From NCBI RefSeq assembly GCF_000174435.1, contig NZ_ACJN02000005.1, positions 1 to 64,000 on the forward strand: a stretch of DNA of 64,000 bases, in the 5' to 3' direction. The DNA is from Desulfonatronospira thiodismutans ASO3-1. GTDB taxonomy: Bacteria > Desulfobacterota > Desulfovibrionia > Desulfovibrionales > Desulfonatronovibrionaceae. The notes under the pieces were generated by a model. The model saw only the letters and a program-made list of their open reading frames with translations. It did not search any database and had not been told where the DNA came from. The position numbers and the translations under genes were made by a program. Positions 1 through 64,000 of the stretch are shown here, in pieces; the first letter of the stretch is position 1, and every line of letters begins with the position of its first letter.

Positions 1-574
1 TCAGGATTTGTCTTTCCAGGTACAGGTAGCGTAAAAAACCTCTAAGGCCTGATCGTTCATGTATTCTGGTTTCAGGGGCGTATTTCCTGTTTCTCTCAGC
101 CAGAAAAGCATCCATATGTAAGACATCCAGGTCTTTAAGCTCCATGCCCTGGTTTTGCAGGTAGTCATTAAGTGCGGATAGAGTCCCCCGGACCCGGTAG
201 ATCTGAACATGTCCCACCTGGCGGGTTTGGGTGTAGAATTGCAGATACTCTTCATAAAGCCTGGGCAGCTGGGCTCTTTGGAGCTTGCTCCTGCCTCTGC
301 CTTCAGGCAAAGCACCCGGCGGCAAGCAGATTATGCCATTCTGGTGCAGGTAGCGCATGAATCCGCGCAGGACAAACCCGGCATACTTAACCTGGACATG
401 GTCCTTAAATGCCTGCAAGGTATCCCGGGCAAAGGTACGCTCCCAGGGGATGCTATTTAGCACCACAAAGTCCAGCAGCCGGTTTAGAATTTGGCTGTGT
501 TGGGCCATTGTCCATGGAGCATACCCGGCATTGTTCATCCATTCCAGGTAGTCCTGGATCTGCCTGTCCAGCAT
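1..574 (-). CDS. Tyrosine recombinase, partial (runs off window start)
   Basis: Open reading frame from an ATG at 574 that stays open to base 1, so the C-terminal catalytic part lies outside the window. The visible ~190 residues hold two helical core-binding (SAM-like) segments: one near the N-terminus (LEWMNNAGYAPWTMAQHSQI) and a second around residues 100-165 (LYEEYLQFYTQTRQVGHVQI then LNDYLQ). This doubling is seen in transposon-borne XerC/D-like recombinases. No catalytic residues are visible. It starts 5 nt after the stop of the CHC2 zinc-finger gene, so the two are probably co-transcribed and may act together in a mobile element. Recombinase identity is inferred from fold-like sequence features only. 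Confidence 0.7.
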   Translation of the reverse strand, partial: MLDRQIQDYLEWMNNAGYAPWTMAQHSQILNRLLDFVVLNSIPWERTFARDTLQAFKDHVQVKYAGFVLRGFMRYLHQNGIICLPPGALPEGRGRSKLQRAQLPRLYEEYLQFYTQTRQVGHVQIYRVRGTLSALNDYLQNQGMELKDLDVLHMDAFLAERNRKYAPETRIHERSGLRGFLRYLYLERQIL

Positions 575-579
575 AACCT

Positions 580-876
580 CTACCTGCCCAGCCTTTGTTC
601 CATGTCCTGCAAAAACTCCACTGCCTCCCGGAAATTTAAGCCCTTGACCACCATGACCAGGTCAATGGGGTTGAAATTTCTTTCGCAACGAAAACACCTG
701 GCCAGGTTGGTTCTGGGATTACAGGCGGTCAAAAACTCGGAGCAAAGCGGGCACAGAAAGCGCAAGTATCCGTCCCTGACTTTGGAGGGCATATCCAGGA
801 TATGGACAATAACGTCATTGACCAAAACCTTGTTTCGCAACCGCTGCAGTTCCTCTCTGGAATATCTTTGGGCCAT
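580..876 (-). CDS. CHC2-type zinc-finger protein (primase-like finger)
   Basis: A 98-aa protein with two CxxC knuckles (LCPLCSEF and ARCFRCERN) about 18 residues apart, followed by a short acidic-basic tail ending near FLQDMEQRLGR. The spacing and the flanking DGYLRFLCPLC / RTNLARCFRC context match the CHC2 zinc finger found at the N-terminus of DnaG-type primases. The primase TOPRIM part is absent, so it is a stand-alone finger. The start is supported by AGGAGG about 5 nt upstream of the ATG on the minus strand. The downstream recombinase gene follows after 5 nt. A DNA-binding accessory role in a recombinase-based element is inference. Confidence 0.8.
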   Translation of the reverse strand: MAQRYSREELQRLRNKVLVNDVIVHILDMPSKVRDGYLRFLCPLCSEFLTACNPRTNLARCFRCERNFNPIDLVMVVKGLNFREAVEFLQDMEQRLGR

Positions 877-978
877 GATTTCCTCCTCGAGATAAGTGTC
901 AGTGATTAAGATTTGACTTCCCTATCACCACCCCGGCAGTGGAGGCTATCGAGTCCTACCTTTGCAATCAGGACCAAA

Positions 979-1424
979 TCATGCGCAACCCATTGATACT
1001 TCTGTGATTTTTACGATTTTCGCGTCCATCTTTGCAATCAGCAGATCCTGGACAGAAATCATGGCGTAAGTTCCTGATATGTCACTGTTTTCAGCTGATA
1101 ACGCGTCCAGCTTTGCAATTTCGCTGGAAATGGATTCGATGGCCCTCCTGCGCCGGTTTCTATATCGCTGTTTTTCCCGGTTGCTTCGAGTATAGTCAGG
1201 GTTGTTTTCCCTGTAGTTATTCCAGTAGTCAGGGTTCCTGGCACTCCAGCGTTGGTCTGAAGCCCTTTTATTGAGCCTGTAGGCCTGGTCCACCTGCATT
1301 TTCTTTCTTTGCCACCGGCGCTTGCGCGCTCTCTGGCAATCAGGCTTGGAGCAATACTTTCTGGTCGGGGTTACGTTTGGTAAGGGGAAAAAGACACCGG
1401 CTCACTGCAGCGTTTTTTGGACAT
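979..1424 (-). pseudogene. Zinc-ribbon mobile-element protein, frameshifted
   Basis: From an ATG at 1424 with GGAGG upstream, the reading begins MSKKRCSE and is then lost; in another frame it continues as RKYCSKPDCQRARKRRWQRK, then DYWNNYRENNPDYTRSNREK, and ends near 979. This matches the layout of the protein encoded before istA in the two IS21 elements of this window (KYCSKVPCR, ENRDYF, WRKQNPGYARRK). A single-base indel between roughly 1375 and 1410 explains the break. The C-terminal part contains repeated IAKLDA / IAKMDA units that correspond to near-repeats of the bases TTTGCAA in the DNA. It lies upstream of the CHC2 and recombinase genes on the same strand and is probably the first gene of that cluster. 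Confidence 0.6.
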
Positions 1425-1654
1425 ACAACCTCCAGGAGCAGTTACTCCAAGAGGTTGTAGTTTTGGAAAGAAGAAAAATGAATGAAAAGAATTCAGGCGG
1501 GGTCAAGAAAAAATCAGGGATCAGTGCTGAGTACTGGAGTCTGACCACTGAACATTCCGGGAACTGCCTCAAGGGCGGGGTATATGTCTATACCTGGTGA
1601 GGCGGGGTGGATTAATTCTGTTGAGCCGAAACTTCCCTTAGGGCATTCAATCAG

Positions 1655-1762
1655 GGCGGGGTATGCAGGGTATGTTAAAAAAAATACTAAAGGCAGGCGG
1701 GGTATAGCGGGATACTGGCAACATAACTAAACTCGCAACATAATGTCCCTTATGTTGCGCTG
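1655..1762. repeat. Dispersed repeat R1, copy 1
   Basis: Contains the strings GGCGGGGTATGCAGGGTA, GGCGGGGTATAGCGGGATAC and GGCAACATAACTAAAC, shared with 8054-8198 and partly with 9587-9635. It ends in a perfect hairpin CGCAACATAA-6 nt-TTATGTTGCG (about 1734-1759) directly abutting a RAYT gene fragment. The hairpin and the link to RAYT remnants suggest a REP-like element. Confidence 0.6.
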
Positions 1763-2151
1763 AAATAGTCAAGCCGCAGCAAAGATACCGAATTATCAGC
1801 AGGGATCTTTTGAAAAGACTGCTGGATATAGACGATGATTTATCCAAGGTATACTCTGGATGGGTCCAGGCAGCAGTAGATGAGCGTACTCCCAGGCAAC
1901 CAGGCTGGACTGAAAGTGTTGCCGTGGGCTGTAAGGTTTTTGTAGAAAAGATCAAGGAATTGCTCGGCGGAAAAGCTTGCGGCCGCAGGGTTCATGAAGT
2001 AGACAAGACCGGATCATATGCACTGAAAGAACCTGTATCGGCTTACAATGATGTTTTTGGGGGTGAAATGGGGCTTCTAAGGTCTGAAAATAGGCTGTTT
2101 TGGGACATTTATCCTGATATTTAAGTATGATGGTTAGGTCCGACCCCCAAA
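1762..2151 (+). pseudogene. RAYT transposase, 3' fragment
   Basis: In-frame coding begins abruptly at about 1762 (EIVKPQQRYRIISRDLLKRL) and continues to a stop at 2124. It is almost identical to the C-terminal half of the intact RAYT encoded at 22828-23622. The HUH and catalytic tyrosine half is missing. After the stop comes the element end TTAGGTCCGACCCCCAAA (2134-2151), matching the terminal repeat of the intact copy apart from one extra C. This is a truncated relic of the same element. Confidence 0.85.
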
Positions 2152-2175
2152 GAGCAAAGAAAAGAGACACGCTCA

Positions 2176-2216
2176 CGTCCTCACCGACTGGTGAGGACGA
2201 GTCTCCGTCAGGAGAC
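2176..2216. repeat. Two adjacent short hairpins next to RAYT remnant
   Basis: CGTCCTCACC-gact-GGTGAGGACG (2176-2199) is followed at once by GTCTCC-gtca-GGAGAC (2201-2216). Both stems are perfect with 4-nt loops. Paired hairpins just outside a RAYT end look like REP/BIME units, but this pair was seen only once in the window. Confidence 0.5.
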
Positions 2217-2292
2217 GACGATCATTCTTGCCCTTCTTGCCATTCTTGCCTTTCTTGTCCATTATTGCCCTTCTTGTCTTTCTTCTTTCGTG

Positions 2293-2340
2293 TGCACTCT
2301 GTTGAGCACTCTGTTGTGCACTCTGTTGTGCACTCTGTTG
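2293..2340. repeat. 12-bp tandem repeat, four copies
   Basis: Four head-to-tail copies of TGCACTCTGTTG (the second begins AGC). It is preceded at about 2226-2290 by irregular CTTGCC/CTTTCTTG repeats. No coding gene is supported on either strand across 2152-2572; the remainder of that gap shows nothing I recognise. Confidence 0.8.
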
Positions 2341-2572
2341 TGTACGGTTCGGGGCTTAACCCTTACCACTGCTGAGCTGCGGCTGGGTACTATTTTGTTT
2401 GAGATTTCCGGTGGTTCATTTGCTATTTTGGTCATCAGAGGCGAGACTTCACTATGGACTTCCGTTCTCTCTCAGCCTCACTATTCAGATCTCGGGGCCA
2501 AAATCACATTATGTGGACAAAAGCAGTGTCCAGAATGGACAGAGCAATTTATCGAAAGACCTGGCTATCCAC

Positions 2573-2606
2573 AAAAAGAGCCCGGGCGTGATGAAACACC
2601 CGGGCT
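2573..2606 (-). terminator. Rho-independent terminator of the secreted-protein gene
   Basis: On the minus strand AGCCCGGG-12 nt-CCCGGGCT is followed by C and five T residues. It lies 28 nt downstream of the stop at 2635 and terminates that gene. Confidence 0.85.
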
Positions 2607-2634
2607 GGAGATTTTAGCAGCAGTTGTGAACCCA

Positions 2635-3264
2635 TCAGCGGATCTTTCTGTCCGCAGACATGGGCACAGTGCCCCGGCTTCTGCTTATGGTTTCCTCGCC
2701 GCTTCTGGCATACTCTGCACTGTACCACACATTCAGTGGATCATCTCCACTGGTCCATACAAAGTACATAACGGAATCGCCCTGGGGGATGTTTCGCAGC
2801 TCGAAATTGTCTGCTTCCACATCCCGGCGTCGGTCAAGCTCCTCAAAGAACTCGTCCATGATCTCCGCAGCCGAGAGAACCGGGGGCAGGACCTCCTCGG
2901 CCACCAGAACCCCACCATCCTTGATTAGTTCCCATGCGGCCTTGTCCTTGCTTCCGGGCATTATCTCCGAGGCTGGGAGCATGGAGATTATGGAGTGGGA
3001 CATATCGAACTCCAGTTGAAAGTGCTCGTAGCGGGGGTTTTTCACCTGAAGCATGAAATAGGCGTTGCCCCCGGTTTCCGCAAAGTTGTAGGTCTCGATG
3101 CTGTAGGACTCTTCCGTGTAGGTGTTCTGGTTAAGCAGGTCTTCGGGGGCTCTCTGGGCATTGGCCACGGTTGTGCTTAGCATAACAGCCAGTATGGCCA
3201 TGAAAACAGGCAGGGTGGGCACCAGATACGCTTTATTGCAAAGTGCCTTTGATCGCTTGGTCAT
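2635..3264 (-). CDS. Secreted protein of unknown function
   Basis: About 209 aa from an ATG at 3264, chosen because GGAGG lies 5-6 nt upstream; an in-frame ATG further out has no such site. The N-terminus is a classical signal peptide: basic MTKRSKALCNKAY, a hydrophobic stretch, and a likely cleavage after NAQR (VANAQ). The mature part is acidic with no cysteine and is rich in EE/DE pairs (IMDEFFEELDRRRDVEADNF), consistent with a periplasmic or extracellular protein. I recognise no family. It is monocistronic, with its own terminator. Confidence 0.75.
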   Translation of the reverse strand: MTKRSKALCNKAYLVPTLPVFMAILAVMLSTTVANAQRAPEDLLNQNTYTEESYSIETYNFAETGGNAYFMLQVKNPRYEHFQLEFDMSHSIISMLPASEIMPGSKDKAAWELIKDGGVLVAEEVLPPVLSAAEIMDEFFEELDRRRDVEADNFELRNIPQGDSVMYFVWTSGDDPLNVWYSAEYARSGEETISRSRGTVPMSADRKIR

Positions 3265-3759
3265 AACCGCCTCCAATGTTTTTTGTCTGCACACCTTACA
3301 CAAAGTTCATACTGGCTTTCAAGATCAAGACAGACATGCAGGAATAGACCGGCATAAAATAAGCCCTCCGGGTCGAAGGACTATCAAGGAGGTCAAATGA
3401 ACCGGATTCATTCTGACTGTTTAGAAGTCGGGCACCTCTTGCTTTTCTGGAGCATGGTCTTCGTAGCCTTCAGAAGATTCACTGCCGTCTTGTCCAGCAT
3501 ATTGCATCCCTGGCTCTGCCATCGCGGGGGCAATAGGAATAGAAGATCAGGCAAATCCAGCAGTGACTGGGCACAGGAGGAAGAATTGGATACAAAGGTT
3601 TGAAGATAGCCAATAAGGCAGGGGCAACCCCATTTGACAAACCCGGACCGCAGAGCGGATAAGCCTGCTCATCCCGAATGCCTGAGAGCAGCTACCTGGT
3701 GATCTTGACCTGGGCCCCGCACCTGGAGCGCTTCACCCAGCCATCCAGATCGGGATTTT
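3265..3759. other. Gene-free stretch with possible coding scraps
   Basis: No intact gene is supported. On the minus strand two short open stretches look like gene ends: about 3430-3550 reading EGYEDHAPEKQEVPDF then stop, and about 3690-3760 reading DLDGWVKRSRCGAQVKITR then stop. Both lose frame upstream, so they are at best decayed remnants. Confidence 0.35.
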
Positions 3760-4888
3760 TCACACCCCTTTACCCTTAACTGCCAGGTTCCTCACAAGCG
3801 CCCTGGTCCACTCATCCCTGCCGCTTAAAGTCGGGATTTTGGCATCCTTCAGTCTCTTGGCCAGCTCTACGTAGGTTATCCCCGGGTCTTTCTCCTTCTC
3901 AGATCTGATCCACTGGGTTACGGCTGCTTTGTCCGGCTTGCCGTTATGGATGCTGTTTCTTACAAACTCCAGGTCTGCATAAGCATAGTCGTCCAGGGGC
4001 GCAGGTTCTTGTGCTTCCTCCGGGATTGACTCAGCATCTGCAATATTGATCGATGGATGGCTGACCTGCATTTTCTCAAGGTCCAGGTCGCTCAGCTCAA
4101 CCCCTTCAGCTGGATCAGCCCCCAAATCATTTTCCAACTGCCCCAGCCTTTCCTCCAGATTCTTCATTACCTGCTGAATCTGGGTGATTGCTTTGTATAC
4201 CTGTACCATGGAGCCGTTTATTTCCGCAGTAAGCTTTAAAAGGGTGTCCTCCAGAGCATCGGCCAGGGTCTTGTTTTTTTCCTGGACTACAAGTTCAGCT
4301 TGGCTGGGCAAGGTAGCCTGCAGCTCCTGTTGGAGTTCGTCTTTTAGCTTAAGGAGCTGGGATTCTGAAAGATTAGAACCTTGAATACCTTTCTCACCTG
4401 GTTCATCCTTTAATCCATCCATCCCGTCATCCAATACTCCATCCATTGAATCATCCCTTAATCCAGTCATCCCTCCATCCACTGATCCATCCATCCCTTC
4501 ATCCGTTAATCCCTTAATCCGATCATCCGTTAATCCCTTCATCCCTTAATCCATCCATCCAACCATCCGTTAATCCATCCATCTGCAAATATGCTGCTTT
4601 AATCCTATTTTTCCAGATAGTTACCCACTCAATCAGTTTGTTATCTATGTTATCAGGGATGTCACCGTTTAGCATCATGCGGATCTGATCCACGGTGTAC
4701 CCTTGATCTTTAAGTGCAAAAATCAACACAAAAAAGTCTGTATATTCAGGGGCATACTTCATCAGCCTGCCTTCAGATGTGCCGAATACGAATTCTGACA
4801 ATTCTCGCTTACAAGAAATCAATGTTCTGTAATTGACATCAATTTCTTCCGCCATTTCGAGGAGTGTAACAAGCTTTTCCTTGCCCAT
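3760..4888 (-). pseudogene. HTH/MerR-like protein split in a low-complexity repeat
   Basis: The 5' part (4523-4888) encodes an N-terminal helix-turn-helix region (VTLLEMAEEIDVNYRTLISC) resembling MerR/excisionase-type proteins. It runs into repeats of DGLTDGWMDGLRDEG and stops at 4523. The 3' part (3760-4542, another frame) restarts in the same repeat and continues into a coiled-coil/acidic C-terminal half (ELQQELQATLPSQAELVVQ ... NSIHNGKPDKAAVTQWIR). The protein at 58576-59603 has the same N- and C-terminal halves joined in one frame, so this locus is one gene switched out of frame within its repeat tract. It lies between the att-like region and the secreted-protein gene. Confidence 0.75.
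4395..4585. repeat. Degenerate ATCC-type microsatellite inside coding region
   Basis: Dozens of ATCC/ATCCATCC units interspersed with CGTTA and CTTA spacers. It encodes alternating DG, DE and LTD residues on the minus strand. Tracts of this sort slip during replication. It coincides exactly with the frame break in the HTH-like gene. Confidence 0.8.
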
Positions 4889-5011
4889 ATTGTCACCAAC
4901 CTGTATTTTTTGATACTTTTGCGATTATGTTACCATTAACACCCAGTTTCAGACCTGTAAGCAGCGTTATCAGTCGTTATCAGGTGGTAACATCTGTTAA
5001 CAGCCGACCTA

Positions 5012-5217
5012 TTGGTGGGTGAGGCCTCCAAAATGCTCTGGTCACTCTCACTTAAGCCGCCTTAACCGCCTGGATTTACACAACCCACCAGAACAAAAAC
5101 CCATCAGCAAAATTTTCACCTGCATATATCCCACCAGTCATCAGGCTGCAGTGTCAAAACTTTTCCATTTATATCAGAAGCTTAAGTGCCAAATTCATCC
5201 ACCTTATATCCCACCAG
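5012..5217. repeat. Iterons of an att-like region, Int-A copy
   Basis: One inverted unit (TTGGTGGG, 5012) and four direct units CCCA[C/T]CAG start at 5084, 5100, 5130 and 5210. The last lies 24 nt from the end of Int-A. The same five units occur at 59718, 59790, 59805, 59835 and 59915 next to Int-E with matching spacing. This is the expected geometry of integrase arm-binding sites beside an attachment site; the core site itself was not identified. Confidence 0.65.
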
Positions 5218-5233
5218 ACAACGGGTTTGAGTA

Positions 5234-6418
5234 TCAGCTTTTTTGCCCTGAACCACTCTCACCCTGTCCATTCTGGATGCTGGACCAAGCCAGTTCCGTG
5301 GCATCTCGTAGAGTATCTTGTGTCAAATGCGCATATCTTTGTGTCGTGGATATGTTTGAATGACCCAACAGCTTTTGCACCTCGTACAGGCTTCTGCCGG
5401 AGTTTACCAATAGACTTGCAAAGTTGTGCCGCAGGTCATGAATGCGTACATCCGGGATGCCTGCATTCTTGCGTACCCGGTCCCATGTATTATGGAAATG
5501 CTTTATAGGCCCTCCTGTTTTGGGGTTGGGGAAAACGTACTCTGAGCCGTTATGCTTTCTTTTCTCCAGAATCCTCAGGGCTCCCTGGGACAGGGGTATC
5601 GTCTTCCTGGTCTTGGCCTTGTTTCTTTCCGGGGGAATTGTCCACAGACCCTGCTTAAGATCCAGTTCCTGCCATGGCAGATTGACCACCTCGGACTTCC
5701 TGGCTCCGGTTAGGATCAACAGCTCGATGATGTCCGGTACTACCTGACTCTTGCAGTTTTTAAGCTCACCCAGGAGCCTCTTTGTTTCCTCGCTGCTCAG
5801 ATAGCGTTCCTTGCAGTTATTATCCTCAAGCCTGGAGATATGCCGGGCCGGGGTCTTCTCTATCACATCCCACTTCTCGGCCAGATTGAATATGTATTTG
5901 ACCAGGGCCATGTAGCGGTTCACCGTCCCCGGTTTGCAGCCTGCCCGCAAAAAGTTGGACTGGAACTGCTGCACATCATCCCTGGTTATTTCAGACATCT
6001 TCATATTTCCCCAAAGAGGCAGAACACGCAGTTCAAGCATTTTACTGTCCTGATCCCAGGACCTCTTGTGCACCTGGATGTAGGGGATGTACTGATCCCG
6101 GATGAATTCCTTGAAAGTCGGTGTATTGCGGTTTTTCTCGGCTTCATCCCTGGGATCAAACCCCATTGTGGTCTGGGACCTGATCTGCTTGGCTTTTTGT
6201 CTGGCTTCTTCCAAAGTGATGGAATCAACCGGAGCTATCCTGGCCTGTTTGAGGCGACCGAACTTGTCCCTGTATCTCTGGTAATAAGTGGACTTGCCAG
6301 TGCTGCGTACCTCCATAATAAAGCCGGGAACGTCCGAATCAAAATAGTCAACCTTGGCCTTGTTCCTGACCCTGGGTGGGTTGGAGACGAATGAGGGGGT
6401 TAGATGGATTTTGGGCAT
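5234..6418 (-). CDS. Tyrosine integrase Int-A (DUF4102-type)
   Basis: A 394-aa integrase. The N-terminal arm-binding domain (residues 1-95; DVPGFIMEVRSTGKSTYYQR) is typical of DUF4102 integrases of genomic islands. A core-binding domain covers about 100-190, and a catalytic domain follows with Arg240 (LTGARKSE), Lys near 269, HDLR at 327-330, His353 (LLGHS) and nucleophile Tyr362 (TQRYAHL). All catalytic residues are present, so it should be active. The start has AGGAGG on the minus strand (ggtgacctcctttt region). It is divergent from an XRE regulator and followed by iterons, as for Int-E, to which it is about 70-80% similar by eye. Confidence 0.95.
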   Translation of the reverse strand: MPKIHLTPSFVSNPPRVRNKAKVDYFDSDVPGFIMEVRSTGKSTYYQRYRDKFGRLKQARIAPVDSITLEEARQKAKQIRSQTTMGFDPRDEAEKNRNTPTFKEFIRDQYIPYIQVHKRSWDQDSKMLELRVLPLWGNMKMSEITRDDVQQFQSNFLRAGCKPGTVNRYMALVKYIFNLAEKWDVIEKTPARHISRLEDNNCKERYLSSEETKRLLGELKNCKSQVVPDIIELLILTGARKSEVVNLPWQELDLKQGLWTIPPERNKAKTRKTIPLSQGALRILEKRKHNGSEYVFPNPKTGGPIKHFHNTWDRVRKNAGIPDVRIHDLRHNFASLLVNSGRSLYEVQKLLGHSNISTTQRYAHLTQDTLRDATELAWSSIQNGQGESGSGQKS

Positions 6419-6562
6419 GGTGACCTCCTTTTCTCAATAAAGAATATGGCCACTATATGACACTTTTAACGATCAATCAAGCATAAAAAAAGTCACAATT
6501 GACACTAAATGGTCATAGGCATACTTGACAAGATATCTATACCAAACAACTAAAAGAGAACC

Positions 6563-6802
6563 ATGATTACTCCAGCCCAGATCCGAGCCGCTAGAGGACT
6601 ACTTAGATGGTCGCAAAAAGACCTGTCGAAAAAGTCAGGAGTATCCCTGCGGGCGGTCAACAGGGTGGAAAGTGAGGAATGCGATCCAAGAATGAGTACT
6701 CTGAAGGCTTTGGAATATACCCTGGAACAGGCAGGCGTAGTTTTTATCAACGAAGAGCATAAAGTGGGAGTTTACTTACGCTCTACTGGTCAGCTTTTTT
6801 GA
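6563..6802 (+). CDS. XRE-family HTH regulator
   Basis: A 79-aa single-domain HTH protein. The helix-turn-helix lies at about residues 5-55 (IRAARGLLRWSQKDLSKKSG then LRAVNRVE). The C-terminal tail TLEQAGVVFINE is shared with small regulators next to integrases. It is transcribed divergently from Int-A with 144 bp between starts, as its paralogue at 61274 is from Int-E. It is therefore a likely repressor of the integrase and of itself. Confidence 0.85.
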   Translation: MITPAQIRAARGLLRWSQKDLSKKSGVSLRAVNRVESEECDPRMSTLKALEYTLEQAGVVFINEEHKVGVYLRSTGQLF

Positions 6803-6878
6803 AGTCCTGCTTTTGCTAGAGCTCTTGAAAAAGACGGATTTAGAGATAGGCAAATTGGTGTGGAAATGGATACAACAG

Positions 6879-6918
6879 AGTTCTCAACGAAAGATTGTTT
6901 TAGATGTACCTTGGGCAT
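6879..6918 (-). pseudogene. Integrase N-terminal scrap
   Basis: A minus-strand ATG at 6918 preceded by GGAGG begins MPKVHLKQSFVEN, matching the Int-A/Int-E start (MPKIHLTPSFVSN). Homology is lost after 13 codons. It is the 5' end of a third integrase of the same type; a C-terminal piece of such an integrase lies at 11578-12132. Confidence 0.6.
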
Positions 6919-6972
6919 AATTAAACCTCCTTGTTTTAGTCTGTTTCAGACTTATAACCGAAGAAGGCTTAA

Positions 6973-7103
6973 TTTTTGAATCCACACAAGGCCAAATAAC
7001 GGCCTTAGATAGCAAAAGATGAGGTAAGGGTCGGATAAAAGGCTGGAAGCTCTGTGAAAGGCTGTGAGGGCTATTCTTGAGGGTGTGAGAGTGAAAAGAC
7101 CGG
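6973..7103. repeat. Dispersed repeat R3, copy 1
   Basis: About 130 bp beginning GAATCCACACAAGGCC, with hairpin AAGGCC-7 nt-GGCCTT, then GGGTCGGATAAAAGGCTGGA and CTATTCTTGAGGGTGTGAG. A second full copy is at 62277-62395 and a partial copy at 7798-7862. All three abut toxin-antitoxin genes. Confidence 0.75.
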
Positions 7104-7140
7104 TCTACATCCTATTAACAACGAATTAAGGTCCAACCTG

Positions 7141-7167
7141 TTGACATTATAGCAGCTTTGCTATACA
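7141..7167 (+). promoter_or_regulatory. HigBA promoter with operator-like palindrome
   Basis: TTGACA (7141) and TATACA (7162) are separated by 15 nt. The perfect palindrome TATAGCA-gctt-TGCTATA (7148-7165) fills the spacer and overlaps the -10, as expected for autorepression by the XRE antitoxin. The short spacer makes the -10 assignment tentative. Confidence 0.55.
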
Positions 7168-7175
7168 CAGTATCT

Positions 7176-7496
7176 ATGAGCAAATGGACTGTGGAATTTC
7201 TCAACGACTCCGTGGAAGCAGAGTTTGACAACCTTCCTCCACAGGTGAGGGCTAAAGCGGTTCAGATATCCAAGCTCATCGTAGAGTTTGGTCCTGCCGG
7301 TTTAGGTATGCCTTATATCCGCCATGTGCAGGACAAGATCTGGGAGATCAGAGCATCACACGGAAGGTGCTTGTATATCTCTGCAACCGGGCGTAAGGTG
7401 GTAATCTTGCGGTGCTTTGTCAAAAAATCAAATAAATTACCGAAAAAGGAACTCAAAATCGCCTTTGAGCGAGCCAGGGAGATAGACAATGGGTAA
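7176..7496 (+). CDS. RelE/HigB-type toxin
   Basis: 106 aa from MSKWTVEFL; an upstream in-frame ATG at 7158 lies within the promoter and is less likely. The family is phage-derived Gp49-like/HigB: GLGMPYIRHVQDKIWEIR followed by YISATGRKVVILRCFVKKSNK and a C-terminal helix (KKELKIAFERAREI). These are ribosome-dependent mRNA endonucleases. The stop overlaps the start of the antitoxin gene by 8 nt, the reverse (toxin-first) order typical of HigBA. Confidence 0.88.
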   Translation: MSKWTVEFLNDSVEAEFDNLPPQVRAKAVQISKLIVEFGPAGLGMPYIRHVQDKIWEIRASHGRCLYISATGRKVVILRCFVKKSNKLPKKELKIAFERAREIDNG

Positions 7497-7770
7497 GAGC
7501 ATAGAAGAAAAACACAGGGAGATGCTTGATCGTGATCCCGGGTACGCCCTTGAATATGCCCGCATGGAAGAAGAGTTCCAGTTTGTCCGGGAACTGATCC
7601 GGGCCAGAGTGCGGGCGGGAATGACTCAGCAACAGGTGGCAGATAAGATGGGAACCACACAGTCTACTGTTGCCAGGCTGGAATCCGGTGGTACTATGCC
7701 AAGCCTTAGGAGCCTTCAGAAATACGCCTGGGCTACCGGGAGCAAGGTCAAGATCTCGCTTGAGGGTTGA
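7489..7770 (+). CDS. HigA-type XRE antitoxin
   Basis: A 93-aa protein. The N-terminal 40 residues (SIEEKHREMLDRDPGYALEY) are the toxin-binding type, followed by an HTH (IRARVRAGMTQQQVADKMGT, TQSTVARLESG). The family neutralises the HigB toxin and binds its own operator, here the palindrome at 7148. It overlaps the toxin gene, so the two are translationally coupled. Confidence 0.9.
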   Translation: MGKSIEEKHREMLDRDPGYALEYARMEEEFQFVRELIRARVRAGMTQQQVADKMGTTQSTVARLESGGTMPSLRSLQKYAWATGSKVKISLEG

Positions 7771-7797
7771 GCCTCAAGCCCTGAAGGTAAAAAGACG

Positions 7798-7862
7798 AGC
7801 CCAAGGGTCGGATTAAAGGCTGGAAGCTCTGTGTGAGGGCGTGAGGGCTGTTCTTGGGGGTC
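7798..7862. repeat. Dispersed repeat R3, partial copy
   Basis: Shares AAGGGTCGGATTAAAGGCTG, GGAAGCTCTGTG and GTGAGGGCTGTTCTTG with R3 copy 1 but lacks its first 55 bp. It sits just after the HigA gene, so the HigBA pair lies between two R3 sequences. The rest of 7863-8053 shows nothing recognisable. Confidence 0.65.
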
Positions 7863-8053
7863 TATAGGAAAATACGCCAAATAATAAAAGCGACTATCAG
7901 CAAAATTACAATGAGAAAACCCCAAAAAAACTCTGATTCTTCGGATTTAGGCGGCTTGTACCCTCATTTTAATGCTACCAAGTCCATCAAAGTAATGCCG
8001 CACTGGTCCATACTTTGACTCCAGTCTACGCCACCTTTGAGAGTGCCCCCACA

Positions 8054-8198
8054 AGGGCGGGGTATGCAGGGTACGTAAATACTAAAGACAGGCGGGGTAT
8101 AGCGGGATACAGGCAACATAACTAAACCCAGTTGAACAGACCGAAGGTCTACGGCACAGCCGTGTTCAACAGGGTAAACTGGCAACATAATGTCCCGG
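8054..8198. repeat. Dispersed repeat R1, copy 2, with three-way-junction insert
   Basis: Matches copy 1 (GGCGGGGTATGCAGGGTA ... GGCAACATAACTAAAC ... GCAACATAATGTCCC). An extra ~55 nt (8128-8182) folds as outer stem CCAGTTGAAC / GTTCAAC...AACTGG enclosing GACC-gaa-GGTC and ACGGC-aca-GCCGT. Such a folded insert could be recognised as single-stranded DNA by an HUH transposase. Confidence 0.65.
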
Positions 8199-8220
8199 TT
8201 CTTCCATTCCTCCTCCCTCA

Positions 8221-8333
8221 CGCACCTTAAAAGCATGTTTTTGGGGCCAAAAAAGTGCTTTTAAGGGCCAAAAATGGCCCATATTTTGAATTAAACTACT
8301 GAATTTATTGCAATCTGCTCGGTCCGACCCCAA
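8221..8333. repeat. Dispersed repeat R2, copy 1 (RAYT-end-derived)
   Basis: About 113 bp beginning CGCACCTTAAAAGCATGTTT, with internal inverted GGGGCCA/TGGCCC units, and ending TCGGTCCGACCCCAA. That end is the terminal motif of the RAYT element at 22802-23736. The second copy (9258-9370) lies beyond the AbrB/PIN pair in the same orientation. Confidence 0.75.
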
Positions 8334-8446
8334 GCGACCTCCTTCACTGTCCACCGACTACTAACTACAAAAAAATACAGTTGACGCGGGTATTTTTTTC
8401 TTATATCCTTACAAAAAGGAATTCTTACACAGGAGGAGCTGATAGT

Positions 8447-8674
8447 ATGCTGGTCAAAGTTACCTCGAAAAATCAGATCACCATCCCCAAAAAGTATGCG
8501 GACAAGCTGCAAGGTACAAAATATCTGGATGTCCAATACCATGACGGAGCACTGCTGTTAAAGCCAGTGCAGACTTATGAAGCCGATCTGGAAACAATCC
8601 GCTCCAAGATGGAAAAGCTGGGTCTGGGAGCGGAAACTGTTCAGGATGCCATCAACTGGTCCAGATCCAGGTAA
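8447..8674 (+). CDS. AbrB/SpoVT-type antitoxin
   Basis: 75 aa from MLVKVTSKNQITIPKK, with AGGAGG 10 nt upstream. The first 45 residues form a swapped-hairpin AbrB DNA-binding domain (VTSKNQITIPKKYADKLQGT); the C-terminal segment (TIRSKMEKLGLGAETVQDAI) would bind the toxin. Its stop overlaps the start of the PIN gene (TAATG). A promoter-like TTGACG-17-TATCCT lies at 8381-8409. Confidence 0.9.
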   Translation: MLVKVTSKNQITIPKKYADKLQGTKYLDVQYHDGALLLKPVQTYEADLETIRSKMEKLGLGAETVQDAINWSRSR

Positions 8675-9081
8675 TGGATGTTGTTGTAGATACCAATGTT
8701 GTGGTCTCAGGGCTTTTGTTTAAAGGGCTGCCTGGCAGGATTGTTTCCTTATGGAAGCAACGGGATATTATCCCCTATGTTACCCGGGAGATAGTTGACG
8801 AGTATATCCGAGTCTTGACCTATCCCAAGTTTCAATTATCCGGCCTGGAAATCGAGTATCTGGTTTACCAGGAAATCCTGCCTTATGTTGAAATCGTGAA
8901 GCCTTTGACCAGGGTGCATGTTGTGCATGATGATCCTGCTGACGATATGTTTCTTCATTGTGCCCTTGCCGGGCAGGTAAAGACCATCATTTCAGGAGAT
9001 AAACACCTTCTTGATGTACAGGCTTATAAATCAATAAGCATATTAGATCCAGCCGATTTCTTGCAGAAGTTCAGTGGTTAA
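8674..9081 (+). CDS. PIN-domain toxin (VapC-like)
   Basis: 135 aa. A PIN fold with the acidic residues in place: Asp6 (VVVDTNVVVSG), Glu near 43 (REIVDEY), Asp near 92-95 (DDPADDMFLHCALAG) and Asp near 109 (ISGDKHLL). PIN toxins are Mg-dependent RNases that often cut tRNA or rRNA. It is translationally coupled to the AbrB antitoxin gene. The pair is bracketed by two R2 repeats, suggesting that it moved, or is maintained, as a cassette. Confidence 0.92.
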   Translation: MDVVVDTNVVVSGLLFKGLPGRIVSLWKQRDIIPYVTREIVDEYIRVLTYPKFQLSGLEIEYLVYQEILPYVEIVKPLTRVHVVHDDPADDMFLHCALAGQVKTIISGDKHLLDVQAYKSISILDPADFLQKFSG

Positions 9082-9257
9082 GTGCTAAAAATACCAAGTC
9101 ATTTGTAATTTCCAAATGATAAGCGACGTACTGTCCACTGTACTGACGTACCGAACAAGGCTTGGAAAAAGGCAAAAAAGAAGAAGCCCAGGATACCACG
9201 CCAGGCACAAACAAAAAAGCCCACCAGCGTGAAACCAGTGAGCTTTAAATCATTATA

Positions 9258-9370
9258 CGCACCTTAAAAGCATATTTTTGAGGCCAAAAAAGTACGTTTA
9301 AGGGCCAAAAATGGCCTGTTTTTTAGATTAACCTACTGAATTTATTGCAATCTGCTTGGTCCGACCCCAA
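9258..9370. repeat. Dispersed repeat R2, copy 2
   Basis: Same 113-bp layout as copy 1, including GAATTTATTGCAATCTGCT and the terminal GGTCCGACCCCAAA. The intervening 9082-9257 shows no gene. Confidence 0.75.
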
Positions 9371-9586
9371 ATTGCATGGTGTCTTCCCCATCAATACTTA
9401 CTTCATGCCTTGTACCTGCATGACCAGTGCAGGCAGTAACCTTATATCCAAAATAGTGAGCCATGATCTGCAGACCCCGGCACACTCCAAACATTGGAAG
9501 CTCATTTTCCAGGGCATATCTGATTAAAAGTCAACTAATCAACCTGTTGGCTTCTTTTTTTAAAGCTTAAAAACCGGATGAAAAAA

Positions 9587-9635
9587 GCAGGCGGGGTAAA
9601 TCTGTGTATAGCAGGATACTGGCAACATAATGTCA
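9587..9635. repeat. Dispersed repeat R1, partial copy
   Basis: GCAGGCGGGGTA, then TATAGCAGGATACTGGCAAC and ATAATGTCA, matching the central part of R1. It lies directly behind the XRE antitoxin gene at 9689. A fourth short match (CTCGCAACATAAGGGACAGG) is at about 11507. Confidence 0.55.
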
Positions 9636-9688
9636 CAGTTGGCTCCTCTGGCCGGTAATGCCGGTTATAAGGGCCGTTTTCATGGGTG

Positions 9689-9982
9689 TTATTCCAGAGA
9701 TTTTAGGGCTACATCCGGGGCTTTGGATACTATTGTAAGTAATGCAGCAGCTGGTCCGGACGGCTTACGTCTATGTTGTTCCCAGTTTTGCAAAGTTTTC
9801 ACGCTGACTCGCATCAACCGGGCAAATTCACTTTGTGACAGCCCGACTCTCTCGCGCAGGGATTTGACATCAGTTGAGCTTACTTCAAAACGGCGTGAAG
9901 GCTGAGATTCGCCATGGGAAATTTTTTTAGCTTCTTTAAGACTGCTTACCAGATCATCGAATAATTGTTGTTCCATAATCAT
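9689..9982 (-). CDS. XRE antitoxin (NadS/HigA-like)
   Basis: 97 aa. An HTH occupies residues 38-75 (VKSLRERVGLSQSEFARLMR, VSVKTLQNWEQ), followed by a short tail. The N-terminus (FDDLVSSLKEAKKI) is characteristic of antitoxins paired with RelE-like toxins. Its ATG overlaps the toxin stop (ATGA, 9979-9982). It probably represses the operon. Confidence 0.88.
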   Translation of the reverse strand: MIMEQQLFDDLVSSLKEAKKISHGESQPSRRFEVSSTDVKSLRERVGLSQSEFARLMRVSVKTLQNWEQHRRKPSGPAAALLTIVSKAPDVALKSLE

Positions 9983-10290
9983 AGCTCCTTCACAAGTTTA
10001 CGTAAGACAGCCAATTCCTTTGAGGACAAGGTGTCTTTTCTGCTTTTTGGATATGCGACAAGAAAATAAATATGATTTCTATCTTTCATCCAATAGTAAA
10101 TCACCCTAATGCCTCCGCTTTTCCCCCGTCCTTGCAGTGCATAGCGGATTTTTCTGAGTCCGCCCCCGCCCTTGATGAGATCGCCTCTTTCTGGATTCTC
10201 CGATAAGAGATTTTGTAGTCCCAAGTATTCTTCATCGTGCATAAATTCGGTGATCATTTGAGTAAAAGTAGGAGTTTCTATGAATACCAT
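9979..10290 (-). CDS. RelE/HigB2-type toxin
   Basis: 103 aa with the RelE-superfamily core: GGGGLRKIRYALQGRGKSGG, then IRVIYYW, then HIYFLVAYPKSRKDTLSSKE. Conserved basic residues and the terminal helix (LRKLVKEL) are present. It is expected to cleave mRNA on the ribosome. It is first in a two-gene operon with the XRE antitoxin. A short hairpin CCGCC-ttt-GGCGG lies just upstream, near 10305. Confidence 0.88.
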   Translation of the reverse strand: MVFIETPTFTQMITEFMHDEEYLGLQNLLSENPERGDLIKGGGGLRKIRYALQGRGKSGGIRVIYYWMKDRNHIYFLVAYPKSRKDTLSSKELAVLRKLVKEL

Positions 10291-10380
10291 AAAAAGATTC
10301 TATCCGCCTTTGGCGGAGAGGTCAAGTCAGATTGTTGTACCTTAACCGATGTTTTTCAATCCTTAATCATACCAGGGTGG

Positions 10381-11316
10381 CTATATTTGTCTATCGCATC
10401 CAGCTCCCAATCGCTTCATAGAATACAAACCCTCCACCCCGCCTACGGGCGTAAATTTCCGCTCATCCTTGGACCCCAGCAGGTGTTTGACCTGATCAAA
10501 TACCTCCTGCACAAAGTCCTTCCCGCCGATAACCCCGGAATCGGTAAAATACCGGCATCTGTACCTGAAGCGCTCTACACGGGAGATCTTGTAGCCCTTT
10601 TTCCTGGCCTTCTCCACAACTTTTTTTTCAATGGTCTTGCCTTTGCCCGCATCCACTGCGCCTGTTTCATAGACGAACTGCCTGTACTTGCGGACAATCT
10701 CTTTGGGGTCCAGCTCGTTCCATTCCTTGAGCCCGAAATCAATATCCAGCAGACCGTCTTTATTACCTGTCTGGGTATGATAACCAAGTGAACTCCAGCG
10801 GTAATTCTCCGGTTTCTTAACAATACCGGCACGGATAGGGTTTAAGTCTACATAAGCAAGCAGGTTCACCAGAGTACTGCCTTCCTGTACAATCATACTC
10901 TTAAACCGGCCACCCCAGAAAAATCCCTTCCGCCTGTGCTTTTTGTTGTAATACCTGGTAAAGTTCTGCTTGATGTCCTTCACATAGGCCCCAAGGCTGC
11001 AAAGCCTCTTCTTGACCTCAGCCATCCGGTCAGTAGGCATCTCGACCTTGTCACCATAATAGTCCTGCCATCTCTTGATGATGTCTGAGTTGGAAATTTC
11101 ATCCTCAGGGTGCATCCGGGCCACTAGGTGGAAATGGTTACCCATGACCGCAAACCCAAGCACGTCAACAAAGTAAAGCCTGCTCAGTCTTTTGATAAGC
11201 CCCAGCAGATAATCCTTGTCAGTATCCTTGATGGGCAGGCCGGGCAGGGCAGTACGTGATATGACATGGTAGACGGTTTGGCGGTCATTACGGATAAAAC
11301 GGGCTATGCGGGGCAT
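10381..11316 (-). CDS. REP-associated tyrosine transposase (long type)
   Basis: 311 aa. Y1-transposase fold with the HUH motif near residues 60-66 (FAVMGNHFHLVARM) and, further on, the catalytic-helix region (YVKDIKQNFTRYYNKKHRRK). It is followed by GGRFKSMIVQE and DLNPIRAGIV, the signature of RAYT proteins. A basic C-terminal extension (KTIEKKVVEKARKKGYK) distinguishes this longer type from the 264-aa RAYT at 22828. RAYTs cut REP hairpins as single strands. R1-type hairpins lie close by at 9587 and 11507. An AGG-rich site precedes the ATG. Confidence 0.9.
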   Translation of the reverse strand: MPRIARFIRNDRQTVYHVISRTALPGLPIKDTDKDYLLGLIKRLSRLYFVDVLGFAVMGNHFHLVARMHPEDEISNSDIIKRWQDYYGDKVEMPTDRMAEVKKRLCSLGAYVKDIKQNFTRYYNKKHRRKGFFWGGRFKSMIVQEGSTLVNLLAYVDLNPIRAGIVKKPENYRWSSLGYHTQTGNKDGLLDIDFGLKEWNELDPKEIVRKYRQFVYETGAVDAGKGKTIEKKVVEKARKKGYKISRVERFRYRCRYFTDSGVIGGKDFVQEVFDQVKHLLGSKDERKFTPVGGVEGLYSMKRLGAGCDRQI

Positions 11317-11577
11317 GAATTACCTCCTTTAAGGCTGGTGGTTGAGCTGTTGGAAGAATGGATAGCATAAGCTGAAATAAAACGCAAGAAGAGACTGTCC
11401 CCTTCTTCTCATTATGCTGCATGTCTTCATATCCCCCTGGTATCCATGAAGATATGAAGACCCCGCCAAATCCGGTTTATTTACATGCATATCAGCCTGT
11501 TACGAGAACTCGCAACATAAGGGACAGGTTCTTTGAGTTGCCCTTTGAGTTGCCCCCACCAAAAATGTTTCTAAACT
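11317..11577. other. Gene-free stretch with inverted repeat
   Basis: Contains GTCTTCATATC-16 nt-GATATGAAGAC (about 11427-11462) and a short R1-like string (CTCGCAACATAAGGGACAGG, about 11507). No gene is seen. Confidence 0.5.
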
Positions 11578-12132
11578 GATAACGGGGCTAAGGAGCGGTT
11601 TTTGTCTATTGATGAACTGGAGAGGCTCCTGGCTGAGATCAAGAACTGCAAAAGCCCGGTAGTGCCAGACGTTATTGAATTCCTGATATTAACCGGAGCC
11701 AGAAAGTCTGAAGTAGCCCACCTGCCCTGGTCCGAGGTGGATATGGAGGAACATATCTGGACCCTGCCCCCTGAACGCAATAAAGCCAAGTGCCGCAAGA
11801 TAATTCCTTTATCCCAGGGAGCTATGAAAATCCTGAAACGCAGAGCTGGCAATGGTTCCGACTATGTGTTTCCTAATCCTGATACAGGTCTGCCCATGAA
11901 GCACATGCATGGGACCTGGGACCGTATCAGGCTTAAGGCTGGTCTGCCTGATGTGCGGATACACGATCTGCGGCATTCGTATGCATCCTTCCTGGTAAAT
12001 TCAGGCCGGAGTCTCTACGAGGTGCAAAAACTATTAGGACACGCCGACATATCAACTACTCAAAGGTATGCACATCTGACGAAGGATACACTCCAGGAAG
12101 CCACTGAAATCGTCTCAAAACTGATTCGCTGA
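11578..12132 (+). pseudogene. Integrase catalytic-domain fragment
   Basis: About 184 codons from DNGAKERFLSIDELERL to the stop, corresponding to residues ~200-380 of Int-A. The catalytic residues Arg (LTGARKSE), HDLR, His (LLGHA) and Tyr (TQRYAHL) are all present, but the arm- and core-binding domains are missing and no start signal precedes it. A TTG at 11602 could in principle start a catalytic-domain-only protein. It most likely derives from a DUF4102 integrase. Confidence 0.8.
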
Positions 12133-12365
12133 GTGAGTATATGCTGGGTCAAAAAATCGAGTGTTAGGGCTTTGTTGAGCCATGCATCATGCTTTGCACC
12201 AATTTTGGTGGTCGGTATATGCTGGGTCAGTCCAATGTGCAGTAATGAGTGACACTAAAGGGATGTGGTATTTCAGTGCCTTACAGAAAGCCGAGTGAAG
12301 GTGTCGGTGGGCTGGTTTGGTGGGTGACTACAGTGATGCTTTTAAAAGGGGTGATGTGACCGGGG
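12133..12365. other. Gene-free stretch with 14-bp direct repeat
   Basis: TATATGCTGGGTCA occurs at 12138 and again at 12216, flanking a 64-bp segment. I see no gene. Confidence 0.5.
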
Positions 12366-12709
12366 TTTGGGGTCGGACCTAATTAAAGTTCTAAATTGAT
12401 TGAATAAATGGCCTTTACAGAGCCCAAAATTTGCCTTAGAATGCCCTTTTTAATGCTCAAAAACCAGTTGTAAGCAAATATGCCCAGAGCCAACAGATAT
12501 TTTTTGCCTGATCATGTGTGGCATATTACCCATAGATGCCACAAAAAGGAATTTTTGTTGAAGTTCGCCAAGGACCGTAGCACATGGGTTAAATGGTTAT
12601 TTGAAGCCAAAAAGAGATACGGGCTACAGGTATTGAATTACACGGTCACCTCGAACCATATTCACTTGCTGGTACACGGTCAGTTATACCCAGGTCCTTA
12701 CAATTGGTG
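12366..12709 (+). pseudogene. RAYT transposase, 5' fragment
   Basis: The element end TTTGGGGTCGGACCTAA (12366-12382) is followed by a leader and the ORF from 12480 (MPRANRYFLPDHVWHITHRC ... SNHIHLLVHG), nearly identical to the N-terminal third of the intact RAYT. After the HUH motif a 16-nt deletion shifts the frame. At 12710 the sequence is cut by the end of the IS66 element. The HUH pair is kept but the catalytic tyrosine part is lost. Confidence 0.88.
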
Positions 12710-12895
12710 GTGTACTTTCGGCAGACGTGCGTAAGCAGATAAATTTCACGGCAGCTGGCGTAGGCTTTGCTTGGAGGGCCAGTTCAGGGGCTGGTCAATT
12801 TTCGGTTATCACAGCACAAGTTGAGACACCTCCTCCATGACTCAAGGTCCAGGAGGAGGGTCTGCTGATATTGCGCTGGCTTGGCGTGGAGGAGA

Positions 12896-14488
12896 TTATT
12901 CGTTGGGGAGGTTTTCTCGATAGTTCCAGGGCATCCATTTTTGTGGAGCCGCGAGGGCCTCTTCTATGTTTTTCTGAAGCTGGGTCAGGTAGTCAAAGGA
13001 GTTCACTTTGTTAAGCTGACAGGTATGAATGAAGCTCATGAACAGATCGCCGATCCTGGCCCCGCGCAGGGTGCGGTAAAATAAAGAATTCTTCCGGTGC
13101 TGGATGGCTTTTTTCAGGGCACGTTCGCAGATATTGTTGTCCAGGGGAGCACCTGGTTCTCTCAAAAAAAGAGTCAGAGGATCCCAGTGTTTTTGCATGT
13201 AAGCCAGGGCTTTGCCCAATCCTGAATTGGGCTCTACTTTTTTCTCCTCCAGCTGGGCCCAGGCCCAGGACTTGAGTTCGCTCATAACCGGTGCGCTTTC
13301 CTGTTGATGCCATACAAGCCGTTCTTGAGCAGACATCTCCTGCTTTTTGGCCATGTCATCATTTTTATAGACAATAGCCAGCTGTTCAATGACATACCGG
13401 CACTCATCAGGGAAATTGTCCAGGATATCGACAAAGTTGCGTCTGCCATGGGTCAGGCAATTGGCTAAAATGATCTGTAAGCCCTTGGGAATGTTTCGGG
13501 CCAGGGCATCACACATGTGTATTGGCGGGGGCAGGTTGTGGTCTCTTTTTTTGAGAATCTCCTCCAGATTCTCCCCCGCATGCTGTCTGCCGGTGGCAAA
13601 GAGAGCAATATGGCGTCCCTGAAGTACAGAGACAATCCCGGTGGTGAACATGCCTTTTCTTTTCGGCCCGGCTTCCTTGTTCTCCTTGATAAGCTGCTGG
13701 ATTTTCATGTTGGTGTCGTCGTTATGCACGACCTCACCTTGAGCCGCTTGGCGGATGAGTTCATCATACACAGGAAGAAGCTGTGTTCCAGTTTGTTCGA
13801 CCAGATCCCATTGTGTTGCGGCCGGCAGGGGTATGCCCAGAGATTCCTGGAGCTTTTCCAAGCGATGAAAAGGAAACCCGCTCCCGTACTTCAAGATGGC
13901 GATCATGCTCCGGGCAGGTTCGTCGTATTTTTTTTCTCCAATGTCTTCTGGAGGATCTGCGGTGAACACCTCGAGACAGCAGTTACAGCGAAGGCTCTTA
14001 AGCTCATGGATCTTGGCTGTAAGTGGAGCTGTGGCTGTAATCCGAATGCGGAACTTCGGTTTTATGGGATAGACTTTTCCTTGACCGCACAAGGGGCAGA
14101 TATCGCCCGGCTTCAGGGTTTGGTGAGGGTATATGCATTTTGCAGCCCCGGTATAGTCGTCTTTTCCGTTTCGGCCGTGTCCCTTGGGTGGTTTTTCATC
14201 AGGAGGCTTTTGTACAGGATCTTGACTACTCTTCTGGTCCTTGTTTTGCTGGTCATCCTCCTGGAACAGTTTCTTTTTTGTCTCTGAAGAAGCGCCAAAG
14301 ATCGTGCGCAGGAGACGCTTGATGGAGGCAGCTTTATCGTCCACAGCCTGATGCAAAAGCTGGATGGCTTGGACCAAGGCTTTGATGATATCCAGATCTG
14401 TCTCTTCCAGCTCGTTTTTTGATGCGCGCTGTAAAAGGGCGTCGATCTGCTCTTGGTCCAGATCGATGGATTGGACTTTCTTTTTCAC
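12896..14488 (-). CDS. tnpC: IS66 transposase TnpC (element 1)
   Basis: 530 aa. Order: N-terminal coiled coil and leucine-rich segment (residues 1-90), a linker, a zinc-binding region with CPLCGQGK and CNCC, then the DDE catalytic domain with Asp in VVHNDDTNMK, Asp in HMCDALARN and Glu in NNICERALKKAIQHRKNSLF, and a C-terminal TLRGARIGDLFMSFIHTC segment. Length and motifs match IS66 transposases. It overlaps the preceding DUF4338 gene by 4 nt (ATGA), which places the two in one operon. Confidence 0.93.
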   Translation of the reverse strand: MKKKVQSIDLDQEQIDALLQRASKNELEETDLDIIKALVQAIQLLHQAVDDKAASIKRLLRTIFGASSETKKKLFQEDDQQNKDQKSSQDPVQKPPDEKPPKGHGRNGKDDYTGAAKCIYPHQTLKPGDICPLCGQGKVYPIKPKFRIRITATAPLTAKIHELKSLRCNCCLEVFTADPPEDIGEKKYDEPARSMIAILKYGSGFPFHRLEKLQESLGIPLPAATQWDLVEQTGTQLLPVYDELIRQAAQGEVVHNDDTNMKIQQLIKENKEAGPKRKGMFTTGIVSVLQGRHIALFATGRQHAGENLEEILKKRDHNLPPPIHMCDALARNIPKGLQIILANCLTHGRRNFVDILDNFPDECRYVIEQLAIVYKNDDMAKKQEMSAQERLVWHQQESAPVMSELKSWAWAQLEEKKVEPNSGLGKALAYMQKHWDPLTLFLREPGAPLDNNICERALKKAIQHRKNSLFYRTLRGARIGDLFMSFIHTCQLNKVNSFDYLTQLQKNIEEALAAPQKWMPWNYRENLPNE

Positions 14489-15363
14489 CGGTTGAGCCCC
14501 CGCAATCGCTTCCGAAAGTCTCGGGTCAGGGGATAGCCCAGGACAGCCTTGAGTGAACGGTTTGCTTTGCCTGTGTGGTCGTTTTTGCCCCGGCCTGTAG
14601 TCTGCCCGAGATAGAGCCAGTTGGCTGCAAAATAACAGGTTCCTTTGAAGCGCTCTTGATCAACAAAGGTTTCCAGGTAATATATCGGATGCTTGTAGAT
14701 GCTCTCCCAGTCCCTTTGCACAATCTTGGTCATTTGGGCCAGGATATGGGAGGCCAAGCAGGAGACCTGGATCCAGGGCAGGATGAGGAACCTGCTGTTG
14801 TAGGCAATAAGAAAGAGATTCTTTTCCCTGTCTTTTTGGGTCCAGCCGATGAAATTGTCCCGGACGCCGATATGCCTTGGAGCTGAAGACCAGGAAAGAC
14901 AGGCTATGGGCTGCTTGTTTGCAAAGACCAGGTACTTGAGGTGCTCGCCCACAGGCTGGGTGTAGCCCAGATAATGATGCTCCTTGAGGAGGCTGGAAAA
15001 CAGGCTCTCAAAAGGTGTCTTGCGCACCTGTCGAAACTCAAGAGGGGTGATGTCCTTGAGTGAAGATGTAAGTGGGGTTTGATCCACCTGAACCGAGACT
15101 GGTTCTTTGCGATTGTACCCAGTGGCAGTTACTTTTTGTGCCGGCGGAAGAATTATGTGCCCCTGTCTGTGCAGGGCCAGCATGAGCCCCCTGCAGACCA
15201 TGTCCTTGAGTTGGCCGTTTTGCTGGACCCAGTTCCATGCTGTGCAGAGCTTTTTGGACAAGGCCCACCGGCTGTCTCCAGGATGCTCGAAAATGAGCTG
15301 TCTGATGAACCGGACATCTTCTTCTGTGATGTCCCTGCCCCTGTATCTCAGTATCGTTTGCAT
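14485..15363 (-). CDS. DUF4338 (Druantia DruA-like) passenger protein
   Basis: 292 aa from MQTILRYRGRDITEEDV; an in-frame ATG lies 12 codons upstream. Hallmarks: ELIxxHP-like N-terminus (RQLIFEHPGDSRWALSKKLC), HHYLGYTQPVGEHLKYLVFA, CLSWSSAPRHIGVRDNFIGW, YNSRFLILPWI, YLETFVDQERFKGTCY and LGQTTGRGKND. These define DUF4338, the family of DruA in the Druantia phage-defence system; members also occur beside transposases. Here it sits between tnpB and tnpC and overlaps tnpC by 4 nt, so it is a built-in component of the element. Its function in transposition is unknown. Confidence 0.88.
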   Translation of the reverse strand: MQTILRYRGRDITEEDVRFIRQLIFEHPGDSRWALSKKLCTAWNWVQQNGQLKDMVCRGLMLALHRQGHIILPPAQKVTATGYNRKEPVSVQVDQTPLTSSLKDITPLEFRQVRKTPFESLFSSLLKEHHYLGYTQPVGEHLKYLVFANKQPIACLSWSSAPRHIGVRDNFIGWTQKDREKNLFLIAYNSRFLILPWIQVSCLASHILAQMTKIVQRDWESIYKHPIYYLETFVDQERFKGTCYFAANWLYLGQTTGRGKNDHTGKANRSLKAVLGYPLTRDFRKRLRGLNR

Positions 15364-15408
15364 GGGAGGGAATATAGAGGAAAACGGATAGGAACGCAAG
15401 CCCCTAAG

Positions 15409-15771
15409 TTAAAATTCCGTGAGAATTTTTCTCCATTGTGGTGCAACCTGCGCATTTTGAGGATTGCCGTTCCAGATCAAAAGCTGCAGCTCATGGACTG
15501 CCAGAGGACAAATGCCGCTCTGGCTTTTATCAGGCCACCACTGAAACGTGCCTTGGGATAATCGCTTCTGGCACAGCCAGAAGCCTTGACCATCGTAGGT
15601 GATTATCTTGATGGCTGTTTTCTTTTTGTTGCAAAAGACAAAGACACAGCCTGAAAAGGGATCTGATTTGATCCTCTGCCGGCAGATTTTTGTCAGCCCG
15701 TCGATCCCTTTTCTGAAATCAACAGGCTCCACAGCTACAAGGATGCGCATCTGGGGAGTGAGCTGAATCAT
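15409..15771 (-). CDS. tnpB: IS66 accessory protein TnpB (element 1)
   Basis: 120 aa, the usual length. Signature: ILVAVEPVDFRKGIDGLTKI, then DPFSGCVFVFCNKKKTAIKI, then YDGQGFWLCQKRLSQGTFQWW. TnpB is required for IS66 transposition although its biochemical role is unclear. Its start overlaps the tnpA stop by 4 nt. Confidence 0.93.
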   Translation of the reverse strand: MIQLTPQMRILVAVEPVDFRKGIDGLTKICRQRIKSDPFSGCVFVFCNKKKTAIKIITYDGQGFWLCQKRLSQGTFQWWPDKSQSGICPLAVHELQLLIWNGNPQNAQVAPQWRKILTEF

Positions 15772-16169
15772 GCCCCTTTGCTCCAGAAAGCCGAGAGGAT
15801 CTCAAGGGGATTAGGCAGGTCTGGACCTTTAAGCTGCATTTTGAGCTTTGATCCATCTCGAGCTTCGGTCTCCAGGTGATATTCGGTGCAAGGCAAAGAT
15901 GACGTGAGTTCAAATTCAACAAAGGAAGGACCTGGCTGTAGGGACTCTTGAGCCTGCTCGGCCAGGACCCGCTTTTTGAGGTGGCTGTGATTGAGGTGCA
16001 AGACCTTTGCTATTTTGCAGATGGAATAATCCTGAGCAAGGCTGACTGCACTGGCCCATAGGTGGTTGGGAATCGGAGATCGTGTGTGTCTGGTTTCCCG
16101 CCAGTGCTCGAACTGTCTCTTGACTTCTTCAAGGCCTGGCCGGGTGGCTGGGGCTGATTGCTGTAGCAT
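15768..16169 (-). CDS. tnpA: IS66 TnpA-like protein (element 1)
   Basis: 133 aa. An N-terminal helix-rich segment (LEEVKRQFEHWRETRHTRSP) precedes a helix-turn-helix (LWASAVSLAQDYSICKIAKV, LHLNHSHLKKRV). The C-terminus has the short beta-rich end (GPDLPNPLEILSAF) seen in IS66 TnpA. It is first in the tnpA-tnpB-DUF4338-tnpC order and lies 80 bp from the right end. Confidence 0.85.
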   Translation of the reverse strand: MLQQSAPATRPGLEEVKRQFEHWRETRHTRSPIPNHLWASAVSLAQDYSICKIAKVLHLNHSHLKKRVLAEQAQESLQPGPSFVEFELTSSLPCTEYHLETEARDGSKLKMQLKGPDLPNPLEILSAFWSKGA

Positions 16170-16248
16170 CGGTTGTCCTCCTTATGGTTTGGTAACCGAT
16201 AGTACCCCAGGCCCTCAAATTTTTCACGCAGGCTTGCCGGAAAGACAC

Positions 16249-16500
16249 AAAAGGTTGAGTTGCTTTCGTCGTACAGTGCGACCTGTACATCTCCATCACC
16301 GTTCCAATCTCCGGCCAGTGCCTGGTAATCGCCGTCATCAGCTTTACCTGTGTTGCCAAAGCTGATTGTATCTGAACCATCCTGGAAATAAAAGTTTGAG
16401 TTGGTTTGGTCATACAGTGCGATCTGTACATTTCCATCGCCGTTCCAATCACCGGCCAAACTGTGTCGTCAGCATCAGGAATGGAAAACGTAATAAGATT
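16249..16500 (-). pseudogene. VCBS/FG-GAP repeat protein fragment
   Basis: Two near-repeats of about 45 codons: LAGDWNGDGNVQIALYDQTN followed by FYFQDG, and LAGDWNGDGDVQVALYDESN followed by TFCVF. Such calcium-binding beta-propeller repeats occur in extracellular proteins. The coding is cut at 16249 by the IS66 end, and frame is lost upstream near 16460 (ADD...LAGDW broken by an indel). Only an internal fragment remains. Confidence 0.75.
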
Positions 16501-16548
16501 TTTTTGGAATCGGCAAAAAATCGATTCAGGAAGATTATTTGGATGGAC

Positions 16549-16580
16549 AAAAAAAGGTCACACCATGACAGTGTGACCTT
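16549..16580 (-). terminator. Terminator displaced from Rpn-1 gene
   Basis: On the minus strand AAGGTCACAC-7 nt-GTGTGACCTT is followed by a run of T. The IS66 insertion at 16614-19096 lies between this hairpin and the stop codon of Rpn-1, so it was probably that gene's terminator before the insertion. Confidence 0.75.
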
Positions 16581-16713
16581 ATATGGATGGGAAAAGTTTA
16601 TTGGTGTTATTGTGTAAGCGTCCAAACGGGTACACCTATCCATGGGCGGGTATCGTTGGTAGTATTCCCTGGCCCACTGGATATGCAGCAGGCCAGGGGT
16701 ATGATGGTTGGGA

Positions 16714-18270
16714 TCAGCAGGCAGTGGGGGAAGGCAGGACTTCCGGATCTATGTACTGAGGCATAAGGGCCTTCAGATCCTGCTCGGTCTTGGCCAGGGG
16801 CAAGTTTTCAAACAGGTGGCGTAAGTATGCGTAAGGCTCCAGGCCGTTCTTTTTGGCTGTCTCCACCAGGGAGAAGTACATAGCGCCTGCCTTGGCTCCA
16901 TTGGGATGTCCGGCAAAAAGCCAGTTCTTGCGTCCCAGGGCGAAGGGTCTGATGGCGTTTTCCACCAGATTATTGTCAGGCCGCAGCCGGCCATCCAGTG
17001 TATAGCGCACCACTCTGTCCCACTGGTTCAGGGCATAATTTATGGCCGTGCCCAGTTTGCTTTTGTCCGGGGTGGTTTTACTTCTTTCGTCCAGCAGAGT
17101 TTTTATCTGGTTTAGTATGGGTATACTTTTTTCCTGACGTTCTTCCTGTATCCGGTCGGGCTTTAGCTTTCTGGTTTCAAAGGACTGTTCCAGGATATAT
17201 AGCTTGGCGATAAGGTTCAGGATTTCCTGGGCGGTTCCGCCCTTGTGCTTTTGTTTCTTGGAGAGTTTGACCACATCCATAAACTTGCGCCGGACATGGG
17301 CCAGGCATCCTACATGGAATATGCCCGGCTTGTCGCCCAGGTCGTTGTAGACTGCATAGCCGTCACTTTGAATATAACCTTGATAGTCCTGGAGGAAATC
17401 CAGGGCCAGACCGCTTCGCGTGGGATGATAATCATAAAGGACAGTGGGATTTTCAGGATGGCCGCCAAGGAAAACCCACATATATGACTTGGAAGTGTTG
17501 GACCGGCCCGGTTCATCAAGTACCTGTACCGGGGTCTCGTCTATGCCCACCTGGAATCCGAGCATGATCTCCTTTTTGAACAGATCCAGGAAAGGCTCGC
17601 AGACCCTGGCCGCATGCATGGCCCAGGAGACCATGGTGGAACGGGAGATATCAATGCCCAGCCTTAAAAGCTGCTTGCACTGGCGATAAAAGGGTAGGCC
17701 GTCCACAAACTTGGCTGTGATGATATGAGCCATAAGACCTGGAGTCACTATGCCCTGGGGGATCAGCTGTTCCGGCATGGGAGCTATTTTGACTGCACCC
17801 TGATCATCTTCGGCTCCCTCGCAGTTTTTGCAGGCGTATTTGAGACGGATGTAGCGATTAACAATCAGCCTGGCAGGGATATAATCCAGTTTTTCGCTTA
17901 CTTCCTGACCTATCGGGCTTAGCTCGACTCCGCAGGGGCATATCTTTTCCTCCCCAGAGAGGTCATGGATTATATCCTTTCTGGGAAGATCCTTGGGGAT
18001 GGGCTTGCGGCCACGTTTCTTACGGGAATGTTCAGGTATGGTGATGGTTTTTTCCTGGGGCGTTTCCACCTCGGTTTCCATCTCAACAAGGCCAGGCATC
18101 ATGGGCCAGGTCTCTTTGGAGCCGCATTTGGGTTTTTTATCGGATTTGGACCCATAGATGGCTTTTTGCAGGAAGTTCAGTTTCTCCTGCAGGTAGATAA
18201 GTTGCTGGTGGTAGTCAGCAACGATATCTTTGAGCGCATCCTTATCATCTGGCAAGTTGTTGATGTCCAT
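16714..18270 (-). CDS. tnpC: IS66 transposase TnpC (element 2)
   Basis: 518 aa from MDINNLPDDKDALKDIVADY; the frame extends 44 codons further upstream but without a ribosome site, and this start fits the family. Domains: coiled coil (QQLIYLQEKLNFLQKAIYGS), zinc region (CPCGVELSPIG ... CKNCEG), catalytic core with GIDETPVQVLDE, QSDGYAVYNDLG and NLVENAIRPFALGRKNWLFA, and the C-terminal NGLEPYAYLRHLFENLPLAK. All DDE residues are present. It is distinct from the TnpC of element 1. Confidence 0.95.
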   Translation of the reverse strand: MDINNLPDDKDALKDIVADYHQQLIYLQEKLNFLQKAIYGSKSDKKPKCGSKETWPMMPGLVEMETEVETPQEKTITIPEHSRKKRGRKPIPKDLPRKDIIHDLSGEEKICPCGVELSPIGQEVSEKLDYIPARLIVNRYIRLKYACKNCEGAEDDQGAVKIAPMPEQLIPQGIVTPGLMAHIITAKFVDGLPFYRQCKQLLRLGIDISRSTMVSWAMHAARVCEPFLDLFKKEIMLGFQVGIDETPVQVLDEPGRSNTSKSYMWVFLGGHPENPTVLYDYHPTRSGLALDFLQDYQGYIQSDGYAVYNDLGDKPGIFHVGCLAHVRRKFMDVVKLSKKQKHKGGTAQEILNLIAKLYILEQSFETRKLKPDRIQEERQEKSIPILNQIKTLLDERSKTTPDKSKLGTAINYALNQWDRVVRYTLDGRLRPDNNLVENAIRPFALGRKNWLFAGHPNGAKAGAMYFSLVETAKKNGLEPYAYLRHLFENLPLAKTEQDLKALMPQYIDPEVLPSPTAC

Positions 18271-18329
18271 AACTGAGTATTCATATACACACAACCATTT
18301 GGAATTGCAAGCTTTTTTTGCAAAAAAAT

Positions 18330-18680
18330 CTAAAATAATGTGGAAAATTTTAACTCTTTGTGCCCCCTGACCTGCACAGGGTCCAGACCGTCTAAAAGCC
18401 AAACAAGCTGCCTCGCATCAAGCTCCATAACTTCCTGCTTTGATGCAGGCCACTTGAAGCTTTGCTTCTCCAGGCGCTTTTGCCACAGGCAAAAACCGTT
18501 TGTGTCCCAGTACAGGATCTTGATGATGGTTCGCTGCCTGTTGCAGAAGACAAACAGATGACCGGAAAAGGGGTCATGCTCCAGCTGAGCCTGGACCATG
18601 ATGGACAACCCGTCTATGGCCTTGCGCATGTCGGTATGTCCGGTGACCAGATACACCTTGGCCTGACTTACCGCGATCAC
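18330..18680 (-). CDS. tnpB: IS66 accessory protein TnpB (element 2)
   Basis: 116 aa with VYLVTGHTDMRKAIDGLSIM, HDPFSGHLFVFCNRQRTIIK and YWDTNGFCLWQKRLEKQSFK, the invariant TnpB blocks. Overlaps the tnpA stop by 4 nt. Confidence 0.95.
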   Translation of the reverse strand: MIAVSQAKVYLVTGHTDMRKAIDGLSIMVQAQLEHDPFSGHLFVFCNRQRTIIKILYWDTNGFCLWQKRLEKQSFKWPASKQEVMELDARQLVWLLDGLDPVQVRGHKELKFSTLF

Positions 18681-19018
18681 GTGATCTCCTCCAGAGTACG
18701 GACAAGCTTGGCCAGTACTTCCTGCTGGAAATCACCCGGGATATCCACTTGGTAACTATTGACCATCAGGCGCAGAGGCGTATGGGTTTTCTCCTGGACA
18801 ACCTTCAGGGGCACCGGCACGATGGCATTTTCCTCCTGGGTTTTCCTGGAATTGGTGTGCCCAAGCTTTTTGCACCAGTAATAGAAGGCATGCTTGGACA
18901 GTTCTGCCCTGCGGCAGTATTCGGCCTTGGTCAGGCTGCCCTGCCTCCACTTGTTGATATGCGCGGACCAGAATCCGGCCCGCTCCTCAGGCGTGTACTT
19001 CTGTGACTTGGTTTGCAT
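18677..19018 (-). CDS. tnpA: IS66 TnpA-like protein (element 2)
   Basis: 113 aa. The HTH-type N-terminus EERAGFWSAHINKWRQGSLT then KAEYCRRAELSKHAFYYWCK is the usual IS66 OrfA/TnpA signature; the C-terminus ends in a short beta-strand and helix (VDIPGDFQQEVLAKLVRTL). The start is preceded by GGAGG on the minus strand. Confidence 0.93.
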   Translation of the reverse strand: MQTKSQKYTPEERAGFWSAHINKWRQGSLTKAEYCRRAELSKHAFYYWCKKLGHTNSRKTQEENAIVPVPLKVVQEKTHTPLRLMVNSYQVDIPGDFQQEVLAKLVRTLEEIT

Positions 19019-19097
19019 AACGGCCCCTCCTTGGTATTTGGGAGACCATTAGCACATCAGGCGGAGAAAAAAAGATGGGGTTAAATGGACGCTTACG

Positions 19098-19379
19098 TTA
19101 TTGTGCTGCCCGATTTACGAGCTCGGTGAATTCTTCCAGGGACTGGGTTTTGTAAAACTTCCTGGTTAAGGTCCGCAGGCTATCGATGGAGTCTATAGAT
19201 TTGATTTTATCCTGGAGAGAATTCGGTAAAGGGCCATGGAAGTCTCCAGCTACATCTATAAGGGTTTCTTGGGTTGCTTTAAGTTCACTTTGCTTCTCCC
19301 ATATAGGTTTTTCTTGTAAAAACCTCTGTTCCGTCCTCTCATCCCCTTCTCTTCTAAACATTTCAGCTATGGTTCCCAT
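19098..19379 (-). CDS. Predicted internal tail protein of Rpn-1 (RpnS-like)
   Basis: In-frame start ATGGGAACC at 19379 preceded by CGAAGGGGAGGA with 5-6 nt spacing, giving 93 aa identical to the Rpn-1 C-terminus. In E. coli such internally started Rpn C-terminal proteins (RpnS) block the toxicity of the full-length nuclease. This is a prediction from the ribosome site and its conservation in all seven Rpn genes here. Confidence 0.6.
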   Translation of the reverse strand: MGTIAEMFRREGDERTEQRFLQEKPIWEKQSELKATQETLIDVAGDFHGPLPNSLQDKIKSIDSIDSLRTLTRKFYKTQSLEEFTELVNRAAQ

Positions 19380-20114
19380 ATATTCCTCCCCTTCGTCTAT
19401 CTCGGTTTCGGCAATCTTTTTTATATCAATATATTCCTTTTCGTCCCTGGTTACCTCCAGGTAGTGCAAAATCATTTGCACAAAATCAAGTAAGCGCGCC
19501 TTGGGATCAACCTTCTTTATCAATTGAAAGGCTTTTTGGACCCCTTGCATGAATTCTGGAGACCCGGAATACCGCCAGAGGGTAAAAAGAGCTTTTAAGG
19601 TTTCATCAAAATCGTAGTCTTCCGGGTCATCATTTACCGCATCATACAACAAAAAGTTAAAATCAGGAACGAAAATTTTGAAATCATCAGAGGGCAGGTC
19701 TACCAGGTCTGACACCTTGGTGGGCTTCCAGCCCTCCTCTGGATGAGCTATCAATATCGGGATAATAACCGGCAATCTGGTTTCACCGGTATTTTTCTGG
19801 TATTGCTCCCAGAACTCAAGAATATACCTCAGAAACTGCAGCGGGGTATTCTTCTTGAAGGTGCTCTTGTGCTCCAGGAGAAAAAATACCTTGGCTACAT
19901 ATAAGCCGCACTTGGTCGGCACGCTGACAACCAGGTCGGAATAGTAACCCTGCAGGCTCTTGGGCAGATATGAGTCCTTCTCGTAATAAATCTTATTAAA
20001 ATTAAGCTGCTTCACGATTTTTTCAGGAAGCATGGATTTTAATAAGCTGATGGCATTCAGCCGGTCCGACAAAAAGTACTTGATGGTGCTGTCGTGAATA
20101 TTTGTCGTGCTCAT
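19098..20114 (-). CDS. Rpn-family nuclease Rpn-1 (PD-(D/E)XK)
   Basis: 338 aa from MSTTNIHDSTIKYFL, aligned with the other Rpn starts. Nuclease motif: Asp60 (GYYSDLVVSV), Glu81-x-Lys83 (FFLLEHKS) and Gln93. The Rpn/YhgA-like family (PF04754) are Mg-dependent DNA nucleases that promote RecA-independent recombination and, in E. coli, act against phage. The tail is class A (HGPLPNSLQDKIKSIDSIDS ... YKTQSLEEF). GGGGAGGA followed by an in-frame ATG at 19379 predicts an internal 93-aa product. It is divergent from small recombinase TR-1. An IS66 element sits immediately after the stop. Confidence 0.9.
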   Translation of the reverse strand: MSTTNIHDSTIKYFLSDRLNAISLLKSMLPEKIVKQLNFNKIYYEKDSYLPKSLQGYYSDLVVSVPTKCGLYVAKVFFLLEHKSTFKKNTPLQFLRYILEFWEQYQKNTGETRLPVIIPILIAHPEEGWKPTKVSDLVDLPSDDFKIFVPDFNFLLYDAVNDDPEDYDFDETLKALFTLWRYSGSPEFMQGVQKAFQLIKKVDPKARLLDFVQMILHYLEVTRDEKEYIDIKKIAETEIDEGEEYMGTIAEMFRREGDERTEQRFLQEKPIWEKQSELKATQETLIDVAGDFHGPLPNSLQDKIKSIDSIDSLRTLTRKFYKTQSLEEFTELVNRAAQ

Positions 20115-20283
20115 ACTGGTATAATATTCCTTTTGAATCGGGTTGGCAAGCACTTTCACAAAGATCTCAACTTTGGGCCAAAAAATTGAGATATTTATTT
20201 TGGCATATTTCATATCATTTCAACAGGTTAATTGAAAATCGCCCCACAAGCACCTTCACAGCAAGAAAATTACATCAAATTTA

Positions 20284-20312
20284 TTGACAATAATTACACT
20301 TTTCTTGATACT
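20284..20312 (+). promoter_or_regulatory. Promoter of small recombinase TR-1
   Basis: TTGACA (20284-20289), 17-nt spacer, GATACT (20307-20312), a good sigma-70 match, about 50 nt before the start. The segment CCTTCACA...AAATTAC just upstream resembles 33170-33200 beside Rpn-4. Confidence 0.65.
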
Positions 20313-20362
20313 GACATCGGCAAAAAGTTGAACCTGCAAAACGTCAAAATATGAGGGCTGCG

Positions 20363-20953
20363 ATGGTCATGCCGAATCAACCCAGAAAGGGAACCAGCAC
20401 CAAGGTGGAACCAATCAGGAGACTTGAGGACATAAGGGCCATAAAAAACCTGTTGCAAAACGAACCAAGAAACCTCCTTTTATTTACCATGGGCATCAAT
20501 AATGGGCTAAGGATCGGTGACCTGCTGCAATTAAAAGTCAGGGATATTCAAAACCTAAAAGTTGGAGACGTTCACCGCGTAATTGAACAAAAGACAGGGA
20601 AGGAAAACATTTTACTGATCAACAAGAGCACCCATAAGGCCTTACGAAATTACTTAGAGTATAAGCCGGGCCCGGATGAATACCTTTTCCGCAGCCAGAG
20701 AGATAAGTCAAGTCCCATAACAGTCAGCTATGCCAACCAGGTTATCAAGAAGTGGTGCAAACAAATTAATTTGACAGGGAATTATGGAACACATACTCTC
20801 AGAAAAACATTTGGTTATATCCAGCGGGTCCATTACGGGGTTGGATTTGAAATCTTGTGCAAGAGATTTAATCACTCCTCTCCGACAACTACCATGCGCT
20901 ACCTGGGCATCGAGAATAAAGAGGTCAACAACATCCTGATGAACGACATATAA
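20363..20953 (+). CDS. Catalytic-domain-only tyrosine recombinase TR-1
   Basis: 196 aa if started at the ATG at 20363 (GAGGG 5 nt upstream); an ATG at 20351 is possible. It has only the catalytic fold: Arg (MGINNGLRIGDLLQLKV), Lys (EQKTGKEN), HTLRKTFGYIQRVHYGVG, His (RFNHSSPTTTMRY) and Tyr (MRYLGIENKEV). The lack of a core-binding domain and the length of about 200 aa recall FimB/FimE-like recombinases and small Firmicute integrases. It is divergent from Rpn-1, as TR-2 is from Rpn-3 and TR-3 from Rpn-7. The substrate is unknown. Confidence 0.9.
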   Translation: MVMPNQPRKGTSTKVEPIRRLEDIRAIKNLLQNEPRNLLLFTMGINNGLRIGDLLQLKVRDIQNLKVGDVHRVIEQKTGKENILLINKSTHKALRNYLEYKPGPDEYLFRSQRDKSSPITVSYANQVIKKWCKQINLTGNYGTHTLRKTFGYIQRVHYGVGFEILCKRFNHSSPTTTMRYLGIENKEVNNILMNDI

Positions 20954-22394
20954 ATCTCATAACATTTTGTTTTGACTATTATTTGACTGCACAATTATAT
21001 GATTAACATATTAAATTAAGAAGTACTTTTTTGACAGCGGCAGATTCAGCACGAGTTACAGATCAATTTTTAAAGTATCATAAACGCCAGACAGAACCAT
21101 CATGTATTATTTTTGTAAATTATAAGTCATTATTGTTTTTTTCACTAATTTACCCGACACAATATTAGAACCTGTTTTGCCGCTCAGGCAACGGGGAGTA
21201 TAAAATCTGATCCAATTTAACATCTGCCCGGGTGTTGAATATTTCCTTGAGAGATGTTCACCCAAATTCCTTGCTTCCAGAAAATATCTGGTCATGGGCG
21301 TCAACCTGCCATAACGAAATGCTGTTTACTCTGAAATGGCCAGAATGCATGTCCGAACCCTGGAGGGCCTAAACAAAGATTATTGGGCCTTCCTGATGGT
21401 CGAAGGTGTTGGGCCTACTAAGCAGGATGTGTGATCTGGCGAAAACCCAGCCCGGGTACAGAGAGTAAAGCCGGTGATAGCTGGGTAGAAAGAATGCTGA
21501 GCCTGCCCCAGACTTGTCGCCAGCAAAAAACTTTCCTACTCTGTATTCAGAAGCGATAGTAAGCATTCGGAGCAGGACCAGGAGGGTTTCCGCAGTTTCC
21601 CTGCACAAATTCAAAATTACAGACGAGAAGTTTGCAGTCCCAAGGCGCCTGGTGCAGCAGTCAACACGAGGACCTGCTTACAAGTCATGACGCCTACTTT
21701 CATGGCCAAGAGCCGGACGTGAGCGGGATCGATGAGATCACATTTTTTCAAGCTGAGGCAGACTCCGCAACGGTATACGAGGCCAATATCAAAAAAATGA
21801 AAAAAAAATCCTGGTCAGTCCTTGACACCCCGCCCGACCCAATTTATAGTGTAGTTAGAGCTTGCTCAGAGTAGTCTGCAGCCGGCAAACCTACTAACCA
21901 CATGATGAATTCTACTTTTTTCGAAAATCTTTTTTTGGAGGTGATGCTTATGAAGTAACCGCGAACAGGTTGGTAAGCCAAGTATACTTTAAAAAATTGA
22001 ATCTACTATACCTGCCTCCCCGGCAGAGAAATACTGTTTTTGTCTTGCCATTTTACCTACCCTATTAGCTGTTGGAACAGCTGTATCTACTTAATCCACG
22101 TGTTTCTACTTCTGTGCTTTGCGCACGTCTTGTACTCCGTTTGGCCATAAGGCACTTCTGCGTCCTATTTTCTGGATCAAGCTATGCTTTTTGGCCGCTA
22201 AGCGTGTTGCAAGACAATTAGCTTTTTTCGGCATCTTAGCCAGTACTGCCATGCCCTCGGCAATGGTTTATGTACTGCTAACATTTTCAGGGACAATTGC
22301 GTACTTATTCGCCTTATTTTCAAGCCCTGATTAATAAAAAATGGCCTGTATGGTTCAGACAGGACAGGCTTATCTACTTTAAAGGAGCACAACA
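20954..22394. other. Long stretch without a supported gene
   Basis: 1.4 kb with several open frames under 80 codons, none with convincing composition or similarity. A GGAGGTGATGCTT site at about 21940 precedes a two-codon frame (ATG AAG TAA). An open frame at 22119-22334 (+) would encode a 71-aa protein with a C-terminal hydrophobic stretch (YVLLTFSGTIAYLFALF), but it has no ribosome site. A hairpin GCCTGT...ACAGGACAGGC lies at about 22342-22370. Confidence 0.5.
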
Positions 22395-22801
22395 ATGGAA
22401 ACAACAATAAAGCAGATATATCTACAAAGGCTTATACAGATACTTATTATGCTGTGTACTTCTGTAACCACGAGATTCGAACTATCCATTAATAGTAGCA
22501 CTATTTTTCAATACATTCATGAAGAAAGAGTGTTTGTGGATGTGGATTTTTCTGACTTCCAAAACCCTCCAATCAATCTTGATATTGTTGTTGATCAAGA
22601 TAAGCTAAAAGATTTGAGCGCGCTGGCAAATGACGATGTAAGCATAATTGAGGATGTCGATAAAGGCATTGTGTCTTTCTATAATTCCTATGGCAGAGTT
22701 GAGCTAAGACATTGCTGTCCTCAGCTGACGTCTCCACCGAAATTGGTCAAGGACAACTTAGTCGGAACTGAAATCTCACTTATGGTTTGGGGTCGGTTTG
22801 G
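22395..22801 (+). pseudogene. Unknown protein truncated by RAYT element
   Basis: The start is well supported (AAAGGAG 7 nt before ATG 22395). About 134 codons of an acidic alpha/beta-looking protein (FVDVDFSDFQNPPINLDIVV, SIIEDVDKGIVSFYNSYG) end where the RAYT terminal repeat begins at 22802; the frame continues into the element. The segment loosely recalls sliding-clamp-type beta-sheet proteins, but I would not name it. The C-terminus is lost. Confidence 0.5.
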
Positions 22802-23736
22802 TTTGGGGTCGGACCTAACCATCATACTTAAATATCAGGATAAATGTCCCAAAACAGCCTGTTTTCAGACCTTAGAAGCCCCATTTCACCCCCAAAAACA
22901 TCATTGTAAGCCGATACAGGTTCTTTCAGTGCATATGATCCGGTCTTGCCTACTTCATGAACCCTGCGGCCGCAAGCTTTTCCGCCGAGCAATTCCTTGA
23001 TCTTTTCTACAAAAACCTTACAGCCCACGGCAACACTTTCAGTCCAGCCTGGTTGCCTGGGAGTACGCTCATCTACTGCTGCCTGGACCCATCCAGAGTA
23101 TACCTTGGATAAATCATCGTCTATATCCAGCAGTCTTTTCAAAAGATCCCTGCTGATAATCCGGTATCTTTGCTGCGGCTTGACTATTTCAGGGTATCCC
23201 CCATGGCTCCACTCTTTGGGATGCTTAACCACTCTGGCCCTGACCATATTCATATCTATGTAAACCAGACATCGAACAAGGTGCTCATCAACATCCACTG
23301 CTGTAGCGTGATACCTGTCTTCCCAGAAAGCACCTTTCCGCTTTTTTCTTTGATTGTATTCCTGGCCGGTTCTGCCAGCCACCAATTGTAAGGACCTGGG
23401 TATAACATCTTTGTCTTCATGGCCGTGTACCAGCAAGTGAATATGATTCGAGGTAACCGTATAGTTCAATACCTGTAGCCCGTATCTCTTTTTCGCTTCA
23501 AATAACCATTTAATCCAAGTTGATCGGTCCTTGGCAAATTTCAGCAGGAATTCCTTTTTATGGCATCTATGGGTTATATGCCACACATGATCAGGCAAAA
23601 AATATCTGTTGGCTCTGGGCATATTTGCTTACAACTGGTTTTTGATTATTAAAAAGGGCATTCTAAGGCCAATTTTAGACCCTGCAGAGGCAATTTATAC
23701 AATCAACTCAATGACTTGATTAGGTCCGACCCCAAA
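22802..23736 (-). mobile_element. Complete RAYT element with terminal inverted repeats
   Basis: TTTGGGGTCGGACCTAA (22802-22818) and its exact reverse complement (23720-23736) bracket a single transposase gene. The left flank repeats part of the end (TTTGGGGTCGGTTTGG at about 22785). It separates two truncated genes, the unknown one at 22395 and the SapC-like one at 23737. RAYT genes are usually thought immobile, so one with its own ends and relatives at 1762 and 12366 is notable. Confidence 0.8.
22828..23622 (-). CDS. REP-associated tyrosine transposase (intact)
   Basis: 264 aa. Y1-transposase/RAYT: N-terminal PRANRYFLPDHVWHITHRCH, HUH motif in SNHIHLLVHG, DVIPRSLQLVAGRTGQEYNQ with the catalytic Tyr, RKGAFWEDRYHATAVD and VYIDMNMVRARVV, all diagnostic. 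The extended C-terminal region (GWTESVAVGCKVFVEKIKEL) is specific to this subfamily. It is near-identical to the fragments at 12480-12709 and 1762-2124, which together cover almost the whole gene. Confidence 0.95.
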   Translation of the reverse strand: MPRANRYFLPDHVWHITHRCHKKEFLLKFAKDRSTWIKWLFEAKKRYGLQVLNYTVTSNHIHLLVHGHEDKDVIPRSLQLVAGRTGQEYNQRKKRKGAFWEDRYHATAVDVDEHLVRCLVYIDMNMVRARVVKHPKEWSHGGYPEIVKPQQRYRIISRDLLKRLLDIDDDLSKVYSGWVQAAVDERTPRQPGWTESVAVGCKVFVEKIKELLGGKACGRRVHEVGKTGSYALKEPVSAYNDVFGGEMGLLRSENRLFWDIYPDI

Positions 23737-24236
23737 CCCAGACAAACCCACAAACCCAAGCCATTATCCAGGGCAGCACAGGCAGCCAGGGTAACTCGCC
23801 TGTTCTTCTCGCACTCATTGAGGAAATTCAATGTGTCCTGCACAGGTTTGGTCAGATTGCCTTCCTGATCAAACAGCGGCTGTCCCTGGGAATCGTCCAC
23901 AAGGTGGTCCTCCTGAATGCACAGCACCTGCTGCTTGTTCTCAGCAGTGAGCAGGCGGAAAGGATGGGAACGTAGGAAGGCTGGGACATAGGTAGCCAGC
24001 CATTTGCCGTCATGGTTTACATACAGGTTCTGGCCGCCTCCCAGGCCGGTCAGGGCTACTGGCTGGTATGTGTTTTCCTGCTGGATGAAGGCCAGAGGGT
24101 AGTGGGGGAGCAGTTTGGACAATTCTGCGAGGAGGATGGGGACTGCCTGCTGGTCTGCGGCAAAGGAGTAGCCCTGGCGGGGAAGGTAGTGCTTATTTGC
24201 ATGTTGAGAGGGGGAAAGTGCGATCCAGTTGGGCAT
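23737..24236 (-). pseudogene. SapC-like protein, C-terminus truncated
   Basis: About 166 native codons (MPNWIALSPSQHANKHYLPR ... YPLAFIQQENTYQPVALTGL ... GKWLATYVPAFLRSHPFRLL) match the SapC family (S-layer-associated or peptide-transport annotation; true function unsettled), usually about 230-250 aa. The RAYT end at 23736 cuts it after LAACAALDNGLG; the last residues come from the element. The gene starts at 24236. Confidence 0.75.
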
Positions 24237-24380
24237 ACTGACTCCAATAAAAAGGTGATTTTAATCTATGCTGTTGAAATTTCAGGATGAAAACAGCCCA
24301 GAAGCTTTGGTGGGCAGCGAACCGGCTTGGTATTCATTTGCTGCAAATACTATACATTCTTTCAGAGATTAACAAGAACC

Positions 24381-24436
24381 TATTCACTCCTTTCCAATGC
24401 CATAAACAGCATCGGTCCAGGGAGTTTTGCCGACAA
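24381..24436 (-). pseudogene. Remnant of the 25221 gene's 3' end
   Basis: ACTCCTTTCCAATGCCATAA and GCATCGGTCCAGGGAGTTTT match the last 18 codons of the gene at 25221-25793 (GKTPWTDANYGMVKE). The NYN gene therefore lies between a complete copy and a stub, suggesting insertion by recombination between duplicates. Confidence 0.6.
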
Positions 24437-24506
24437 GATAGATCTTGACAAGCATATGAAAAGACATTAAATTGATTTCTAATCATCCCCAAGGGTCAAA
24501 CCTTGG

Positions 24507-24540
24507 CCCCCGTCGGGTTGCGATCCGGCGGGTTTTTTTA
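24507..24540 (+). terminator. Rho-independent terminator
   Basis: CCCGTCGG-8 nt-CCGGCGGG followed by seven T residues on the plus strand, ending 6 nt before the NYN start. It either ends an upstream transcript whose gene is gone or acts as a leader attenuator. Confidence 0.75.
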
Positions 24541-24545
24541 TTCTT

Positions 24546-25190
24546 ATGCCCACCAAGAAAATCACATACCTTGTGGACGGCTTTAATTTGTATCATTCCG
24601 TCCGAAAAGCAGGCAAGCAACTTAAGGCATCTACCAAGTGGCTTGACCTGAAAAGCCTTTGTATCTCAATGATCCACAATTTCAAACCGAAAGCTGACAA
24701 GCTTGAACTGGAAAATATCTACTATTTTTCAGCTTATGCTTATCATTTAAATGACCCGGACATGGTGCAGCGGCATAAGTCATTAGTGGCTTGTCTTGAA
24801 GATACCGGAGTCAAGGTGGAAATAAATAGGTTCAAGTATAAGGCAATTGACTGTCCATTCTGCAATAAGACTATTCCCAAATACGAAGAAAAGGAAACTG
24901 ATGTTTCAATTGCCTTGAAATTACAGGAAATATTTATCAAAGATGAATGCGATGTAGCCATCTTGGTCAGTGGCGACACGGATCTGGCCCCTGCTGTTCG
25001 TTTGGCAATAAAACTATTTCCGGCAAAGCACACTTTTTTCGCCTTCCCCGCTTTTCGCAAAAACAATGAACTGGCCAAGCTTTGTTCTGGGTCAATAACC
25101 ATCAAGCCAAAACAGTATTCGAAACATCAATTGCCCAACCCATATATCTTGCAGAACTCTTCAAAGATTTTTAAGCCCGCCTCCTGGTGA
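24546..25190 (+). CDS. NYN-domain ribonuclease-like protein
   Basis: 214 aa. NYN (PIN-like, LabA/MARF1-type) fold: TYLVDGFNLYHSVRKAG with Asp and Asn of the first motif, then KETDVSIALKLQEIF and CDVAILVSGDTDLAPAVRLA with the acidic metal-binding residues. A CPFCNK knuckle sits at about residue 104. NYN proteins are RNases or RNA-processing nucleases. There is no partner gene; the nearest gene, at 25221, is convergent. Confidence 0.88.
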   Translation: MPTKKITYLVDGFNLYHSVRKAGKQLKASTKWLDLKSLCISMIHNFKPKADKLELENIYYFSAYAYHLNDPDMVQRHKSLVACLEDTGVKVEINRFKYKAIDCPFCNKTIPKYEEKETDVSIALKLQEIFIKDECDVAILVSGDTDLAPAVRLAIKLFPAKHTFFAFPAFRKNNELAKLCSGSITIKPKQYSKHQLPNPYILQNSSKIFKPASW

Positions 25191-25220
25191 CCAGACAGGT
25201 TCATTAAATACTTATACTGC

Positions 25221-25793
25221 TCACTCCTTTACCATGCCATAATTAGCATCGGTCCAGGGAGTTTTGCCGGTAAAACTGTGCCAGAGCATTTTCAAAGCCC
25301 CGGTGTTCTGAAAATAGTGTTCATAGCAGGCCTGTAGCTCATGAATTAGTCCAGTCAGGCCTTCCACCGGTGGATATGTTCTGCCCATAATGGTGATTGG
25401 CTCAAGGTTAAGCTTTTCTATTTCATCCTCTGCCACAACCAGGTCAGGGCATTTGCGAAGGGTGGAAACCCCCTTGTTGATTCTTTTTCTTATCTGCTTG
25501 GGATAAGATGGGAGTACACCCCAGGTGATATTGTCCGGATCAGGGTCAATGCTGGCTACGAAACCTTCTGGTTCCAGACAGCTTATCTCGCTGACAATGG
25601 CTTCCTCAAGGGATTGCTCTTTATCAGTCAGAATCAAGTATCCTAGCTGCTCCAGACAAAGAAGGTATGCTTCCTCTGTATGTGCCTCATGCCAAGTTAG
25701 ACACTGTCTGTACTTGGTGATCCTTTTGGCATTTAGTTGTTCGGCAAACTCTTTTTCCAGGGTGGTAGGTATTATAATGTGGTGCTGGTACAT
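25221..25793 (-). CDS. Hypothetical protein
   Basis: 190 aa, acidic, no signal peptide or membrane segment. Notable parts: RQCLTWHEAHTEEAYLLCLE, LILTDKEQSLEEAIV, a DPDPDNITWGVLPSYPKQIR loop, and LIHELQACYEHYF near the end. I do not recognise the family. No clear ribosome site precedes the ATG. A stub of its 3' end lies at 24381. Confidence 0.6.
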   Translation of the reverse strand: MYQHHIIIPTTLEKEFAEQLNAKRITKYRQCLTWHEAHTEEAYLLCLEQLGYLILTDKEQSLEEAIVSEISCLEPEGFVASIDPDPDNITWGVLPSYPKQIRKRINKGVSTLRKCPDLVVAEDEIEKLNLEPITIMGRTYPPVEGLTGLIHELQACYEHYFQNTGALKMLWHSFTGKTPWTDANYGMVKE

Positions 25794-25888
25794 GGTTTAA
25801 ATCCCGGTATGGACAATAATCTGCCCTAAAGCTGGACAACAGCCATTTTTTCATATAAAGCCCACACTTTTGAATCTTATCAGGGAGA

Positions 25889-26889
25889 ATGGTGATGGGC
25901 ATTTTGGCAATATTGTTGTTTCTGGCGTTTATGAGCGGCTACTTCTTGGCTTTCTGGCAGTTTCGCTATGAGAAGCTGAGGAACCTGGCCTTGCGCCTCG
26001 AAATCATTGGTATGCGCAACCGAATACATCCGGGCAAAACGAATAAGGGGACCACATCTAGGCTTCAACCCAAGATGTCCTTTTTGAGCAAGGTGTTCCT
26101 GGGTTTACTCAGAAGATTTTTGCCTGATGCTGTGAACTGGAACCAGTTCGCCTCCAAAACCCTGGACAACTGGGCTCAAGCACTGACCAGGCCCAGCACC
26201 TATATCAAAGGGTTAAAGTCAATAGCCAGGATGAATAAACACCGCAAGGATACGAAAAAGGCCAAAAGGGGCAGACCTGCCACCTCTCAGTATATTGTGG
26301 ACGCCATTCTGGGCATTAAAGGATATAACCCCGGATATGGTGTGCTATTGATTTCAAGAAAGTGCTCGATATATTAGGAAACGAGATGTACATCTTAAAT
26401 ATCATTCATCACGGCAGCAGACGACTCATCTGGGCCGCAGCAACGTACAATCCATCATCCCAGTGGATAGCCCAACAAATACGAGAAGCATTTCCGTATG
26501 ACTCGGCTCCGGATATCATGCTCATGGACCGTGATCAGCTCTTTTTGCCTCTGGTGCACTATACCCTGCCCCACATGGGAATCCAGGTGAAGCGGATCGA
26601 TTACAAATGCCCATGGCAAAACGGCGTTGTGGAACGGTTCATTCTGACCTTACGGATTGATCTTCTGGACATGATTGTGCCCTTAAATGAGACCCACATG
26701 AACAGGCTTCTTGATAAGTACATGTATTTTTACAACAATGTTCGACCGCACATGTATAATCAAGACTATCCTCCAGCAGTCCAGGCTCCCATAAACGCTG
26801 ATTATCAATCTCAGGATAATAGCTGCAAGAAGATTGAAGCAGTGCCCTGGGTAGGCGGCTTCCACCACAGCTACCGCTGGGCTGCTTAA
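25889..26889 (+). pseudogene. DDE transposase/integrase-core pseudogene
   Basis: The N-terminal part (25889-26377) has the LRNLALRLEIIGMRNRI leader helix and KRGRPATSQYIVDAILGI, and ends in an aberrant tail. A second frame (26362-26889) carries the rve core: IHHGSRRLIWAAATYNPSSQ, MLMDRDQLF (Asp), CPWQNGVVERFILTLRIDLL (Glu) and FYNNVRPHMYNQDYPPA. The HTH-to-first-Asp segment is missing and the two parts are in different frames, so it has decayed by deletion plus frameshift. It resembles IS481-like integrase-core proteins. Confidence 0.85.
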
Positions 26890-27093
26890 AATCTGATTGC
26901 TTCCCTCATATTTTGAAGCATTTGTGTGCTTATTGGATTCGTGCGTCCAATGATCTGGTTGGCGGCCTTTCTAACGGTGTTTCACTTAATATCGAGATTT
27001 GTTGTCAGCCTTTATAGCCTTCGTGAGTGCTACGTATGTTTTTATGATGGCATTGGTTGTTATTATCTTTTCGTTTTATGCTATTTGTTTACT
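26890..27093. other. Intergenic, nothing recognised
   Basis: T-rich sequence between the DDE pseudogene and the small gene at 27094. Its open frame reads as hydrophobic noise, and I support no gene or signal. Confidence 0.4.
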
Positions 27094-27264
27094 TTATCGG
27101 AATTTTTCGACACTACCCCCCTGAATGATTACATTCTTGGCAAGGATGCTCAAAATCTGATCATCGGTATACTGCTCTGCCATCTCCTCCACAGTTTCTT
27201 TGCTCTCACCCAGCCACTCCGCTACTGCTGGATAAAAATACTTTTGAATCAATACGTCAGGCAT
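27094..27264 (-). CDS. Small protein, 56 aa
   Basis: ATG at 27264 with AAGGAG 7 nt upstream; sequence MPDVLIQKYFYPAVAEWLGE then SKETVEEMAEQYTDDQILSI, ending EKFR. It is acidic and helical-looking without a membrane segment. It lies downstream of Rpn-2 on the same strand but after a terminator. Function unknown. The strong ribosome site and codon pattern support it as real. Confidence 0.6.
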   Translation of the reverse strand: MPDVLIQKYFYPAVAEWLGESKETVEEMAEQYTDDQILSILAKNVIIQGGSVEKFR

Positions 27265-27309
27265 AGTCTTTCTCCTTTTGAAGAAAGCCAGAGAGTTTAT
27301 GTAGAAACA

Positions 27310-27348
27310 AAAAAAGCCACCCTATCCGCTAAAGGACAGAGTGGCTTG
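27310..27348 (-). terminator. Terminator of Rpn-2
   Basis: On the minus strand GCCACTCTGTCC-TTTAGC-GGATAGGGTGGC followed by seven T. The same hairpin follows Rpn-3 (28537) and precedes the Rpn-6 remnant (43845), a signature of block duplication. Confidence 0.85.
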
Positions 27349-27369
27349 GGGGCTGGCAGGATAGAAAGG

Positions 27370-27654
27370 TTAATTTTGTGCTGCTCGGTTTACGAGTTCT
27401 GTAAACTCATCAAGGGACTGGGTTTTATAGACCTTTCTAGTTAAGGTCCGCAGGTTATCAATAGAGTTTATAGATTTGATTTTATTCTGGAGAGAATTCG
27501 GTAAAGGGCCGTGACAGTCTCCAGCCACATCTATAAGGATTTCTTGAGTAGCCTTAATCTCTGCCCGCTCTTCCCATATAGGTTTCTCAAGTAATATTGC
27601 TTCCCTTGCCTCTTCCCTACCCTGCTGTTTCCACTGATCAGCTAAAGTTTCCAT
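27370..27654 (-). CDS. Predicted internal tail protein of Rpn-2 (RpnS-like)
   Basis: AAGGAGGTGA, a complete match to the anti-Shine-Dalgarno sequence, is followed by 7 nt and ATGGAAACTTTAGC at 27654, in frame with Rpn-2. This gives 94 aa (METLADQWKQQGREEAREAI ...). Intragenic antitoxin role inferred from E. coli RpnS. Confidence 0.65.
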   Translation of the reverse strand: METLADQWKQQGREEAREAILLEKPIWEERAEIKATQEILIDVAGDCHGPLPNSLQNKIKSINSIDNLRTLTRKVYKTQSLDEFTELVNRAAQN

Positions 27655-28413
27655 TATAGTCTCACCTCCTTCTGGAAGTAGTTCCAGAGCCTTTTTATAA
27701 TCTTCCTGGGTCAGATACCCAGTGCTTTTTACAAGATATCTAAAGAAAATATCTATGTACTCCAAGGCGGTTCTGTGACCCAAGGACTCAATCAGACCCC
27801 GTACCAGCCTTGGAGGAATTTCCTTTACACTGGGGTCGTTCTGATATTTTATTATCTCTACATAAAACTTGAGCAGGATCTTTTCCTGAACCTTGGCCTC
27901 ATCCATACCACGAACATTGAAAAAGGCAAAGGAAAAGTCCGGGATATAGACCTTGAAGGACTCAGAAGGCATTTCCACCAAGTAATGAAAAGATGAGCAC
28001 ATATTTCTGTCGTCCTCCTGGCCCTGGTAGATGACTATGGGAATAATCGGAGGCAGCTTACCATCCACAAGCATGTGCTGTTCCTGGAGATCCAGCCATT
28101 GTAGAGCCATGTATTTGAGTACCTGCACCCCAGTCAGAGGGTCAGGAGAACTCTTGTGCTCAAAGAGCAGGTAAATCTTGGCGAACTGGTTTTTATAACC
28201 AACCAATCGTACGCTGAAAACCAGGTCTGAATAGTGCTTCTTGAGCTTCTCATCTACATAAGTTGTAGGCTCCAGTCGAAGAGTATCCAGGTCAAAGCGC
28301 TTCTGGAGTTCTTCAGACATATGTTTTTTCAGGAAGTGCCTGGCATTATCCAGATTCTGGAAGATCTTCAGGAACAGTCCTTCGTGTGGAGCTTGGTTTC
28401 TTTTAGTCGACAT
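27370..28413 (-). CDS. Rpn-family nuclease Rpn-2
   Basis: 347 aa from MSTKRNQAPHEGLF, the start used by its close relative Rpn-5. Catalytic residues Asp63 (HYSDLVFSV), Glu85-x-Lys87 (YLLFEHKSS) and Gln97 are present. The class A tail (HGPLPNSLQNKIKSINSIDN ... YKTQSLDEF) follows a variable linker (QGREEAREAILLEKPI). The ATG overlaps an ATAGAT/ATCTAT inverted repeat, a possible operator. AGAAGGAGGTGA lies before an internal ATG at 27654. It is tandem with Rpn-3, each with its own terminator. Confidence 0.9.
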   Translation of the reverse strand: MSTKRNQAPHEGLFLKIFQNLDNARHFLKKHMSEELQKRFDLDTLRLEPTTYVDEKLKKHYSDLVFSVRLVGYKNQFAKIYLLFEHKSSPDPLTGVQVLKYMALQWLDLQEQHMLVDGKLPPIIPIVIYQGQEDDRNMCSSFHYLVEMPSESFKVYIPDFSFAFFNVRGMDEAKVQEKILLKFYVEIIKYQNDPSVKEIPPRLVRGLIESLGHRTALEYIDIFFRYLVKSTGYLTQEDYKKALELLPEGGETIMETLADQWKQQGREEAREAILLEKPIWEERAEIKATQEILIDVAGDCHGPLPNSLQNKIKSINSIDNLRTLTRKVYKTQSLDEFTELVNRAAQN

Positions 28414-28536
28414 ATAGATAATATAATCTATCCTGGAGGTGGGGGCAAGGGGAATTTCTGTAGGCGACAGAGAATTGGCCCCCTGAATATAACCAAAAAA
28501 CATAAAGCCGGCAATCAGGGGAATTATGCAGTAGCA

Positions 28537-28571
28537 AAAGCCACCCTATCCGCTAAAGGACAGAGTGGCTT
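28537..28571 (-). terminator. Terminator of Rpn-3
   Basis: Same hairpin as at 27310 (GCCACTCTGTCC ... GGATAGGGTGGC, then TTTTG) on the minus strand, 24 nt after the Rpn-3 stop. Confidence 0.85.
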
Positions 28572-28594
28572 TGGGGCTGGCAGGAAAGAAAAGG

Positions 28595-28879
28595 TTAATT
28601 CTGTGCTGCTCTATTTACGAGTTCGGTAAATTCTTCAAGGGACTGGGTTCTGAGCACCTTTCTGTTCAGAGCCCTTAAGTTCTCCAGAGATTGAATGGAT
28701 TTGATTTTCTCGTGGAGCGTACCAGGTAATGGGCCATATTGCTCGGTGGCGGCATCTATGAGATTTTCTTGGGTAGCTTCAAGCTTTGCGTGTTTCTCCC
28801 TTTCCACAAGCATTTTTTCCTGTTCCTGAATGAACTCGTTATACGCCTCTTGCCTTATCTGCTGTGCTGCTGTCTGCAT
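28595..28879 (-). CDS. Predicted internal tail protein of Rpn-3 (RpnS-like)
   Basis: GGGAGGTGA, 7 nt, ATGCAGACAGC at 28879 in frame with Rpn-3. The product would be 94 aa (MQTAAQQIRQEAYNEFIQEQ ...). Same position as in the other six genes. Confidence 0.65.
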   Translation of the reverse strand: MQTAAQQIRQEAYNEFIQEQEKMLVEREKHAKLEATQENLIDAATEQYGPLPGTLHEKIKSIQSLENLRALNRKVLRTQSLEEFTELVNRAAQN

Positions 28880-29620
28880 GGCTTCGTCACCTCCCGGCAA
28901 TCGCCTCGTGTACTCACCAAGCCTTTCAAGGCTGATAGGGCCTTGTACGGCTACATACTGGACAATTGCCTGTAAATATTGCTTAACCTTATCCTGGTCC
29001 GGGATAGTCTCCAACAGATCATATATCTCCTGAAGCTTGGTTTCAAGCTCAGGGTAGTGAATGTATTTGAAGAGCAAGTGAAAGATCTCCAAAATGGCGG
29101 TCGTCTTAAACTCATCGTCCTCCATGGAGGAGATGTCATGGATCATGTGCTTGAATTCCGGTACAAATGGCCTGAGCACTTCGGATGGCAAGTCGAACAG
29201 GTCTGAGAACTTACGGCTGAAATTCCACCTGCCCTTTCCATGGTATATAACCACCGGGATGATCACAGGCAAGTACCCTTGAAGCTGACCTTTTCTTTTT
29301 AGATCCATCCACTTCTGAACTTCGTAGTTCAGAATCTGAAGCCTGGTCAGAAACTCTGGAGTGCTTTTGTGCTCAAGCAGGATATAGATGTTTACATTTT
29401 CAGTATGTCCCTTGAGCTGCACTGTAACCATTACATCGGCATAATACTCCCTGTGCTCCTCGGATACAAACCCGCTCAAGTCAACCTGCAGGGTATCCAG
29501 ATCGAGTAGAGAGCAGATTTCTTCAGGGATATGATACTTGATGAACGCCTTTACAAACTCCGGGTCCTTGAAAAAATCTTTGAAGCACGCATTATGTGGA
29601 TTGGGTATTTCGAATGACAT
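28595..29620 (-). CDS. Rpn-family nuclease Rpn-3
   Basis: 341 aa. N-terminal type II (MSFEIPNPHNACFKDFF), shared with Rpn-7. Asp62 (YYADVMVTV), Glu83-x-Lys85 (ILLEHKS) and Gln95 form the PD-(D/E)XK site. Then a helical middle domain (LPSEVLRPFVPEFKHMIHDI; ELETKLQEIYDLLETI) and a class B tail (ATEQYGPLPGTLHEKIKSIQ ... LRTQSLEEF). GGGAGGTGA precedes an internal ATG at 28879. It is divergent from TR-2 across 230 bp holding a hairpin and a promoter. Confidence 0.92.
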   Translation of the reverse strand: MSFEIPNPHNACFKDFFKDPEFVKAFIKYHIPEEICSLLDLDTLQVDLSGFVSEEHREYYADVMVTVQLKGHTENVNIYILLEHKSTPEFLTRLQILNYEVQKWMDLKRKGQLQGYLPVIIPVVIYHGKGRWNFSRKFSDLFDLPSEVLRPFVPEFKHMIHDISSMEDDEFKTTAILEIFHLLFKYIHYPELETKLQEIYDLLETIPDQDKVKQYLQAIVQYVAVQGPISLERLGEYTRRLPGGDEAMQTAAQQIRQEAYNEFIQEQEKMLVEREKHAKLEATQENLIDAATEQYGPLPGTLHEKIKSIQSLENLRALNRKVLRTQSLEEFTELVNRAAQN

Positions 29621-29669
29621 GGGAAAACCTTACACCTGTCTTGGGTCGTATGCAAGAGGTCGGAGCGAC

Positions 29670-29705
29670 AAAAATGCCAACTTTTGATACAAAGTTGGCA
29701 TTTTT
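29670..29705. repeat. 15-bp inverted repeat between Rpn-3 and TR-2
   Basis: AAAAATGCCAACTTT (29670-29684), 6-nt loop TGATAC, AAAGTTGGCATTTTT (29691-29705). It recurs at 46261-46296 with a different loop and, decayed, at 33078-33108. It lies upstream of both divergent genes, so it is better placed as an operator or recombination site than as a terminator, although it has T/A tracts. Confidence 0.7.
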
Positions 29706-29815
29706 CAAAACAGCCTTAACCCACGCCAATCATGGCTTAAAGCCGAATGAAAGACTTTTATGCACTCTACGCACAAAAAAATTAGCCAACTAAGATGCAA
29801 TTTATATCATTATAC

Positions 29816-29844
29816 TTGACATAAACAGCAAGCTATGGTAGTAT
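29816..29844 (+). promoter_or_regulatory. Promoter of TR-2, predicted leaderless
   Basis: TTGACA (29816), 17-nt spacer, TAGTAT (29839-29844). Only 6 nt separate the -10 from the ATG at 29851, so transcription should start at or next to the A of the start codon, giving a leaderless mRNA. No ribosome site is present. Confidence 0.7.
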
Positions 29845-29850
29845 TTAAAA

Positions 29851-30441
29851 ATGGCAAACACAAATCACCCCAAAAAGGGGTCCAGCATCACAGTGGAACC
29901 GATTAGATCCCAGGAAGACATCAAGTCCATCAAGAAACTTTTATCGGGAAATCCCAGAGACTACCTTCTGTTCACCATGGGCATAAACAACGGGCTTAGG
30001 ATCGGCGATCTTCTGCAACTTAAAGTCAGGGACGTGCAGGGTGTAAAACCAGGAGACACCATCCGGGTTAAGGAGCAGAAAACCGGCAAACCCAATGTCC
30101 TGGTCATCAACAAAGCCACGCACAAAGCCTTGCAGACGTATCTGTCCCAGACCTTGGCCGAACCGGAGGACTTCCTTTTCAAAAGCCAGAAAGGAAATAC
30201 CCCCCTTACCGTCAGCTACGCCAACAGACTGATCAAATTATGGTGCAAAACTATTAATCTGCGTGGCAACTACGGCACCCATACTCTGCGCAAGACTTTC
30301 GGCTACATCCAGAGAGTGCATTACGGAGTGGGCTACGAGCTTCTGTGTAAGAGGTTCAATCACAGCAGCCCTGCGGTCACTATGCGGTATCTGGGAATAG
30401 AGGACAAGGAGGTGAACAATATTTTAATGCACGAAATATAA
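29851..30441 (+). CDS. Catalytic-domain-only tyrosine recombinase TR-2
   Basis: 196 aa. Catalytic residues Arg50 (NNGLRIGDLL), Lys77 (EQKTGKP), His144/Arg147 (HTLRKTFGY), His171 (FNHSSPAVT) and Tyr180 (MRYLGIEDKEVN) are all present; no arm- or core-binding domain. Nearly identical to TR-3, more distant from TR-1. Divergent from Rpn-3 and followed by an AT-rich spacer and the full-length integrase Int-B. Site-specific inversion or integration of the adjoining Rpn gene is a plausible but untested role. Confidence 0.93.
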   Translation: MANTNHPKKGSSITVEPIRSQEDIKSIKKLLSGNPRDYLLFTMGINNGLRIGDLLQLKVRDVQGVKPGDTIRVKEQKTGKPNVLVINKATHKALQTYLSQTLAEPEDFLFKSQKGNTPLTVSYANRLIKLWCKTINLRGNYGTHTLRKTFGYIQRVHYGVGYELLCKRFNHSSPAVTMRYLGIEDKEVNNILMHEI

Positions 30442-30730
30442 AATTTTATGCCAAATATAATTTATTCGTAGATTCACTCCAACAAACAATGGACAATCTT
30501 CCTACCTGCCATCTTTCTCTTACACTCTACTACACAAAATTTCAATATATTAACACTTGCTGTCATTCTATATTAACAGAAAAGAATTTTTATACTTTGA
30601 AAGCAAAGTGTTGCATGCCAATATTTTTTAATAATTTTTTCTTATCATATTACACTTTATTTACATCTAAACAGTACAAATACGTTGTATACAAAGGTTT
30701 TCGTATTAGATTGAATATTTTCATGTGAAC
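30442..30730. other. AT-rich spacer between TR-2 and Int-B
   Basis: No gene is supported; one 79-codon frame has no ribosome site. The sequence has A/T runs and no long repeats. Confidence 0.5.
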
Positions 30731-30780
30731 TTGACATACGATATTCATGATGGTTTAATTGTTTTAATAATCAAAACAAT
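30731..30780 (+). promoter_or_regulatory. Int-B promoter and operator palindrome
   Basis: TTGACA (30731), 17 nt, TTTAAT (30754-30759), overlapped at its downstream edge by ATTGTTTT-7 nt-AAAACAAT (30758-30780). The identical palindrome occurs at 48179-48201 before Int-C, pointing to a shared repressor or self-binding by the integrase. Confidence 0.65.
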
Positions 30781-30805
30781 ATTTTTTATATGTATGGAGC
30801 AATGT

Positions 30806-31960
30806 ATGTCAGTTAAGCTTTTAAAACAAAATTATGTTAACAAGCTGGAGTGCCTCGATGGTAAAGAGAAATTAAGAGTTTACGATGAGAAGTTAAAAGG
30901 ACTAATGCTTGAAGTAAGACCCACAGGGATCAAAACTTATTTCTTAAAGTATAAAACACCACGAGGTGGTTACAAGCAAATAAAATTAGGTAGAAACTCT
31001 TTTTTAAGCGTTGAGCAGGCCAGAGATATTGCCGCAAAAGTATTAGCGGACGTGGCAATGGGCAAAGATCCTCAGGATGAAAAGAAAACCTTAAAAGTAG
31101 TACCAACGTTTGAAGACTTTGCCTGGAATAGCTACCTGCCATACGTACAAGGTTATAAGCGATCCTGGAAATCCGATCTGAGCTTCCTGCGTACTCATTT
31201 AGTACCAAAGTTTGGGAAACTGCACTTAGATCAGATTACCAGAGACGATATTATGGCCATGCACCAGGAAAGGCTTAAAAACGGAGCAGCTCCTGCCTCG
31301 GCAAACAGGCTGGTTATTTTGCTGCGCTATATGTTTAACCTGGCGATCCAGTGGGAGACCCCAGGAGTTACTGTTAACCCCACCAAGGGAGTCCCTCTGG
31401 CAGAAGAGAACAATCAGAGGGAAAGGTACTTAACCGAGGAAGAGGTACAAAGGCTCTGTAAGGCAGTTAAAGAAAGCGAGAACCCTTTGCTTGAGCCCAT
31501 AATCTCCATGCTCATACTCACTGGTGCCAGGAAAAGCGAAGTGCTTAATGCCAAATGGGAAGACTTAGACTTGGAAAGGAAAAGGTGGAGGATTCCCTAT
31601 ACAAAATCAGGCAAGCCCAGGACTGTGCCTTTGTCAGAAAGTGCGCTGGAAGTTCTTAGGAGTGTACCCAAGGTGGAGGGCTCTGAATATATTTTCCCAA
31701 GTCCTGTGACGGGAAAGCCTTTCAACTCTATATATAATTCGTGGAACACAGCCAGAATAAAATCCGGGCTGGAGGATGTGAAAATCCATACCCTGAGACA
31801 TAGCTTTGCCAGTTTCCTGGTTAACGCCGGTCGGAACTTGTATGAGGTAGGTAAACTGTTGGGGCATACCCAGATGAGGACAACAATGAGATATAGTCAC
31901 CTCTCGGATGAGACACTGGCGGAAGCGGTGAATACCGTGCCTCTGAAGAAAGTAGCTTAA
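30806..31960 (+). CDS. Tyrosine integrase Int-B (DUF4102-type)
   Basis: 384 aa from MSVKLLKQNYVNKLE, chosen by alignment with Int-C and GGAG 8 nt upstream. Arm-binding domain residues 1-95 (KGLMLEVRPTGIKTYFLKYK), core-binding about 100-190, catalytic Arg242 (LTGARKSE), HTLRHSF, His (LLGHT) and Tyr (TMRYSHL). Intact. It is the last gene of the duplicated block Rpn-2, Rpn-3, TR-2, Int-B and is convergent with Rpn-4 through a shared terminator. Confidence 0.94.
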   Translation: MSVKLLKQNYVNKLECLDGKEKLRVYDEKLKGLMLEVRPTGIKTYFLKYKTPRGGYKQIKLGRNSFLSVEQARDIAAKVLADVAMGKDPQDEKKTLKVVPTFEDFAWNSYLPYVQGYKRSWKSDLSFLRTHLVPKFGKLHLDQITRDDIMAMHQERLKNGAAPASANRLVILLRYMFNLAIQWETPGVTVNPTKGVPLAEENNQRERYLTEEEVQRLCKAVKESENPLLEPIISMLILTGARKSEVLNAKWEDLDLERKRWRIPYTKSGKPRTVPLSESALEVLRSVPKVEGSEYIFPSPVTGKPFNSIYNSWNTARIKSGLEDVKIHTLRHSFASFLVNAGRNLYEVGKLLGHTQMRTTMRYSHLSDETLAEAVNTVPLKKVA

Positions 31961-31966
31961 GGATAG

Positions 31967-31998
31967 CCACCCTGGGTGTATGGGCTCAGGGTGGCCTT
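31967..31998. terminator. Bidirectional terminator between Int-B and Rpn-4
   Basis: GCCACCCTG-12 nt-CAGGGTGGC between two convergent genes, stem of 9 bp rich in G+C. T runs are weak on both sides. Confidence 0.6.
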
Positions 31999-32008
31999 AT
32001 GGATAAGG

Positions 32009-32281
32009 TTAGTTCTGTGCTGCCCGATTTACAAGCTCGGTGAATTCTTCAAGGGACTGGGTTCTGAGCACCTTTCTGTTAAGAGCCCTTAAGTTCTCCA
32101 GAGATTGAATGGATTTAATTTTCTCGTGGACCATACCGGGTAGAGGGCCGTAGGCTTCTGTGGCGATATCTATGAGGGTTTCATGGGCATTTTTTAGTTC
32201 AGCTTGTTTCTCCCACACAGGTTTTTCCTTAATGGCCTTATTGTAACCTCGTTCTTCCAATACTTCTGCTGTGGTTCTCAC
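32009..32281 (-). CDS. Predicted internal tail protein of Rpn-4 (RpnS-like)
   Basis: AAAGGAGGAGA, 4-5 nt, GTGAGAACC at 32281, in frame, giving 90 aa. It uses GTG rather than ATG, the only such case among the seven. Confidence 0.55.
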   Translation of the reverse strand: MRTTAEVLEERGYNKAIKEKPVWEKQAELKNAHETLIDIATEAYGPLPGMVHEKIKSIQSLENLRALNRKVLRTQSLEEFTELVNRAAQN

Positions 32282-33010
32282 GGTTTCTCCTCCTTTGGGA
32301 AGATGTTTGACCTTCTCTTCTGCCTCTTCGGGCGTTTCGTCCGTGGCTATAAGCAAATACTTGATCAGGATTGCAAAGATTTCATGAGCCTCTTTGGCAT
32401 CCAAACCTTTAAACAACAGCTCTAAAGCTTCATATATCTGATCTCTTTTTTCCGGATAAAATATGTATTCAAGGACCAGGTGAAAAACCTCAAGGGTAAT
32501 GGAGGATTTGACCTTTTTCTTATTGATCACCGGGACTTCATGCAGGAGATGTTCAAACTTTGGAATATACTTCCTGTAATGCTCCGACGGTAGATTAAAG
32601 AGGTCAGAAAACTCCAAGCTATAATTCCACCTGGCTGTTCCGTGATAAAAGACCAGGGGAACTATGATCGGCAGGGTTCCGGTTTTCTTCTGGATAAAGC
32701 TCTGCCAGACTTCATTCATGTATTTGAATAGCTGGATCTTGGTCCAGGCATCCAGATCACTCTTGTGTTCTACCAATATGTATATTTCAGCGGGCTCTCC
32801 AGTAATCAATTCCAGGGTGATCACGATATCGGTCATGCTCTCCTTGAGATTGTCGCTGACATATGACCTGGAGGACACCTTAACAGTATCCAGGTTCATG
32901 TCCCTGGTAATCTCTTCCGGCAGATGATACCTTACGAAATCCCTTGCCACGGGCTCTCGCCCCAGTATCGCCCTGAAAGTGTGATCGTGGTATTTGCTTG
33001 TATCACTCAT
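32009..33010 (-). CDS. Rpn-family nuclease Rpn-4
   Basis: 333 aa from MSDTSKYHDHTFRAIL. Catalytic Asp61 (SMTDIVITLE), Glu81-x-Lys83 (ILVEHKSD) and Gln93. Class B tail (ATEAYGPLPGMVHEKIKSIQ). The N-terminal half is distinct from types I and II. AAAGGAGGAGA precedes an in-frame GTG at 32281. The upstream region keeps a decayed copy of the hairpin beside Rpn-3 (33078-33108), but the divergent small recombinase is replaced by the gene at 33342. Confidence 0.9.
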   Translation of the reverse strand: MSDTSKYHDHTFRAILGREPVARDFVRYHLPEEITRDMNLDTVKVSSRSYVSDNLKESMTDIVITLELITGEPAEIYILVEHKSDLDAWTKIQLFKYMNEVWQSFIQKKTGTLPIIVPLVFYHGTARWNYSLEFSDLFNLPSEHYRKYIPKFEHLLHEVPVINKKKVKSSITLEVFHLVLEYIFYPEKRDQIYEALELLFKGLDAKEAHEIFAILIKYLLIATDETPEEAEEKVKHLPKGGETVRTTAEVLEERGYNKAIKEKPVWEKQAELKNAHETLIDIATEAYGPLPGMVHEKIKSIQSLENLRALNRKVLRTQSLEEFTELVNRAAQN

Positions 33011-33341
33011 GAAGGGAGAATAAGGCATAGTCTTCAGGTAGGCAAGGGGAAATTTTAGGTGCCAGGGAAACAGGACCAAATGCCAACTTTTGTGTTAAAG
33101 TTGATATTCGTAAAATCACTTTAAAAAACTATAATGAAAACAGTATGTTAAATAACAACACTCTCACACCCACCTTCACAAATAAAAAATTACGTCAAGT
33201 TTGTTGAGTTAAACATACTACAGTTGGTATGCACCAAGACATAGAGGCAAACCTACCCACCACGCATAACACATCATGGTTGACACAGAGTGAGAGTTTC
33301 TTCTACAAGCTCACTCAAAACAAAACCGGAGGTAACCCTTT

Positions 33342-34397
33342 ATGTCTACAGAAGTATCCCAGCTCAACCCCTTACTGATTATCAGCGAGAACCCAGAGGC
33401 AAAAGAATTAGACCAAAGACTGAACTGTATGGTAACAGAAGCTATACCTGAAGGGATGGATGAGCGTGCCAAAGCAAACAGATTTATTGTCTGGATTGAG
33501 CAGAAAGACACAGGGGAACACGATGCCCTGATATATTATGGCACAGATGAAGAAAAGAACCTTACAGCCAAGAAGGAATATGCAGAAACCCTGCAGAATG
33601 CGTTAAAGCTGAACGCTGATATAGTTCAAGAAGAAGAGCCGAACCTGCTTGCACAGTGGCACCGGGATAATCGGCCTCAGACCAAATCCAAACATGCTAT
33701 AAAGCTGGAGACAAAAGAGTTCGACTTAGATATTCTGACCACTGCACTAAGCGACACATTCGGGATACAGGAGCAGGAAGAGGACCAGCAGCTGGTTAAA
33801 GAGGCTTACGAAGAAGTGTACAATATAATGAACTCACATTTCAGCAAAGCCGTTGAAGATGTAGGCCAGTACCTGATTGAAAAGTTCTACAACAACAATA
33901 TTGATAGAGCCCGGAAGAATAAGCCGGTAAAGCAGAAGTCGCTTAGAGCCTTAATTCAGAGCCTGGAGCATAATAACTACTCGCAAGCCTGGTTTTACAA
34001 TGCCGTAAAGATAGCCCTGGATAAAAAGGAACTGGAGGGGACACATTACAACCAGCTGAGTGTAAGCCACAGAAGAGCCCTCACCAAAGTGAAAAACACA
34101 CAACAAAAGGCCAAGCTGGCAGAGGAAGTGGTAAACAACGACCTGAGTGTAAGGGCGTTGGAGGAAAAGGTTAAGAAGCAAAAAACCGAGAAGGAAGGGT
34201 TCAGCCTTAAAAAGCTACCCAATAAAAACAAACTGAAGCTCAAACGCCTGGATGAGCTGGAGAGCATCAAAACAAAGATAGAACACAGAATAAATTCACT
34301 GGAAACTAAAATTGAGAAATTTAGAGAAGAGAAAAAAAACTATAACAACAACCTCAAGAAAGTTGAAGCCCTGATATCAGAAAAAAGTTCATCGTGA
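33342..34397 (+). CDS. Coiled-coil DNA-transaction protein of unknown function
   Basis: 351 aa; CGGAGGTAACCCTTT places a good ribosome site before the ATG. The middle (IDRARKNKPVKQKSLRALIQ, YSQAWFYNAVKIALDKKELE, YNQLSVSHRRALTKVKNTQQ, KAKLAEEVVNNDLSVRALEE) resembles the helical DNA-binding region of ParB/KorB-like plasmid proteins. The C-terminal 90 residues are a highly charged coiled coil. It is terminated by the 36-bp palindrome at 34403. A maintenance or replication-control role is inference. Confidence 0.65.
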   Translation: MSTEVSQLNPLLIISENPEAKELDQRLNCMVTEAIPEGMDERAKANRFIVWIEQKDTGEHDALIYYGTDEEKNLTAKKEYAETLQNALKLNADIVQEEEPNLLAQWHRDNRPQTKSKHAIKLETKEFDLDILTTALSDTFGIQEQEEDQQLVKEAYEEVYNIMNSHFSKAVEDVGQYLIEKFYNNNIDRARKNKPVKQKSLRALIQSLEHNNYSQAWFYNAVKIALDKKELEGTHYNQLSVSHRRALTKVKNTQQKAKLAEEVVNNDLSVRALEEKVKKQKTEKEGFSLKKLPNKNKLKLKRLDELESIKTKIEHRINSLETKIEKFREEKKNYNNNLKKVEALISEKSSS

Positions 34398-34402
34398 ACG
34401 AT

Positions 34403-34438
34403 CTAAAAAAGTTTCTACACGTGTAGAAACTTTTTTAG
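34403..34438 (+). terminator. Perfect 36-bp palindrome, terminator
   Basis: CTAAAAAAGTTTCTACAC followed immediately by its reverse complement, with no unpaired loop at the centre. A-tract and T-tract on either side make it a bidirectional rho-independent terminator, 6 nt after the stop of the gene at 33342. Confidence 0.8.
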
Positions 34439-34528
34439 AATTAATAATTTTAATAACTTACAGAAATTTTGGGTGCAAAAATAGGCCATTTTTCACAGAG
34501 GGAATTGGGGTTTCCCTCTGTGAAAAGG

Positions 34529-34690
34529 CTATATTACCGCGATTATTATGAGTCCGATCACGGCTGCGCCGAGAACAGCTGTGGCTCTTTTGTAGAGCCT
34601 AAGCTTTCTCTCGTGGTAGTTCTCGGAACAAAGCCGAATCTCTTGCCTCAATCTCTCCCCCAGTCTTGAAACTCCATTGGTATCCTGCAT
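34529..34690 (-). CDS. Small membrane protein, 53 aa
   Basis: AAGGAGG lies about 10 nt before ATG 34690. A charged N-terminal helix (RLGERLRQEIRLCSENYHER) is followed by one transmembrane segment at the C-terminus (ATAVLGAAVIGLIIIAVI). It lies downstream of the Sak4-like/Gp157-like operon. A hairpin (TTTTCACAGAGGGAA and its complement, 34492-34526) follows the stop. Function unknown; C-tail-anchored topology suggests a membrane-active or regulatory peptide. Confidence 0.65.
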   Translation of the reverse strand: MQDTNGVSRLGERLRQEIRLCSENYHERKLRLYKRATAVLGAAVIGLIIIAVI

Positions 34691-34694
34691 ACCT

Positions 34695-34796
34695 CTAATC
34701 CTCCTTGTCTTTATTATTTTGATCTTCCCTCAAGCATTCAGATATTATGTTTGCTATCACTGAGATAACTTTGCAAATTACGCTTCCGTTAGACAT
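34695..34796 (-). CDS. Small peptide, 33 aa
   Basis: GGGAGGT 9 nt before ATG 34796; sequence MSNGSVICKVISVIANIISE then CLREDQNNKDKED. The amphipathic first half and very hydrophilic end resemble small phage peptides. It sits between the Sak4-like gene and the 53-aa membrane protein, with ribosome sites in tight succession, so all are likely one operon. Confidence 0.5.
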   Translation of the reverse strand: MSNGSVICKVISVIANIISECLREDQNNKDKED

Positions 34797-34810
34797 AACC
34801 TTGTACCTCC

Positions 34811-35719
34811 CTAGGCAGCCTTCTTGGTCAGATAGGCTTGGAATTTCTTCTTAAGCTTACCGTCAGCCTCACACCTCTGGAGGTTCTCAAGCTGCTCTCG
34901 AAGATGTTTGCTCGATAGGTTTTCCAGTGAGCTACCGTATTTCTCATGGATGTAGGTCTCGTATTCAGCGTACCTGTTTGCCAGGCCGAGTTTGAATAAC
35001 TGTTGCATAACCTGGTTTAGCAGATTTTCCTGGGGCTGGGCTGTGCCTTGGAGCCACTGAGATAACTCTTCTCCAGTCTCTGTACTTGGGGTAAAGTATC
35101 TGCCATCGAACAGGCGTGTACGGTCTTTCGATGCAGTCGCTATGTGGCCGTCTACGCTTAGCTCCAGTACACAAGTGAACTCATATTCCAAACCATCGCG
35201 CTGTACTGGAGCCAAACCAACTTTTACAGGTTTAGTTTTTCCAGTTTTTTCATCCTTATTTACCTCCCAGGCGGTTTTTGAGCGCATCGTGACAATAATA
35301 TGTAGGTTTGCTCCCAGAATTGTATCCACCAGGGCGTTGTGTTTCGGACTTGCCTCTCTCCATGCAGCGAAATTATTCCTCTGGGCCTGGCTTGCTTTAT
35401 CGACAAATTCCAGTATCCCACCTTGACCACTCCAGGCGTGAGATAGAGAATCAATAATCAGTATTTCGTATCCGGCTTTTTCAGCTTCTTTTATGGCTTC
35501 TATGTACCTTTCCGGGCTGTATGGCGGAGTCAGCTCTGATATATCGTATTCCGCCATATCGGAATATAGGGAACCTGAGCCTCGTTCAGAGTCAAGCATC
35601 GCTATAGAGCCTCCAAGGCCTTGAGCTATAAGCAGAGCGCTGAAAGTCTTCCCTGATCCGCTGGGGCCTATCAGTGCCAGCCTTAGTTTAGACTGGCTTC
35701 GTTCAGCTTTCTTGAACAT
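34811..35719 (-). CDS. Sak4-like RecA-fold ATPase
   Basis: 302 aa. Walker A at residues 18-25 (GPSGSGKT) directly after KLRLALI, Walker B-like EILIIDSLSHAW, then ANLHIIVTMRSKTAWEVN, GLAPVQRDGLEYEFT and a helical C-terminus. These mark phage AAA_24/Sak4 proteins, RecA-core ATPases that assist single-strand annealing recombination. It has GGAGGTACAAAGAC upstream and follows the Gp157-like gene by 15 nt, a typical phage or ICE recombination operon. Confidence 0.85.
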   Translation of the reverse strand: MFKKAERSQSKLRLALIGPSGSGKTFSALLIAQGLGGSIAMLDSERGSGSLYSDMAEYDISELTPPYSPERYIEAIKEAEKAGYEILIIDSLSHAWSGQGGILEFVDKASQAQRNNFAAWREASPKHNALVDTILGANLHIIVTMRSKTAWEVNKDEKTGKTKPVKVGLAPVQRDGLEYEFTCVLELSVDGHIATASKDRTRLFDGRYFTPSTETGEELSQWLQGTAQPQENLLNQVMQQLFKLGLANRYAEYETYIHEKYGSSLENLSSKHLREQLENLQRCEADGKLKKKFQAYLTKKAA

Positions 35720-35734
35720 GTCTTTGTACCTCCT

Positions 35735-36226
35735 TTATCTGATCGTTAATGATAACCTTTGTTCGAGTTCTACTCCTGGAATATGCCAGCCTTGCTTCAA
35801 TTCTTCAGCTATGCCTCGCTTATCGACTTTAACCTCGGTGACAATTTTCTTGAACTTCTCAGGAATACCATCAAGGTTGTTGAGCTTCACAGAGCTTACA
35901 TTTCTGGTGTATATCGTGCTGGAAAGGCCCTTAACTTTCTGCAGGTTGTGCTTTTTGAGTACTGCCAGGAGATAGTCTTTGAATTCTTCAAGCCTGTTCT
36001 CCATAGATTTACGCCTATGGCGTATTCTTTCTTCCTCCTGTTTTAGAAAGTCTATCTCAGCCTTTCTTTTACGTACGGCATAGCCTATCGCATCTACTTT
36101 GGATTGTTCTTGAAGAGCCAGTTCCTCCAGGTAATTCAGGGCCGGTACGTGCTGATCCTCTGTTAGCTCTTCAGAAACTGATAAGAAATTGCTTATCTCA
36201 TCTTGTATAGCATCGAATGATGGCAT
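35735..36226 (-). CDS. Siphovirus Gp157-like protein
   Basis: 163 aa with a long coiled coil (ALNYLEELALQEQSKVDAIG; EIDFLKQEEERIRHRRKSME) and then a beta-rich end (STIYTRNVSSVKLNNLDGIP, EKFKKI, KRGIAEELKQGWHIPGVELE). This is the Gp157 family of temperate phages, often next to recombination ATPases. Function is not firmly known. AGGAGG precedes the ATG. Confidence 0.85.
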   Translation of the reverse strand: MPSFDAIQDEISNFLSVSEELTEDQHVPALNYLEELALQEQSKVDAIGYAVRKRKAEIDFLKQEEERIRHRRKSMENRLEEFKDYLLAVLKKHNLQKVKGLSSTIYTRNVSSVKLNNLDGIPEKFKKIVTEVKVDKRGIAEELKQGWHIPGVELEQRLSLTIR

Positions 36227-36240
36227 GGGTTTAACCTCCT

Positions 36241-36627
36241 TTATAAGTATCCGGATTCTAGAAAACTGAAATGTCCTCTGTCTGAGACAATCACATGATC
36301 CAGTACACGTATTCCCAAGTCACGGCAGACTCGCTCTATCCTTCTGGTTAAGTCACGGTCTTGCGATGAGGGGTGTGGGTCTCCACCTGGATGATTGTGC
36401 CCCAGGATAATTCCTGAGGCATGCTTGATTATAGCCAGGCGTACTATTTCTCTGGGGAACACTGGAGCCTGGTCTACGGTTCCATTAGTCAAAACCTTCT
36501 TGCAGATCAGCCGGTTCTTGTTATCAACCAGTAGAGCGATAAAATGCTCAGTCTTTTTCTTCCTGTAGGGCAGTAAAGGAATTACCGCTGTCTCTGTGTT
36601 GGATATGAAGTAATCAGGCTTGGATTC
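36241..36627 (-). pseudogene. radC: RadC-like JAB protein, N-terminus replaced by IS21 end
   Basis: About 128 native codons keep the JAB/MPN metal site: HASGIILGHNHPGGDPHPSS followed by an Asp, with FIALLVDNKNRLI upstream. The first four codons of the present frame (MALT) come from the IS21 terminus, so the original start is gone. RadC-like proteins are common in integrative elements; their role is unclear. A truncated protein might still be made from this fused start. Confidence 0.85.
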
Positions 36628-36824
36628 TGTGAGCGCCAACCTGAATATGTCTTAATTATGCCGGTTTGAAATTGTTAATATCTTATTCTTGTATCTTCTT
36701 CTAAAAGAGAAAAGAAAAAAATATTTTTTATTTTATCTTCTTTTCTGTCCTTCTTTTTCTTCCTCTTCTTCTGTCTTGCCGTTACTGCCTTCTTTGCCTG
36801 TCTGAGGCAAAGGAGGGTAAGTTC

Positions 36825-37379
36825 TTGGGTCGCAAACAAAGCCAACAAGTTGTCTGCCTGCACTGTGGCGAAGCCTTTTGTCCCGACTACCGAAACAGGG
36901 GCAAGCAAAAATACTGCTCCAAAGTGCCTTGTCGGGCAGCCAGTAAGAAAGCCAGTCAAAAGGCCTGGCTGGATAAGCCTGAAAACAGGGATTATTTCCG
37001 GGGGCCGGCCCATGTGGACAGGGTCCGGAACTGGAGAAAGCAAAATCCCGGATATGCCAGGCGCAAGACCACTGCTCCCAGGAAAACGTTACAAGATCAC
37101 TGCCTCCAAAAAAGCGTTGAAAATCAACGTGTTGAGGAAACGTTACAAGATCACTGGATCACGCAACCATCTGTTATTATAGGACTAATCTCCTCCTTAT
37201 GCGGGAGTGCGTTACAAGATGACATCGTCAGGGCCGCCCGGCAGATGTACACCCTGGGCTGTGACGTCATCAACAACCCCAAAGGAGGATTTCATGTACC
37301 AAAAGTATCCGATTCATCCCCAGAGACTGCGCAAGGTTCCCAGACAGTTCAGCTGGGTGGACCACAGGCTGGTTCGTGA
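36825..37379 (+). CDS. IS21 passenger: zinc-ribbon protein (copy 1)
   Basis: 184 aa from a TTG at 36825 (GGAGG 8 nt upstream). N-terminal zinc knuckles (CLHCGEAFCPDY, KQKYCSKVPCR), a basic stretch (AWLDKPENRDYF, RNWRKQNPGYARRK), then TLQDH units repeated at about 87, 107 and 126 and a helical end (DDIVRAARQMYTLGCDVI). At DNA level GTTACAAGAT recurs three times (about 37088, 37140, 37210). Its 3' end overlaps the next gene by 86 nt in another frame. A homologue lies at 979-1424. Function unknown. Confidence 0.75.
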   Translation: MGRKQSQQVVCLHCGEAFCPDYRNRGKQKYCSKVPCRAASKKASQKAWLDKPENRDYFRGPAHVDRVRNWRKQNPGYARRKTTAPRKTLQDHCLQKSVENQRVEETLQDHWITQPSVIIGLISSLCGSALQDDIVRAARQMYTLGCDVINNPKGGFHVPKVSDSSPETAQGSQTVQLGGPQAGS

Positions 37380-37683
37380 CGGTCATATTGAGAGGTTAAG
37401 CCATGCTGCAGCAGCCTTGTACCTGTTCCTGGTGACCGTGGGCGATCAGCAGGGGCTTAGCTACTACTCCGACCCCATTGTCATGCAGCGCCTGGGCATG
37501 GATGAAGTCACTTTGCAGCAGGCGCGCTTCAATCTGATCCAGGCTGACCTCATTGCCTGGAAGAAACCGCTTTATCAGGTTCTATCCATCCAGGTCCCAC
37601 CCGTAAATCAGGCCAGGACAGCACAGGCCGGGCCTGTGCACTTCTCAGACGTTCTCAAAAAACTTGCCGGGGGTAACACATGA
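37294..37683 (+). CDS. IS21-associated small HTH protein (copy 1)
   Basis: 129 aa from MYQKYPIHPQRLRKVPRQFS, with AAGGAGG before the ATG. Core: SWVDHRLVRDGHIERLSHAA, ALYLFLVTVGDQQGLSYYSD, VMQRLGMDEVTLQQARFNLI, a winged-helix replication-protein-like layout. It occurs ahead of istA in some IS21 elements. Its stop overlaps the istA start (ATGA). A regulatory or target-choice role is inference. Confidence 0.8.
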   Translation: MYQKYPIHPQRLRKVPRQFSWVDHRLVRDGHIERLSHAAAALYLFLVTVGDQQGLSYYSDPIVMQRLGMDEVTLQQARFNLIQADLIAWKKPLYQVLSIQVPPVNQARTAQAGPVHFSDVLKKLAGGNT

Positions 37684-39155
37684 TTGATTATGAGCTTTAT
37701 GCCAGAATAAAGCACTACCATGAACAAAAAGGACTTACCCCGGCCCAGATAGCAAAAGAACTGCAGCTGGATCCGCGTACAGTGGGCAAATGGCTCGAAG
37801 CAAAGCAGTTTCATCAAAGAAAGTCAGTAACAAGACCAAGCAAGCTTGATCCCTTCAAGGATACCATCGTCAGGATGCTGGAGGAGCACCCCTACACAGC
37901 CGTCCAGGTTTTGCGCAGCATCAAGGAGCAGGGCTATACAGGAGGCTCCTCCATTCTCAAGGAATACATAAGCAAAGTCAGGCCCAAAAGGTCCAGGGCC
38001 TTTTTAAGTCTGGCCTTTGCCCCAGGAGAGTGCGCCCAGGTTGACTGGGGAAATCACGGCTCCATCCAGGTGGGAGACAGCAGGCGCAATCTCAGCTTCT
38101 TTGTCATGGTCCTTTGCTACAGCAGGATGATGTATCTTGAGTTCACTGTCTCCCAAAGCATGGAGCACTTCCTGGCCTGTCATCAAAACGCCTTTGACGC
38201 ATTCGGGGCGGTCCCCAGAAAAATCATGGTGGACAACCTGAAATGTGCAGTGCTCAAGCACCCCTTTGGCCAAAAACCGGTTCTAAACCCCAAATATCTT
38301 GACTTTGCAAGGCACTGGGGTTTTGAGATCAGTGCCTGCGGAGTCAGAAAGCCCCATGAAAAAGGCCGGGTGGAGAATGCCATAGGTTATGTCAAAAAGA
38401 ACTTGCTGGCCGGCCTTGAACTGCCGGATTACCGGGCCATCAACCATTACGCCCGCCACTGGTGCAGGGCAACAGCCAATGTGCGTATCCATGCCCAGAC
38501 CGGCAAGAAGCCGGTGGACATGCTTGAAGAAGAAAGAGAGCACCTTTTGCCCCTGCCTGTTAACACCTATGATATCGGAGTCTTAACCCAGGTCCGGGCC
38601 TCGTCGCAGTTCCGGATCACCCTGGAGTCCAACCGCTATTCCGTGCCAGCCAGGTACGCAGGCAAACGCCTGACCTTGAAGACTTATCCTGATCGCTTAT
38701 GCATCTATGACGGCAACAATCTTGTGGCCAGGCATGTCCGCAGCTTTGATAAAAAAAGGGACATTGAAGACCCCGATCATGTCCAGGAGCTTATTGCCCA
38801 GCGCCGGGCAGCCAGGGATCAGCAATTGTTTTCCCGGTTCCTGGCTTTGTCCCCAAGAGCAAAGGATTACTTTTTTGAGTTGGAGAAAAAGCACTTGAAC
38901 ATCAAACACCATGTCCAGAAGATTGTAGCCTTAAGCGAAATCTATGGCTCTGAAGCCGTGTCCAGGGCCATGGACGACGCATTCACCTACAGTGCCTTCT
39001 CCTGTGAGTATGTAGCCAACATCCTGGAGCAAAGAGCCAGGACCATGCCCGCACCAGGAGCCCTGCATCTGACCAGGCGAGAGGATCTGCTGGATATTGA
39101 AGTCAAAGACCCTGATCTAAGTATTTACGACAAACCCAAGGAGAAAAACCCATGA
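37680..39155 (+). CDS. istA: IS21 transposase IstA (copy 1)
   Basis: 491 aa, full length. An N-terminal HTH (residues 10-45, YHEQKGLTPAQIAKELQLDP) precedes the rve catalytic core with Asp122 (AQVDWGNH), Asp185 (IMVDNLKC) and Glu232 (KGRVENAIGY); a C-terminal beta domain (RYSVPARYAGKRLTLKTYPD) follows. It carries out IS21 strand transfer with IstB. It overlaps istB by 4 nt. Confidence 0.96.
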   Translation: MIDYELYARIKHYHEQKGLTPAQIAKELQLDPRTVGKWLEAKQFHQRKSVTRPSKLDPFKDTIVRMLEEHPYTAVQVLRSIKEQGYTGGSSILKEYISKVRPKRSRAFLSLAFAPGECAQVDWGNHGSIQVGDSRRNLSFFVMVLCYSRMMYLEFTVSQSMEHFLACHQNAFDAFGAVPRKIMVDNLKCAVLKHPFGQKPVLNPKYLDFARHWGFEISACGVRKPHEKGRVENAIGYVKKNLLAGLELPDYRAINHYARHWCRATANVRIHAQTGKKPVDMLEEEREHLLPLPVNTYDIGVLTQVRASSQFRITLESNRYSVPARYAGKRLTLKTYPDRLCIYDGNNLVARHVRSFDKKRDIEDPDHVQELIAQRRAARDQQLFSRFLALSPRAKDYFFELEKKHLNIKHHVQKIVALSEIYGSEAVSRAMDDAFTYSAFSCEYVANILEQRARTMPAPGALHLTRREDLLDIEVKDPDLSIYDKPKEKNP

Positions 39156-39913
39156 CCAACAAACACCAAAGTGAGGTGCACAGGCTGGAAGAAAATCTCC
39201 AGCTGCTCAAGCTAACCTGTATAAAAGAGCAGTACAGGCCGGCGGCTGACAAGGCTGCCAGGCAGAACTGGGATCATCTGGGCTATCTGGCCAGGCTGGT
39301 CCAGGCAGAAGCAGATGCCAGGCATGATCGCTCCATCCAACGCCGTATCAGGATGGCCCGTTTCCCAGGCATAAAAACCATGGAGAACTTCGACTGGACA
39401 TGGCCGACCAAGATCAACCGCCCGGCCATCCAAAACCTCTTTCGCCTTGGATTTATGAAGGACAAGGCCAACATAATAATCCTCGGAGGAGTAGGCCTGG
39501 GCAAATCACACATAGCCACAGCCCTGGGTTACAGTGCATGCCTGGAAAAGCATTCTGTGCTGTTTGCCACCACCATAGATGTCATAAACACCCTCTCGGC
39601 CGCACAGGCTGCACACAAGCTCAAAATAGAGCTCAAGAAATATGTAAGTCCTGAACTGCTCATTCTGGATGAGCTTGGCTACCTGCCCATAGACAAGCAA
39701 GGTGCAGACCTGCTCTTCCAGGTCATAAGCCAGCGCTACGAACAAAAATCAACCATCCTGACCACCAACAGAGCCTTCAAGAAATGGCCCGAGGTGTTCA
39801 ACAACGACAGCACCCTGACCTCAGCCATGTTGGACAGACTTCTGCACCATGCCGAAACTATCCTCATTGAAGGCAAAAGCTATCGGATGAAAGACCAGGT
39901 TCAGGAACAATAG
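39152..39913 (+). CDS. istB: IS21 helper ATPase IstB (copy 1)
   Basis: 253 aa. AAA+ ATPase of the DnaC/IstB family: Walker A at 112-119 (GGVGLGKS), Walker B near 172 (LLILDELGYLPID), sensor region TILTTNRAFKKW and arginine-finger region LDRLLHHAETI. It selects target DNA for IstA. It is followed by the element end after about 110 bp containing GGCGGTTGC-type inverted repeats. Confidence 0.96.
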   Translation: MTNKHQSEVHRLEENLQLLKLTCIKEQYRPAADKAARQNWDHLGYLARLVQAEADARHDRSIQRRIRMARFPGIKTMENFDWTWPTKINRPAIQNLFRLGFMKDKANIIILGGVGLGKSHIATALGYSACLEKHSVLFATTIDVINTLSAAQAAHKLKIELKKYVSPELLILDELGYLPIDKQGADLLFQVISQRYEQKSTILTTNRAFKKWPEVFNNDSTLTSAMLDRLLHHAETILIEGKSYRMKDQVQEQ

Positions 39914-40022
39914 CTCCGCATAGGCAACCGCCGGCATCAACCTTTATGTCTGGAGCTGGCGGTTGCTCCAAAACAACATTTTTAAACCGGCGTTTTATGG
40001 CATCTTCAAGCCGGCGCTAACA

Positions 40023-40724
40023 CCCGGAAAAGCTCTTTTCTATTTCATCAATCCAAACCAGGCAGTTTCCGAAGGCCTCGATGGTCTTCGTGGCTTCCCG
40101 GATCTTCTTCTCTGACTCACCCACCAGGGAGCCTTTCAGAGCTCCAATATCCAAACGCAGTAAAGGCCATCCCAGTAGTGAAGCCACAGCTTTACTTGTC
40201 AGCGTCTTTCCTGTTCCTGGAATGCCTGCCAGCAGTATCCCTTTTATCCGGGGAAGGTTTGTGTCATGGTTTGTAATAGCCGTCATTCTGTTGGATATGT
40301 AATCCTTTAGCTGCCCCAGGCCTCCGACGTTCTGAATATCTTCTGGCTGCCAGTATTCAAGTAAGCCGGATTTCTTCAGGGTCTGAGCTTTAACTTTGTT
40401 TATCTCATCTGCAGAGAATCCCCGAGTACGTACCAGTGACAGTGCAAAGGCGGCCTCAGCCTCCAACCCTGTCAGACCTTTCGCCAGATGAGCAGTATGT
40501 GAGTCCGTTTCCAAACCCAGACTGTCTGCGATGTCTTTTTGAATGTTTAGAAGCTCTTCAGGACTGGGAAAGGGAAAGTCCACCAGAGCAAAGCATTTCT
40601 CAAGTTCTGCAGGTAAGGTTACCTGTGGGGCGAGGATAATCAGACAATTACCCAGAGACTTCCAGCGTTCTATGCCGTTGGCTATAGTCTGGTTAAGTTC
40701 CGGGTTGTCAAAGAATAAGTGTGA
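40023..40724 (-). pseudogene. AAA+ ATPase fragment, both ends lost
   Basis: Open frame reading FFDNPELNQTIANGIERWKS, LGNCLIILAPQVTLPAELEK, LVDFPFPSPEELLNIQKDIA, Walker A LLAGIPGTGKTLTSKAVA and Walker B LVWIDEIEKSFSG. This is the layout of Ycf46/SpoVK-like AAA proteins. It is cut right after Walker B by the IS21 end (40022) and at its N-terminus by a junction near 40725, where an S-layer/RTX-like gene begins. Same strand as radC, Gp157-like and Sak4-like genes, so it probably once led that operon. Confidence 0.8.
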
Positions 40725-42371
40725 TCAAAATTACTGAAAGTCAGATCCCTGGAGCTTGCAGGATTGATCATTACCAGATTAGTCCCATCTATATTTACCA
40801 TGTCCAGTTCGGCATTATCGTTGATAGACCTGATCTGGATGGTTTCTATATTTATAAGAGTGGGAGCTGGATTATCATTGCCTAAAACGGCATTGAGTTG
40901 GTCATTATCATCTGTACTTGGATCTTCGATATAAACATCATCACCCAAATTTGTGCCAGCATTAATCGTGTCATTCGCACCTGTCAGGAAAACATCGTCT
41001 GGGTCCACCCCATTGGAGAAATCTTGGGTCAAAGTGGCGTCATCTTCAGTAAGGGTGAATGTCTTACCTTCCAGGCCACCTTCATAGTCTACATTATCAT
41101 TGATAGCATCCAGAGCATCCCGCTGCTCCTGGGTAGTTGCTGTGGTCACCGTAATGGAGTCCGGATCATCAAGCAGATCAACCAGATCTTCCTCTACCGC
41201 TCCATTGGAGAAGAATGCATCGGCTTCGTCCTCAAGGGAGTAGGTGTAGTCATCTGTATTGGCTGCACCACTGAGCATGTCTGCTTCTTCCTGGGACAGG
41301 ATGTCTTCAACTGTGAGGCCTTCAAAAGCAGCAGCATCGTCAGTCAGTGTGTAACTGTCTGCATTGCCAACCACGCCCTCATCCAAGCCTACCAGGTTCT
41401 CCAGGCTGTCCTCGAGGCTGTATGTGTAATCTGCCCTATTAGTTGCATTATCAAAAACAGCAAACATATCTGCATCCATGGCCTCAGCTGCAGGCAAAGC
41501 CTCAAAGGCATCAGCTTCATCTGTCAAGTTGTACTCACCTGCATCACCAACCACGCCCTCTTCAGCTGCCACCAGGTTGTCCAGGGTGTCCGCCAGTTCG
41601 TACTCAAAGTCTTCAAAGCCTTCATCGACCATATCGTTGTATTCGGCAACAGTCATGGGCTCGCTGACTGCATAGCTCTCAGCGCCTTGAACCAGTTCAC
41701 TGTCGCCTTCTTCAATATAGTTTTCAGCGGTGTCTTCCAGGTTGTAGGTGTTCAGGTTGTCGTAGCCGCGATCCTGATAGTCCTGGATCTGGGCGATGGT
41801 GGCAACACCGTCCACATTTGCTTCCTGGGCATCATTGATAATCAGTACTTCCGAAGCCTTGTTTGTCAGCAGGTTCTCGATGGTGTCTTCCAAGCTGTAG
41901 ACACCGTCAAAGTTCTCCAGCTCACTTAGGGCAGTAGCATCTGCAACAGTTACGGCGTCAGTGACGGAGACTTCTTCTGCAGCAGCGACGACCTCTTGAG
42001 CTTCTTCAGCCAGGATGTTTTCTGCTGAGTCTGAGAGGTTGTAGACACCGTCAAAGTTGTCCAGCTCCAGGAGTGCTTCGGCCTGCTCAACAGAGGCGTA
42101 TTCGTCATCAGCCAGGCCCACTGAAGCAGCACCGGTTACTGTTGCTTCTTCTTTAGCATCAAGAATATTTTCGGCTGTGTCGGCAATGCTCCACTCAAAA
42201 AGGTCTTCCAGCTCCAGCTCATCAGCATTCTGGGCGCCGTCCAGAATCGTCTCGACCTTGGCGTAAGCTTCGCCTGCGTCCTCAACTGTGACTGCGCCTG
42301 CATCAAAAGCTTCTGCAGGATCGATTTTGTACTCTTCAGGAAGCTCTTCCATGGCAAAAGCTTCAGTGAGC
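40725..42371 (-). pseudogene. Repetitive acidic S-layer/RTX-like protein fragment
   Basis: About 549 codons with no stop. Units of about 40-70 residues repeat: DTAENILDA, DSAENILAE, DTIENLLTN, DTAENYIEE, DTLDNLVAA, DSLENLVGL, each preceded by Y-x-L-x or similar and followed by acidic text. The C-terminal part (DVFLTGANDTINAGTNLGDD, INIETIQIRSINDNAELDMV) matches S-layer proteins with RTX-like beta rolls. The 5' end is cut at 42371 by repeat DR1, and the 3' end at about 40725 joins AAA coding. An extracellular calcium-binding protein is inferred. Confidence 0.7.
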
Positions 42372-42851
42372 GTGAAAAATGCAACTTATTGAAAATGCCC
42401 GTGTTTATTGGGCTGAAAGTGGTTATTTTGGTGGGAGTTAAAAAAGAGGTCTCAACATGCCCTCAAAGCGGAAGTAAAAAAAGAAGGAAATTTTGTCTAT
42501 AATTCAAAAATAATACTTTTATTTCAAATAGTTAATGATAAAGTGAGGGCCATTTTCTGCCCTCAATATGCCCTCATACAGAAACCATTTTCTCAGATGT
42601 AGCCTACACCAGCTTTCTTTTTTCAAAAAGCCGGAAATATAGGTGGCCATCCTTTTGGTTAAGGACAGCCACCTTGGCAGTTAATGTTGAGTAGCCCGAT
42701 TTACAAGCTCAGTAAACTCTTCAAGGGACTGGGTTTTGTAAACCTTCCTGGTTAAAGTCCGCAGGTTATCAATGGAGTCTATGGATTTGATTTTATCCTG
42801 GAGAGACTTCGGCAAAGGGCCGTGGCAGTCCCCAGCCACATCTATGAGGGT
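42372..42851. repeat. 480-bp direct repeat DR1, copy 1
   Basis: Begins GTGAAAAATGCAACTTATTG and runs through a noncoding segment rich in TGCCCTCA, a terminator and the last ~57 codons of Rpn-5. The copy at 44877-45356 differs at only about four positions. Both copies begin by cutting an unrelated gene at the same base, so this is a mobile boundary. Confidence 0.88.
42638..42675 (-). terminator. Terminator of Rpn-5
   Basis: AGGTGGC(C)-ATCCTTTTGGTTAAGGA-GCCACCTT-type stem on the minus strand just after the Rpn-5 stop. The same structure is at 45143-45180 after Rpn-7, as part of DR1. Confidence 0.65.
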
Positions 42852-42977
42852 CTCTTTAGCGTTTTTTAGTTCGGCTTGCCTCTCCCATTTATCCTTTTCC
42901 TGCTTTATCCACTCTTCAGCCCGGTGTCTTTCTTTCTGAGCGCCCTGCTCCATCCACTGATCAGCTAAAGTTTCCAT
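42681..42977 (-). CDS. Predicted internal tail protein of Rpn-5 (RpnS-like)
   Basis: AAGGAGGTGA, 7 nt, ATGGAAACTTTAGC at 42977, in frame, 98 aa. Upstream region identical to Rpn-2's, apart from one base near the start. Confidence 0.65.
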   Translation of the reverse strand: METLADQWMEQGAQKERHRAEEWIKQEKDKWERQAELKNAKETLIDVAGDCHGPLPKSLQDKIKSIDSIDNLRTLTRKVYKTQSLEEFTELVNRATQH

Positions 42978-43736
42978 TATACTCTCACCTCCTTCTGGAA
43001 GTAGTTCCAGAGCCTTTTTATAGTCTTCCTGGGACAGATACCCAGTGCTTTTGACAAGATACCTAAAGAAAATCTCAATATACTCCAGGGCAGTTCTGTA
43101 ACCCAAGGACTCAATCAGACCCCGAACAAGCCTTGGAGGGATCTCCTTTACACTGGGGTCGTTCTGATATTTTATTATCTCTACATAAAACTTGAGCAGG
43201 ATCTTTTCCCGAACCTTGGCCTCATCCATACCACGGACGTTGAAAAAGGCAAAGGAAAAGTCCGGGATATAGACCTTGAAGGACTCAGAAGGCATTTCCA
43301 CAAGGTCATGGAAAGAAGAACACATATTTCTGTCGTCCTCCTGGCCCTGGTAGATGACTATGGGAATAATCGGAGGCAGCTTGCCATCCACAAGCATGTG
43401 CTGTTCCTGGAGATCAAGCCACTGAAGAGCCATGTACTTGAGTACCTGAACGCCTGTAAGTGGATCAGGAGAACTCTTGTGCTCAAAGAGAAGGTAAATC
43501 TTAGCGAACTGGTTTTTATAACCTATCAATCGTACGCTGAAAACCAGGTCCGAGTAGTGCTTCTTGAGCTTCTCGTCCACATAAGTTGTAGGTTCCAGTC
43601 GAAGAGTATCCAGGTCAAAGCGTTTCTGGAGTTCTTCAGACATATGTTTTTTCAGGAAGTGCCTGGCGTTATCCAGATTCTGGAATATCTTCAGGAACAG
43701 TCCTTCGTGTGGAGCTTGGTTTCTTTTAGTCGACAT
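42681..43736 (-). CDS. Rpn-family nuclease Rpn-5
   Basis: 351 aa, N-terminal type I (MSTKRNQAPHEGLF), over 95% identical to Rpn-2 through the nuclease and middle domains. Asp63, Glu85-x-Lys87 and Gln97 are intact. The linker differs from Rpn-2 (QGAQKERHRAEEWIKQEKDK). The class A tail ending NRATQH is identical to that of Rpn-7, though their nuclease halves are of different types. AGAAGGAGGTGA precedes an internal ATG at 42977. Confidence 0.92.
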   Translation of the reverse strand: MSTKRNQAPHEGLFLKIFQNLDNARHFLKKHMSEELQKRFDLDTLRLEPTTYVDEKLKKHYSDLVFSVRLIGYKNQFAKIYLLFEHKSSPDPLTGVQVLKYMALQWLDLQEQHMLVDGKLPPIIPIVIYQGQEDDRNMCSSFHDLVEMPSESFKVYIPDFSFAFFNVRGMDEAKVREKILLKFYVEIIKYQNDPSVKEIPPRLVRGLIESLGYRTALEYIEIFFRYLVKSTGYLSQEDYKKALELLPEGGESIMETLADQWMEQGAQKERHRAEEWIKQEKDKWERQAELKNAKETLIDVAGDCHGPLPKSLQDKIKSIDSIDNLRTLTRKVYKTQSLEEFTELVNRATQH

Positions 43737-43844
43737 ATAGATAATATAATCTATCCTGGAGGTGGGGGCAAGGGGAAATTTCTATAGGCGGCAGAGAGTT
43801 GGAGCCTGGAATGTAACCACAAAACATAAAAGCCGGTAATCAGG

Positions 43845-43881
43845 AAAAAACCACCCTATCCGCTAAAGGACAGAGTGGCTT
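43845..43881 (-). terminator. Terminator of the Rpn-6 remnant
   Basis: GCCACTCTGTCC-TTTAGC-GGATAGGGTGG followed by TTTTTT on the minus strand, as at 27310 and 28537. Confidence 0.8.
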
Positions 43882-43904
43882 TTGGGCTGGCAGGATAGAA
43901 AAGG

Positions 43905-44375
43905 TTAATTCTGTGCTGCCCGATTTACGAGCTCAGTAAACTCTTCAAGGGATTAGGTTCTGATTACCTTTCTGTTCAGAGCCCTTAAATTCTCCAAAGA
44001 TTGAATGGATTTGATCTTCTCGTGGAGCATATCAGGTAGAGGGCCGTATGCTTCTGTGGCTACATCTATGAGATTTTCACGGGCATATTCAAGCTTAGCG
44101 TGTTTTTCCCAATAAGGTTTTTCTTTTTGGAGAACATCTTCTCTTATTTCTCGTGCGGCTACACCTATCATTTCCTCACCCCCTGAAAAACGTTTGGTAT
44201 GCTCAAGCAGTCTCTTCTCTGGAATAGCACCAGAAGCCATAACGTATCTGACAATAATGAACAGGTAATCAGTCAGCTTATCGTTATCAGGCAATTTTTC
44301 CAAAAGATCATAAATTTCATGGATTTTAGTATCCAGCTCCAGTGTTGTCCGGTTAAGAAATTGCATGACCTCCAT
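43905..44375 (-). pseudogene. Rpn-6, 3' fragment with nonsense codon
   Basis: Only the C-terminal ~155 codons remain: TKIHEIYDLLEKLPDNDKLT, RFSGGEEMIGVAAREIRE and a class B tail (ATEAYGPLPDMLHEKIKSIQ). The conserved RTQSLEEF reads RT-stop-SLEEF, ending the frame at 43953. The nuclease half is replaced near 44385 by the 3' end of an IS4-type transposase. The internal AGGGGGTGA plus ATG (44171) is retained. It corresponds in position to Rpn-3 of the other block. Confidence 0.85.
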
Positions 44376-44390
44376 TCACTACAAGTCAGT

Positions 44391-44876
44391 TCAAGGACCA
44401 CTGTGCTGGGAAAAGCTGGGCGGTGCTCCACCAGCTGAAATGGCCTCGTTTTGGATCTGGATGCGCAATTCCCTGAAGCGTTTGATACTTACCCTCTCTC
44501 CGAATTCTTCCTGGCAGTATATAGCCAAAAGAAGGTAAGTGATCAGGCCTGCAAGAATCTGGATCAACAGACCGTATTTGGAGCGAAACAATATATGGTA
44601 CACATTCAGGTGGCGTTTCCACCACTTGAAAAATTTTTCGATGTCCCAGCGCAGCTTGTAAATCAAGGCGATGTCATCAGGTCCTAAGTCCAAACGATCA
44701 GTGGCCACCCCGTATCTGGTGCCGAGAACTTCATAGCCTACCAGACGCAGAGGTTTTTGTGTCTGGTTGATTTCAGGCTTTCCCAGCAGGACTACAGCGT
44801 CATAGAAAGCAATACTGTCTTCGGGAAGCGTAAACTGTTCTATTACTGTCTTTTGGGTATTGGCTTTTATGCGACA
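44391..44876 (-). pseudogene. IS4-family transposase, C-terminal fragment
   Basis: About 161 codons: CRIKANTQKTVIEQFTLPED, LVGYEVLGTRYGVATDRLDL, IALIYKLRWDIEKFFKWWKR, LIQILAGLITYLLLAIYCQE. The YKLRWDIEKFFKWWKRH block is the YREK-type C-terminal signature of IS4-family transposases. The N-terminal half is cut at 44877 by DR1 copy 2; the right end lies against the Rpn-6 fragment. Confidence 0.88.
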
Positions 44877-45356
44877 GTGAAAAATGCAACTTATTGAAAA
44901 TGCCCGTGTTTATTGGGCTGAAAGTGGTTATTTTGGTGGGAGTTAAAAAAGAGGTCTCAACATGCCCTCAAAGCGGAAGTAAAAAAAGAAGGAAATTTTG
45001 TCTGTAATTCAAAAATAATACTTTTATTTCAAATAGTTAATGATAAAGTGAGGGCCATTTTCGGCCCTCAATATGCCCTCATACAGAAACCATTTTCTCA
45101 GATGTAGCCTACACCAGCTTTCTTTTTTCAAAAAGCCAGAAATATAGGTGGCCATCCTTGTGGTTAAGGACAGCCACCTTGGCAGTTAATGTTGAGTAGC
45201 CCGATTTACAAGCTCAGTAAACTCTTCAAGGGACTGGGTTTTGTAAACCTTCCTGGTTAAAGTCCGCAGGTTATCAATGGAGTCTATGGATTTGATTTTA
45301 TCCTGGAGAGACTTCGGCAAAGGGCCGTGGCAGTCCCCAGCCACATCTATGAGGGT
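44877..45356. repeat. 480-bp direct repeat DR1, copy 2
   Basis: Starts GTGAAAAATGCAACTTATTG, cutting the IS4-type gene, and ends inside Rpn-7 where its sequence departs from Rpn-5 (about 45357). Offset from copy 1 is exactly 2505 bp throughout, so there are no indels. Confidence 0.88.
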
Positions 45357-45470
45357 TTCTTGAGTAGCCTTAAGCTCCCCCCTTTTCTCACTTTCCAGAC
45401 GAACCTTTTCCTTTTCCTGCTTGAACTCATTATACATCTCTTGCCTTATCTGCTGTGCTGCTGTCTGCAT
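45186..45470 (-). CDS. Predicted internal tail protein of Rpn-7 (RpnS-like)
   Basis: GGGAGGTGA, 7 nt, ATGCAGACAGC at 45470, in frame; 94 aa. The first half is of Rpn-3 type and the second half of Rpn-5 type, so the predicted product is itself chimeric. Confidence 0.65.
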   Translation of the reverse strand: MQTAAQQIRQEMYNEFKQEKEKVRLESEKRGELKATQETLIDVAGDCHGPLPKSLQDKIKSIDSIDNLRTLTRKVYKTQSLEEFTELVNRATQH

Positions 45471-46211
45471 GGCTTCGTCACCTCCCGGCAATCGCCTCGT
45501 GTACTCACCAAGCCTTTCAAGGCTAACAGGGCCTTGTACGGCTACGTACTGAACAATTGCCTGTAAATATTGCTTAACTTTATCCTGGTCCGGGATAGTC
45601 TCCAACAAATCATATATCTCCTGAAGCTTGGTTTCAAGCTCAGGGTAGTGAATGTACTTGAAGAGCAAGTGAAAGATCTCCAAAATGGCGGTCGTCTTGA
45701 ACTCATCATCCTCCATAGAGGAGATGTCATGGATCATGTGCTTGAATTCCGGCACAAAGGGCCTGAGCACTTCAGATGGCAAATCGAAAAGGTCTGAGAA
45801 CTTACGGCTGTAATTCCACCTGCCCTTTCCATGGTATATAACCACCGGGATGATCACAGGCAAGTACCCTTGGAGCTGACCTTTTCTTTTAAGATCCATC
45901 CATTTCTGAACTTCGTAATTCAGAATCTGAAGCCTGGTCAGAAACTCTGGAGCGCTTTTGTGCTCAAGCAGGATATAGATATTTACATTTTCAGTATGGC
46001 CCTTGAGCTGCACTGTGACCATCACATCGGCATAATACTCCCTGTGCTCCTCGGATACAAACCCGCTCAAATCAACCTGCAGTGTATCCAGATCGAGTAA
46101 AGAGGTGATTTCTTCAGGGATATGGTACTTGATAAAAGACTTTACAAACTCCGGGTCCTTGAAAAAATCCTTGAAGCACGCATTATGTGGATTGGGTATT
46201 TCGAATGACAT
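45186..46211 (-). CDS. Rpn-family nuclease Rpn-7 (mosaic)
   Basis: 341 aa. The N-terminal ~275 residues are type II, almost identical to Rpn-3 (MSFEIPNPHNACFKDFF; Asp62, Glu83-x-Lys85, Gln95). The final ~60 residues are the class A tail of Rpn-5 (HGPLPKSLQDKIKSIDSIDN ... NRATQH), where Rpn-3 has a class B tail. The switch occurs in the linker, at the edge of DR1. GGGAGGTGA precedes an internal ATG at 45470. Divergent from TR-3. Confidence 0.92.
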   Translation of the reverse strand: MSFEIPNPHNACFKDFFKDPEFVKSFIKYHIPEEITSLLDLDTLQVDLSGFVSEEHREYYADVMVTVQLKGHTENVNIYILLEHKSAPEFLTRLQILNYEVQKWMDLKRKGQLQGYLPVIIPVVIYHGKGRWNYSRKFSDLFDLPSEVLRPFVPEFKHMIHDISSMEDDEFKTTAILEIFHLLFKYIHYPELETKLQEIYDLLETIPDQDKVKQYLQAIVQYVAVQGPVSLERLGEYTRRLPGGDEAMQTAAQQIRQEMYNEFKQEKEKVRLESEKRGELKATQETLIDVAGDCHGPLPKSLQDKIKSIDSIDNLRTLTRKVYKTQSLEEFTELVNRATQH

Positions 46212-46260
46212 GGGAAAAACTTACACCTGTCTTGGGTCGTATGCAAGAGGTCGGAGCGAC

Positions 46261-46296
46261 AAAAATGCCAACTTTGAAGTAAAAGTTGGCATTTTT
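46261..46296. repeat. 15-bp inverted repeat between Rpn-7 and TR-3
   Basis: AAAAATGCCAACTTT-GAAGTA-AAAGTTGGCATTTTT, the same arms as at 29670 with a different loop. Conservation of arms but not loop favours a protein-binding or recombination site. Confidence 0.7.
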
Positions 46297-46406
46297 CAAA
46301 ACAGCCTTAACCCCCGTCAATCATAGCTTAAAGCCGAATGAAAGACTTTTATACACTCTACGCACAAATAAATTAGCCAACTAACATGCAATTTATATCA
46401 TTATAC

Positions 46407-46435
46407 TTGACATAAATAGCAAGCTATGGTAGTAT
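46407..46435 (+). promoter_or_regulatory. Promoter of TR-3, predicted leaderless
   Basis: TTGACA (46407), 17 nt, TAGTAT (46430-46435), then 6 nt to the ATG. Same architecture as TR-2. Confidence 0.7.
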
Positions 46436-46441
46436 TTAAAA

Positions 46442-47032
46442 ATGGCAAACACAAATCACCCCCAAAAAGGCTCAAACATCACAGTAGAACCCATAAGGTC
46501 ACTTGAGGATATTAAGTCGATCAAGAAATTGCTATCTGGAAACCCCAGGGACCACCTCCTCTTCACCATGGGCATAAACAACGGGCTCAGAATAGGCGAT
46601 CTTCTGCAGCTTAAAGTCAGGGACGTGCAGGGTGTAAAACCAGGAGACACCATAAGGGTCAGGGAGCAGAAAACCGGCAAGACAAACATCCTGGTCATCA
46701 ACAAGGCCACGCACAAAGCCCTGCAGACGTATCTGTCCCAGACCTTGGCCGAACCGGAAAACTTCCTTTTCAAAAGCCAGAAAGGAAATGCCCCCCTTAC
46801 CGTCAGCTACGCCAACAGGATGATCAAAGACTGGTGCAGGCAGATCAACCTCCGGGGCAACTACGGCACCCATACTCTGCGCAAGACTTTCGGCTACATC
46901 CAGAGAGTGCATTACGGGGTGGGCTATGAGCTTCTCTGTAAGAGGTTCAATCACAGCAGCCCTGCGGTTACTATGCGTTATTTGGGCATAGAAGACAAGA
47001 AGGTGAACAATATCTTAATGCACGAAATATAA
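46442..47032 (+). CDS. Catalytic-domain-only tyrosine recombinase TR-3
   Basis: 196 aa, about 95% identical to TR-2 with all catalytic residues (Arg50, Lys77, His144, Arg147, His171, Tyr180). Differences cluster in the 120-140 region (ANRMIKDWCRQINLRGN), which would contact DNA. Divergent from Rpn-7; followed by an AT-rich region and then integrase Int-C, mirroring the order TR-2 to Int-B. Confidence 0.93.
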   Translation: MANTNHPQKGSNITVEPIRSLEDIKSIKKLLSGNPRDHLLFTMGINNGLRIGDLLQLKVRDVQGVKPGDTIRVREQKTGKTNILVINKATHKALQTYLSQTLAEPENFLFKSQKGNAPLTVSYANRMIKDWCRQINLRGNYGTHTLRKTFGYIQRVHYGVGYELLCKRFNHSSPAVTMRYLGIEDKKVNNILMHEI

Positions 47033-47257
47033 TTATTAATTATATTAACAAATTAATGTTTGCAAGCATCTTTATTACCTAAAAGGGCATAACCCTATAG
47101 AAATTACATAAACAAGATAAAATTTTGGAAACAGTTAAAACTTTAAAATTGATTTTCAATCTTCGATATTAAACATAATTAGTATATAATCTGTAATATA
47201 TAAAACTTATAACAATAAACCTGATAAATAAATATTAGTTTCGAACAAGGAATAGCA

Positions 47258-47301
47258 TTGCTATGCATACAAGGTGAAAAACAGTCTTATATGCATAGCA
47301 A
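47258..47301. terminator. Inverted repeat, probable terminator
   Basis: TTGCTATGCATA (47258) and TATGCATAGCAA (47290), 20-nt loop, followed by AAGTTTTT on the plus strand. It lies just after the minus-strand gene ending at 47324, so it may also serve that gene. The AT-rich 47033-47257 holds no gene. Confidence 0.55.
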
Positions 47302-47323
47302 TAAGTTTTTAGATCGTATATAA

Positions 47324-47662
47324 TCAATTAGAGCTTAATCCGATTATTTCTTGAAGATCATTTACCATTATATATTCTATTACATCTTTTTTTATCTGTG
47401 GGTCTTGATCAAGCATTATCAAAAACATATTTACCATATCAATATTTAATCCCTCGCCAATCATTGCTGTCTTATCATTCTTACTGTAAGCATAAATAAA
47501 AGCATCTTGATCACGTTTACCTTCTTTTTTTAAATGCATAATTAACTTTTGCATTGGAAAGGCTAAATCAATAATAAATTTGTCTTTGTCATGATAACTG
47601 TTTTGCATATCCCAAATATTTACCACTGCCCTGCAAAGTTTCTCTAGTTTTGTGTGTTGCAT
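47324..47662 (-). CDS. Hypothetical protein, 112 aa
   Basis: Start MQHTKLEKLCRAVVNIW at 47662, with GGAGG 8 nt upstream; the frame extends further but without a ribosome site. Helical and acidic (MVNMFLIMLDQDPQIKKDVI, EYIMVNDLQEIIG) with no membrane segment. Unrecognised. It lies alone in the AT-rich spacer between TR-3 and Int-C; the equivalent spacer after TR-2 lacks it. Confidence 0.6.
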   Translation of the reverse strand: MQHTKLEKLCRAVVNIWDMQNSYHDKDKFIIDLAFPMQKLIMHLKKEGKRDQDAFIYAYSKNDKTAMIGEGLNIDMVNMFLIMLDQDPQIKKDVIEYIMVNDLQEIIGLSSN

Positions 47663-48150
47663 AATACAAACCTCCATAATTATTTTATAGACTAAACATA
47701 ATATATCATAATTGCCTATGTCAAACCAATAAATAAGTTTTAACAACGAATGACTGGGCCAACAACTATTGTGGTTGCGCCATGATATTCATGTTTGGCC
47801 AAGTATTTGGCTGATAAATTAAAATAATATCTTATTATATTGCTCTATATGTGATACCTCAGATTAAAACTTTCTGGTCATTAGCCCTGCCCTTAATCAT
47901 ATCCGTTAAGCTTTTTCTATCCACAAACCACGCCAAATCTTGATCACCGTAGCGCAAATATATTGAACTAAATATAAATATAATTAGTTATTAATTAATA
48001 ACTATATTTATTTTTTTCTTAAATATTATCAATTTGATTGTAATTTAGCTAATTTTTATTTTAGACCCGTCCATGTCTATTACACTGGAAAGTAAAAAAA
48101 TTGTTGCATATAAACGATTTTTTTAAAAAACATGTATTTTATGACCAAGT
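47663..48150. other. AT-rich spacer before Int-C
   Basis: Very A/T-rich with no gene of support. It shows no iterons or long palindromes by eye. Confidence 0.5.
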
Positions 48151-48201
48151 TTGACATAAATCTTTCTATGATGTTTCAATTGTTTTAATAATCAAAACAA
48201 T
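48151..48201 (+). promoter_or_regulatory. Int-C promoter and operator palindrome
   Basis: TTGACA (48151), 17 nt, TTTCAA (48174), then ATTGTTTT-7 nt-AAAACAAT (48179-48201), identical to the palindrome before Int-B. Confidence 0.65.
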
Positions 48202-48229
48202 ATAAAATTCATCATGGAAGGAGTAATGT

Positions 48230-48647
48230 ATGTCAGTAAAACTACTAAAACAAAACGAAGTAAACAAAATGGAGTGCCCTAAAGGAAAAGAAAAGCTGAA
48301 GATCCATGACCAAAAGTGCAGGGGATTGATACTGGAGGTTAGACCTACAGGGATCAAGACATACTTTATGAGGTATAAGACGCTACGTGGACGCTATAAG
48401 CAAATAAAGCTCGGCAGAGCTACCGATCTGTCTGTGAATCAAGCCAGAAAGCTGGGACACAAGATACTTGGAGACGTGGCAATGGGGAAAGACCCGCAGC
48501 AAGAGAAGAAAGTGCTACAAAACGTGCCCACATTTGAAGAGTTCGTGTGGCATGAATATTTACCTTATATTGAATCATACAAAAAGTCCTGGAAAACAGA
48601 TGTCATCTTGCTGCGTAATCATCTGATACCCAAATTTGGAGGCATGC
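48230..48647 (+). pseudogene. Integrase Int-C, 5' part (split by IS21)
   Basis: MSVKLLKQNEVNKMECPKGK to HLIPKFGGM, the arm-binding domain and start of the core-binding domain of an Int-B paralogue. AAGGAG precedes the ATG. It is interrupted at 48648 by IS21 copy 2; the rest resumes at 52043. Without the element and one copy of CATGC the frame reads PKFGGMHMDQIKRDH, matching PKFGKLHLDQITRDD of Int-B. Confidence 0.95.
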
Positions 48648-48843
48648 TGTGAGCGCCAACCTGAATATGTCTTAATTATGCCGGTTTGAAATTGTTTATA
48701 TCTTATTCTTGTATCTTCTTCTGAAAGAGAAAAGAAAAAATATTTTTTATTTTGTCTTCTTTTCTGTCCTTCTTTTTCTTCCTCTTCTTCTGTCTTGCCG
48801 TTACTGCCTTCTTTGCCTGTCTGAGGCAAAGGAGGGTAAGTTC

Positions 48844-49398
48844 TTGGGTCGCAAACAAAGCCAACAAGTTGTCTGCCTGCACTGTGGCGAAGCCTTTTGT
48901 CCTGACTATCGAAACAGGGGCAAGCAAAAATACTGCTCCAAAGTGCCTTGTCGGGCAGCCAGTAAGAAAGCCAGTCAAAAGGCCTGGCTGGATAAGCCTG
49001 AAAACAGGGATTATTTCCGGGGACCGGCCCATGTGGACAGGGTCCGGAACTGGAGAAAGCAAAATCCCGGATATGCCAGGCGCAAGACCACTGCTCCCAA
49101 GCAAACGTTACAAGATCACTGCCTCCCAAAAAGTGTTGAAAATCAACGTGTTGAGGAAACGTTACAAGATCACTGGATCACGCAACCATCTGTTATTATA
49201 GGACTAATCTCCTCCTTATGCGGGAGTGCGTTACAAGATGACATCGTCAGGGCCGCCCGACAGATGTACACCCTGGGCTGTGACGTCATCAACAACCCCA
49301 AAGGAGGATTTCATGTACCAAAAGTATCCGATTCATCCCCAGAGACTGCGCAAGGTTCCCAGACAGTTCAGCTGGGTGGACCACAGGCTGGTTCGTGA
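48844..49398 (+). CDS. IS21 passenger: zinc-ribbon protein (copy 2)
   Basis: TTG start as in copy 1; 184 aa differing from it at only a few positions (for example PKQTLQDHCLPKSVENQRVE). Zinc knuckles CLHCGEAFCPDY and YCSKVPCR are intact. Three GTTACAAGAT repeats lie at about 49106, 49159 and 49229. Confidence 0.75.
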   Translation: MGRKQSQQVVCLHCGEAFCPDYRNRGKQKYCSKVPCRAASKKASQKAWLDKPENRDYFRGPAHVDRVRNWRKQNPGYARRKTTAPKQTLQDHCLPKSVENQRVEETLQDHWITQPSVIIGLISSLCGSALQDDIVRAARQMYTLGCDVINNPKGGFHVPKVSDSSPETAQGSQTVQLGGPQAGS

Positions 49399-49702
49399 CG
49401 GTCATATTGAGAGGTTAAGCCATGCTGCAGCAGCCTTGTACCTGTTCCTGGTGACCGTGGGCGATCAGCAGGGGCTTAGCTACTACTCCGACCCCATTGT
49501 CATGCAGCGCCTGGGAATGGATGAAGTCACTTTGCAGCAGGCGCGCTTCAATCTGATCCAGGCTGATCTCATTGCCTGGAAGAAACCGCTTTATCAGGTT
49601 CTATCCATCCAGGTCCCACCCGTAAATCAGGCCAGGACAGCACAGGCCGGGCCTGTGCACTTCTCAGACGTTCTCAAAAAACTTGCCGGGGGTAACACAT
49701 GA
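49313..49702 (+). CDS. IS21-associated small HTH protein (copy 2)
   Basis: 129 aa with no difference from copy 1 that I can see. AAGGAGG precedes MYQKYPIHPQ. It overlaps the zinc-ribbon gene at its start and istA at its end. Confidence 0.8.
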   Translation: MYQKYPIHPQRLRKVPRQFSWVDHRLVRDGHIERLSHAAAALYLFLVTVGDQQGLSYYSDPIVMQRLGMDEVTLQQARFNLIQADLIAWKKPLYQVLSIQVPPVNQARTAQAGPVHFSDVLKKLAGGNT

Positions 49703-51120
49703 TTGATTATGAGCTTTATGCCAGAATAAAGCACTACCATGAACAAAAAGGACTTACCCCGGCCCAGATAGCAAAAGAACTGCAGCTGGATCCGCGTACA
49801 GTGGGCAAATGGCTCGAAGCAAAGCAGTTTCATCAAAGAAAGTCAGTAACAAGACCAAGCAAGCTTGATCCCTTCAAGGATACCATCGTCAGGATGCTGG
49901 AGGAGCACCCCTACACAGCCGTCCAGGTTTTGCGCAGCATCAAGGAGCAGGGCTATACAGGAGGCTCCTCCATTCTCAAGGAATACATAAGCAAAGTCAG
50001 GCCCAAAAGGTCCAGGGCCTTTTTAAGTCTGGCCTTTGCCCCAGGAGAGTGCGCCCAGGTTGACTGGGGAAATCACGGCTCCATCCAGGTGGGAGACAGC
50101 AGGCGCAATCTCAGCTTCTTTGTCATGGTCCTTTGCTACAGCAGGATGATGTATCTTGAGTTCACTGTCTCCCAAAGCATGGAGCACTTCCTGTCCTGTC
50201 ATCAAAACGCCTTTGACGCATTCGGGGCTGTTCCCAAAAAAATCATGGTGGACAACCTGAAATGTGCAGTGCTCAAGCACCCCTATGGCCAAAAACCGGT
50301 TCTAAATCCCAAATATCTTGACTTTGCAAAGCACTGGGGTTTTGAGATCAGTGCCTGCGGAGTCAGAAAGCCCCATGAAAAAGGCCGGGTGGAGAATGCC
50401 ATAGGTTATGTCAAAAAGAACTTGCTGGCCGGACTTGAACTGCCGGATTACCGGGCCATCAACCATTATGCCCGCCACTGGTGCAGGGCAACAGCCAATG
50501 TACGTATCCATGCCCAGACCGGCAAGAAGCCGGTGGACATGCTTGAAGAAGAAAGAGAGCACCTTTTGCCCCTGCCTGTTAACACCTATGATATCGGAGT
50601 CGTAACCCAGGTCCGGGCCTCGTCGCAGTTCCGGATCACCCTGGAGTCCAACCGCTATTCCGTGCCAGCCAGGTACGCAGGCAAACGCCTGACCTTGAAG
50701 ACTTATCCTGATCGCTTATGCATCTATGACGGCAACAATCTTGTGGCCAGGCATATCCGCAGCTTTGACAAAAAAAGGGACATTGAAGACCCCGATCATG
50801 TCCAGGAGCTTATTGCCCAGCGCCGGGCAGCCAGGGATCAGCAATTGTTTTCCCGGTTCCTGGCTTTGTCCCCAAGAGCAAAGGATTATTACTTTGAGTT
50901 GGAGAAAAAGCACTTGAACATCAAACACCATGTCCAGAAGATTGTAGCCTTAAGCGAAATCTATGGCTCTGAAGCCGTGTCCAGGGCCATGGACGACGCA
51001 TTCACCTACAGTGCCTTCTCCTGTGAGTATGTAGCCAACATCCTGGAGCAAAGAGCCAGGACCATGCCCCGCACCAGGAGCCCTGCATCTGACCAGGCGA
51101 GAGGATCTGCTGGATATTGA
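49699..51120 (+). pseudogene. istA: IS21 IstA, C-terminally frameshifted (copy 2)
   Basis: Identical in layout to copy 1 through residue ~453, including Asp122, Asp185 and Glu232. An extra C at about 51066-51069 (GCCCC instead of GCCC) then shifts the frame, so the last 36 residues are replaced by RTRSPASDQARGSAGY. Overlap with istB is also lost. The catalytic core is untouched, so activity is uncertain rather than excluded. Confidence 0.9.
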
Positions 51121-51171
51121 AGTCAAAGACCCTGATCTAAGTATTTACGACAAACCCAAGGAGAAAAACCC

Positions 51172-51933
51172 ATGACCAACAAACACCAAAGCGAGGTGCA
51201 CAGGCTGGAAGAAAATCTCCAGCTGCTCAAGCTGACCTGTATAAAAGAGCAGTACAGGCCGGCGGCTGACAAGGCTGCCAGGCAGAACTGGGATCATCTG
51301 GGCTATCTGGCCAGGCTGGTCCAGGCAGAAGCAGATGCCAGGCATGATCGCTCCATCCAACGCCGTATCAGGATGGCCCGTTTCCCAGGCATAAAAACCA
51401 TGGAGAACTTCGACTGGACATGGCCGACCAAGATCAACCGCCCGGCCATCCAAAACCTCTTTCGCCTTGGATTTATGAAGGACAAGGCCAACATAATAAT
51501 CCTCGGAGGAGTAGGCCTGGGCAAGTCACACATAGCCACAGCCCTGGGTTACAGTGCATGCCTGGAAAAGTATTCTGTACTGTTTGCCACCACCATAGAT
51601 GTCATAAACACCCTCTCGGCCGCACAGGCTGCACACAAGCTCAAAACAGAGCTCAAGAAATATGTAAGTCCTGAACTGCTCATTCTGGATGAGCTTGGCT
51701 ACCTGCCCATAGACAAGCAAGGTGCAGACCTGCTCTTCCAGGTTATAAGCCAGCGCTACGAACAAAAATCAACCATCCTGACCACCAACAGAGCCTTCAA
51801 GAAATGGCCCGAGGTGTTCAACAACGACAGCACCCTGACCTCAGCCATGTTGGACAGACTTCTGCACCATGCCGAAACCGTCCTCATTGAAGGCAAAAGC
51901 TATCGGATGAAAGACCAGGTTCAGGAACAATAG
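51172..51933 (+). CDS. istB: IS21 helper ATPase IstB (copy 2)
   Basis: 253 aa, near-identical to copy 1 with Walker A GGVGLGKS and Walker B LLILDELGYL intact. Because of the istA frameshift it is now separated from the istA stop by about 50 nt and may be translated less efficiently. Confidence 0.95.
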   Translation: MTNKHQSEVHRLEENLQLLKLTCIKEQYRPAADKAARQNWDHLGYLARLVQAEADARHDRSIQRRIRMARFPGIKTMENFDWTWPTKINRPAIQNLFRLGFMKDKANIIILGGVGLGKSHIATALGYSACLEKYSVLFATTIDVINTLSAAQAAHKLKTELKKYVSPELLILDELGYLPIDKQGADLLFQVISQRYEQKSTILTTNRAFKKWPEVFNNDSTLTSAMLDRLLHHAETVLIEGKSYRMKDQVQEQ

Positions 51934-52042
51934 CTCCGCATAGGCAACCGCCGGCATCAACCTTTATGTCTGGAGCTGGCGGTTGCTCCAAAACAACATT
52001 TTTAAACCGGCGTTTTATGGCATCTTCAAGCCGGCGCTAACA

Positions 52043-52790
52043 CATGCACATGGACCAGATAAAAAGAGACCATATAATCAGCCTGCATCAACAATGTCTG
52101 CTTGCGGATTACAAACCTGCAACTGCCAACAGGCTGGTCATTTTGCTACGCTACATTTTCAACCTGGCTCTAAAGTGGGATACAGCAGGTGTTCGGACGA
52201 ATCCAACCAAAGAAGTCTCGTTAGCCGAAGAGAACAATCAGCGAGACAGATACCTGGATAAAAATGAACTGGACAGGCTCTGCAAGGCCTTGAAAGAAAG
52301 TGAGAACCCCTTATTAGAACCAATTATTTTAATGCTGCTACTGACCGGAGCCAGGAAAAGCGAAGTGCTCAAGGCAAAATGGCATAACTTCGATTTTGAA
52401 AGACGGACATGGCAAATTCCAGGAACAGACACCAAAACCGGAAAAACTCGAACAATACCTTTGTCTGATAGCGCTTTGGAAGTGCTGGATAAAATAAAAT
52501 ATGTAGATGGCTGTCCTTATGTTTTTCCAAACCCGGAGACCCAAAAGCCATTTACTTCCATTTTCAGGTCCTGGGATACAGCCAGGAAAAAAGCCGGGCT
52601 TGGAGAAGTACGGATACATGATCTCAGGCACAGTTTTTCCAGCTTTCTGATCAACTCTGGCCGCAGCATATACGAGGTGGGCGAACTTTTGGGACATACC
52701 CAGATTAAAACAACCATGCGCTATGCTCATCTGGCCAACCAGACACTTTTGGATGCTGTAAACAGTGTCCCATTAAACAATGTAGCATAA
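52043..52790 (+). pseudogene. Integrase Int-C, 3' part (split by IS21)
   Basis: Begins inside the core-binding domain (HMDQIKRDHIISLHQQ) and contains the whole catalytic domain: LTGARKSEVLKAKWHNFDFE, HDLRHSFSSFLINSGRS, LLGHTQIKTTMRYAHLANQT. All catalytic residues are present. An ATG at 52044 could start a truncated protein, but no ribosome site is evident. Confidence 0.93.
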
Positions 52791-52851
52791 TTTTTTGTAA
52801 TAACCTGCATATATAAGGATAACCAACAAAAAAAACGTAACCCATTCTTTA

Positions 52852-52887
52852 CATAAGAACGGGCACATTTTTTGTCCCGTTCTTATG
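52852..52887. repeat. 12-bp hairpin upstream of Int-D
   Basis: CATAAGAACGGG-12 nt with T6-CCCGTTCTTATG. It directly precedes the larger palindrome at 52896. It could terminate readthrough from Int-C, but the T run lies in the loop, not after the stem. Confidence 0.7.
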
Positions 52888-52895
52888 GCGGCTGG

Positions 52896-52947
52896 TTCCA
52901 TAAGTTGAACAGTGAAGCGTAATACGCTCACTGTTCAACTTATGGAA
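52896..52947. repeat. 20-bp-arm palindrome upstream of Int-D
   Basis: TTCCATAAGTTGAACAGTGA pairs perfectly with 52928-52947, and the 12-nt interior AGCGTAATACGC adds a GCGT-AAT-ACGC stem, leaving one unpaired A. GGCGGCT (52887-52893) and AGCCGCC (52976-52982) can pair outside it, making a nested structure of about 95 nt. This is too long and symmetrical for an ordinary terminator. Candidate recombination site or structured RNA. Confidence 0.8.
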
Positions 52948-53031
52948 ATCACGGAGGCTGGAAGCCGGAGTGATAAGCCGCCATGATGGTCCTTCCATAC
53001 CGTCATGGACAACCAAACAAGGAGAGTATCC

Positions 53032-54045
53032 ATGGGTAAGATCAGCAAATCAGAAGCCAGAAAAATTGCCAGCCACATTATAACACATACATCAAACAAC
53101 ACCCAGCAAACAAACGAACATCTCTTTAAAATTTTTCACCGGATATACAAATATGGCAGCCTTCAAACCTATGCTCAAACTTTTAATCTGAAAAAGACCA
53201 CATGGTACAAATACAAAGCTGCTTACCAATTCGGAGCTGCTTTGATGATTCGAAAATTATTAAGAGACGCTGACAAACTGGAAAAAACTGACAAGACCAA
53301 GGCTAAGTTATATAGGGAAGAGGCGTTGAGGCTTGGCGAAGAGCTTAAGAGCCTGTCTCCGGACTACGAAAAAAAACACAGACTTAATCATCCAGCACCA
53401 AGCAACCAAGCTAAACCTTATACCAAGAGTAAAATCGAAGGGAAACGCAAAGCTCTACGTGGACTGCCTACAAACTGGGTTGGCCGGCTCATCGATGAGC
53501 TCCCCATCCAGCACCAGAAGGCGGCCTTGGTCATGGCCTTAACAGGATGCAGGCCTGCAGAGTTGGAGAAGGGTGTATGGCTGGAGGCTGTGGACCATGA
53601 CCATCTTAAGATTACTATAAAAGGTGCTAAATATATTAAAAATAAACAGGGGCAAAAGCAACGGGTTCTCAAGTTTGCACTCGAAGATGCGCACAGACTT
53701 TTCAATTTGGCCTACGAAGAACCCCGCCTGGTTTGGATCAATAAAGAAGCCTTCAGAAAAGCCATCCGCCGGGCAGCAGGTAATCTTGGGTTCAAAGGAG
53801 TTTCTCCTTATTCCTTGAGGCATCAGTTTTCAGCCAACCTAAAAAGAGAATCTGGGGAAAAATGGACACATGAGGACATGGCAAAAGCGCTTGGACATAT
53901 TACGGACAGGTGCCAACAGTTTTACGGACACCCCAACCAAGCCAGGGGAAGAGGCAGTGGAATACTCAATGTCCAGGCTTCCAGCCAAATAAAATCAAAT
54001 CGAGGTACGATACCAGAAAAAACATCTGGCCCAAGGCTGAGTTGA
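53032..54045 (+). CDS. Tyrosine recombinase Int-D
   Basis: 337 aa from MGKISKSEARKIASH (AAGGAGA 6 nt upstream). The N-terminal half is a charged helical DNA-binding region (LQTYAQTFNLKKTTWYKYKA). The catalytic half has Arg (LTGCRPAELEKG), Lys region (IKGAKYIKNKQGQK), SLRHQFSANLKRESG, His (ALGHITDR) and Tyr (CQQFYGHPNQA). It belongs to an atypical integrase branch unlike Int-A/B/E and lies just after the palindromes at 52852-52947, its likely site of action. Confidence 0.85.
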   Translation: MGKISKSEARKIASHIITHTSNNTQQTNEHLFKIFHRIYKYGSLQTYAQTFNLKKTTWYKYKAAYQFGAALMIRKLLRDADKLEKTDKTKAKLYREEALRLGEELKSLSPDYEKKHRLNHPAPSNQAKPYTKSKIEGKRKALRGLPTNWVGRLIDELPIQHQKAALVMALTGCRPAELEKGVWLEAVDHDHLKITIKGAKYIKNKQGQKQRVLKFALEDAHRLFNLAYEEPRLVWINKEAFRKAIRRAAGNLGFKGVSPYSLRHQFSANLKRESGEKWTHEDMAKALGHITDRCQQFYGHPNQARGRGSGILNVQASSQIKSNRGTIPEKTSGPRLS

Positions 54046-54047
54046 AT

Positions 54048-54950
54048 TCATTTTGCCTTTTGAGGCCTGCCTGCCCCTTTTCTATACCCACCGTGTGATT
54101 TTCTTCTCTTGGTTGTGGCCATGATCCATGCTTCCGCCAGCAAGATGTTTTTCTTTGCCAAACCAAGATCCCGTATAAAGCAATCATTTAGTTTTTCTCT
54201 TGGGATCTCTTCTGTCTCGTAGGTGCTTGGCGGACTAAGGATATGAACCAGGTCTTCTATACAATGTGGGTTAAGAGCATGGTTTTTTATATAGCTGTCA
54301 AGATATGGCAGCCTATTCATTATTTCACCTAAATCATGCTCTTTTTTTATAATCTTTTTCGGGGCTGGAGCCCTGAAAAAATTATCATTGAAGAAATACA
54401 GCATATTGCCTGGGTCAGGCATGAAATCTTGCAGCCGATCTCTAACCTCTGACTTTAAATGGACAATTTTACCATGGTCTTTGTTTTTTCCTCCCAAGAT
54501 CCTGTATGCCCGCTGATACTCCAGCCGATTAAACTGAGGATTGTGTACATCACAAAACGGTGGTTTCTTCAGGTTCTCGGAACATACAGGCACAATTCTC
54601 CAGCATAGTGAACAGGTTATAAACTTATCAAAATAATTAAGACTGTTTAAATACTTGGATCTTGACTTGACCACATGCCCAGGCGGGCGAATAAACGGCA
54701 GTGCGCCGTAGAAAGCATTTATGAATTCTTTTTCCTCTGGAGATGAACAGAGCCTGAACAAAAATCTTGTCTTCTTGGCAAGTCCATCCCAGGTAACATT
54801 ATAGGGTATTTTTTCTGCTGTCATTCGCAGTGGAGGGTTATCGAATTTTGACACCTCACTGACAAGCCACCCCTTGACTCTTCCTGGCTGCAGCCCCTTG
54901 CATTGCTGTATCAATTCTTGCTCATAGTCAGATAACCATCTGCTATCCAT
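54048..54950 (-). CDS. Zinc-knuckle protein of unknown function
   Basis: 300 aa from MDSRWLSDYEQELIQQC (GGAGG 5 nt upstream). A Cys/His cluster near residues 130-155 (CSLCWRIVPVCSENLKKPPF then CDVHN) could bind zinc. The C-terminus is a basic KRRKSHGGYRKGAGRPQKAK with a GAGRP AT-hook-like core, implying DNA binding. Ends 3 nt from Int-D, convergent. It shares a divergent intergenic region with the excisionase-like gene at 55058. Not recognised as a named family. Confidence 0.65.
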   Translation of the reverse strand: MDSRWLSDYEQELIQQCKGLQPGRVKGWLVSEVSKFDNPPLRMTAEKIPYNVTWDGLAKKTRFLFRLCSSPEEKEFINAFYGALPFIRPPGHVVKSRSKYLNSLNYFDKFITCSLCWRIVPVCSENLKKPPFCDVHNPQFNRLEYQRAYRILGGKNKDHGKIVHLKSEVRDRLQDFMPDPGNMLYFFNDNFFRAPAPKKIIKKEHDLGEIMNRLPYLDSYIKNHALNPHCIEDLVHILSPPSTYETEEIPREKLNDCFIRDLGLAKKNILLAEAWIMATTKRRKSHGGYRKGAGRPQKAK

Positions 54951-55057
54951 TATTCCCTCCACAAAAATCAAGTGTAAAAAATATGCCTGATGACTTTTGA
55001 TTAGTCAAGACTATATTTCACTCAAAATAACTAATCATAAAAACACAGGAGGAAGTT

Positions 55058-55261
55058 ATGAGCAAAATCCTAAGAACAGAAGACATTGCAGAAATGCTTC
55101 GCACAACCACTGCTGCGGTGAGATGCCATATCTCCCGGCAAAAATGGGATGTGGTGCCCAAACCTTTTAAGCTGGGACGAAAATGGGCCTGGCTCTCGGA
55201 AGACGTCAATAACTGGTTAAACGATCAAAAAAATCAAGGAGGGAAAAATTATGAAGTGTAA
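55058..55261 (+). CDS. Excisionase/AlpA-like HTH protein
   Basis: 67 aa: ILRTEDIAEMLRTTTAAVRC, HISRQKWDVVPKPFKLGRKW and WLSEDVNNWL form the winged-helix MerR-like domain of excisionases and AlpA-type regulators. AGGAGG lies 6 nt before the ATG. It precedes the primase-helicase gene by 125 bp, as in P4-like satellites and integrative plasmids. Probable directionality factor or activator for the element. Confidence 0.88.
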   Translation: MSKILRTEDIAEMLRTTTAAVRCHISRQKWDVVPKPFKLGRKWAWLSEDVNNWLNDQKNQGGKNYEV

Positions 55262-55386
55262 ATTAAAAAGGCTCAAAGTGGTGGTGGGGGCCACCGCTCT
55301 GAGCCGCAACGAAACGACCCTTGGGCTGAGTCATCTTTGTTATCCAAAAAATATCCACCTTCAAACCAAAAGTCAAGGAGGTGGAT

Positions 55387-58123
55387 ATGTATAAGATGGA
55401 AACCTTATCTTTAAATGCAAATAACGAACATGATCAAACAGAACATGCCTGTATCACCCTGGTCACCAGCTATTATCCTGAGTGTGTTACAAAACAGTAT
55501 TGGTTGGATGACAACCAGGAGCTGCAAAAAAAGACCACTGCTTACATGGTTCGGGGAAAAGCAGAAATCATTGACATAGCTGGTCTAAGCGACTTCTCAA
55601 CATTATTGCAAAACTTAAAACCGAACCAGGCCTTGACATATGGAATCCCTCCTGAAAGTGGGATCGAACTGGTAACAAGCAAAAAGTGGTTTAAAATGGG
55701 CAAGCCTGCAAACAAAATCCCAAGAACCAAGGAAATGTTTACTTGGAAAAATGGTCCTGGCGTATTGATGCTTGATTATGACCCGGATGCCGGAAACAAA
55801 GCTTTAAGCAAAGAGGAAATTGTCCAGGCGCTAAGAAGCACTTTGCCGGGGCTGGCAAAAGCAAAAATGCTGTGGTGGACATCGAGCAGCAGTCATATAT
55901 TCAATAACGGTAAGGACATTACCGGACTTAAGGGTCAGCGCCTGTACCTGTTTGTAAAAGACAGTAGAGACATACCCAGAGCTGGCCAGGCATTAAATGA
56001 ACATCTTTGGGCCGCCGGGTACGGGTATTACATGGTTAGCAAAGCAGGCAGCCTGCTTGAGAGATGTCTTTTTGATACCTCTGTCTGGCAGTCAAACCGA
56101 CTTGATTTTGCAGCCGGGGCATACACATACAGTCCTTTGGAACAAAAACGAGGGGTGCCTGAAATCATACCCGGTCAATGCGAGTTCATTGATACCACCG
56201 TGGCCATTCCTGAATTATGTACACAAACACAGGCCTTGGCAAATGAAAAAAGAGAAAAGGCAAGAAGGGACGCTGGAGAAGAGGTCAAAACTCAAAAGAA
56301 GAAATATATCCACGACAAGACCCAGGAAATAGCTGGTTCCAACGCAGGGCCGAATAAAATCGAAAAGGTTCAAAAGACAGTTGAGCAGGCACTTGAGAAA
56401 AACAGCCTTAATTATGATTACCCGATTATTGTTGTTGATGAAAATACCCAGAAAGAATATCGGGTTACGGTTGAGCAGATTCTGGCTAACAAGAAAAAGT
56501 ACCATGAGTGTCTTACCAAAGACCCACTGGAACCAGAGTATGATGGAGGCAGAGCTGTCGGAAAGTTATATCTCAAGGCCAATCCCACCCTAAATTCTTT
56601 TGCCCATGGGGGCAGGAAATTTAAACTGCTGCCCAGATTACAACGAGATGAGGTGGTTGAATATGCAAGAAAGGGAGAACTAGGATGCGCAGAATTGTTT
56701 TCCAGCCTGTTTAGAGGGCATTTCTGTTATGACCATACAGAAGGTGGCTGGTATGAATTTCTGGGGCATTACTGGCAGATGGAAAAAGTGGGCAGACATT
56801 TAAAATCCGCAATTAACAAGGTCCAAACCATCTTTGAACAAACTAAAAATGAGCTGGATGGCGAAATCATGATATTGGGCCAAAAGATAAAAAATCCACA
56901 AAATGAAAATGACAGCAAGGAAAAGATGAAGCAGGAAAAGGATAGACTTCAGGACCAGTTTCAAAATGTCTCCAAAATAGTTAGAAAATTAAACAAGCTG
57001 GCCTTCAGAAAACAGGTTGTGGAATTTGCAGCTCAGGGAGATAAAGCTTTGGGTATAAGGGGCGATGAATGGGATCTTAAGCCCTGGAAACTGCCCTGTG
57101 CTAACGGCGTTCTGGACCTGAAAAATGGCAATTTGAGGGAAGGAAGGCCTGACGACTATCTGCGCTCAGCCTGCCCTACCAGCTTCAACCCCGAAGCTGA
57201 GGCACCTACATGGGAGAAGGCATTACAGGAGATATTTGCTGAAGATAAGGAGTTAATAAATTTTGTACAGCGTGTGCTTGGAATGGCCCTTGTCGGTGAT
57301 ACCGTTGAGCATAAAATGATAGTTCTATGGGGATGTGGACGAAACGGTAAGTAAGGACACCATTTTGGAGGCCATAAGTCATGTGCTGGGAAATAGTCTG
57401 GCTGGTGCTGTTCAGTCCGAACTTTTGCTGGATCAGGGACGCCTTAAAAGCAGCAGTGGTCCAAGTGCCGATATCATGCGTCTGCGTGGGCTCAGGCTTG
57501 CGTGGGCCAGTGAAACAAACGAAGGGCGAAAACTGGATGCTGGCAAGATCAAGCTATTGACAGGTGGTGGCAACCTGGTCGGTCGGGCACCCTACAGCAA
57601 GTACGAAGTCAGTTTTGCCCAAAGCCATACCCTGTTTTTACTTACAAACTGCAAGCCACATGCCCCCAGTGATGATTATGCCTTGTGGAAAAGGATGGTA
57701 CTTATCCCGTTTACCCAGTCGTTTGTAGACTCTCCTGAAAAAACAAACGAAAGACAGGTGGATAAATACTTGCTTGAAAAACTTAAAAACGAAGCAGAGG
57801 GTATTCTTGCCTGGTTGGTACGGGGATGTGCGGCCTGGCAGAAATATGGCCTGAATCCGCCTGGAATCGTTAACCAGGCTGTGCAGGATTATAGAAATGA
57901 TGAAGATATCCTGCAGCAGTTTATTGAAGATGCTTGTTTTCAAGGTAATGATTGCATGGCTTGTGCTAGCGACCTGTATGAGCACTACAAATCGTGGATG
58001 CATAATAATAGTATGAAACCTCTTACCGGAACCAAATTTGGTCGTAAAATGTCAGAACGATATAATAAGAAAAAAGTGGGCAATATTAACTACTATATGA
58101 ACATTGGTATTTTGTCCAGTTAA
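55387..58123 (+). pseudogene. D5/P4-type primase-helicase, frameshifted in Walker A
   Basis: Start MYKMETLSL at 55387 (AAGGAGG 5 nt upstream). The first frame (to 57354) has an archaeo-eukaryotic-primase-like domain with acidic GVLMLDYDPDAG and SQRL..-type QRLYLFVKDSRDI, then the D5_N region (LAFRKQVVEFAAQGDKALGI, LPCANGVLDL, INFVQRVLGMALVGDTVEHK), ending WGCGRNGK-stop. The second frame (from about 57350) continues SKDTILEAISHVLG, LRLAWASETNEGRKLDAGKI and FLLTNCKPHAPSDDYALWKR. A 2-nt deletion, probably of AG in AAGAGT, breaks the GxGxNGKS motif. Together about 912 residues, a full-length replication protein. Confidence 0.88.
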
Positions 58124-58132
58124 ATTTATACT

Positions 58133-58242
58133 CCGGGTATGCCAAGTTTACCATCTATGTAACAAACTTTATATATGCATAATATCTATTTTTTTGAATT
58201 TTAAAAAGTTTATGCAAAATGGTCTTAACTTGGCATACCCGG
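58133..58242. repeat. 16-bp inverted repeat, 78 bp apart
   Basis: CCGGGTATGCCAAGTT (58133-58148) and its exact reverse complement (58227-58242) follow the primase-helicase stop. With A/T-rich DNA between, they could be a terminator with a very large loop, a replication-related structure or an element end. Confidence 0.75.
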
Positions 58243-58575
58243 CATAAGAATCAATGCAATATTTTTTGTTGTATTTCCTATATTTTTTAAAAATGGATTC
58301 AATAATAATTTTTTATATTAATTATATTTTTAATTATTGTATACATGCATTAAATATAAATCAACAGCATAACACAGTAATAGATACCATTTTTTGACCA
58401 ACATGTAAACAGCATTTTATGATAATGACATAAACACAAAAAACTCCGTTTTTCTCGTAGGTTTTATCAAAACATAAAACTCCTCTCTGATTGGTGAAAA
58501 TTTTCATAATACAGTCCAGCTGTAGAAAAACATTTTTGTTGCCAATTATTTATAAACTCGAATTTCATCCGGCCA
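58243..58575. other. AT-rich noncoding stretch
   Basis: Long runs of A/T (58255-58440), then TTTTATCAAAACATAAAACT. No gene, no iterons seen. Lying between a replication gene and a module end, it is a reasonable place for an origin, but there is no direct evidence. Confidence 0.4.
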
Positions 58576-59603
58576 CTACCGCACAGCCAGGTTCCTTACC
58601 AGCATCCTGGTCCACTCTTCTCTGCCGCTCAGGGTGGGTATTTTGCCTCATTTAGTTTATTTGCCAGTTCCACGTAGGAAATTTCTGGATCTTTCTCCTT
58701 TTCCATCCTGATCCATTGGGTGACGGCTGCTTTGTCCGGCTTGCCGTTATGGATGCTGTTTCTCACAAACTCCAGGTCTGCATAAGCATAGTCGTCCAGG
58801 GGCGCAGATTCTTGTGCTTCCTGCGGGATTGACTCAGCATCTACAAGATTGATCGATGGATGGCTGACCTGCATTTTCTCCAGATCCAGGTCGCTCAGCT
58901 CAACCCCTTCAGCTGGATCAGCCCCCAAATCATTTTCCAACTGCCCCAGCCTTTCCTCCAGGTTATTCATTCCCTCCTGGACCTGGGTGAGTGCTTTGTA
59001 TACCTGCACCATGGAGCCATTTATTTCCGCTGTCAGATTTAAAAGGGTGTCTTCCAGGGCATCAGCCAAGCCCTTGATTTTTTTCTGGACTACAAGTTCA
59101 GCTTGGCTGGACACTGCGGCATAAAGCTCCTGCTGGAGTTCGTCTTTTAGCTGGGAGTTTTGAATAAAACATTCGCCGCATTCTCCAACACCATCTTTCC
59201 TCGTTCCGTTTTCTCCTTCCTCCTCAAGAATCCTCCTACCTCCTCCTTCATCCTCCTTCCTCTTCGTTCCTCCTCCTTCGTTCTCATCCCTCCTCGTTCG
59301 TCCTCCTTCCTCTTCAGCGCCACTGGTAAGGCTAGACATCAGATTGTTAAGAGCCTGAAGGCCTGACAATCCCTGTTTTTCGGTCAAATAATCCCTGATC
59401 ATGGCAAATGTGTATCCGTGTTCTCGTAAAGTGAAAACCAATTCAAAAAAATCAAGATTATCAGACCAGTATCTATAATGTCTCCCGTCATAAAGGCTGC
59501 TGAGATAATCTGAAAAATAATCCTTGCAGTCGATGACAGAGCGATAACGAATACCCAAAAGTTCAGCAATATCCCTGAGCGTTAACAGGCTTTTCTCCGT
59601 CAT
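58576..59603 (-). CDS. HTH/MerR-like protein with low-complexity linker
   Basis: The undisturbed frame is 58629-59603 (324 aa). HTH N-terminus (LTLRDIAELLGIRYRSVIDC), DFFELVFTLREHGYTFAMIR, a purine-tract linker at about residues 95-138 (EEEGGRTRRDENEGGGTKRK), then the half shared with the 3760 locus: QLKDELQQELYAAVSSQAEL, LTAEINGSMVQVYKALTQVQ, NSIHNGKPDKAAVTQWIRME. One A missing near 58650 ends it early as KYPP; in the next frame TLSGREEWTRMLVRNLAVR continues to 58576, as in the paralogue. Downstream of Int-E's iterons. Confidence 0.8.
59190..59325. repeat. GGA-rich purine tract inside coding region
   Basis: On the coding (minus) strand, imperfect repeats of GAGGAAGGAGGA with few pyrimidines. 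It occupies the same position in the protein as the ATCC tract at 4395-4585 does in the paralogue, but has a different sequence, so the linker is hypervariable. Confidence 0.75.
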
Positions 59604-59717
59604 GTGATTACCATCCCGTAATTTTTTGATACTTTTGCGGTTATGTTACCATTAACACCGTGTAACAATAAAGTTTCAGCGATAACATCCGTCATCATTT
59701 GTTACCATGCTTTCCCT

Positions 59718-59922
59718 CTGATGGGTGAGGCCTTTAAAATGCCCCGATCACCTTCACTCTATCAGTATTAACTACCTGATTTTACACAACCCATCAGAAA
59801 AAATCCCACCAACAAAATTTTCACCTTCTTATATCCCATCAGCTGTCGGCCAAAAGTGTCAGAACATATATAATGAATTCAAAGGATTGGGTATCAAAAT
59901 CATCCACCTTATATCCCATCAG
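59718..59922. repeat. Iterons of an att-like region, Int-E copy
   Basis: Inverted CTGATGGG (59718) and direct CCCATCAG (59790), CCCACCAA (59805), CCCATCAG (59835), CCCATCAG (59915). Intervals 72, 15, 30 and 80 bp, against 72, 16, 30 and 80 in the Int-A copy, and 24 bp to the end of the integrase gene in both. Confidence 0.7.
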
Positions 59923-59938
59923 ATCAGAGCTTAGGGTA

Positions 59939-61123
59939 TCAGCTTTTTCGCCCTGAAGCACTTTCACTTGTCTTGCCCTGGATGCTGGAAAAGACAAGCT
60001 CAGTAGCATCTTTCAGGGTATCTTGTGACAGATGCGCATACCTCTGGGTGGTTGATATGTCAGCATGACCAAGAAGTTTTTGGACTTCGTAAAGAGATCT
60101 GCCACTGTTTATAAGCAGACTGGCAAAGTTATGCCGCAGATCATGTATGCGAACATCAGGAATACCTGCCTTTTTGCGTATGCGATCCCAAGTGCCATGG
60201 AAATGCTTCATAGGCTCACCTGTCTCCGGGTTTGGGAATACATACTCGCATCCATTTTCTTTACGCCTCTCCAGAACATTTAATGCTCCCCTGGACAGGG
60301 GAATAACCTTTTTTACCTTGGCTTTGTTCCGCTCTGCCGGAATAATCCAGACTCCCTTTGCCATATCCAGTTCCTGCCATGGCAGATTGACTGCCTCTGA
60401 GCGCCTTGCTCCAGTTAGAATCAAAAACTCAATAATGTCAGGTACAACAGGGCTTCTGCACTTTTTTAATTCGCTAAGCAGCCTTTCGGTTTCATCACTG
60501 CTCAAATACCTCTCTTTATGATTTTCTTCTTCAAGTCTGGAGACATGCCTGGTCGGGCTTTTATCAATGACTTCCCACCGTTCCGCCAGGTTGAATATGT
60601 ATTTGACCAGGGCCATGTAGCGATTCACTGATCCCGGTTTATGCCCCATGCGCAGAAAATTCGACTGTAGCTCCTGGACATCATCTCTGGTGATCTCAGA
60701 CAATTTCATATTACCCCACAAGGGCATAATTCTTTGGTTGATCAATTTTTCATCGAACTCCCAGCTTCTTTTATGCACCTTGATATACGGAATATACTTG
60801 TCTTCTACGAACTGCTTAAAGCTTGGCATATTGCGGTTTTTTTCTACCTGCTCTCTGGGATCGTAGCCCATGATTGTCTGCGATCTGATTTGTTTTGCTC
60901 TGTGACGGGCATCTTCAAGTGATATGGAATCTGTGGGGCCTATTCTGGCCTGTTTGACCCTGCCGAATTTGTCCCGGTAGCGCTGGTAATAAGTGCACTT
61001 GCCAGTGCTTCTTACTTCCAGGGTGAAGCCGGGAATGTCTGAGTCAAAATAGTCAACCTTGGCCTTGTTCCTGACAGTGGGTGGGTTGGAGACGAATGAG
61101 GGGGTTAGATGGATTTTGGGCAT
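59939..61123 (-). CDS. Tyrosine integrase Int-E (DUF4102-type)
   Basis: 394 aa, the same length as Int-A and collinear with it. N-terminal arm-binding domain (MPKIHLTPSFVSNPPTVRNK; DIPGFTLEVRSTGKCTYYQR), core-binding domain, catalytic LTGARRSE, HDLRHNF, LLGHA and TQRYAHL. All catalytic residues are present. It is divergent from the XRE gene at 61274 and flanked by iterons, so the whole Int-A module is repeated here. Confidence 0.95.
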   Translation of the reverse strand: MPKIHLTPSFVSNPPTVRNKAKVDYFDSDIPGFTLEVRSTGKCTYYQRYRDKFGRVKQARIGPTDSISLEDARHRAKQIRSQTIMGYDPREQVEKNRNMPSFKQFVEDKYIPYIKVHKRSWEFDEKLINQRIMPLWGNMKLSEITRDDVQELQSNFLRMGHKPGSVNRYMALVKYIFNLAERWEVIDKSPTRHVSRLEEENHKERYLSSDETERLLSELKKCRSPVVPDIIEFLILTGARRSEAVNLPWQELDMAKGVWIIPAERNKAKVKKVIPLSRGALNVLERRKENGCEYVFPNPETGEPMKHFHGTWDRIRKKAGIPDVRIHDLRHNFASLLINSGRSLYEVQKLLGHADISTTQRYAHLSQDTLKDATELVFSSIQGKTSESASGRKS

Positions 61124-61273
61124 TGATAATCCTCCATATAATATTTATAAATATAAATTACATTTATAAGGCCTGTAAACTGTCACCATAATTAAAAATA
61201 ATATAAGATTTTTTTATAGAAGTCAAGATCAATATCTGATAGTAAGAAGAAAATTGTTTCCAGGGATAAACAA

Positions 61274-61558
61274 ATGTTCAAAGAGGTCACAGGAGAGCAA
61301 ATACGAGCCGCAAGGGCTTTATTAGGCTGGTCACAAAAGAGGCTTGCTGAAGAAACTTATATGTCGCAAACTCCCATCACCAGGCTGGAACGAGGGATAG
61401 TAGACAGGGTGAGTACATTAAAGTTAGTGGTTCAAACACTGGAGGAGGCCGGGATAGAATTTGTCAACAGGCCCGATGGGACGCTCGGCGTGCACCTGTT
61501 GCCGGACAGAAATGATTCAGATAAGCAGCTTACAGAAAATGACCAGCATTTAACTTAA
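61274..61558 (+). CDS. XRE-family HTH regulator
   Basis: 94 aa: TGEQIRAARALLGWSQKRLA, EETYMSQTPITRLERGIV, then TLEEAGIEFVNRPDGTLGVH, matching the regulator at 6563 with a longer C-terminus. Divergent from Int-E with a 150-bp A/T-rich gap. Likely repressor of the integrase. Confidence 0.87.
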   Translation: MFKEVTGEQIRAARALLGWSQKRLAEETYMSQTPITRLERGIVDRVSTLKLVVQTLEEAGIEFVNRPDGTLGVHLLPDRNDSDKQLTENDQHLT

Positions 61559-61728
61559 GCGTAGCAGACAACATATACAAACCCTTACAACCTTGAAGCC
61601 ACAGAAAGCCCAAGAAGGACCTTGAAATCAAAAAAGCGACCCTTGGCTCGAACAAAACCCTTGAAGCCACACATGGGCTTTGTATGGCTTTTTAGCTGGC
61701 CGAGCTGAATTATTTAAGGAGGATAGAC
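61559..61728. other. Intergenic with repeated CCTTGAAGCCACA units
   Basis: CCTTGAAGCCACAGAAAGCC and CCTTGAAGCCACACATGGGC occur within 80 bp and recall the R3 theme (GAAGCCACACA also within R3 copy 2). No gene is seen. Confidence 0.4.
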
Positions 61729-61932
61729 ATGAAGGCTTATGAATACATTGCAGAAGTTTCACCAGACGGGCACATCTCTGTTCCAGAAGACTTGAAGGAA
61801 AAGCTGGCACAGAATCCCAAAGTCAGGGTAATGTTATTATTTGAAGACGAGGAAAACTCATGGAATGAATTCACAAGGTCCGAATTTCTAAAGGGCTATT
61901 CACATAAGGACTCAGTGTATGACAACCTATAG
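61729..61932 (+). CDS. Antitoxin of MazF-like pair
   Basis: 67 aa; AAGGAGG 6 nt before the ATG. The N-terminal YEYIAEVSPDGHISVPEDLK resembles AbrB/DUF2281-type antitoxin starts, followed by an acidic middle (LLFEDEENSWNEFTRSEFLK) that would occupy the toxin. It overlaps the toxin gene by 14 nt. Confidence 0.8.
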   Translation: MKAYEYIAEVSPDGHISVPEDLKEKLAQNPKVRVMLLFEDEENSWNEFTRSEFLKGYSHKDSVYDNL

Positions 61933-62251
61933 CTTTGGCGATATCGTTTTGATTGGCTTCCCACATACAAGCCAGTCAGAGATGGCCAAAAGGCCGGCAC
62001 TTGTCATTTATGACTCCGCTGATAATGACTTGCTTCTGGCCAGGATCACCTCACAAAGGTACACCTCACAATCTGATTATAGAATAATAGACTGGCAAGA
62101 TGCAGGTCTTATACTGGAATCATATATCAGGCTGGGCAAGCTGGCCACCATTGAAAAGAAATATGTACTTCGGCTATTGGGACGATTGCAGAAGCAAGAG
62201 CAGGACAAAGTCCTCTCTATCCTGAAGGATATAGTCTGTGGTGGGCATTAA
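61919..62251 (+). CDS. MazF/PemK-like toxin
   Basis: 110 aa: YSFGDIVLIGFPHTSQSEMA and KRPALVIYDSADNDLLLARI are the MazF/PemK beta-barrel signature (KRPALV), with ITSQ and IEKKYVLRLLGRL towards the end. These toxins are sequence-specific mRNA interferases. Operon with the overlapping antitoxin gene. R3 repeat follows after 25 bp. Confidence 0.9.
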   Translation: MTTYSFGDIVLIGFPHTSQSEMAKRPALVIYDSADNDLLLARITSQRYTSQSDYRIIDWQDAGLILESYIRLGKLATIEKKYVLRLLGRLQKQEQDKVLSILKDIVCGGH

Positions 62252-62276
62252 AACTTTTAACAAGAAGGTTGCCGGA

Positions 62277-62395
62277 TTTTGAATCCACACAAGGCCGAAT
62301 AACGGCCTTAGATAGTAAAAGATGAGGCAAGGGTCGGATAAAAGGCTGGAAGCCACACACAAAAGCGTGGGGGCTATTCTTGAGGGTGTGAGGGT
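62277..62395. repeat. Dispersed repeat R3, copy 2
   Basis: About 120 bp matching 6973-7103, including AAGGCC-7 nt-GGCCTT, GGGTCGGATAAAAGGCTGGA and GGGCTATTCTTGAGGGTGTG. A ~15-bp segment in the middle differs (AGCCACACACAAAAGCGTG against AGCTCTGTGAAAGGCTGTG). Confidence 0.75.
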
Positions 62396-62425
62396 AAAAA
62401 GCCAGCAGAGAAATCCCCTGCTGGC
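62396..62425 (-). terminator. Terminator of the protease operon
   Basis: On the minus strand GCCAGCAG-9 nt-CTGCTGGC followed by five T. It lies 10 nt after the stop of the small frame at 62435. Confidence 0.75.
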
Positions 62426-62434
62426 CTACATAGA

Positions 62435-62569
62435 TCAACTAAGCTCTTCTGGTTCTTCCTCTTTGGCGGCCTTGAGCTTTTCATCCAGCTCTCTTAGGCT
62501 ATTCAAGAAATTACTGGCTTGAGACGCCGGAATAATCAAGGTGCCGACTTCTAAGACTCTGGCAAACAC
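62435..62569 (-). CDS. Small ORF behind the protease gene, 44 aa
   Basis: GTG at 62569 directly after the protease stop (TAAGTG). Sequence VFARVLEVGTLIIPASQASN then FLNSLRELDEKLKAAKEEEP, ending EELS. A helical, acidic C-terminus. It is followed at once by a terminator. It may be a translationally coupled small protein or the frameshifted tail of the protease. Confidence 0.45.
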   Translation of the reverse strand: MFARVLEVGTLIIPASQASNFLNSLRELDEKLKAAKEEEPEELS

Positions 62570-64000
62570 TTAAACATCAAAAAGCTCCGGCTCCAGATCG
62601 GTTACTCCAGCCAGGCCTACTTCGTCATCGTGCACAACCCTCTGGGCTGTGAGCTCTTCCTTGCCCTCGGGAAATTTGGCACCTTCCGGGTTTTCCAGCA
62701 CCAGGAAAAAATCGCGCTCGCCCTGATTGGAATTAGCCAGGGTCTGCACCCAGACCTTGGCCCACTGATCTCCCTCTTCCAGGGTCAATGTACCTTCGGT
62801 GGGTATATAGTCATATCGTAATCATTCAGGGGGTGCCAGCAATCGCTACCGAGAATAAACTTGAGGCGTACCCTCCAGCCGTGAGCGGCAGAGCCGCCCG
62901 CGTGCAACGAAGTTGCCCGTGCCAAAAAAATCTTCTTAGGCACGGGAAGCCTTCAGGCTTCACACAGGTACTCCGCACACACGGTTTGGAAGAATAAAGA
63001 TCCCCAGAAGCATGCCCCGCCCATATCTTTAAACACAGTCTTGAGGTATTCGTTATAGTTTCTTCAGGCTTTGTGTGCGCAGGCAGCAAATAGTTTTAAG
63101 GATATGTGCGGGGGCATTACCCGCCTGACAGACAGGCAAATTGGCATGCCCCCCTGAAGGGTTACGTCATATCCAGCCTCGGCTGTACCGTCACGGGTAT
63201 AAAAATCCACCGAGACTTCCCGGCTGGCGGGAGAGCCAAGCTCCACCATAAACCATACGCCTTCGCCTTCTGATACTTCCATGGGCACGGAATCCCTGGA
63301 AGGAGGCTCTGTGCTGCGGGCTTCTGGCTCCTGGACCACACCTGTAGATTGATCTATCCAGTCCGTATAAGAGCTAATCCGGGTGGATACCCCGATGTCG
63401 CCTACCGTGCCTACAGGCTGATCACCGGAGATAAATGTGTGTATTCCGGCTAAAAGCCAGTCGTCTTCATCTGCCAGAAACAGGCCTCCGCCTGAATCGC
63501 CGGGAGTAAGCATAGCCTCGTATTCGCCAACACCCAGGTGGGTCTCTCCCAGGATATTGCCAAGGGTATCATTTCTAATAGTTCCGTCATCGTAGTCGAA
63601 TACCAGCTGATCCTCAAGGCTGCCTTTCCAGCCCCGTGCAGACATGGGCTCGGCTGTAGCATCCACAGTGTTTAGACCCTCTCTTAAGGTGGGCTGGGGA
63701 TCATTTTTGGGAGTGCCGTAAGGATACATCCCCTCGCCGTATCCGGTTAGAAAAGCCAGCTGCCCTACCTCATCATCCTCCCGGTACAGCTCGTAGCGAT
63801 CCGCTGATGCAGGAGCGGACCTCTCCAGGGTAACCAGGGCCAGGTCATGCCAGTATCCTTCCAGATCATCCGCCATATAGGCCGGATAGGTTTTAATATC
63901 CTGAACCTGTGCGTAGTCTGCCTAACCCGGAAAATAGACTTTGGTGTCAGAGGGATCAAAGTCATCCACCACGTGGGCGGCTGTGAGAATATGCAGACCT
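62570..64000 (-). pseudogene. Trypsin-like protease with Calx-beta domain, disrupted
   Basis: Enters at the window end. Catalytic triad: His in ILTAAHVVDD (about 63980), Asp in HDLALVTL, Ser in MLTPGDSGGGLFLADEDDW. After a linker comes a Calx-beta domain (SPASREVSVDFYTRDGTAEA then GYD). Here a 348-bp insertion (62818-63165) interrupts it; removing that and one copy of the 8-bp repeat restores GYDYIPTEGTLTLEEGDQWA and the end ELFDV. An in-frame TAG also occurs at 63922-63924. A secreted protease, now probably inactive. Confidence 0.85.
62818..63165. mobile_element. 348-bp MITE with IS66-like ends
   Basis: Ends GTAATCATTCAGGGGG and, inverted, GTAACCCTTCAGGGGG. Flanked by 8-bp duplications GTCATATC (62810-62817 and 63166-63173). 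GTAA termini plus an 8-bp duplication match IS66, but no transposase is encoded; the interior has hairpins (GCGGC-aga-GCCGC; CACGGG). Its ends differ from those of both IS66 elements here, so its transposase would come from elsewhere. Confidence 0.88.

Follow-up and report, generated by a model that had tools for sequence, protein, structure and literature searches.

Repeat-coded linkers in a small family of integrase-linked MerR-fold proteins and a unit-sized frame break in one copy from Desulfonatronospira thiodismutans

A split gene and its relatives

The gene at positions 3760–4888 on the minus strand of the window (the whole stretch of 64,000 nt from Desulfonatronospira thiodismutans ASO3-1 that was analyzed) probably belongs to a small family of mobile-element DNA-binding proteins, in which it is one of several decaying copies, and its repeat-coded linker seems to act as a tether, not as a tuned switch. 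We assign this reading a probability of about 0.55. The gene (copy 1) is represented by two halves in different frames that overlap by 20 nt within a repeat tract. The upstream half, ORF1 (4523–4888, minus strand, 121 aa), encodes an N-terminal MerR-fold winged helix (approximately residues 1–80), a further helical segment, and the first part of the repeat linker. The downstream half, ORF2 (3760–4542, minus strand, 260 aa), encodes the remaining linker and a coiled coil, followed at the C-terminus by a helical domain with the motif IPTLSGR..W.R..VRNL. Immediately upstream of this HTH gene, a tyrosine integrase is encoded (5234–6418, minus strand; Pfam Phage_integrase, E = 8e-33).

A paralogue, copy 2, is located at 58576–59603 on the minus strand. 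It combines an HTH, a linker encoded by a purine repeat with a period of 10 (59186–59315, minus strand, a degenerate decamer array resembling GAGGAGGAAG), and the C-terminal part. Together with its integrase gene (59939–61123, minus strand), the copy 2 locus spans positions 58576–61123, and the gene order is identical to that of the copy 1 locus. A third copy, intact and 307 aa long, is found on contig C1 of the same genome (452361–453281). Three more copies are present in a genome from another genus of the same family (G008), namely an intact copy of 341 aa on contig C33 and two fragments, of which the one on C80 is N-terminal and the one on C121 is C-terminal. Altogether, the family comprises six copies in two genomes, and the model presented here rests on these six sequences. 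A profile search with the C-terminal part in samples of the order and the phylum produced strong matches only in these two genomes, and no family member was found in plasmids, phages, IMG/VR, or GTDB contigs, collections in which records of the genome itself or of a very near one were possibly left out. Another genome (G029) has two related integrases; the gene for one ends close to the edge of its contig, and the other is truncated, with an unrelated ORF behind it.

Predicted architecture of the protein

According to an AlphaFold model of the intact C1 copy, which is of modest confidence (mean pLDDT 66.5, pTM 0.28), the protein starts with a winged helix (approximately residues 1–80) and ends with a confidently predicted C-terminal domain (residues 239–305). 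Between these more confident ends, residues 78–145, which include the repeat-coded part, have pLDDT values below 50 and are predicted to be disordered. At this level of confidence, a long helix is predicted at residues 149–204, after the disordered linker. The winged helix of the model aligns to MerR-family structures (PbrR, CadR, GlnR, and RacA) with Z scores of 8–9 (best 8.9), and the rmsd of the closest ones is about 1.7–2.4 over 61–68 residues; no RepA_N-like fold is among the structures retrieved with this model. Comparison of the HTH with solved structures by sequence gave no meaningful match. The best Pfam match of ORF1 is MerR_1, with an E-value slightly short of the cut-off (8e-4), and the RepA_N domain (PF06970) is absent from the Pfam matches of ORF1 at E-values up to 0.1. 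The C-terminal segment weakly resembles the large serine integrase YokA (E = 0.0015). On the basis of the model, the family protein is thus predicted to begin with a MerR-fold winged helix, which a disordered linker joins to a coiled coil, and to end in a small helical domain at the C-terminus. In RacA, a MerR-like DNA-binding domain is combined with a coiled coil. The MerR-fold DNA-binding domain is common to BldC, RacA, and the family protein, a likeness of fold rather than a demonstrated relationship between the sequences; unlike BldC and RacA, the family protein has a linker coded by repeats, ends in a helical domain, and is linked to an integrase.

The repeat tract and the frame break of copy 1

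The repeat tract of copy 1 (about 4397–4580, minus strand) consists of 46 tetranucleotide words in unbroken phase, mostly arranged as octamers GGATNNNN on the coding strand. The sequence-only reading had placed the frame break in a degenerate ATCC microsatellite of about 190 bp. The break is indeed inside the repeat tract, but the tract is a degenerate array of the octamer GGATNNNN and not pure ATCC. Over 16 of 16 consecutive octamers, the GGAT half is free of mismatches (0/64), whereas the other half has 26 mismatches in 64 positions, a difference that depends on the octamer word boundary, which was picked post hoc. Pure ATCC runs reach at most 13 nt, that is, 3.25 units. Pure runs of period 4 that are at least 13 nt long occur only four times in 912 kb, two of them in linkers of the family, and none is 16 nt or longer. 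The octamers of copy 1 look like the intergenic GGATTNAG arrays of this genome. Such degenerate arrays of GGATTNAG or its complement, intergenic and at or in some genes, were observed on contig C1 at positions 26422, 382120, 392990, 520632, 194957, and 344693. The inference of selection from the kept phase of the tract was set aside because intergenic arrays hold their phase as well.

In the tract region, frame 0 is free of stop codons up to gene position 363 and frame 1 is free of them after position 340. Therefore, the switch between frames is confined to about 20 nt (about 4525–4545, minus strand). The 8-nt register continues through this segment, indicating an indel of whole repeat units (octamers) instead of a one-base error, and the break sits at AAGGGATGAAGGGAT (gene position 341), the longest octamer duplication without mismatches. 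Since the octamer register is preserved, a sequencing error was rejected as the source of the break; a misassembly of whole repeat units is possible. Neither frame has acquired new stops, which suggests that the event was recent. Between copies 1 and 2, the C-terminal half shows a dN of 0.09 and a dS of 0.37, and thus the protein was under purifying selection. Copy 1 would have gained or lost whole repeat units, which would have put its halves out of frame, and we infer a loss of function: with its halves now in separate ORFs, the gene is most likely inactive or yields two separate polypeptides.

Decay versus switching

Copy 1 had been proposed on the basis of the bare sequence to be a contingency locus, in which slippage in the tract reversibly turns the C-terminal half on and off. 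Such a switch is expected to involve a unit-sized indel inside a repeat with a unit that is not a multiple of three, as found here, and the absence of stops from the downstream half implies that the break is either recent or under selection. In these respects, namely a coding repeat of non-triplet unit length and a frame broken within the tract, copy 1 is similar to the tetranucleotide contingency loci of Haemophilus influenzae. Unlike those loci, it has no long pure run, its octamer array varies in a position-specific manner, and no strain variation is known. In H. influenzae, chance alone is expected to give tetranucleotide runs of up to three units (PMC2651432). Frequent slippage requires long uninterrupted runs, so that the maximum of 13 nt in copy 1 makes a switch a weak explanation, and the repeats are too degenerate for slippage to be frequent. 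Furthermore, the intact copies, on C1 and in G008, carry unrelated repeats, and no in-frame variant of copy 1 is known, the searched collections being devoid of any close relative.

The state of the other copies also bears on this question. Copy 2 had been described as being read through its purine tract, which holds for the tract itself but not for the gene, the frame of which stops at 58629; its last approximately 25 residues are in another frame, following an apparent change of one nucleotide close to an A-run (about 58641). This loss of frame, either a genuine mutation or an artefact of sequencing, was not used as sole evidence. In G008, the C80 copy is cut after about residue 61, and the C121 copy lacks the N-terminal half. 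Thus, four of the six copies are broken, copy 1 alone within its tract and the other three outside any tract, so that the breakage looks like decay, which is a simpler account than a switch. A contingency locus is therefore highly improbable; rare switching of copy 1 is possible.

Repeat linkers in the family and in the genome

The proposal that the linker is a different low-complexity repeat in each paralogue was confirmed by the octamers of copy 1 and the purine decamers of copy 2, and the pattern extends to the intact copies. The linker periods are 4/8 in copy 1, 10 in copy 2, 4 (and 12) in the C1 copy, and 10 in the intact G008 copy, with 14 decamers. All four linkers are degenerate and have an unbroken phase and a sequence of their own, and all are purine-rich on the coding strand and hydrophilic as peptides. 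In a survey covering 0.95 Mb, about a fifth of the genome, they ranked 1, 2, 4, and 11 in short-period strength. A repeat linker was present in all four integrase-linked members that have a linker, versus none of the 32 loci with other MerR-type genes retrieved with the HTH profile, where the periodicity scores were at most 0.147, compared with 0.25–0.42 in the family linkers. By simple counting, the chance of this distribution is about 1 in 59,000, on the assumption of independent loci, which they are not. The periodicity of the DNA exceeded what the amino acid sequence requires in all four linkers (0 of 2000 synonymous shuffles in each case). In the intact copies, mismatches to the repeat consensus were somewhat rarer at the first codon position (6 of 46–47) than at the other positions (12–14), a mild signal at the protein level.

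We infer that the linker serves as a hydrophilic tether. The arrays would be degenerate short tandem repeats with an independent origin and divergence in each lineage, and the exact sequence would be of little weight, with only the frame and the hydrophilic composition being kept. Similar degenerate tandem repeats with periods of 7, 8, and 14 are found at many sites of the genome, both intergenic and coding, and those inside kinase receiver domains indicate that the genome tolerates such repeats at permissive coding positions. Repeats of this kind may simply have filled the linker as a permissive site. Several features count against the tether. The occurrence in 4 of 4 versus 0 of 32 genes appears to be more regular than a neutral tether requires. 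The excess periodicity of the DNA would also argue against a mere tether; a diverged expansion would give the same signal. Finally, the periods of the family linkers are 4/8 and 10, whereas the other repeats of the genome mostly have periods of 6, 7, 8, or 14, and this difference, together with the joint exchange of HTH and linker described below, speaks against a tether.

The repeats outside the family are varied. Three hybrid histidine kinases encoded on contig C1 (at about 340876, 344581, and 752926; loci L061 and L081) have long degenerate-repeat mosaics inserted in frame in their receiver domains, each flanked by the helix with TRRIR or TQRIR on one side and by the PIIA.TA strand on the other. 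Other sites on C1 carry arrays with a period of 7 or 14 (CTCCATG, TCTGACC, AGGAACC). In the window, two adjacent arrays, one of period 19 (CATTCTTGCCCTTCTTGTC) and one of period 12 (TGTGCACTCTGT), are found at 2223–2342 amid overlapping open frames on the plus strand. As with the short tandem heptamer repeats of Beggiatoaceae and Cyanobacteria (PMC4679880), many short arrays are distributed over the genome; unlike those repeats, the arrays described here are more degenerate and are strongest within one gene family.

Joint exchange of winged helix and linker

Both ends of the protein had been considered conserved between copies 1 and 2, and both are, but unequally: the amino acid identity is 84% in the C-terminal part and 34% in the HTH, with 77% for the integrases. 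The HTH of copy 2 is nearest to the G008 HTH (47.5%), and that of copy 1 is nearest to those of C80 (47%) and C1 (44%). The nucleotide identity of copies 1 and 2 drops at the start codon and recovers just past the tract; thus, HTH and linker seem to move together. In addition, the linker period tracks the type of HTH (4 in copies 1 and 3, 10 in copy 2 and G008) and not the C-terminus or the integrase, a pairing that has a 1 in 3 probability by chance with four copies.

These modules can be read differently, with the linker DNA being an array of sites for the winged helix of the very protein that it encodes, that is, an origin, a partition site, or an autoregulation site within the gene. MerR-like protomers would then line the array head to tail, one per 8–10 bp. 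We consider this reading tentative and less likely than the tether. It would account for the non-triplet periods (8 and 10) that recur at one position in four members belonging to two genera, for a periodicity of the DNA beyond the need of the protein, for the coupling of period and HTH type, and for the absence of repeat linkers from the 32 related MerR loci. BldC, which is MerR-like, binds 9-bp direct repeats of the form AATTXXXX(C) head to tail (PMC5859096), and the invariant GGAT in 16 of 16 octamers, with the other half free, recalls this consensus for one protomer. One molecule of RdfS occupies about 10 bp (PMC11963761). A matching layout is that of the pSK41 Rep protein (319 aa), the winged-helix N-terminal domain of which binds origin sites within rep; the origin DNA encodes the linker (PMC5703833). 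Replication-type genes are located close to several family members and include those for a DnaB/RepA-like AAA ATPase, D5/VapE-type primases, DNA polymerase A, and a CHC2 zinc finger. However, the period varies among the members, and a strict 4-nt phase suits no usual footprint. The tract has no AT-rich unwinding stretch, no DnaA box was found, and a scan of the upstream region detected neither DnaA boxes nor linker motifs. The decamers of copy 2 and G008 are not significantly alike, being no more similar than column-shuffled ones (681 of 5000), the pairing of period and HTH type carries the chance level given above, and similar octamers occur elsewhere in the genome, away from the gene family.

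The RepA_N initiators of the pSK41 type from Staphylococcus plasmids and the family proteins share a length of about 320 aa, an N-terminal winged helix, a linker encoded by in-gene repeat DNA, a separate C-terminal domain, and replication genes in the vicinity. Unlike these initiators, the family has a MerR-type and not a RepA_N domain, its repeats are short, degenerate, and of varying period, and it is linked to an integrase; binding of the repeats is putative. The extended version, in which this MerR-fold family carries its own putative cis-acting repeat site in the linker DNA and HTH and repeats form a single specificity cassette that is swapped, with the C-terminal half and the integrase staying in place, appears rather unlikely.

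The adjacent integrase

The winged-helix gene adjoins an integrase gene at the five family loci at which the downstream sequence is whole enough to tell. At four loci, pairs of direct repeats 79–80 bp apart are present in the gap between integrase and HTH gene: in the window at 5125–5236 (two direct repeats 80 bp apart, TATATCCCACCAG...) and at 59828–59922, and in addition at 7511–7611 of locus L004 and 7051–7151 of locus L038. Their sequence is partly different at each of the four loci, and they are perhaps arm sites of the integrase. At locus L038, on contig C33 of G008, a 274-aa protein without a Pfam or PHROG match is encoded two genes downstream of the intact copy (9631–10455).

This association would also be consistent with the HTH protein being a recombination directionality factor of the adjacent integrase, similar to an excisionase, with the coiled coil and the C-terminal domain as accessory parts; the split of copy 1 may then leave the winged helix working alone. 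Besides the adjacency at five loci, the direct repeats fit such a role, as one of them, CTGGTGGGATAT on the coding strand, resembles the IntS arm consensus TGKTGGTATC. RdfS-type factors, too, are winged-helix proteins from integrase-carrying mobile elements. However, with 307–341 aa the family proteins are several times the size of RdfS, 21 residues of which make up 24% of its length, and they have several domains, including a coiled coil and a C-terminal domain that RdfS lacks, in place of a small single-domain winged helix. Moreover, the best Pfam match is MerR_1, and no attachment core was identified. We regard a directionality factor as improbable.

Other repeated units were observed in the window. 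Two nearly identical two-gene units (36825–39913 and 48709–51933), which encode proteins of about 490 aa and 253 aa, the latter with an ATP-binding motif, are IS21-like, and the second one apparently splits an integrase gene (48230–48652 and 52044–52790). Related genes for proteins of 341–377 aa with very similar C-terminal ends are located at 19098–20213, 27370–29620, 32009–33079, 42681–43736, and 45186–46211; they probably represent a nuclease-type, transposase-like family repeated along the contig.

Implications

It is unusual that all relatives that have a linker build it from short repeats and that each uses its own set. If the linker is only a tether, the family would illustrate that degenerate tandem repeats provide disordered linkers in bacterial proteins and that a unit-sized indel can split such a gene. 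If the repeats are binding sites, the family would be a MerR-type counterpart of the RepA_N plasmids with their in-gene origins, and HTH and site would form a swappable cassette. The case of copy 1 also cautions against labelling every broken repeat-bearing gene as phase-variable.
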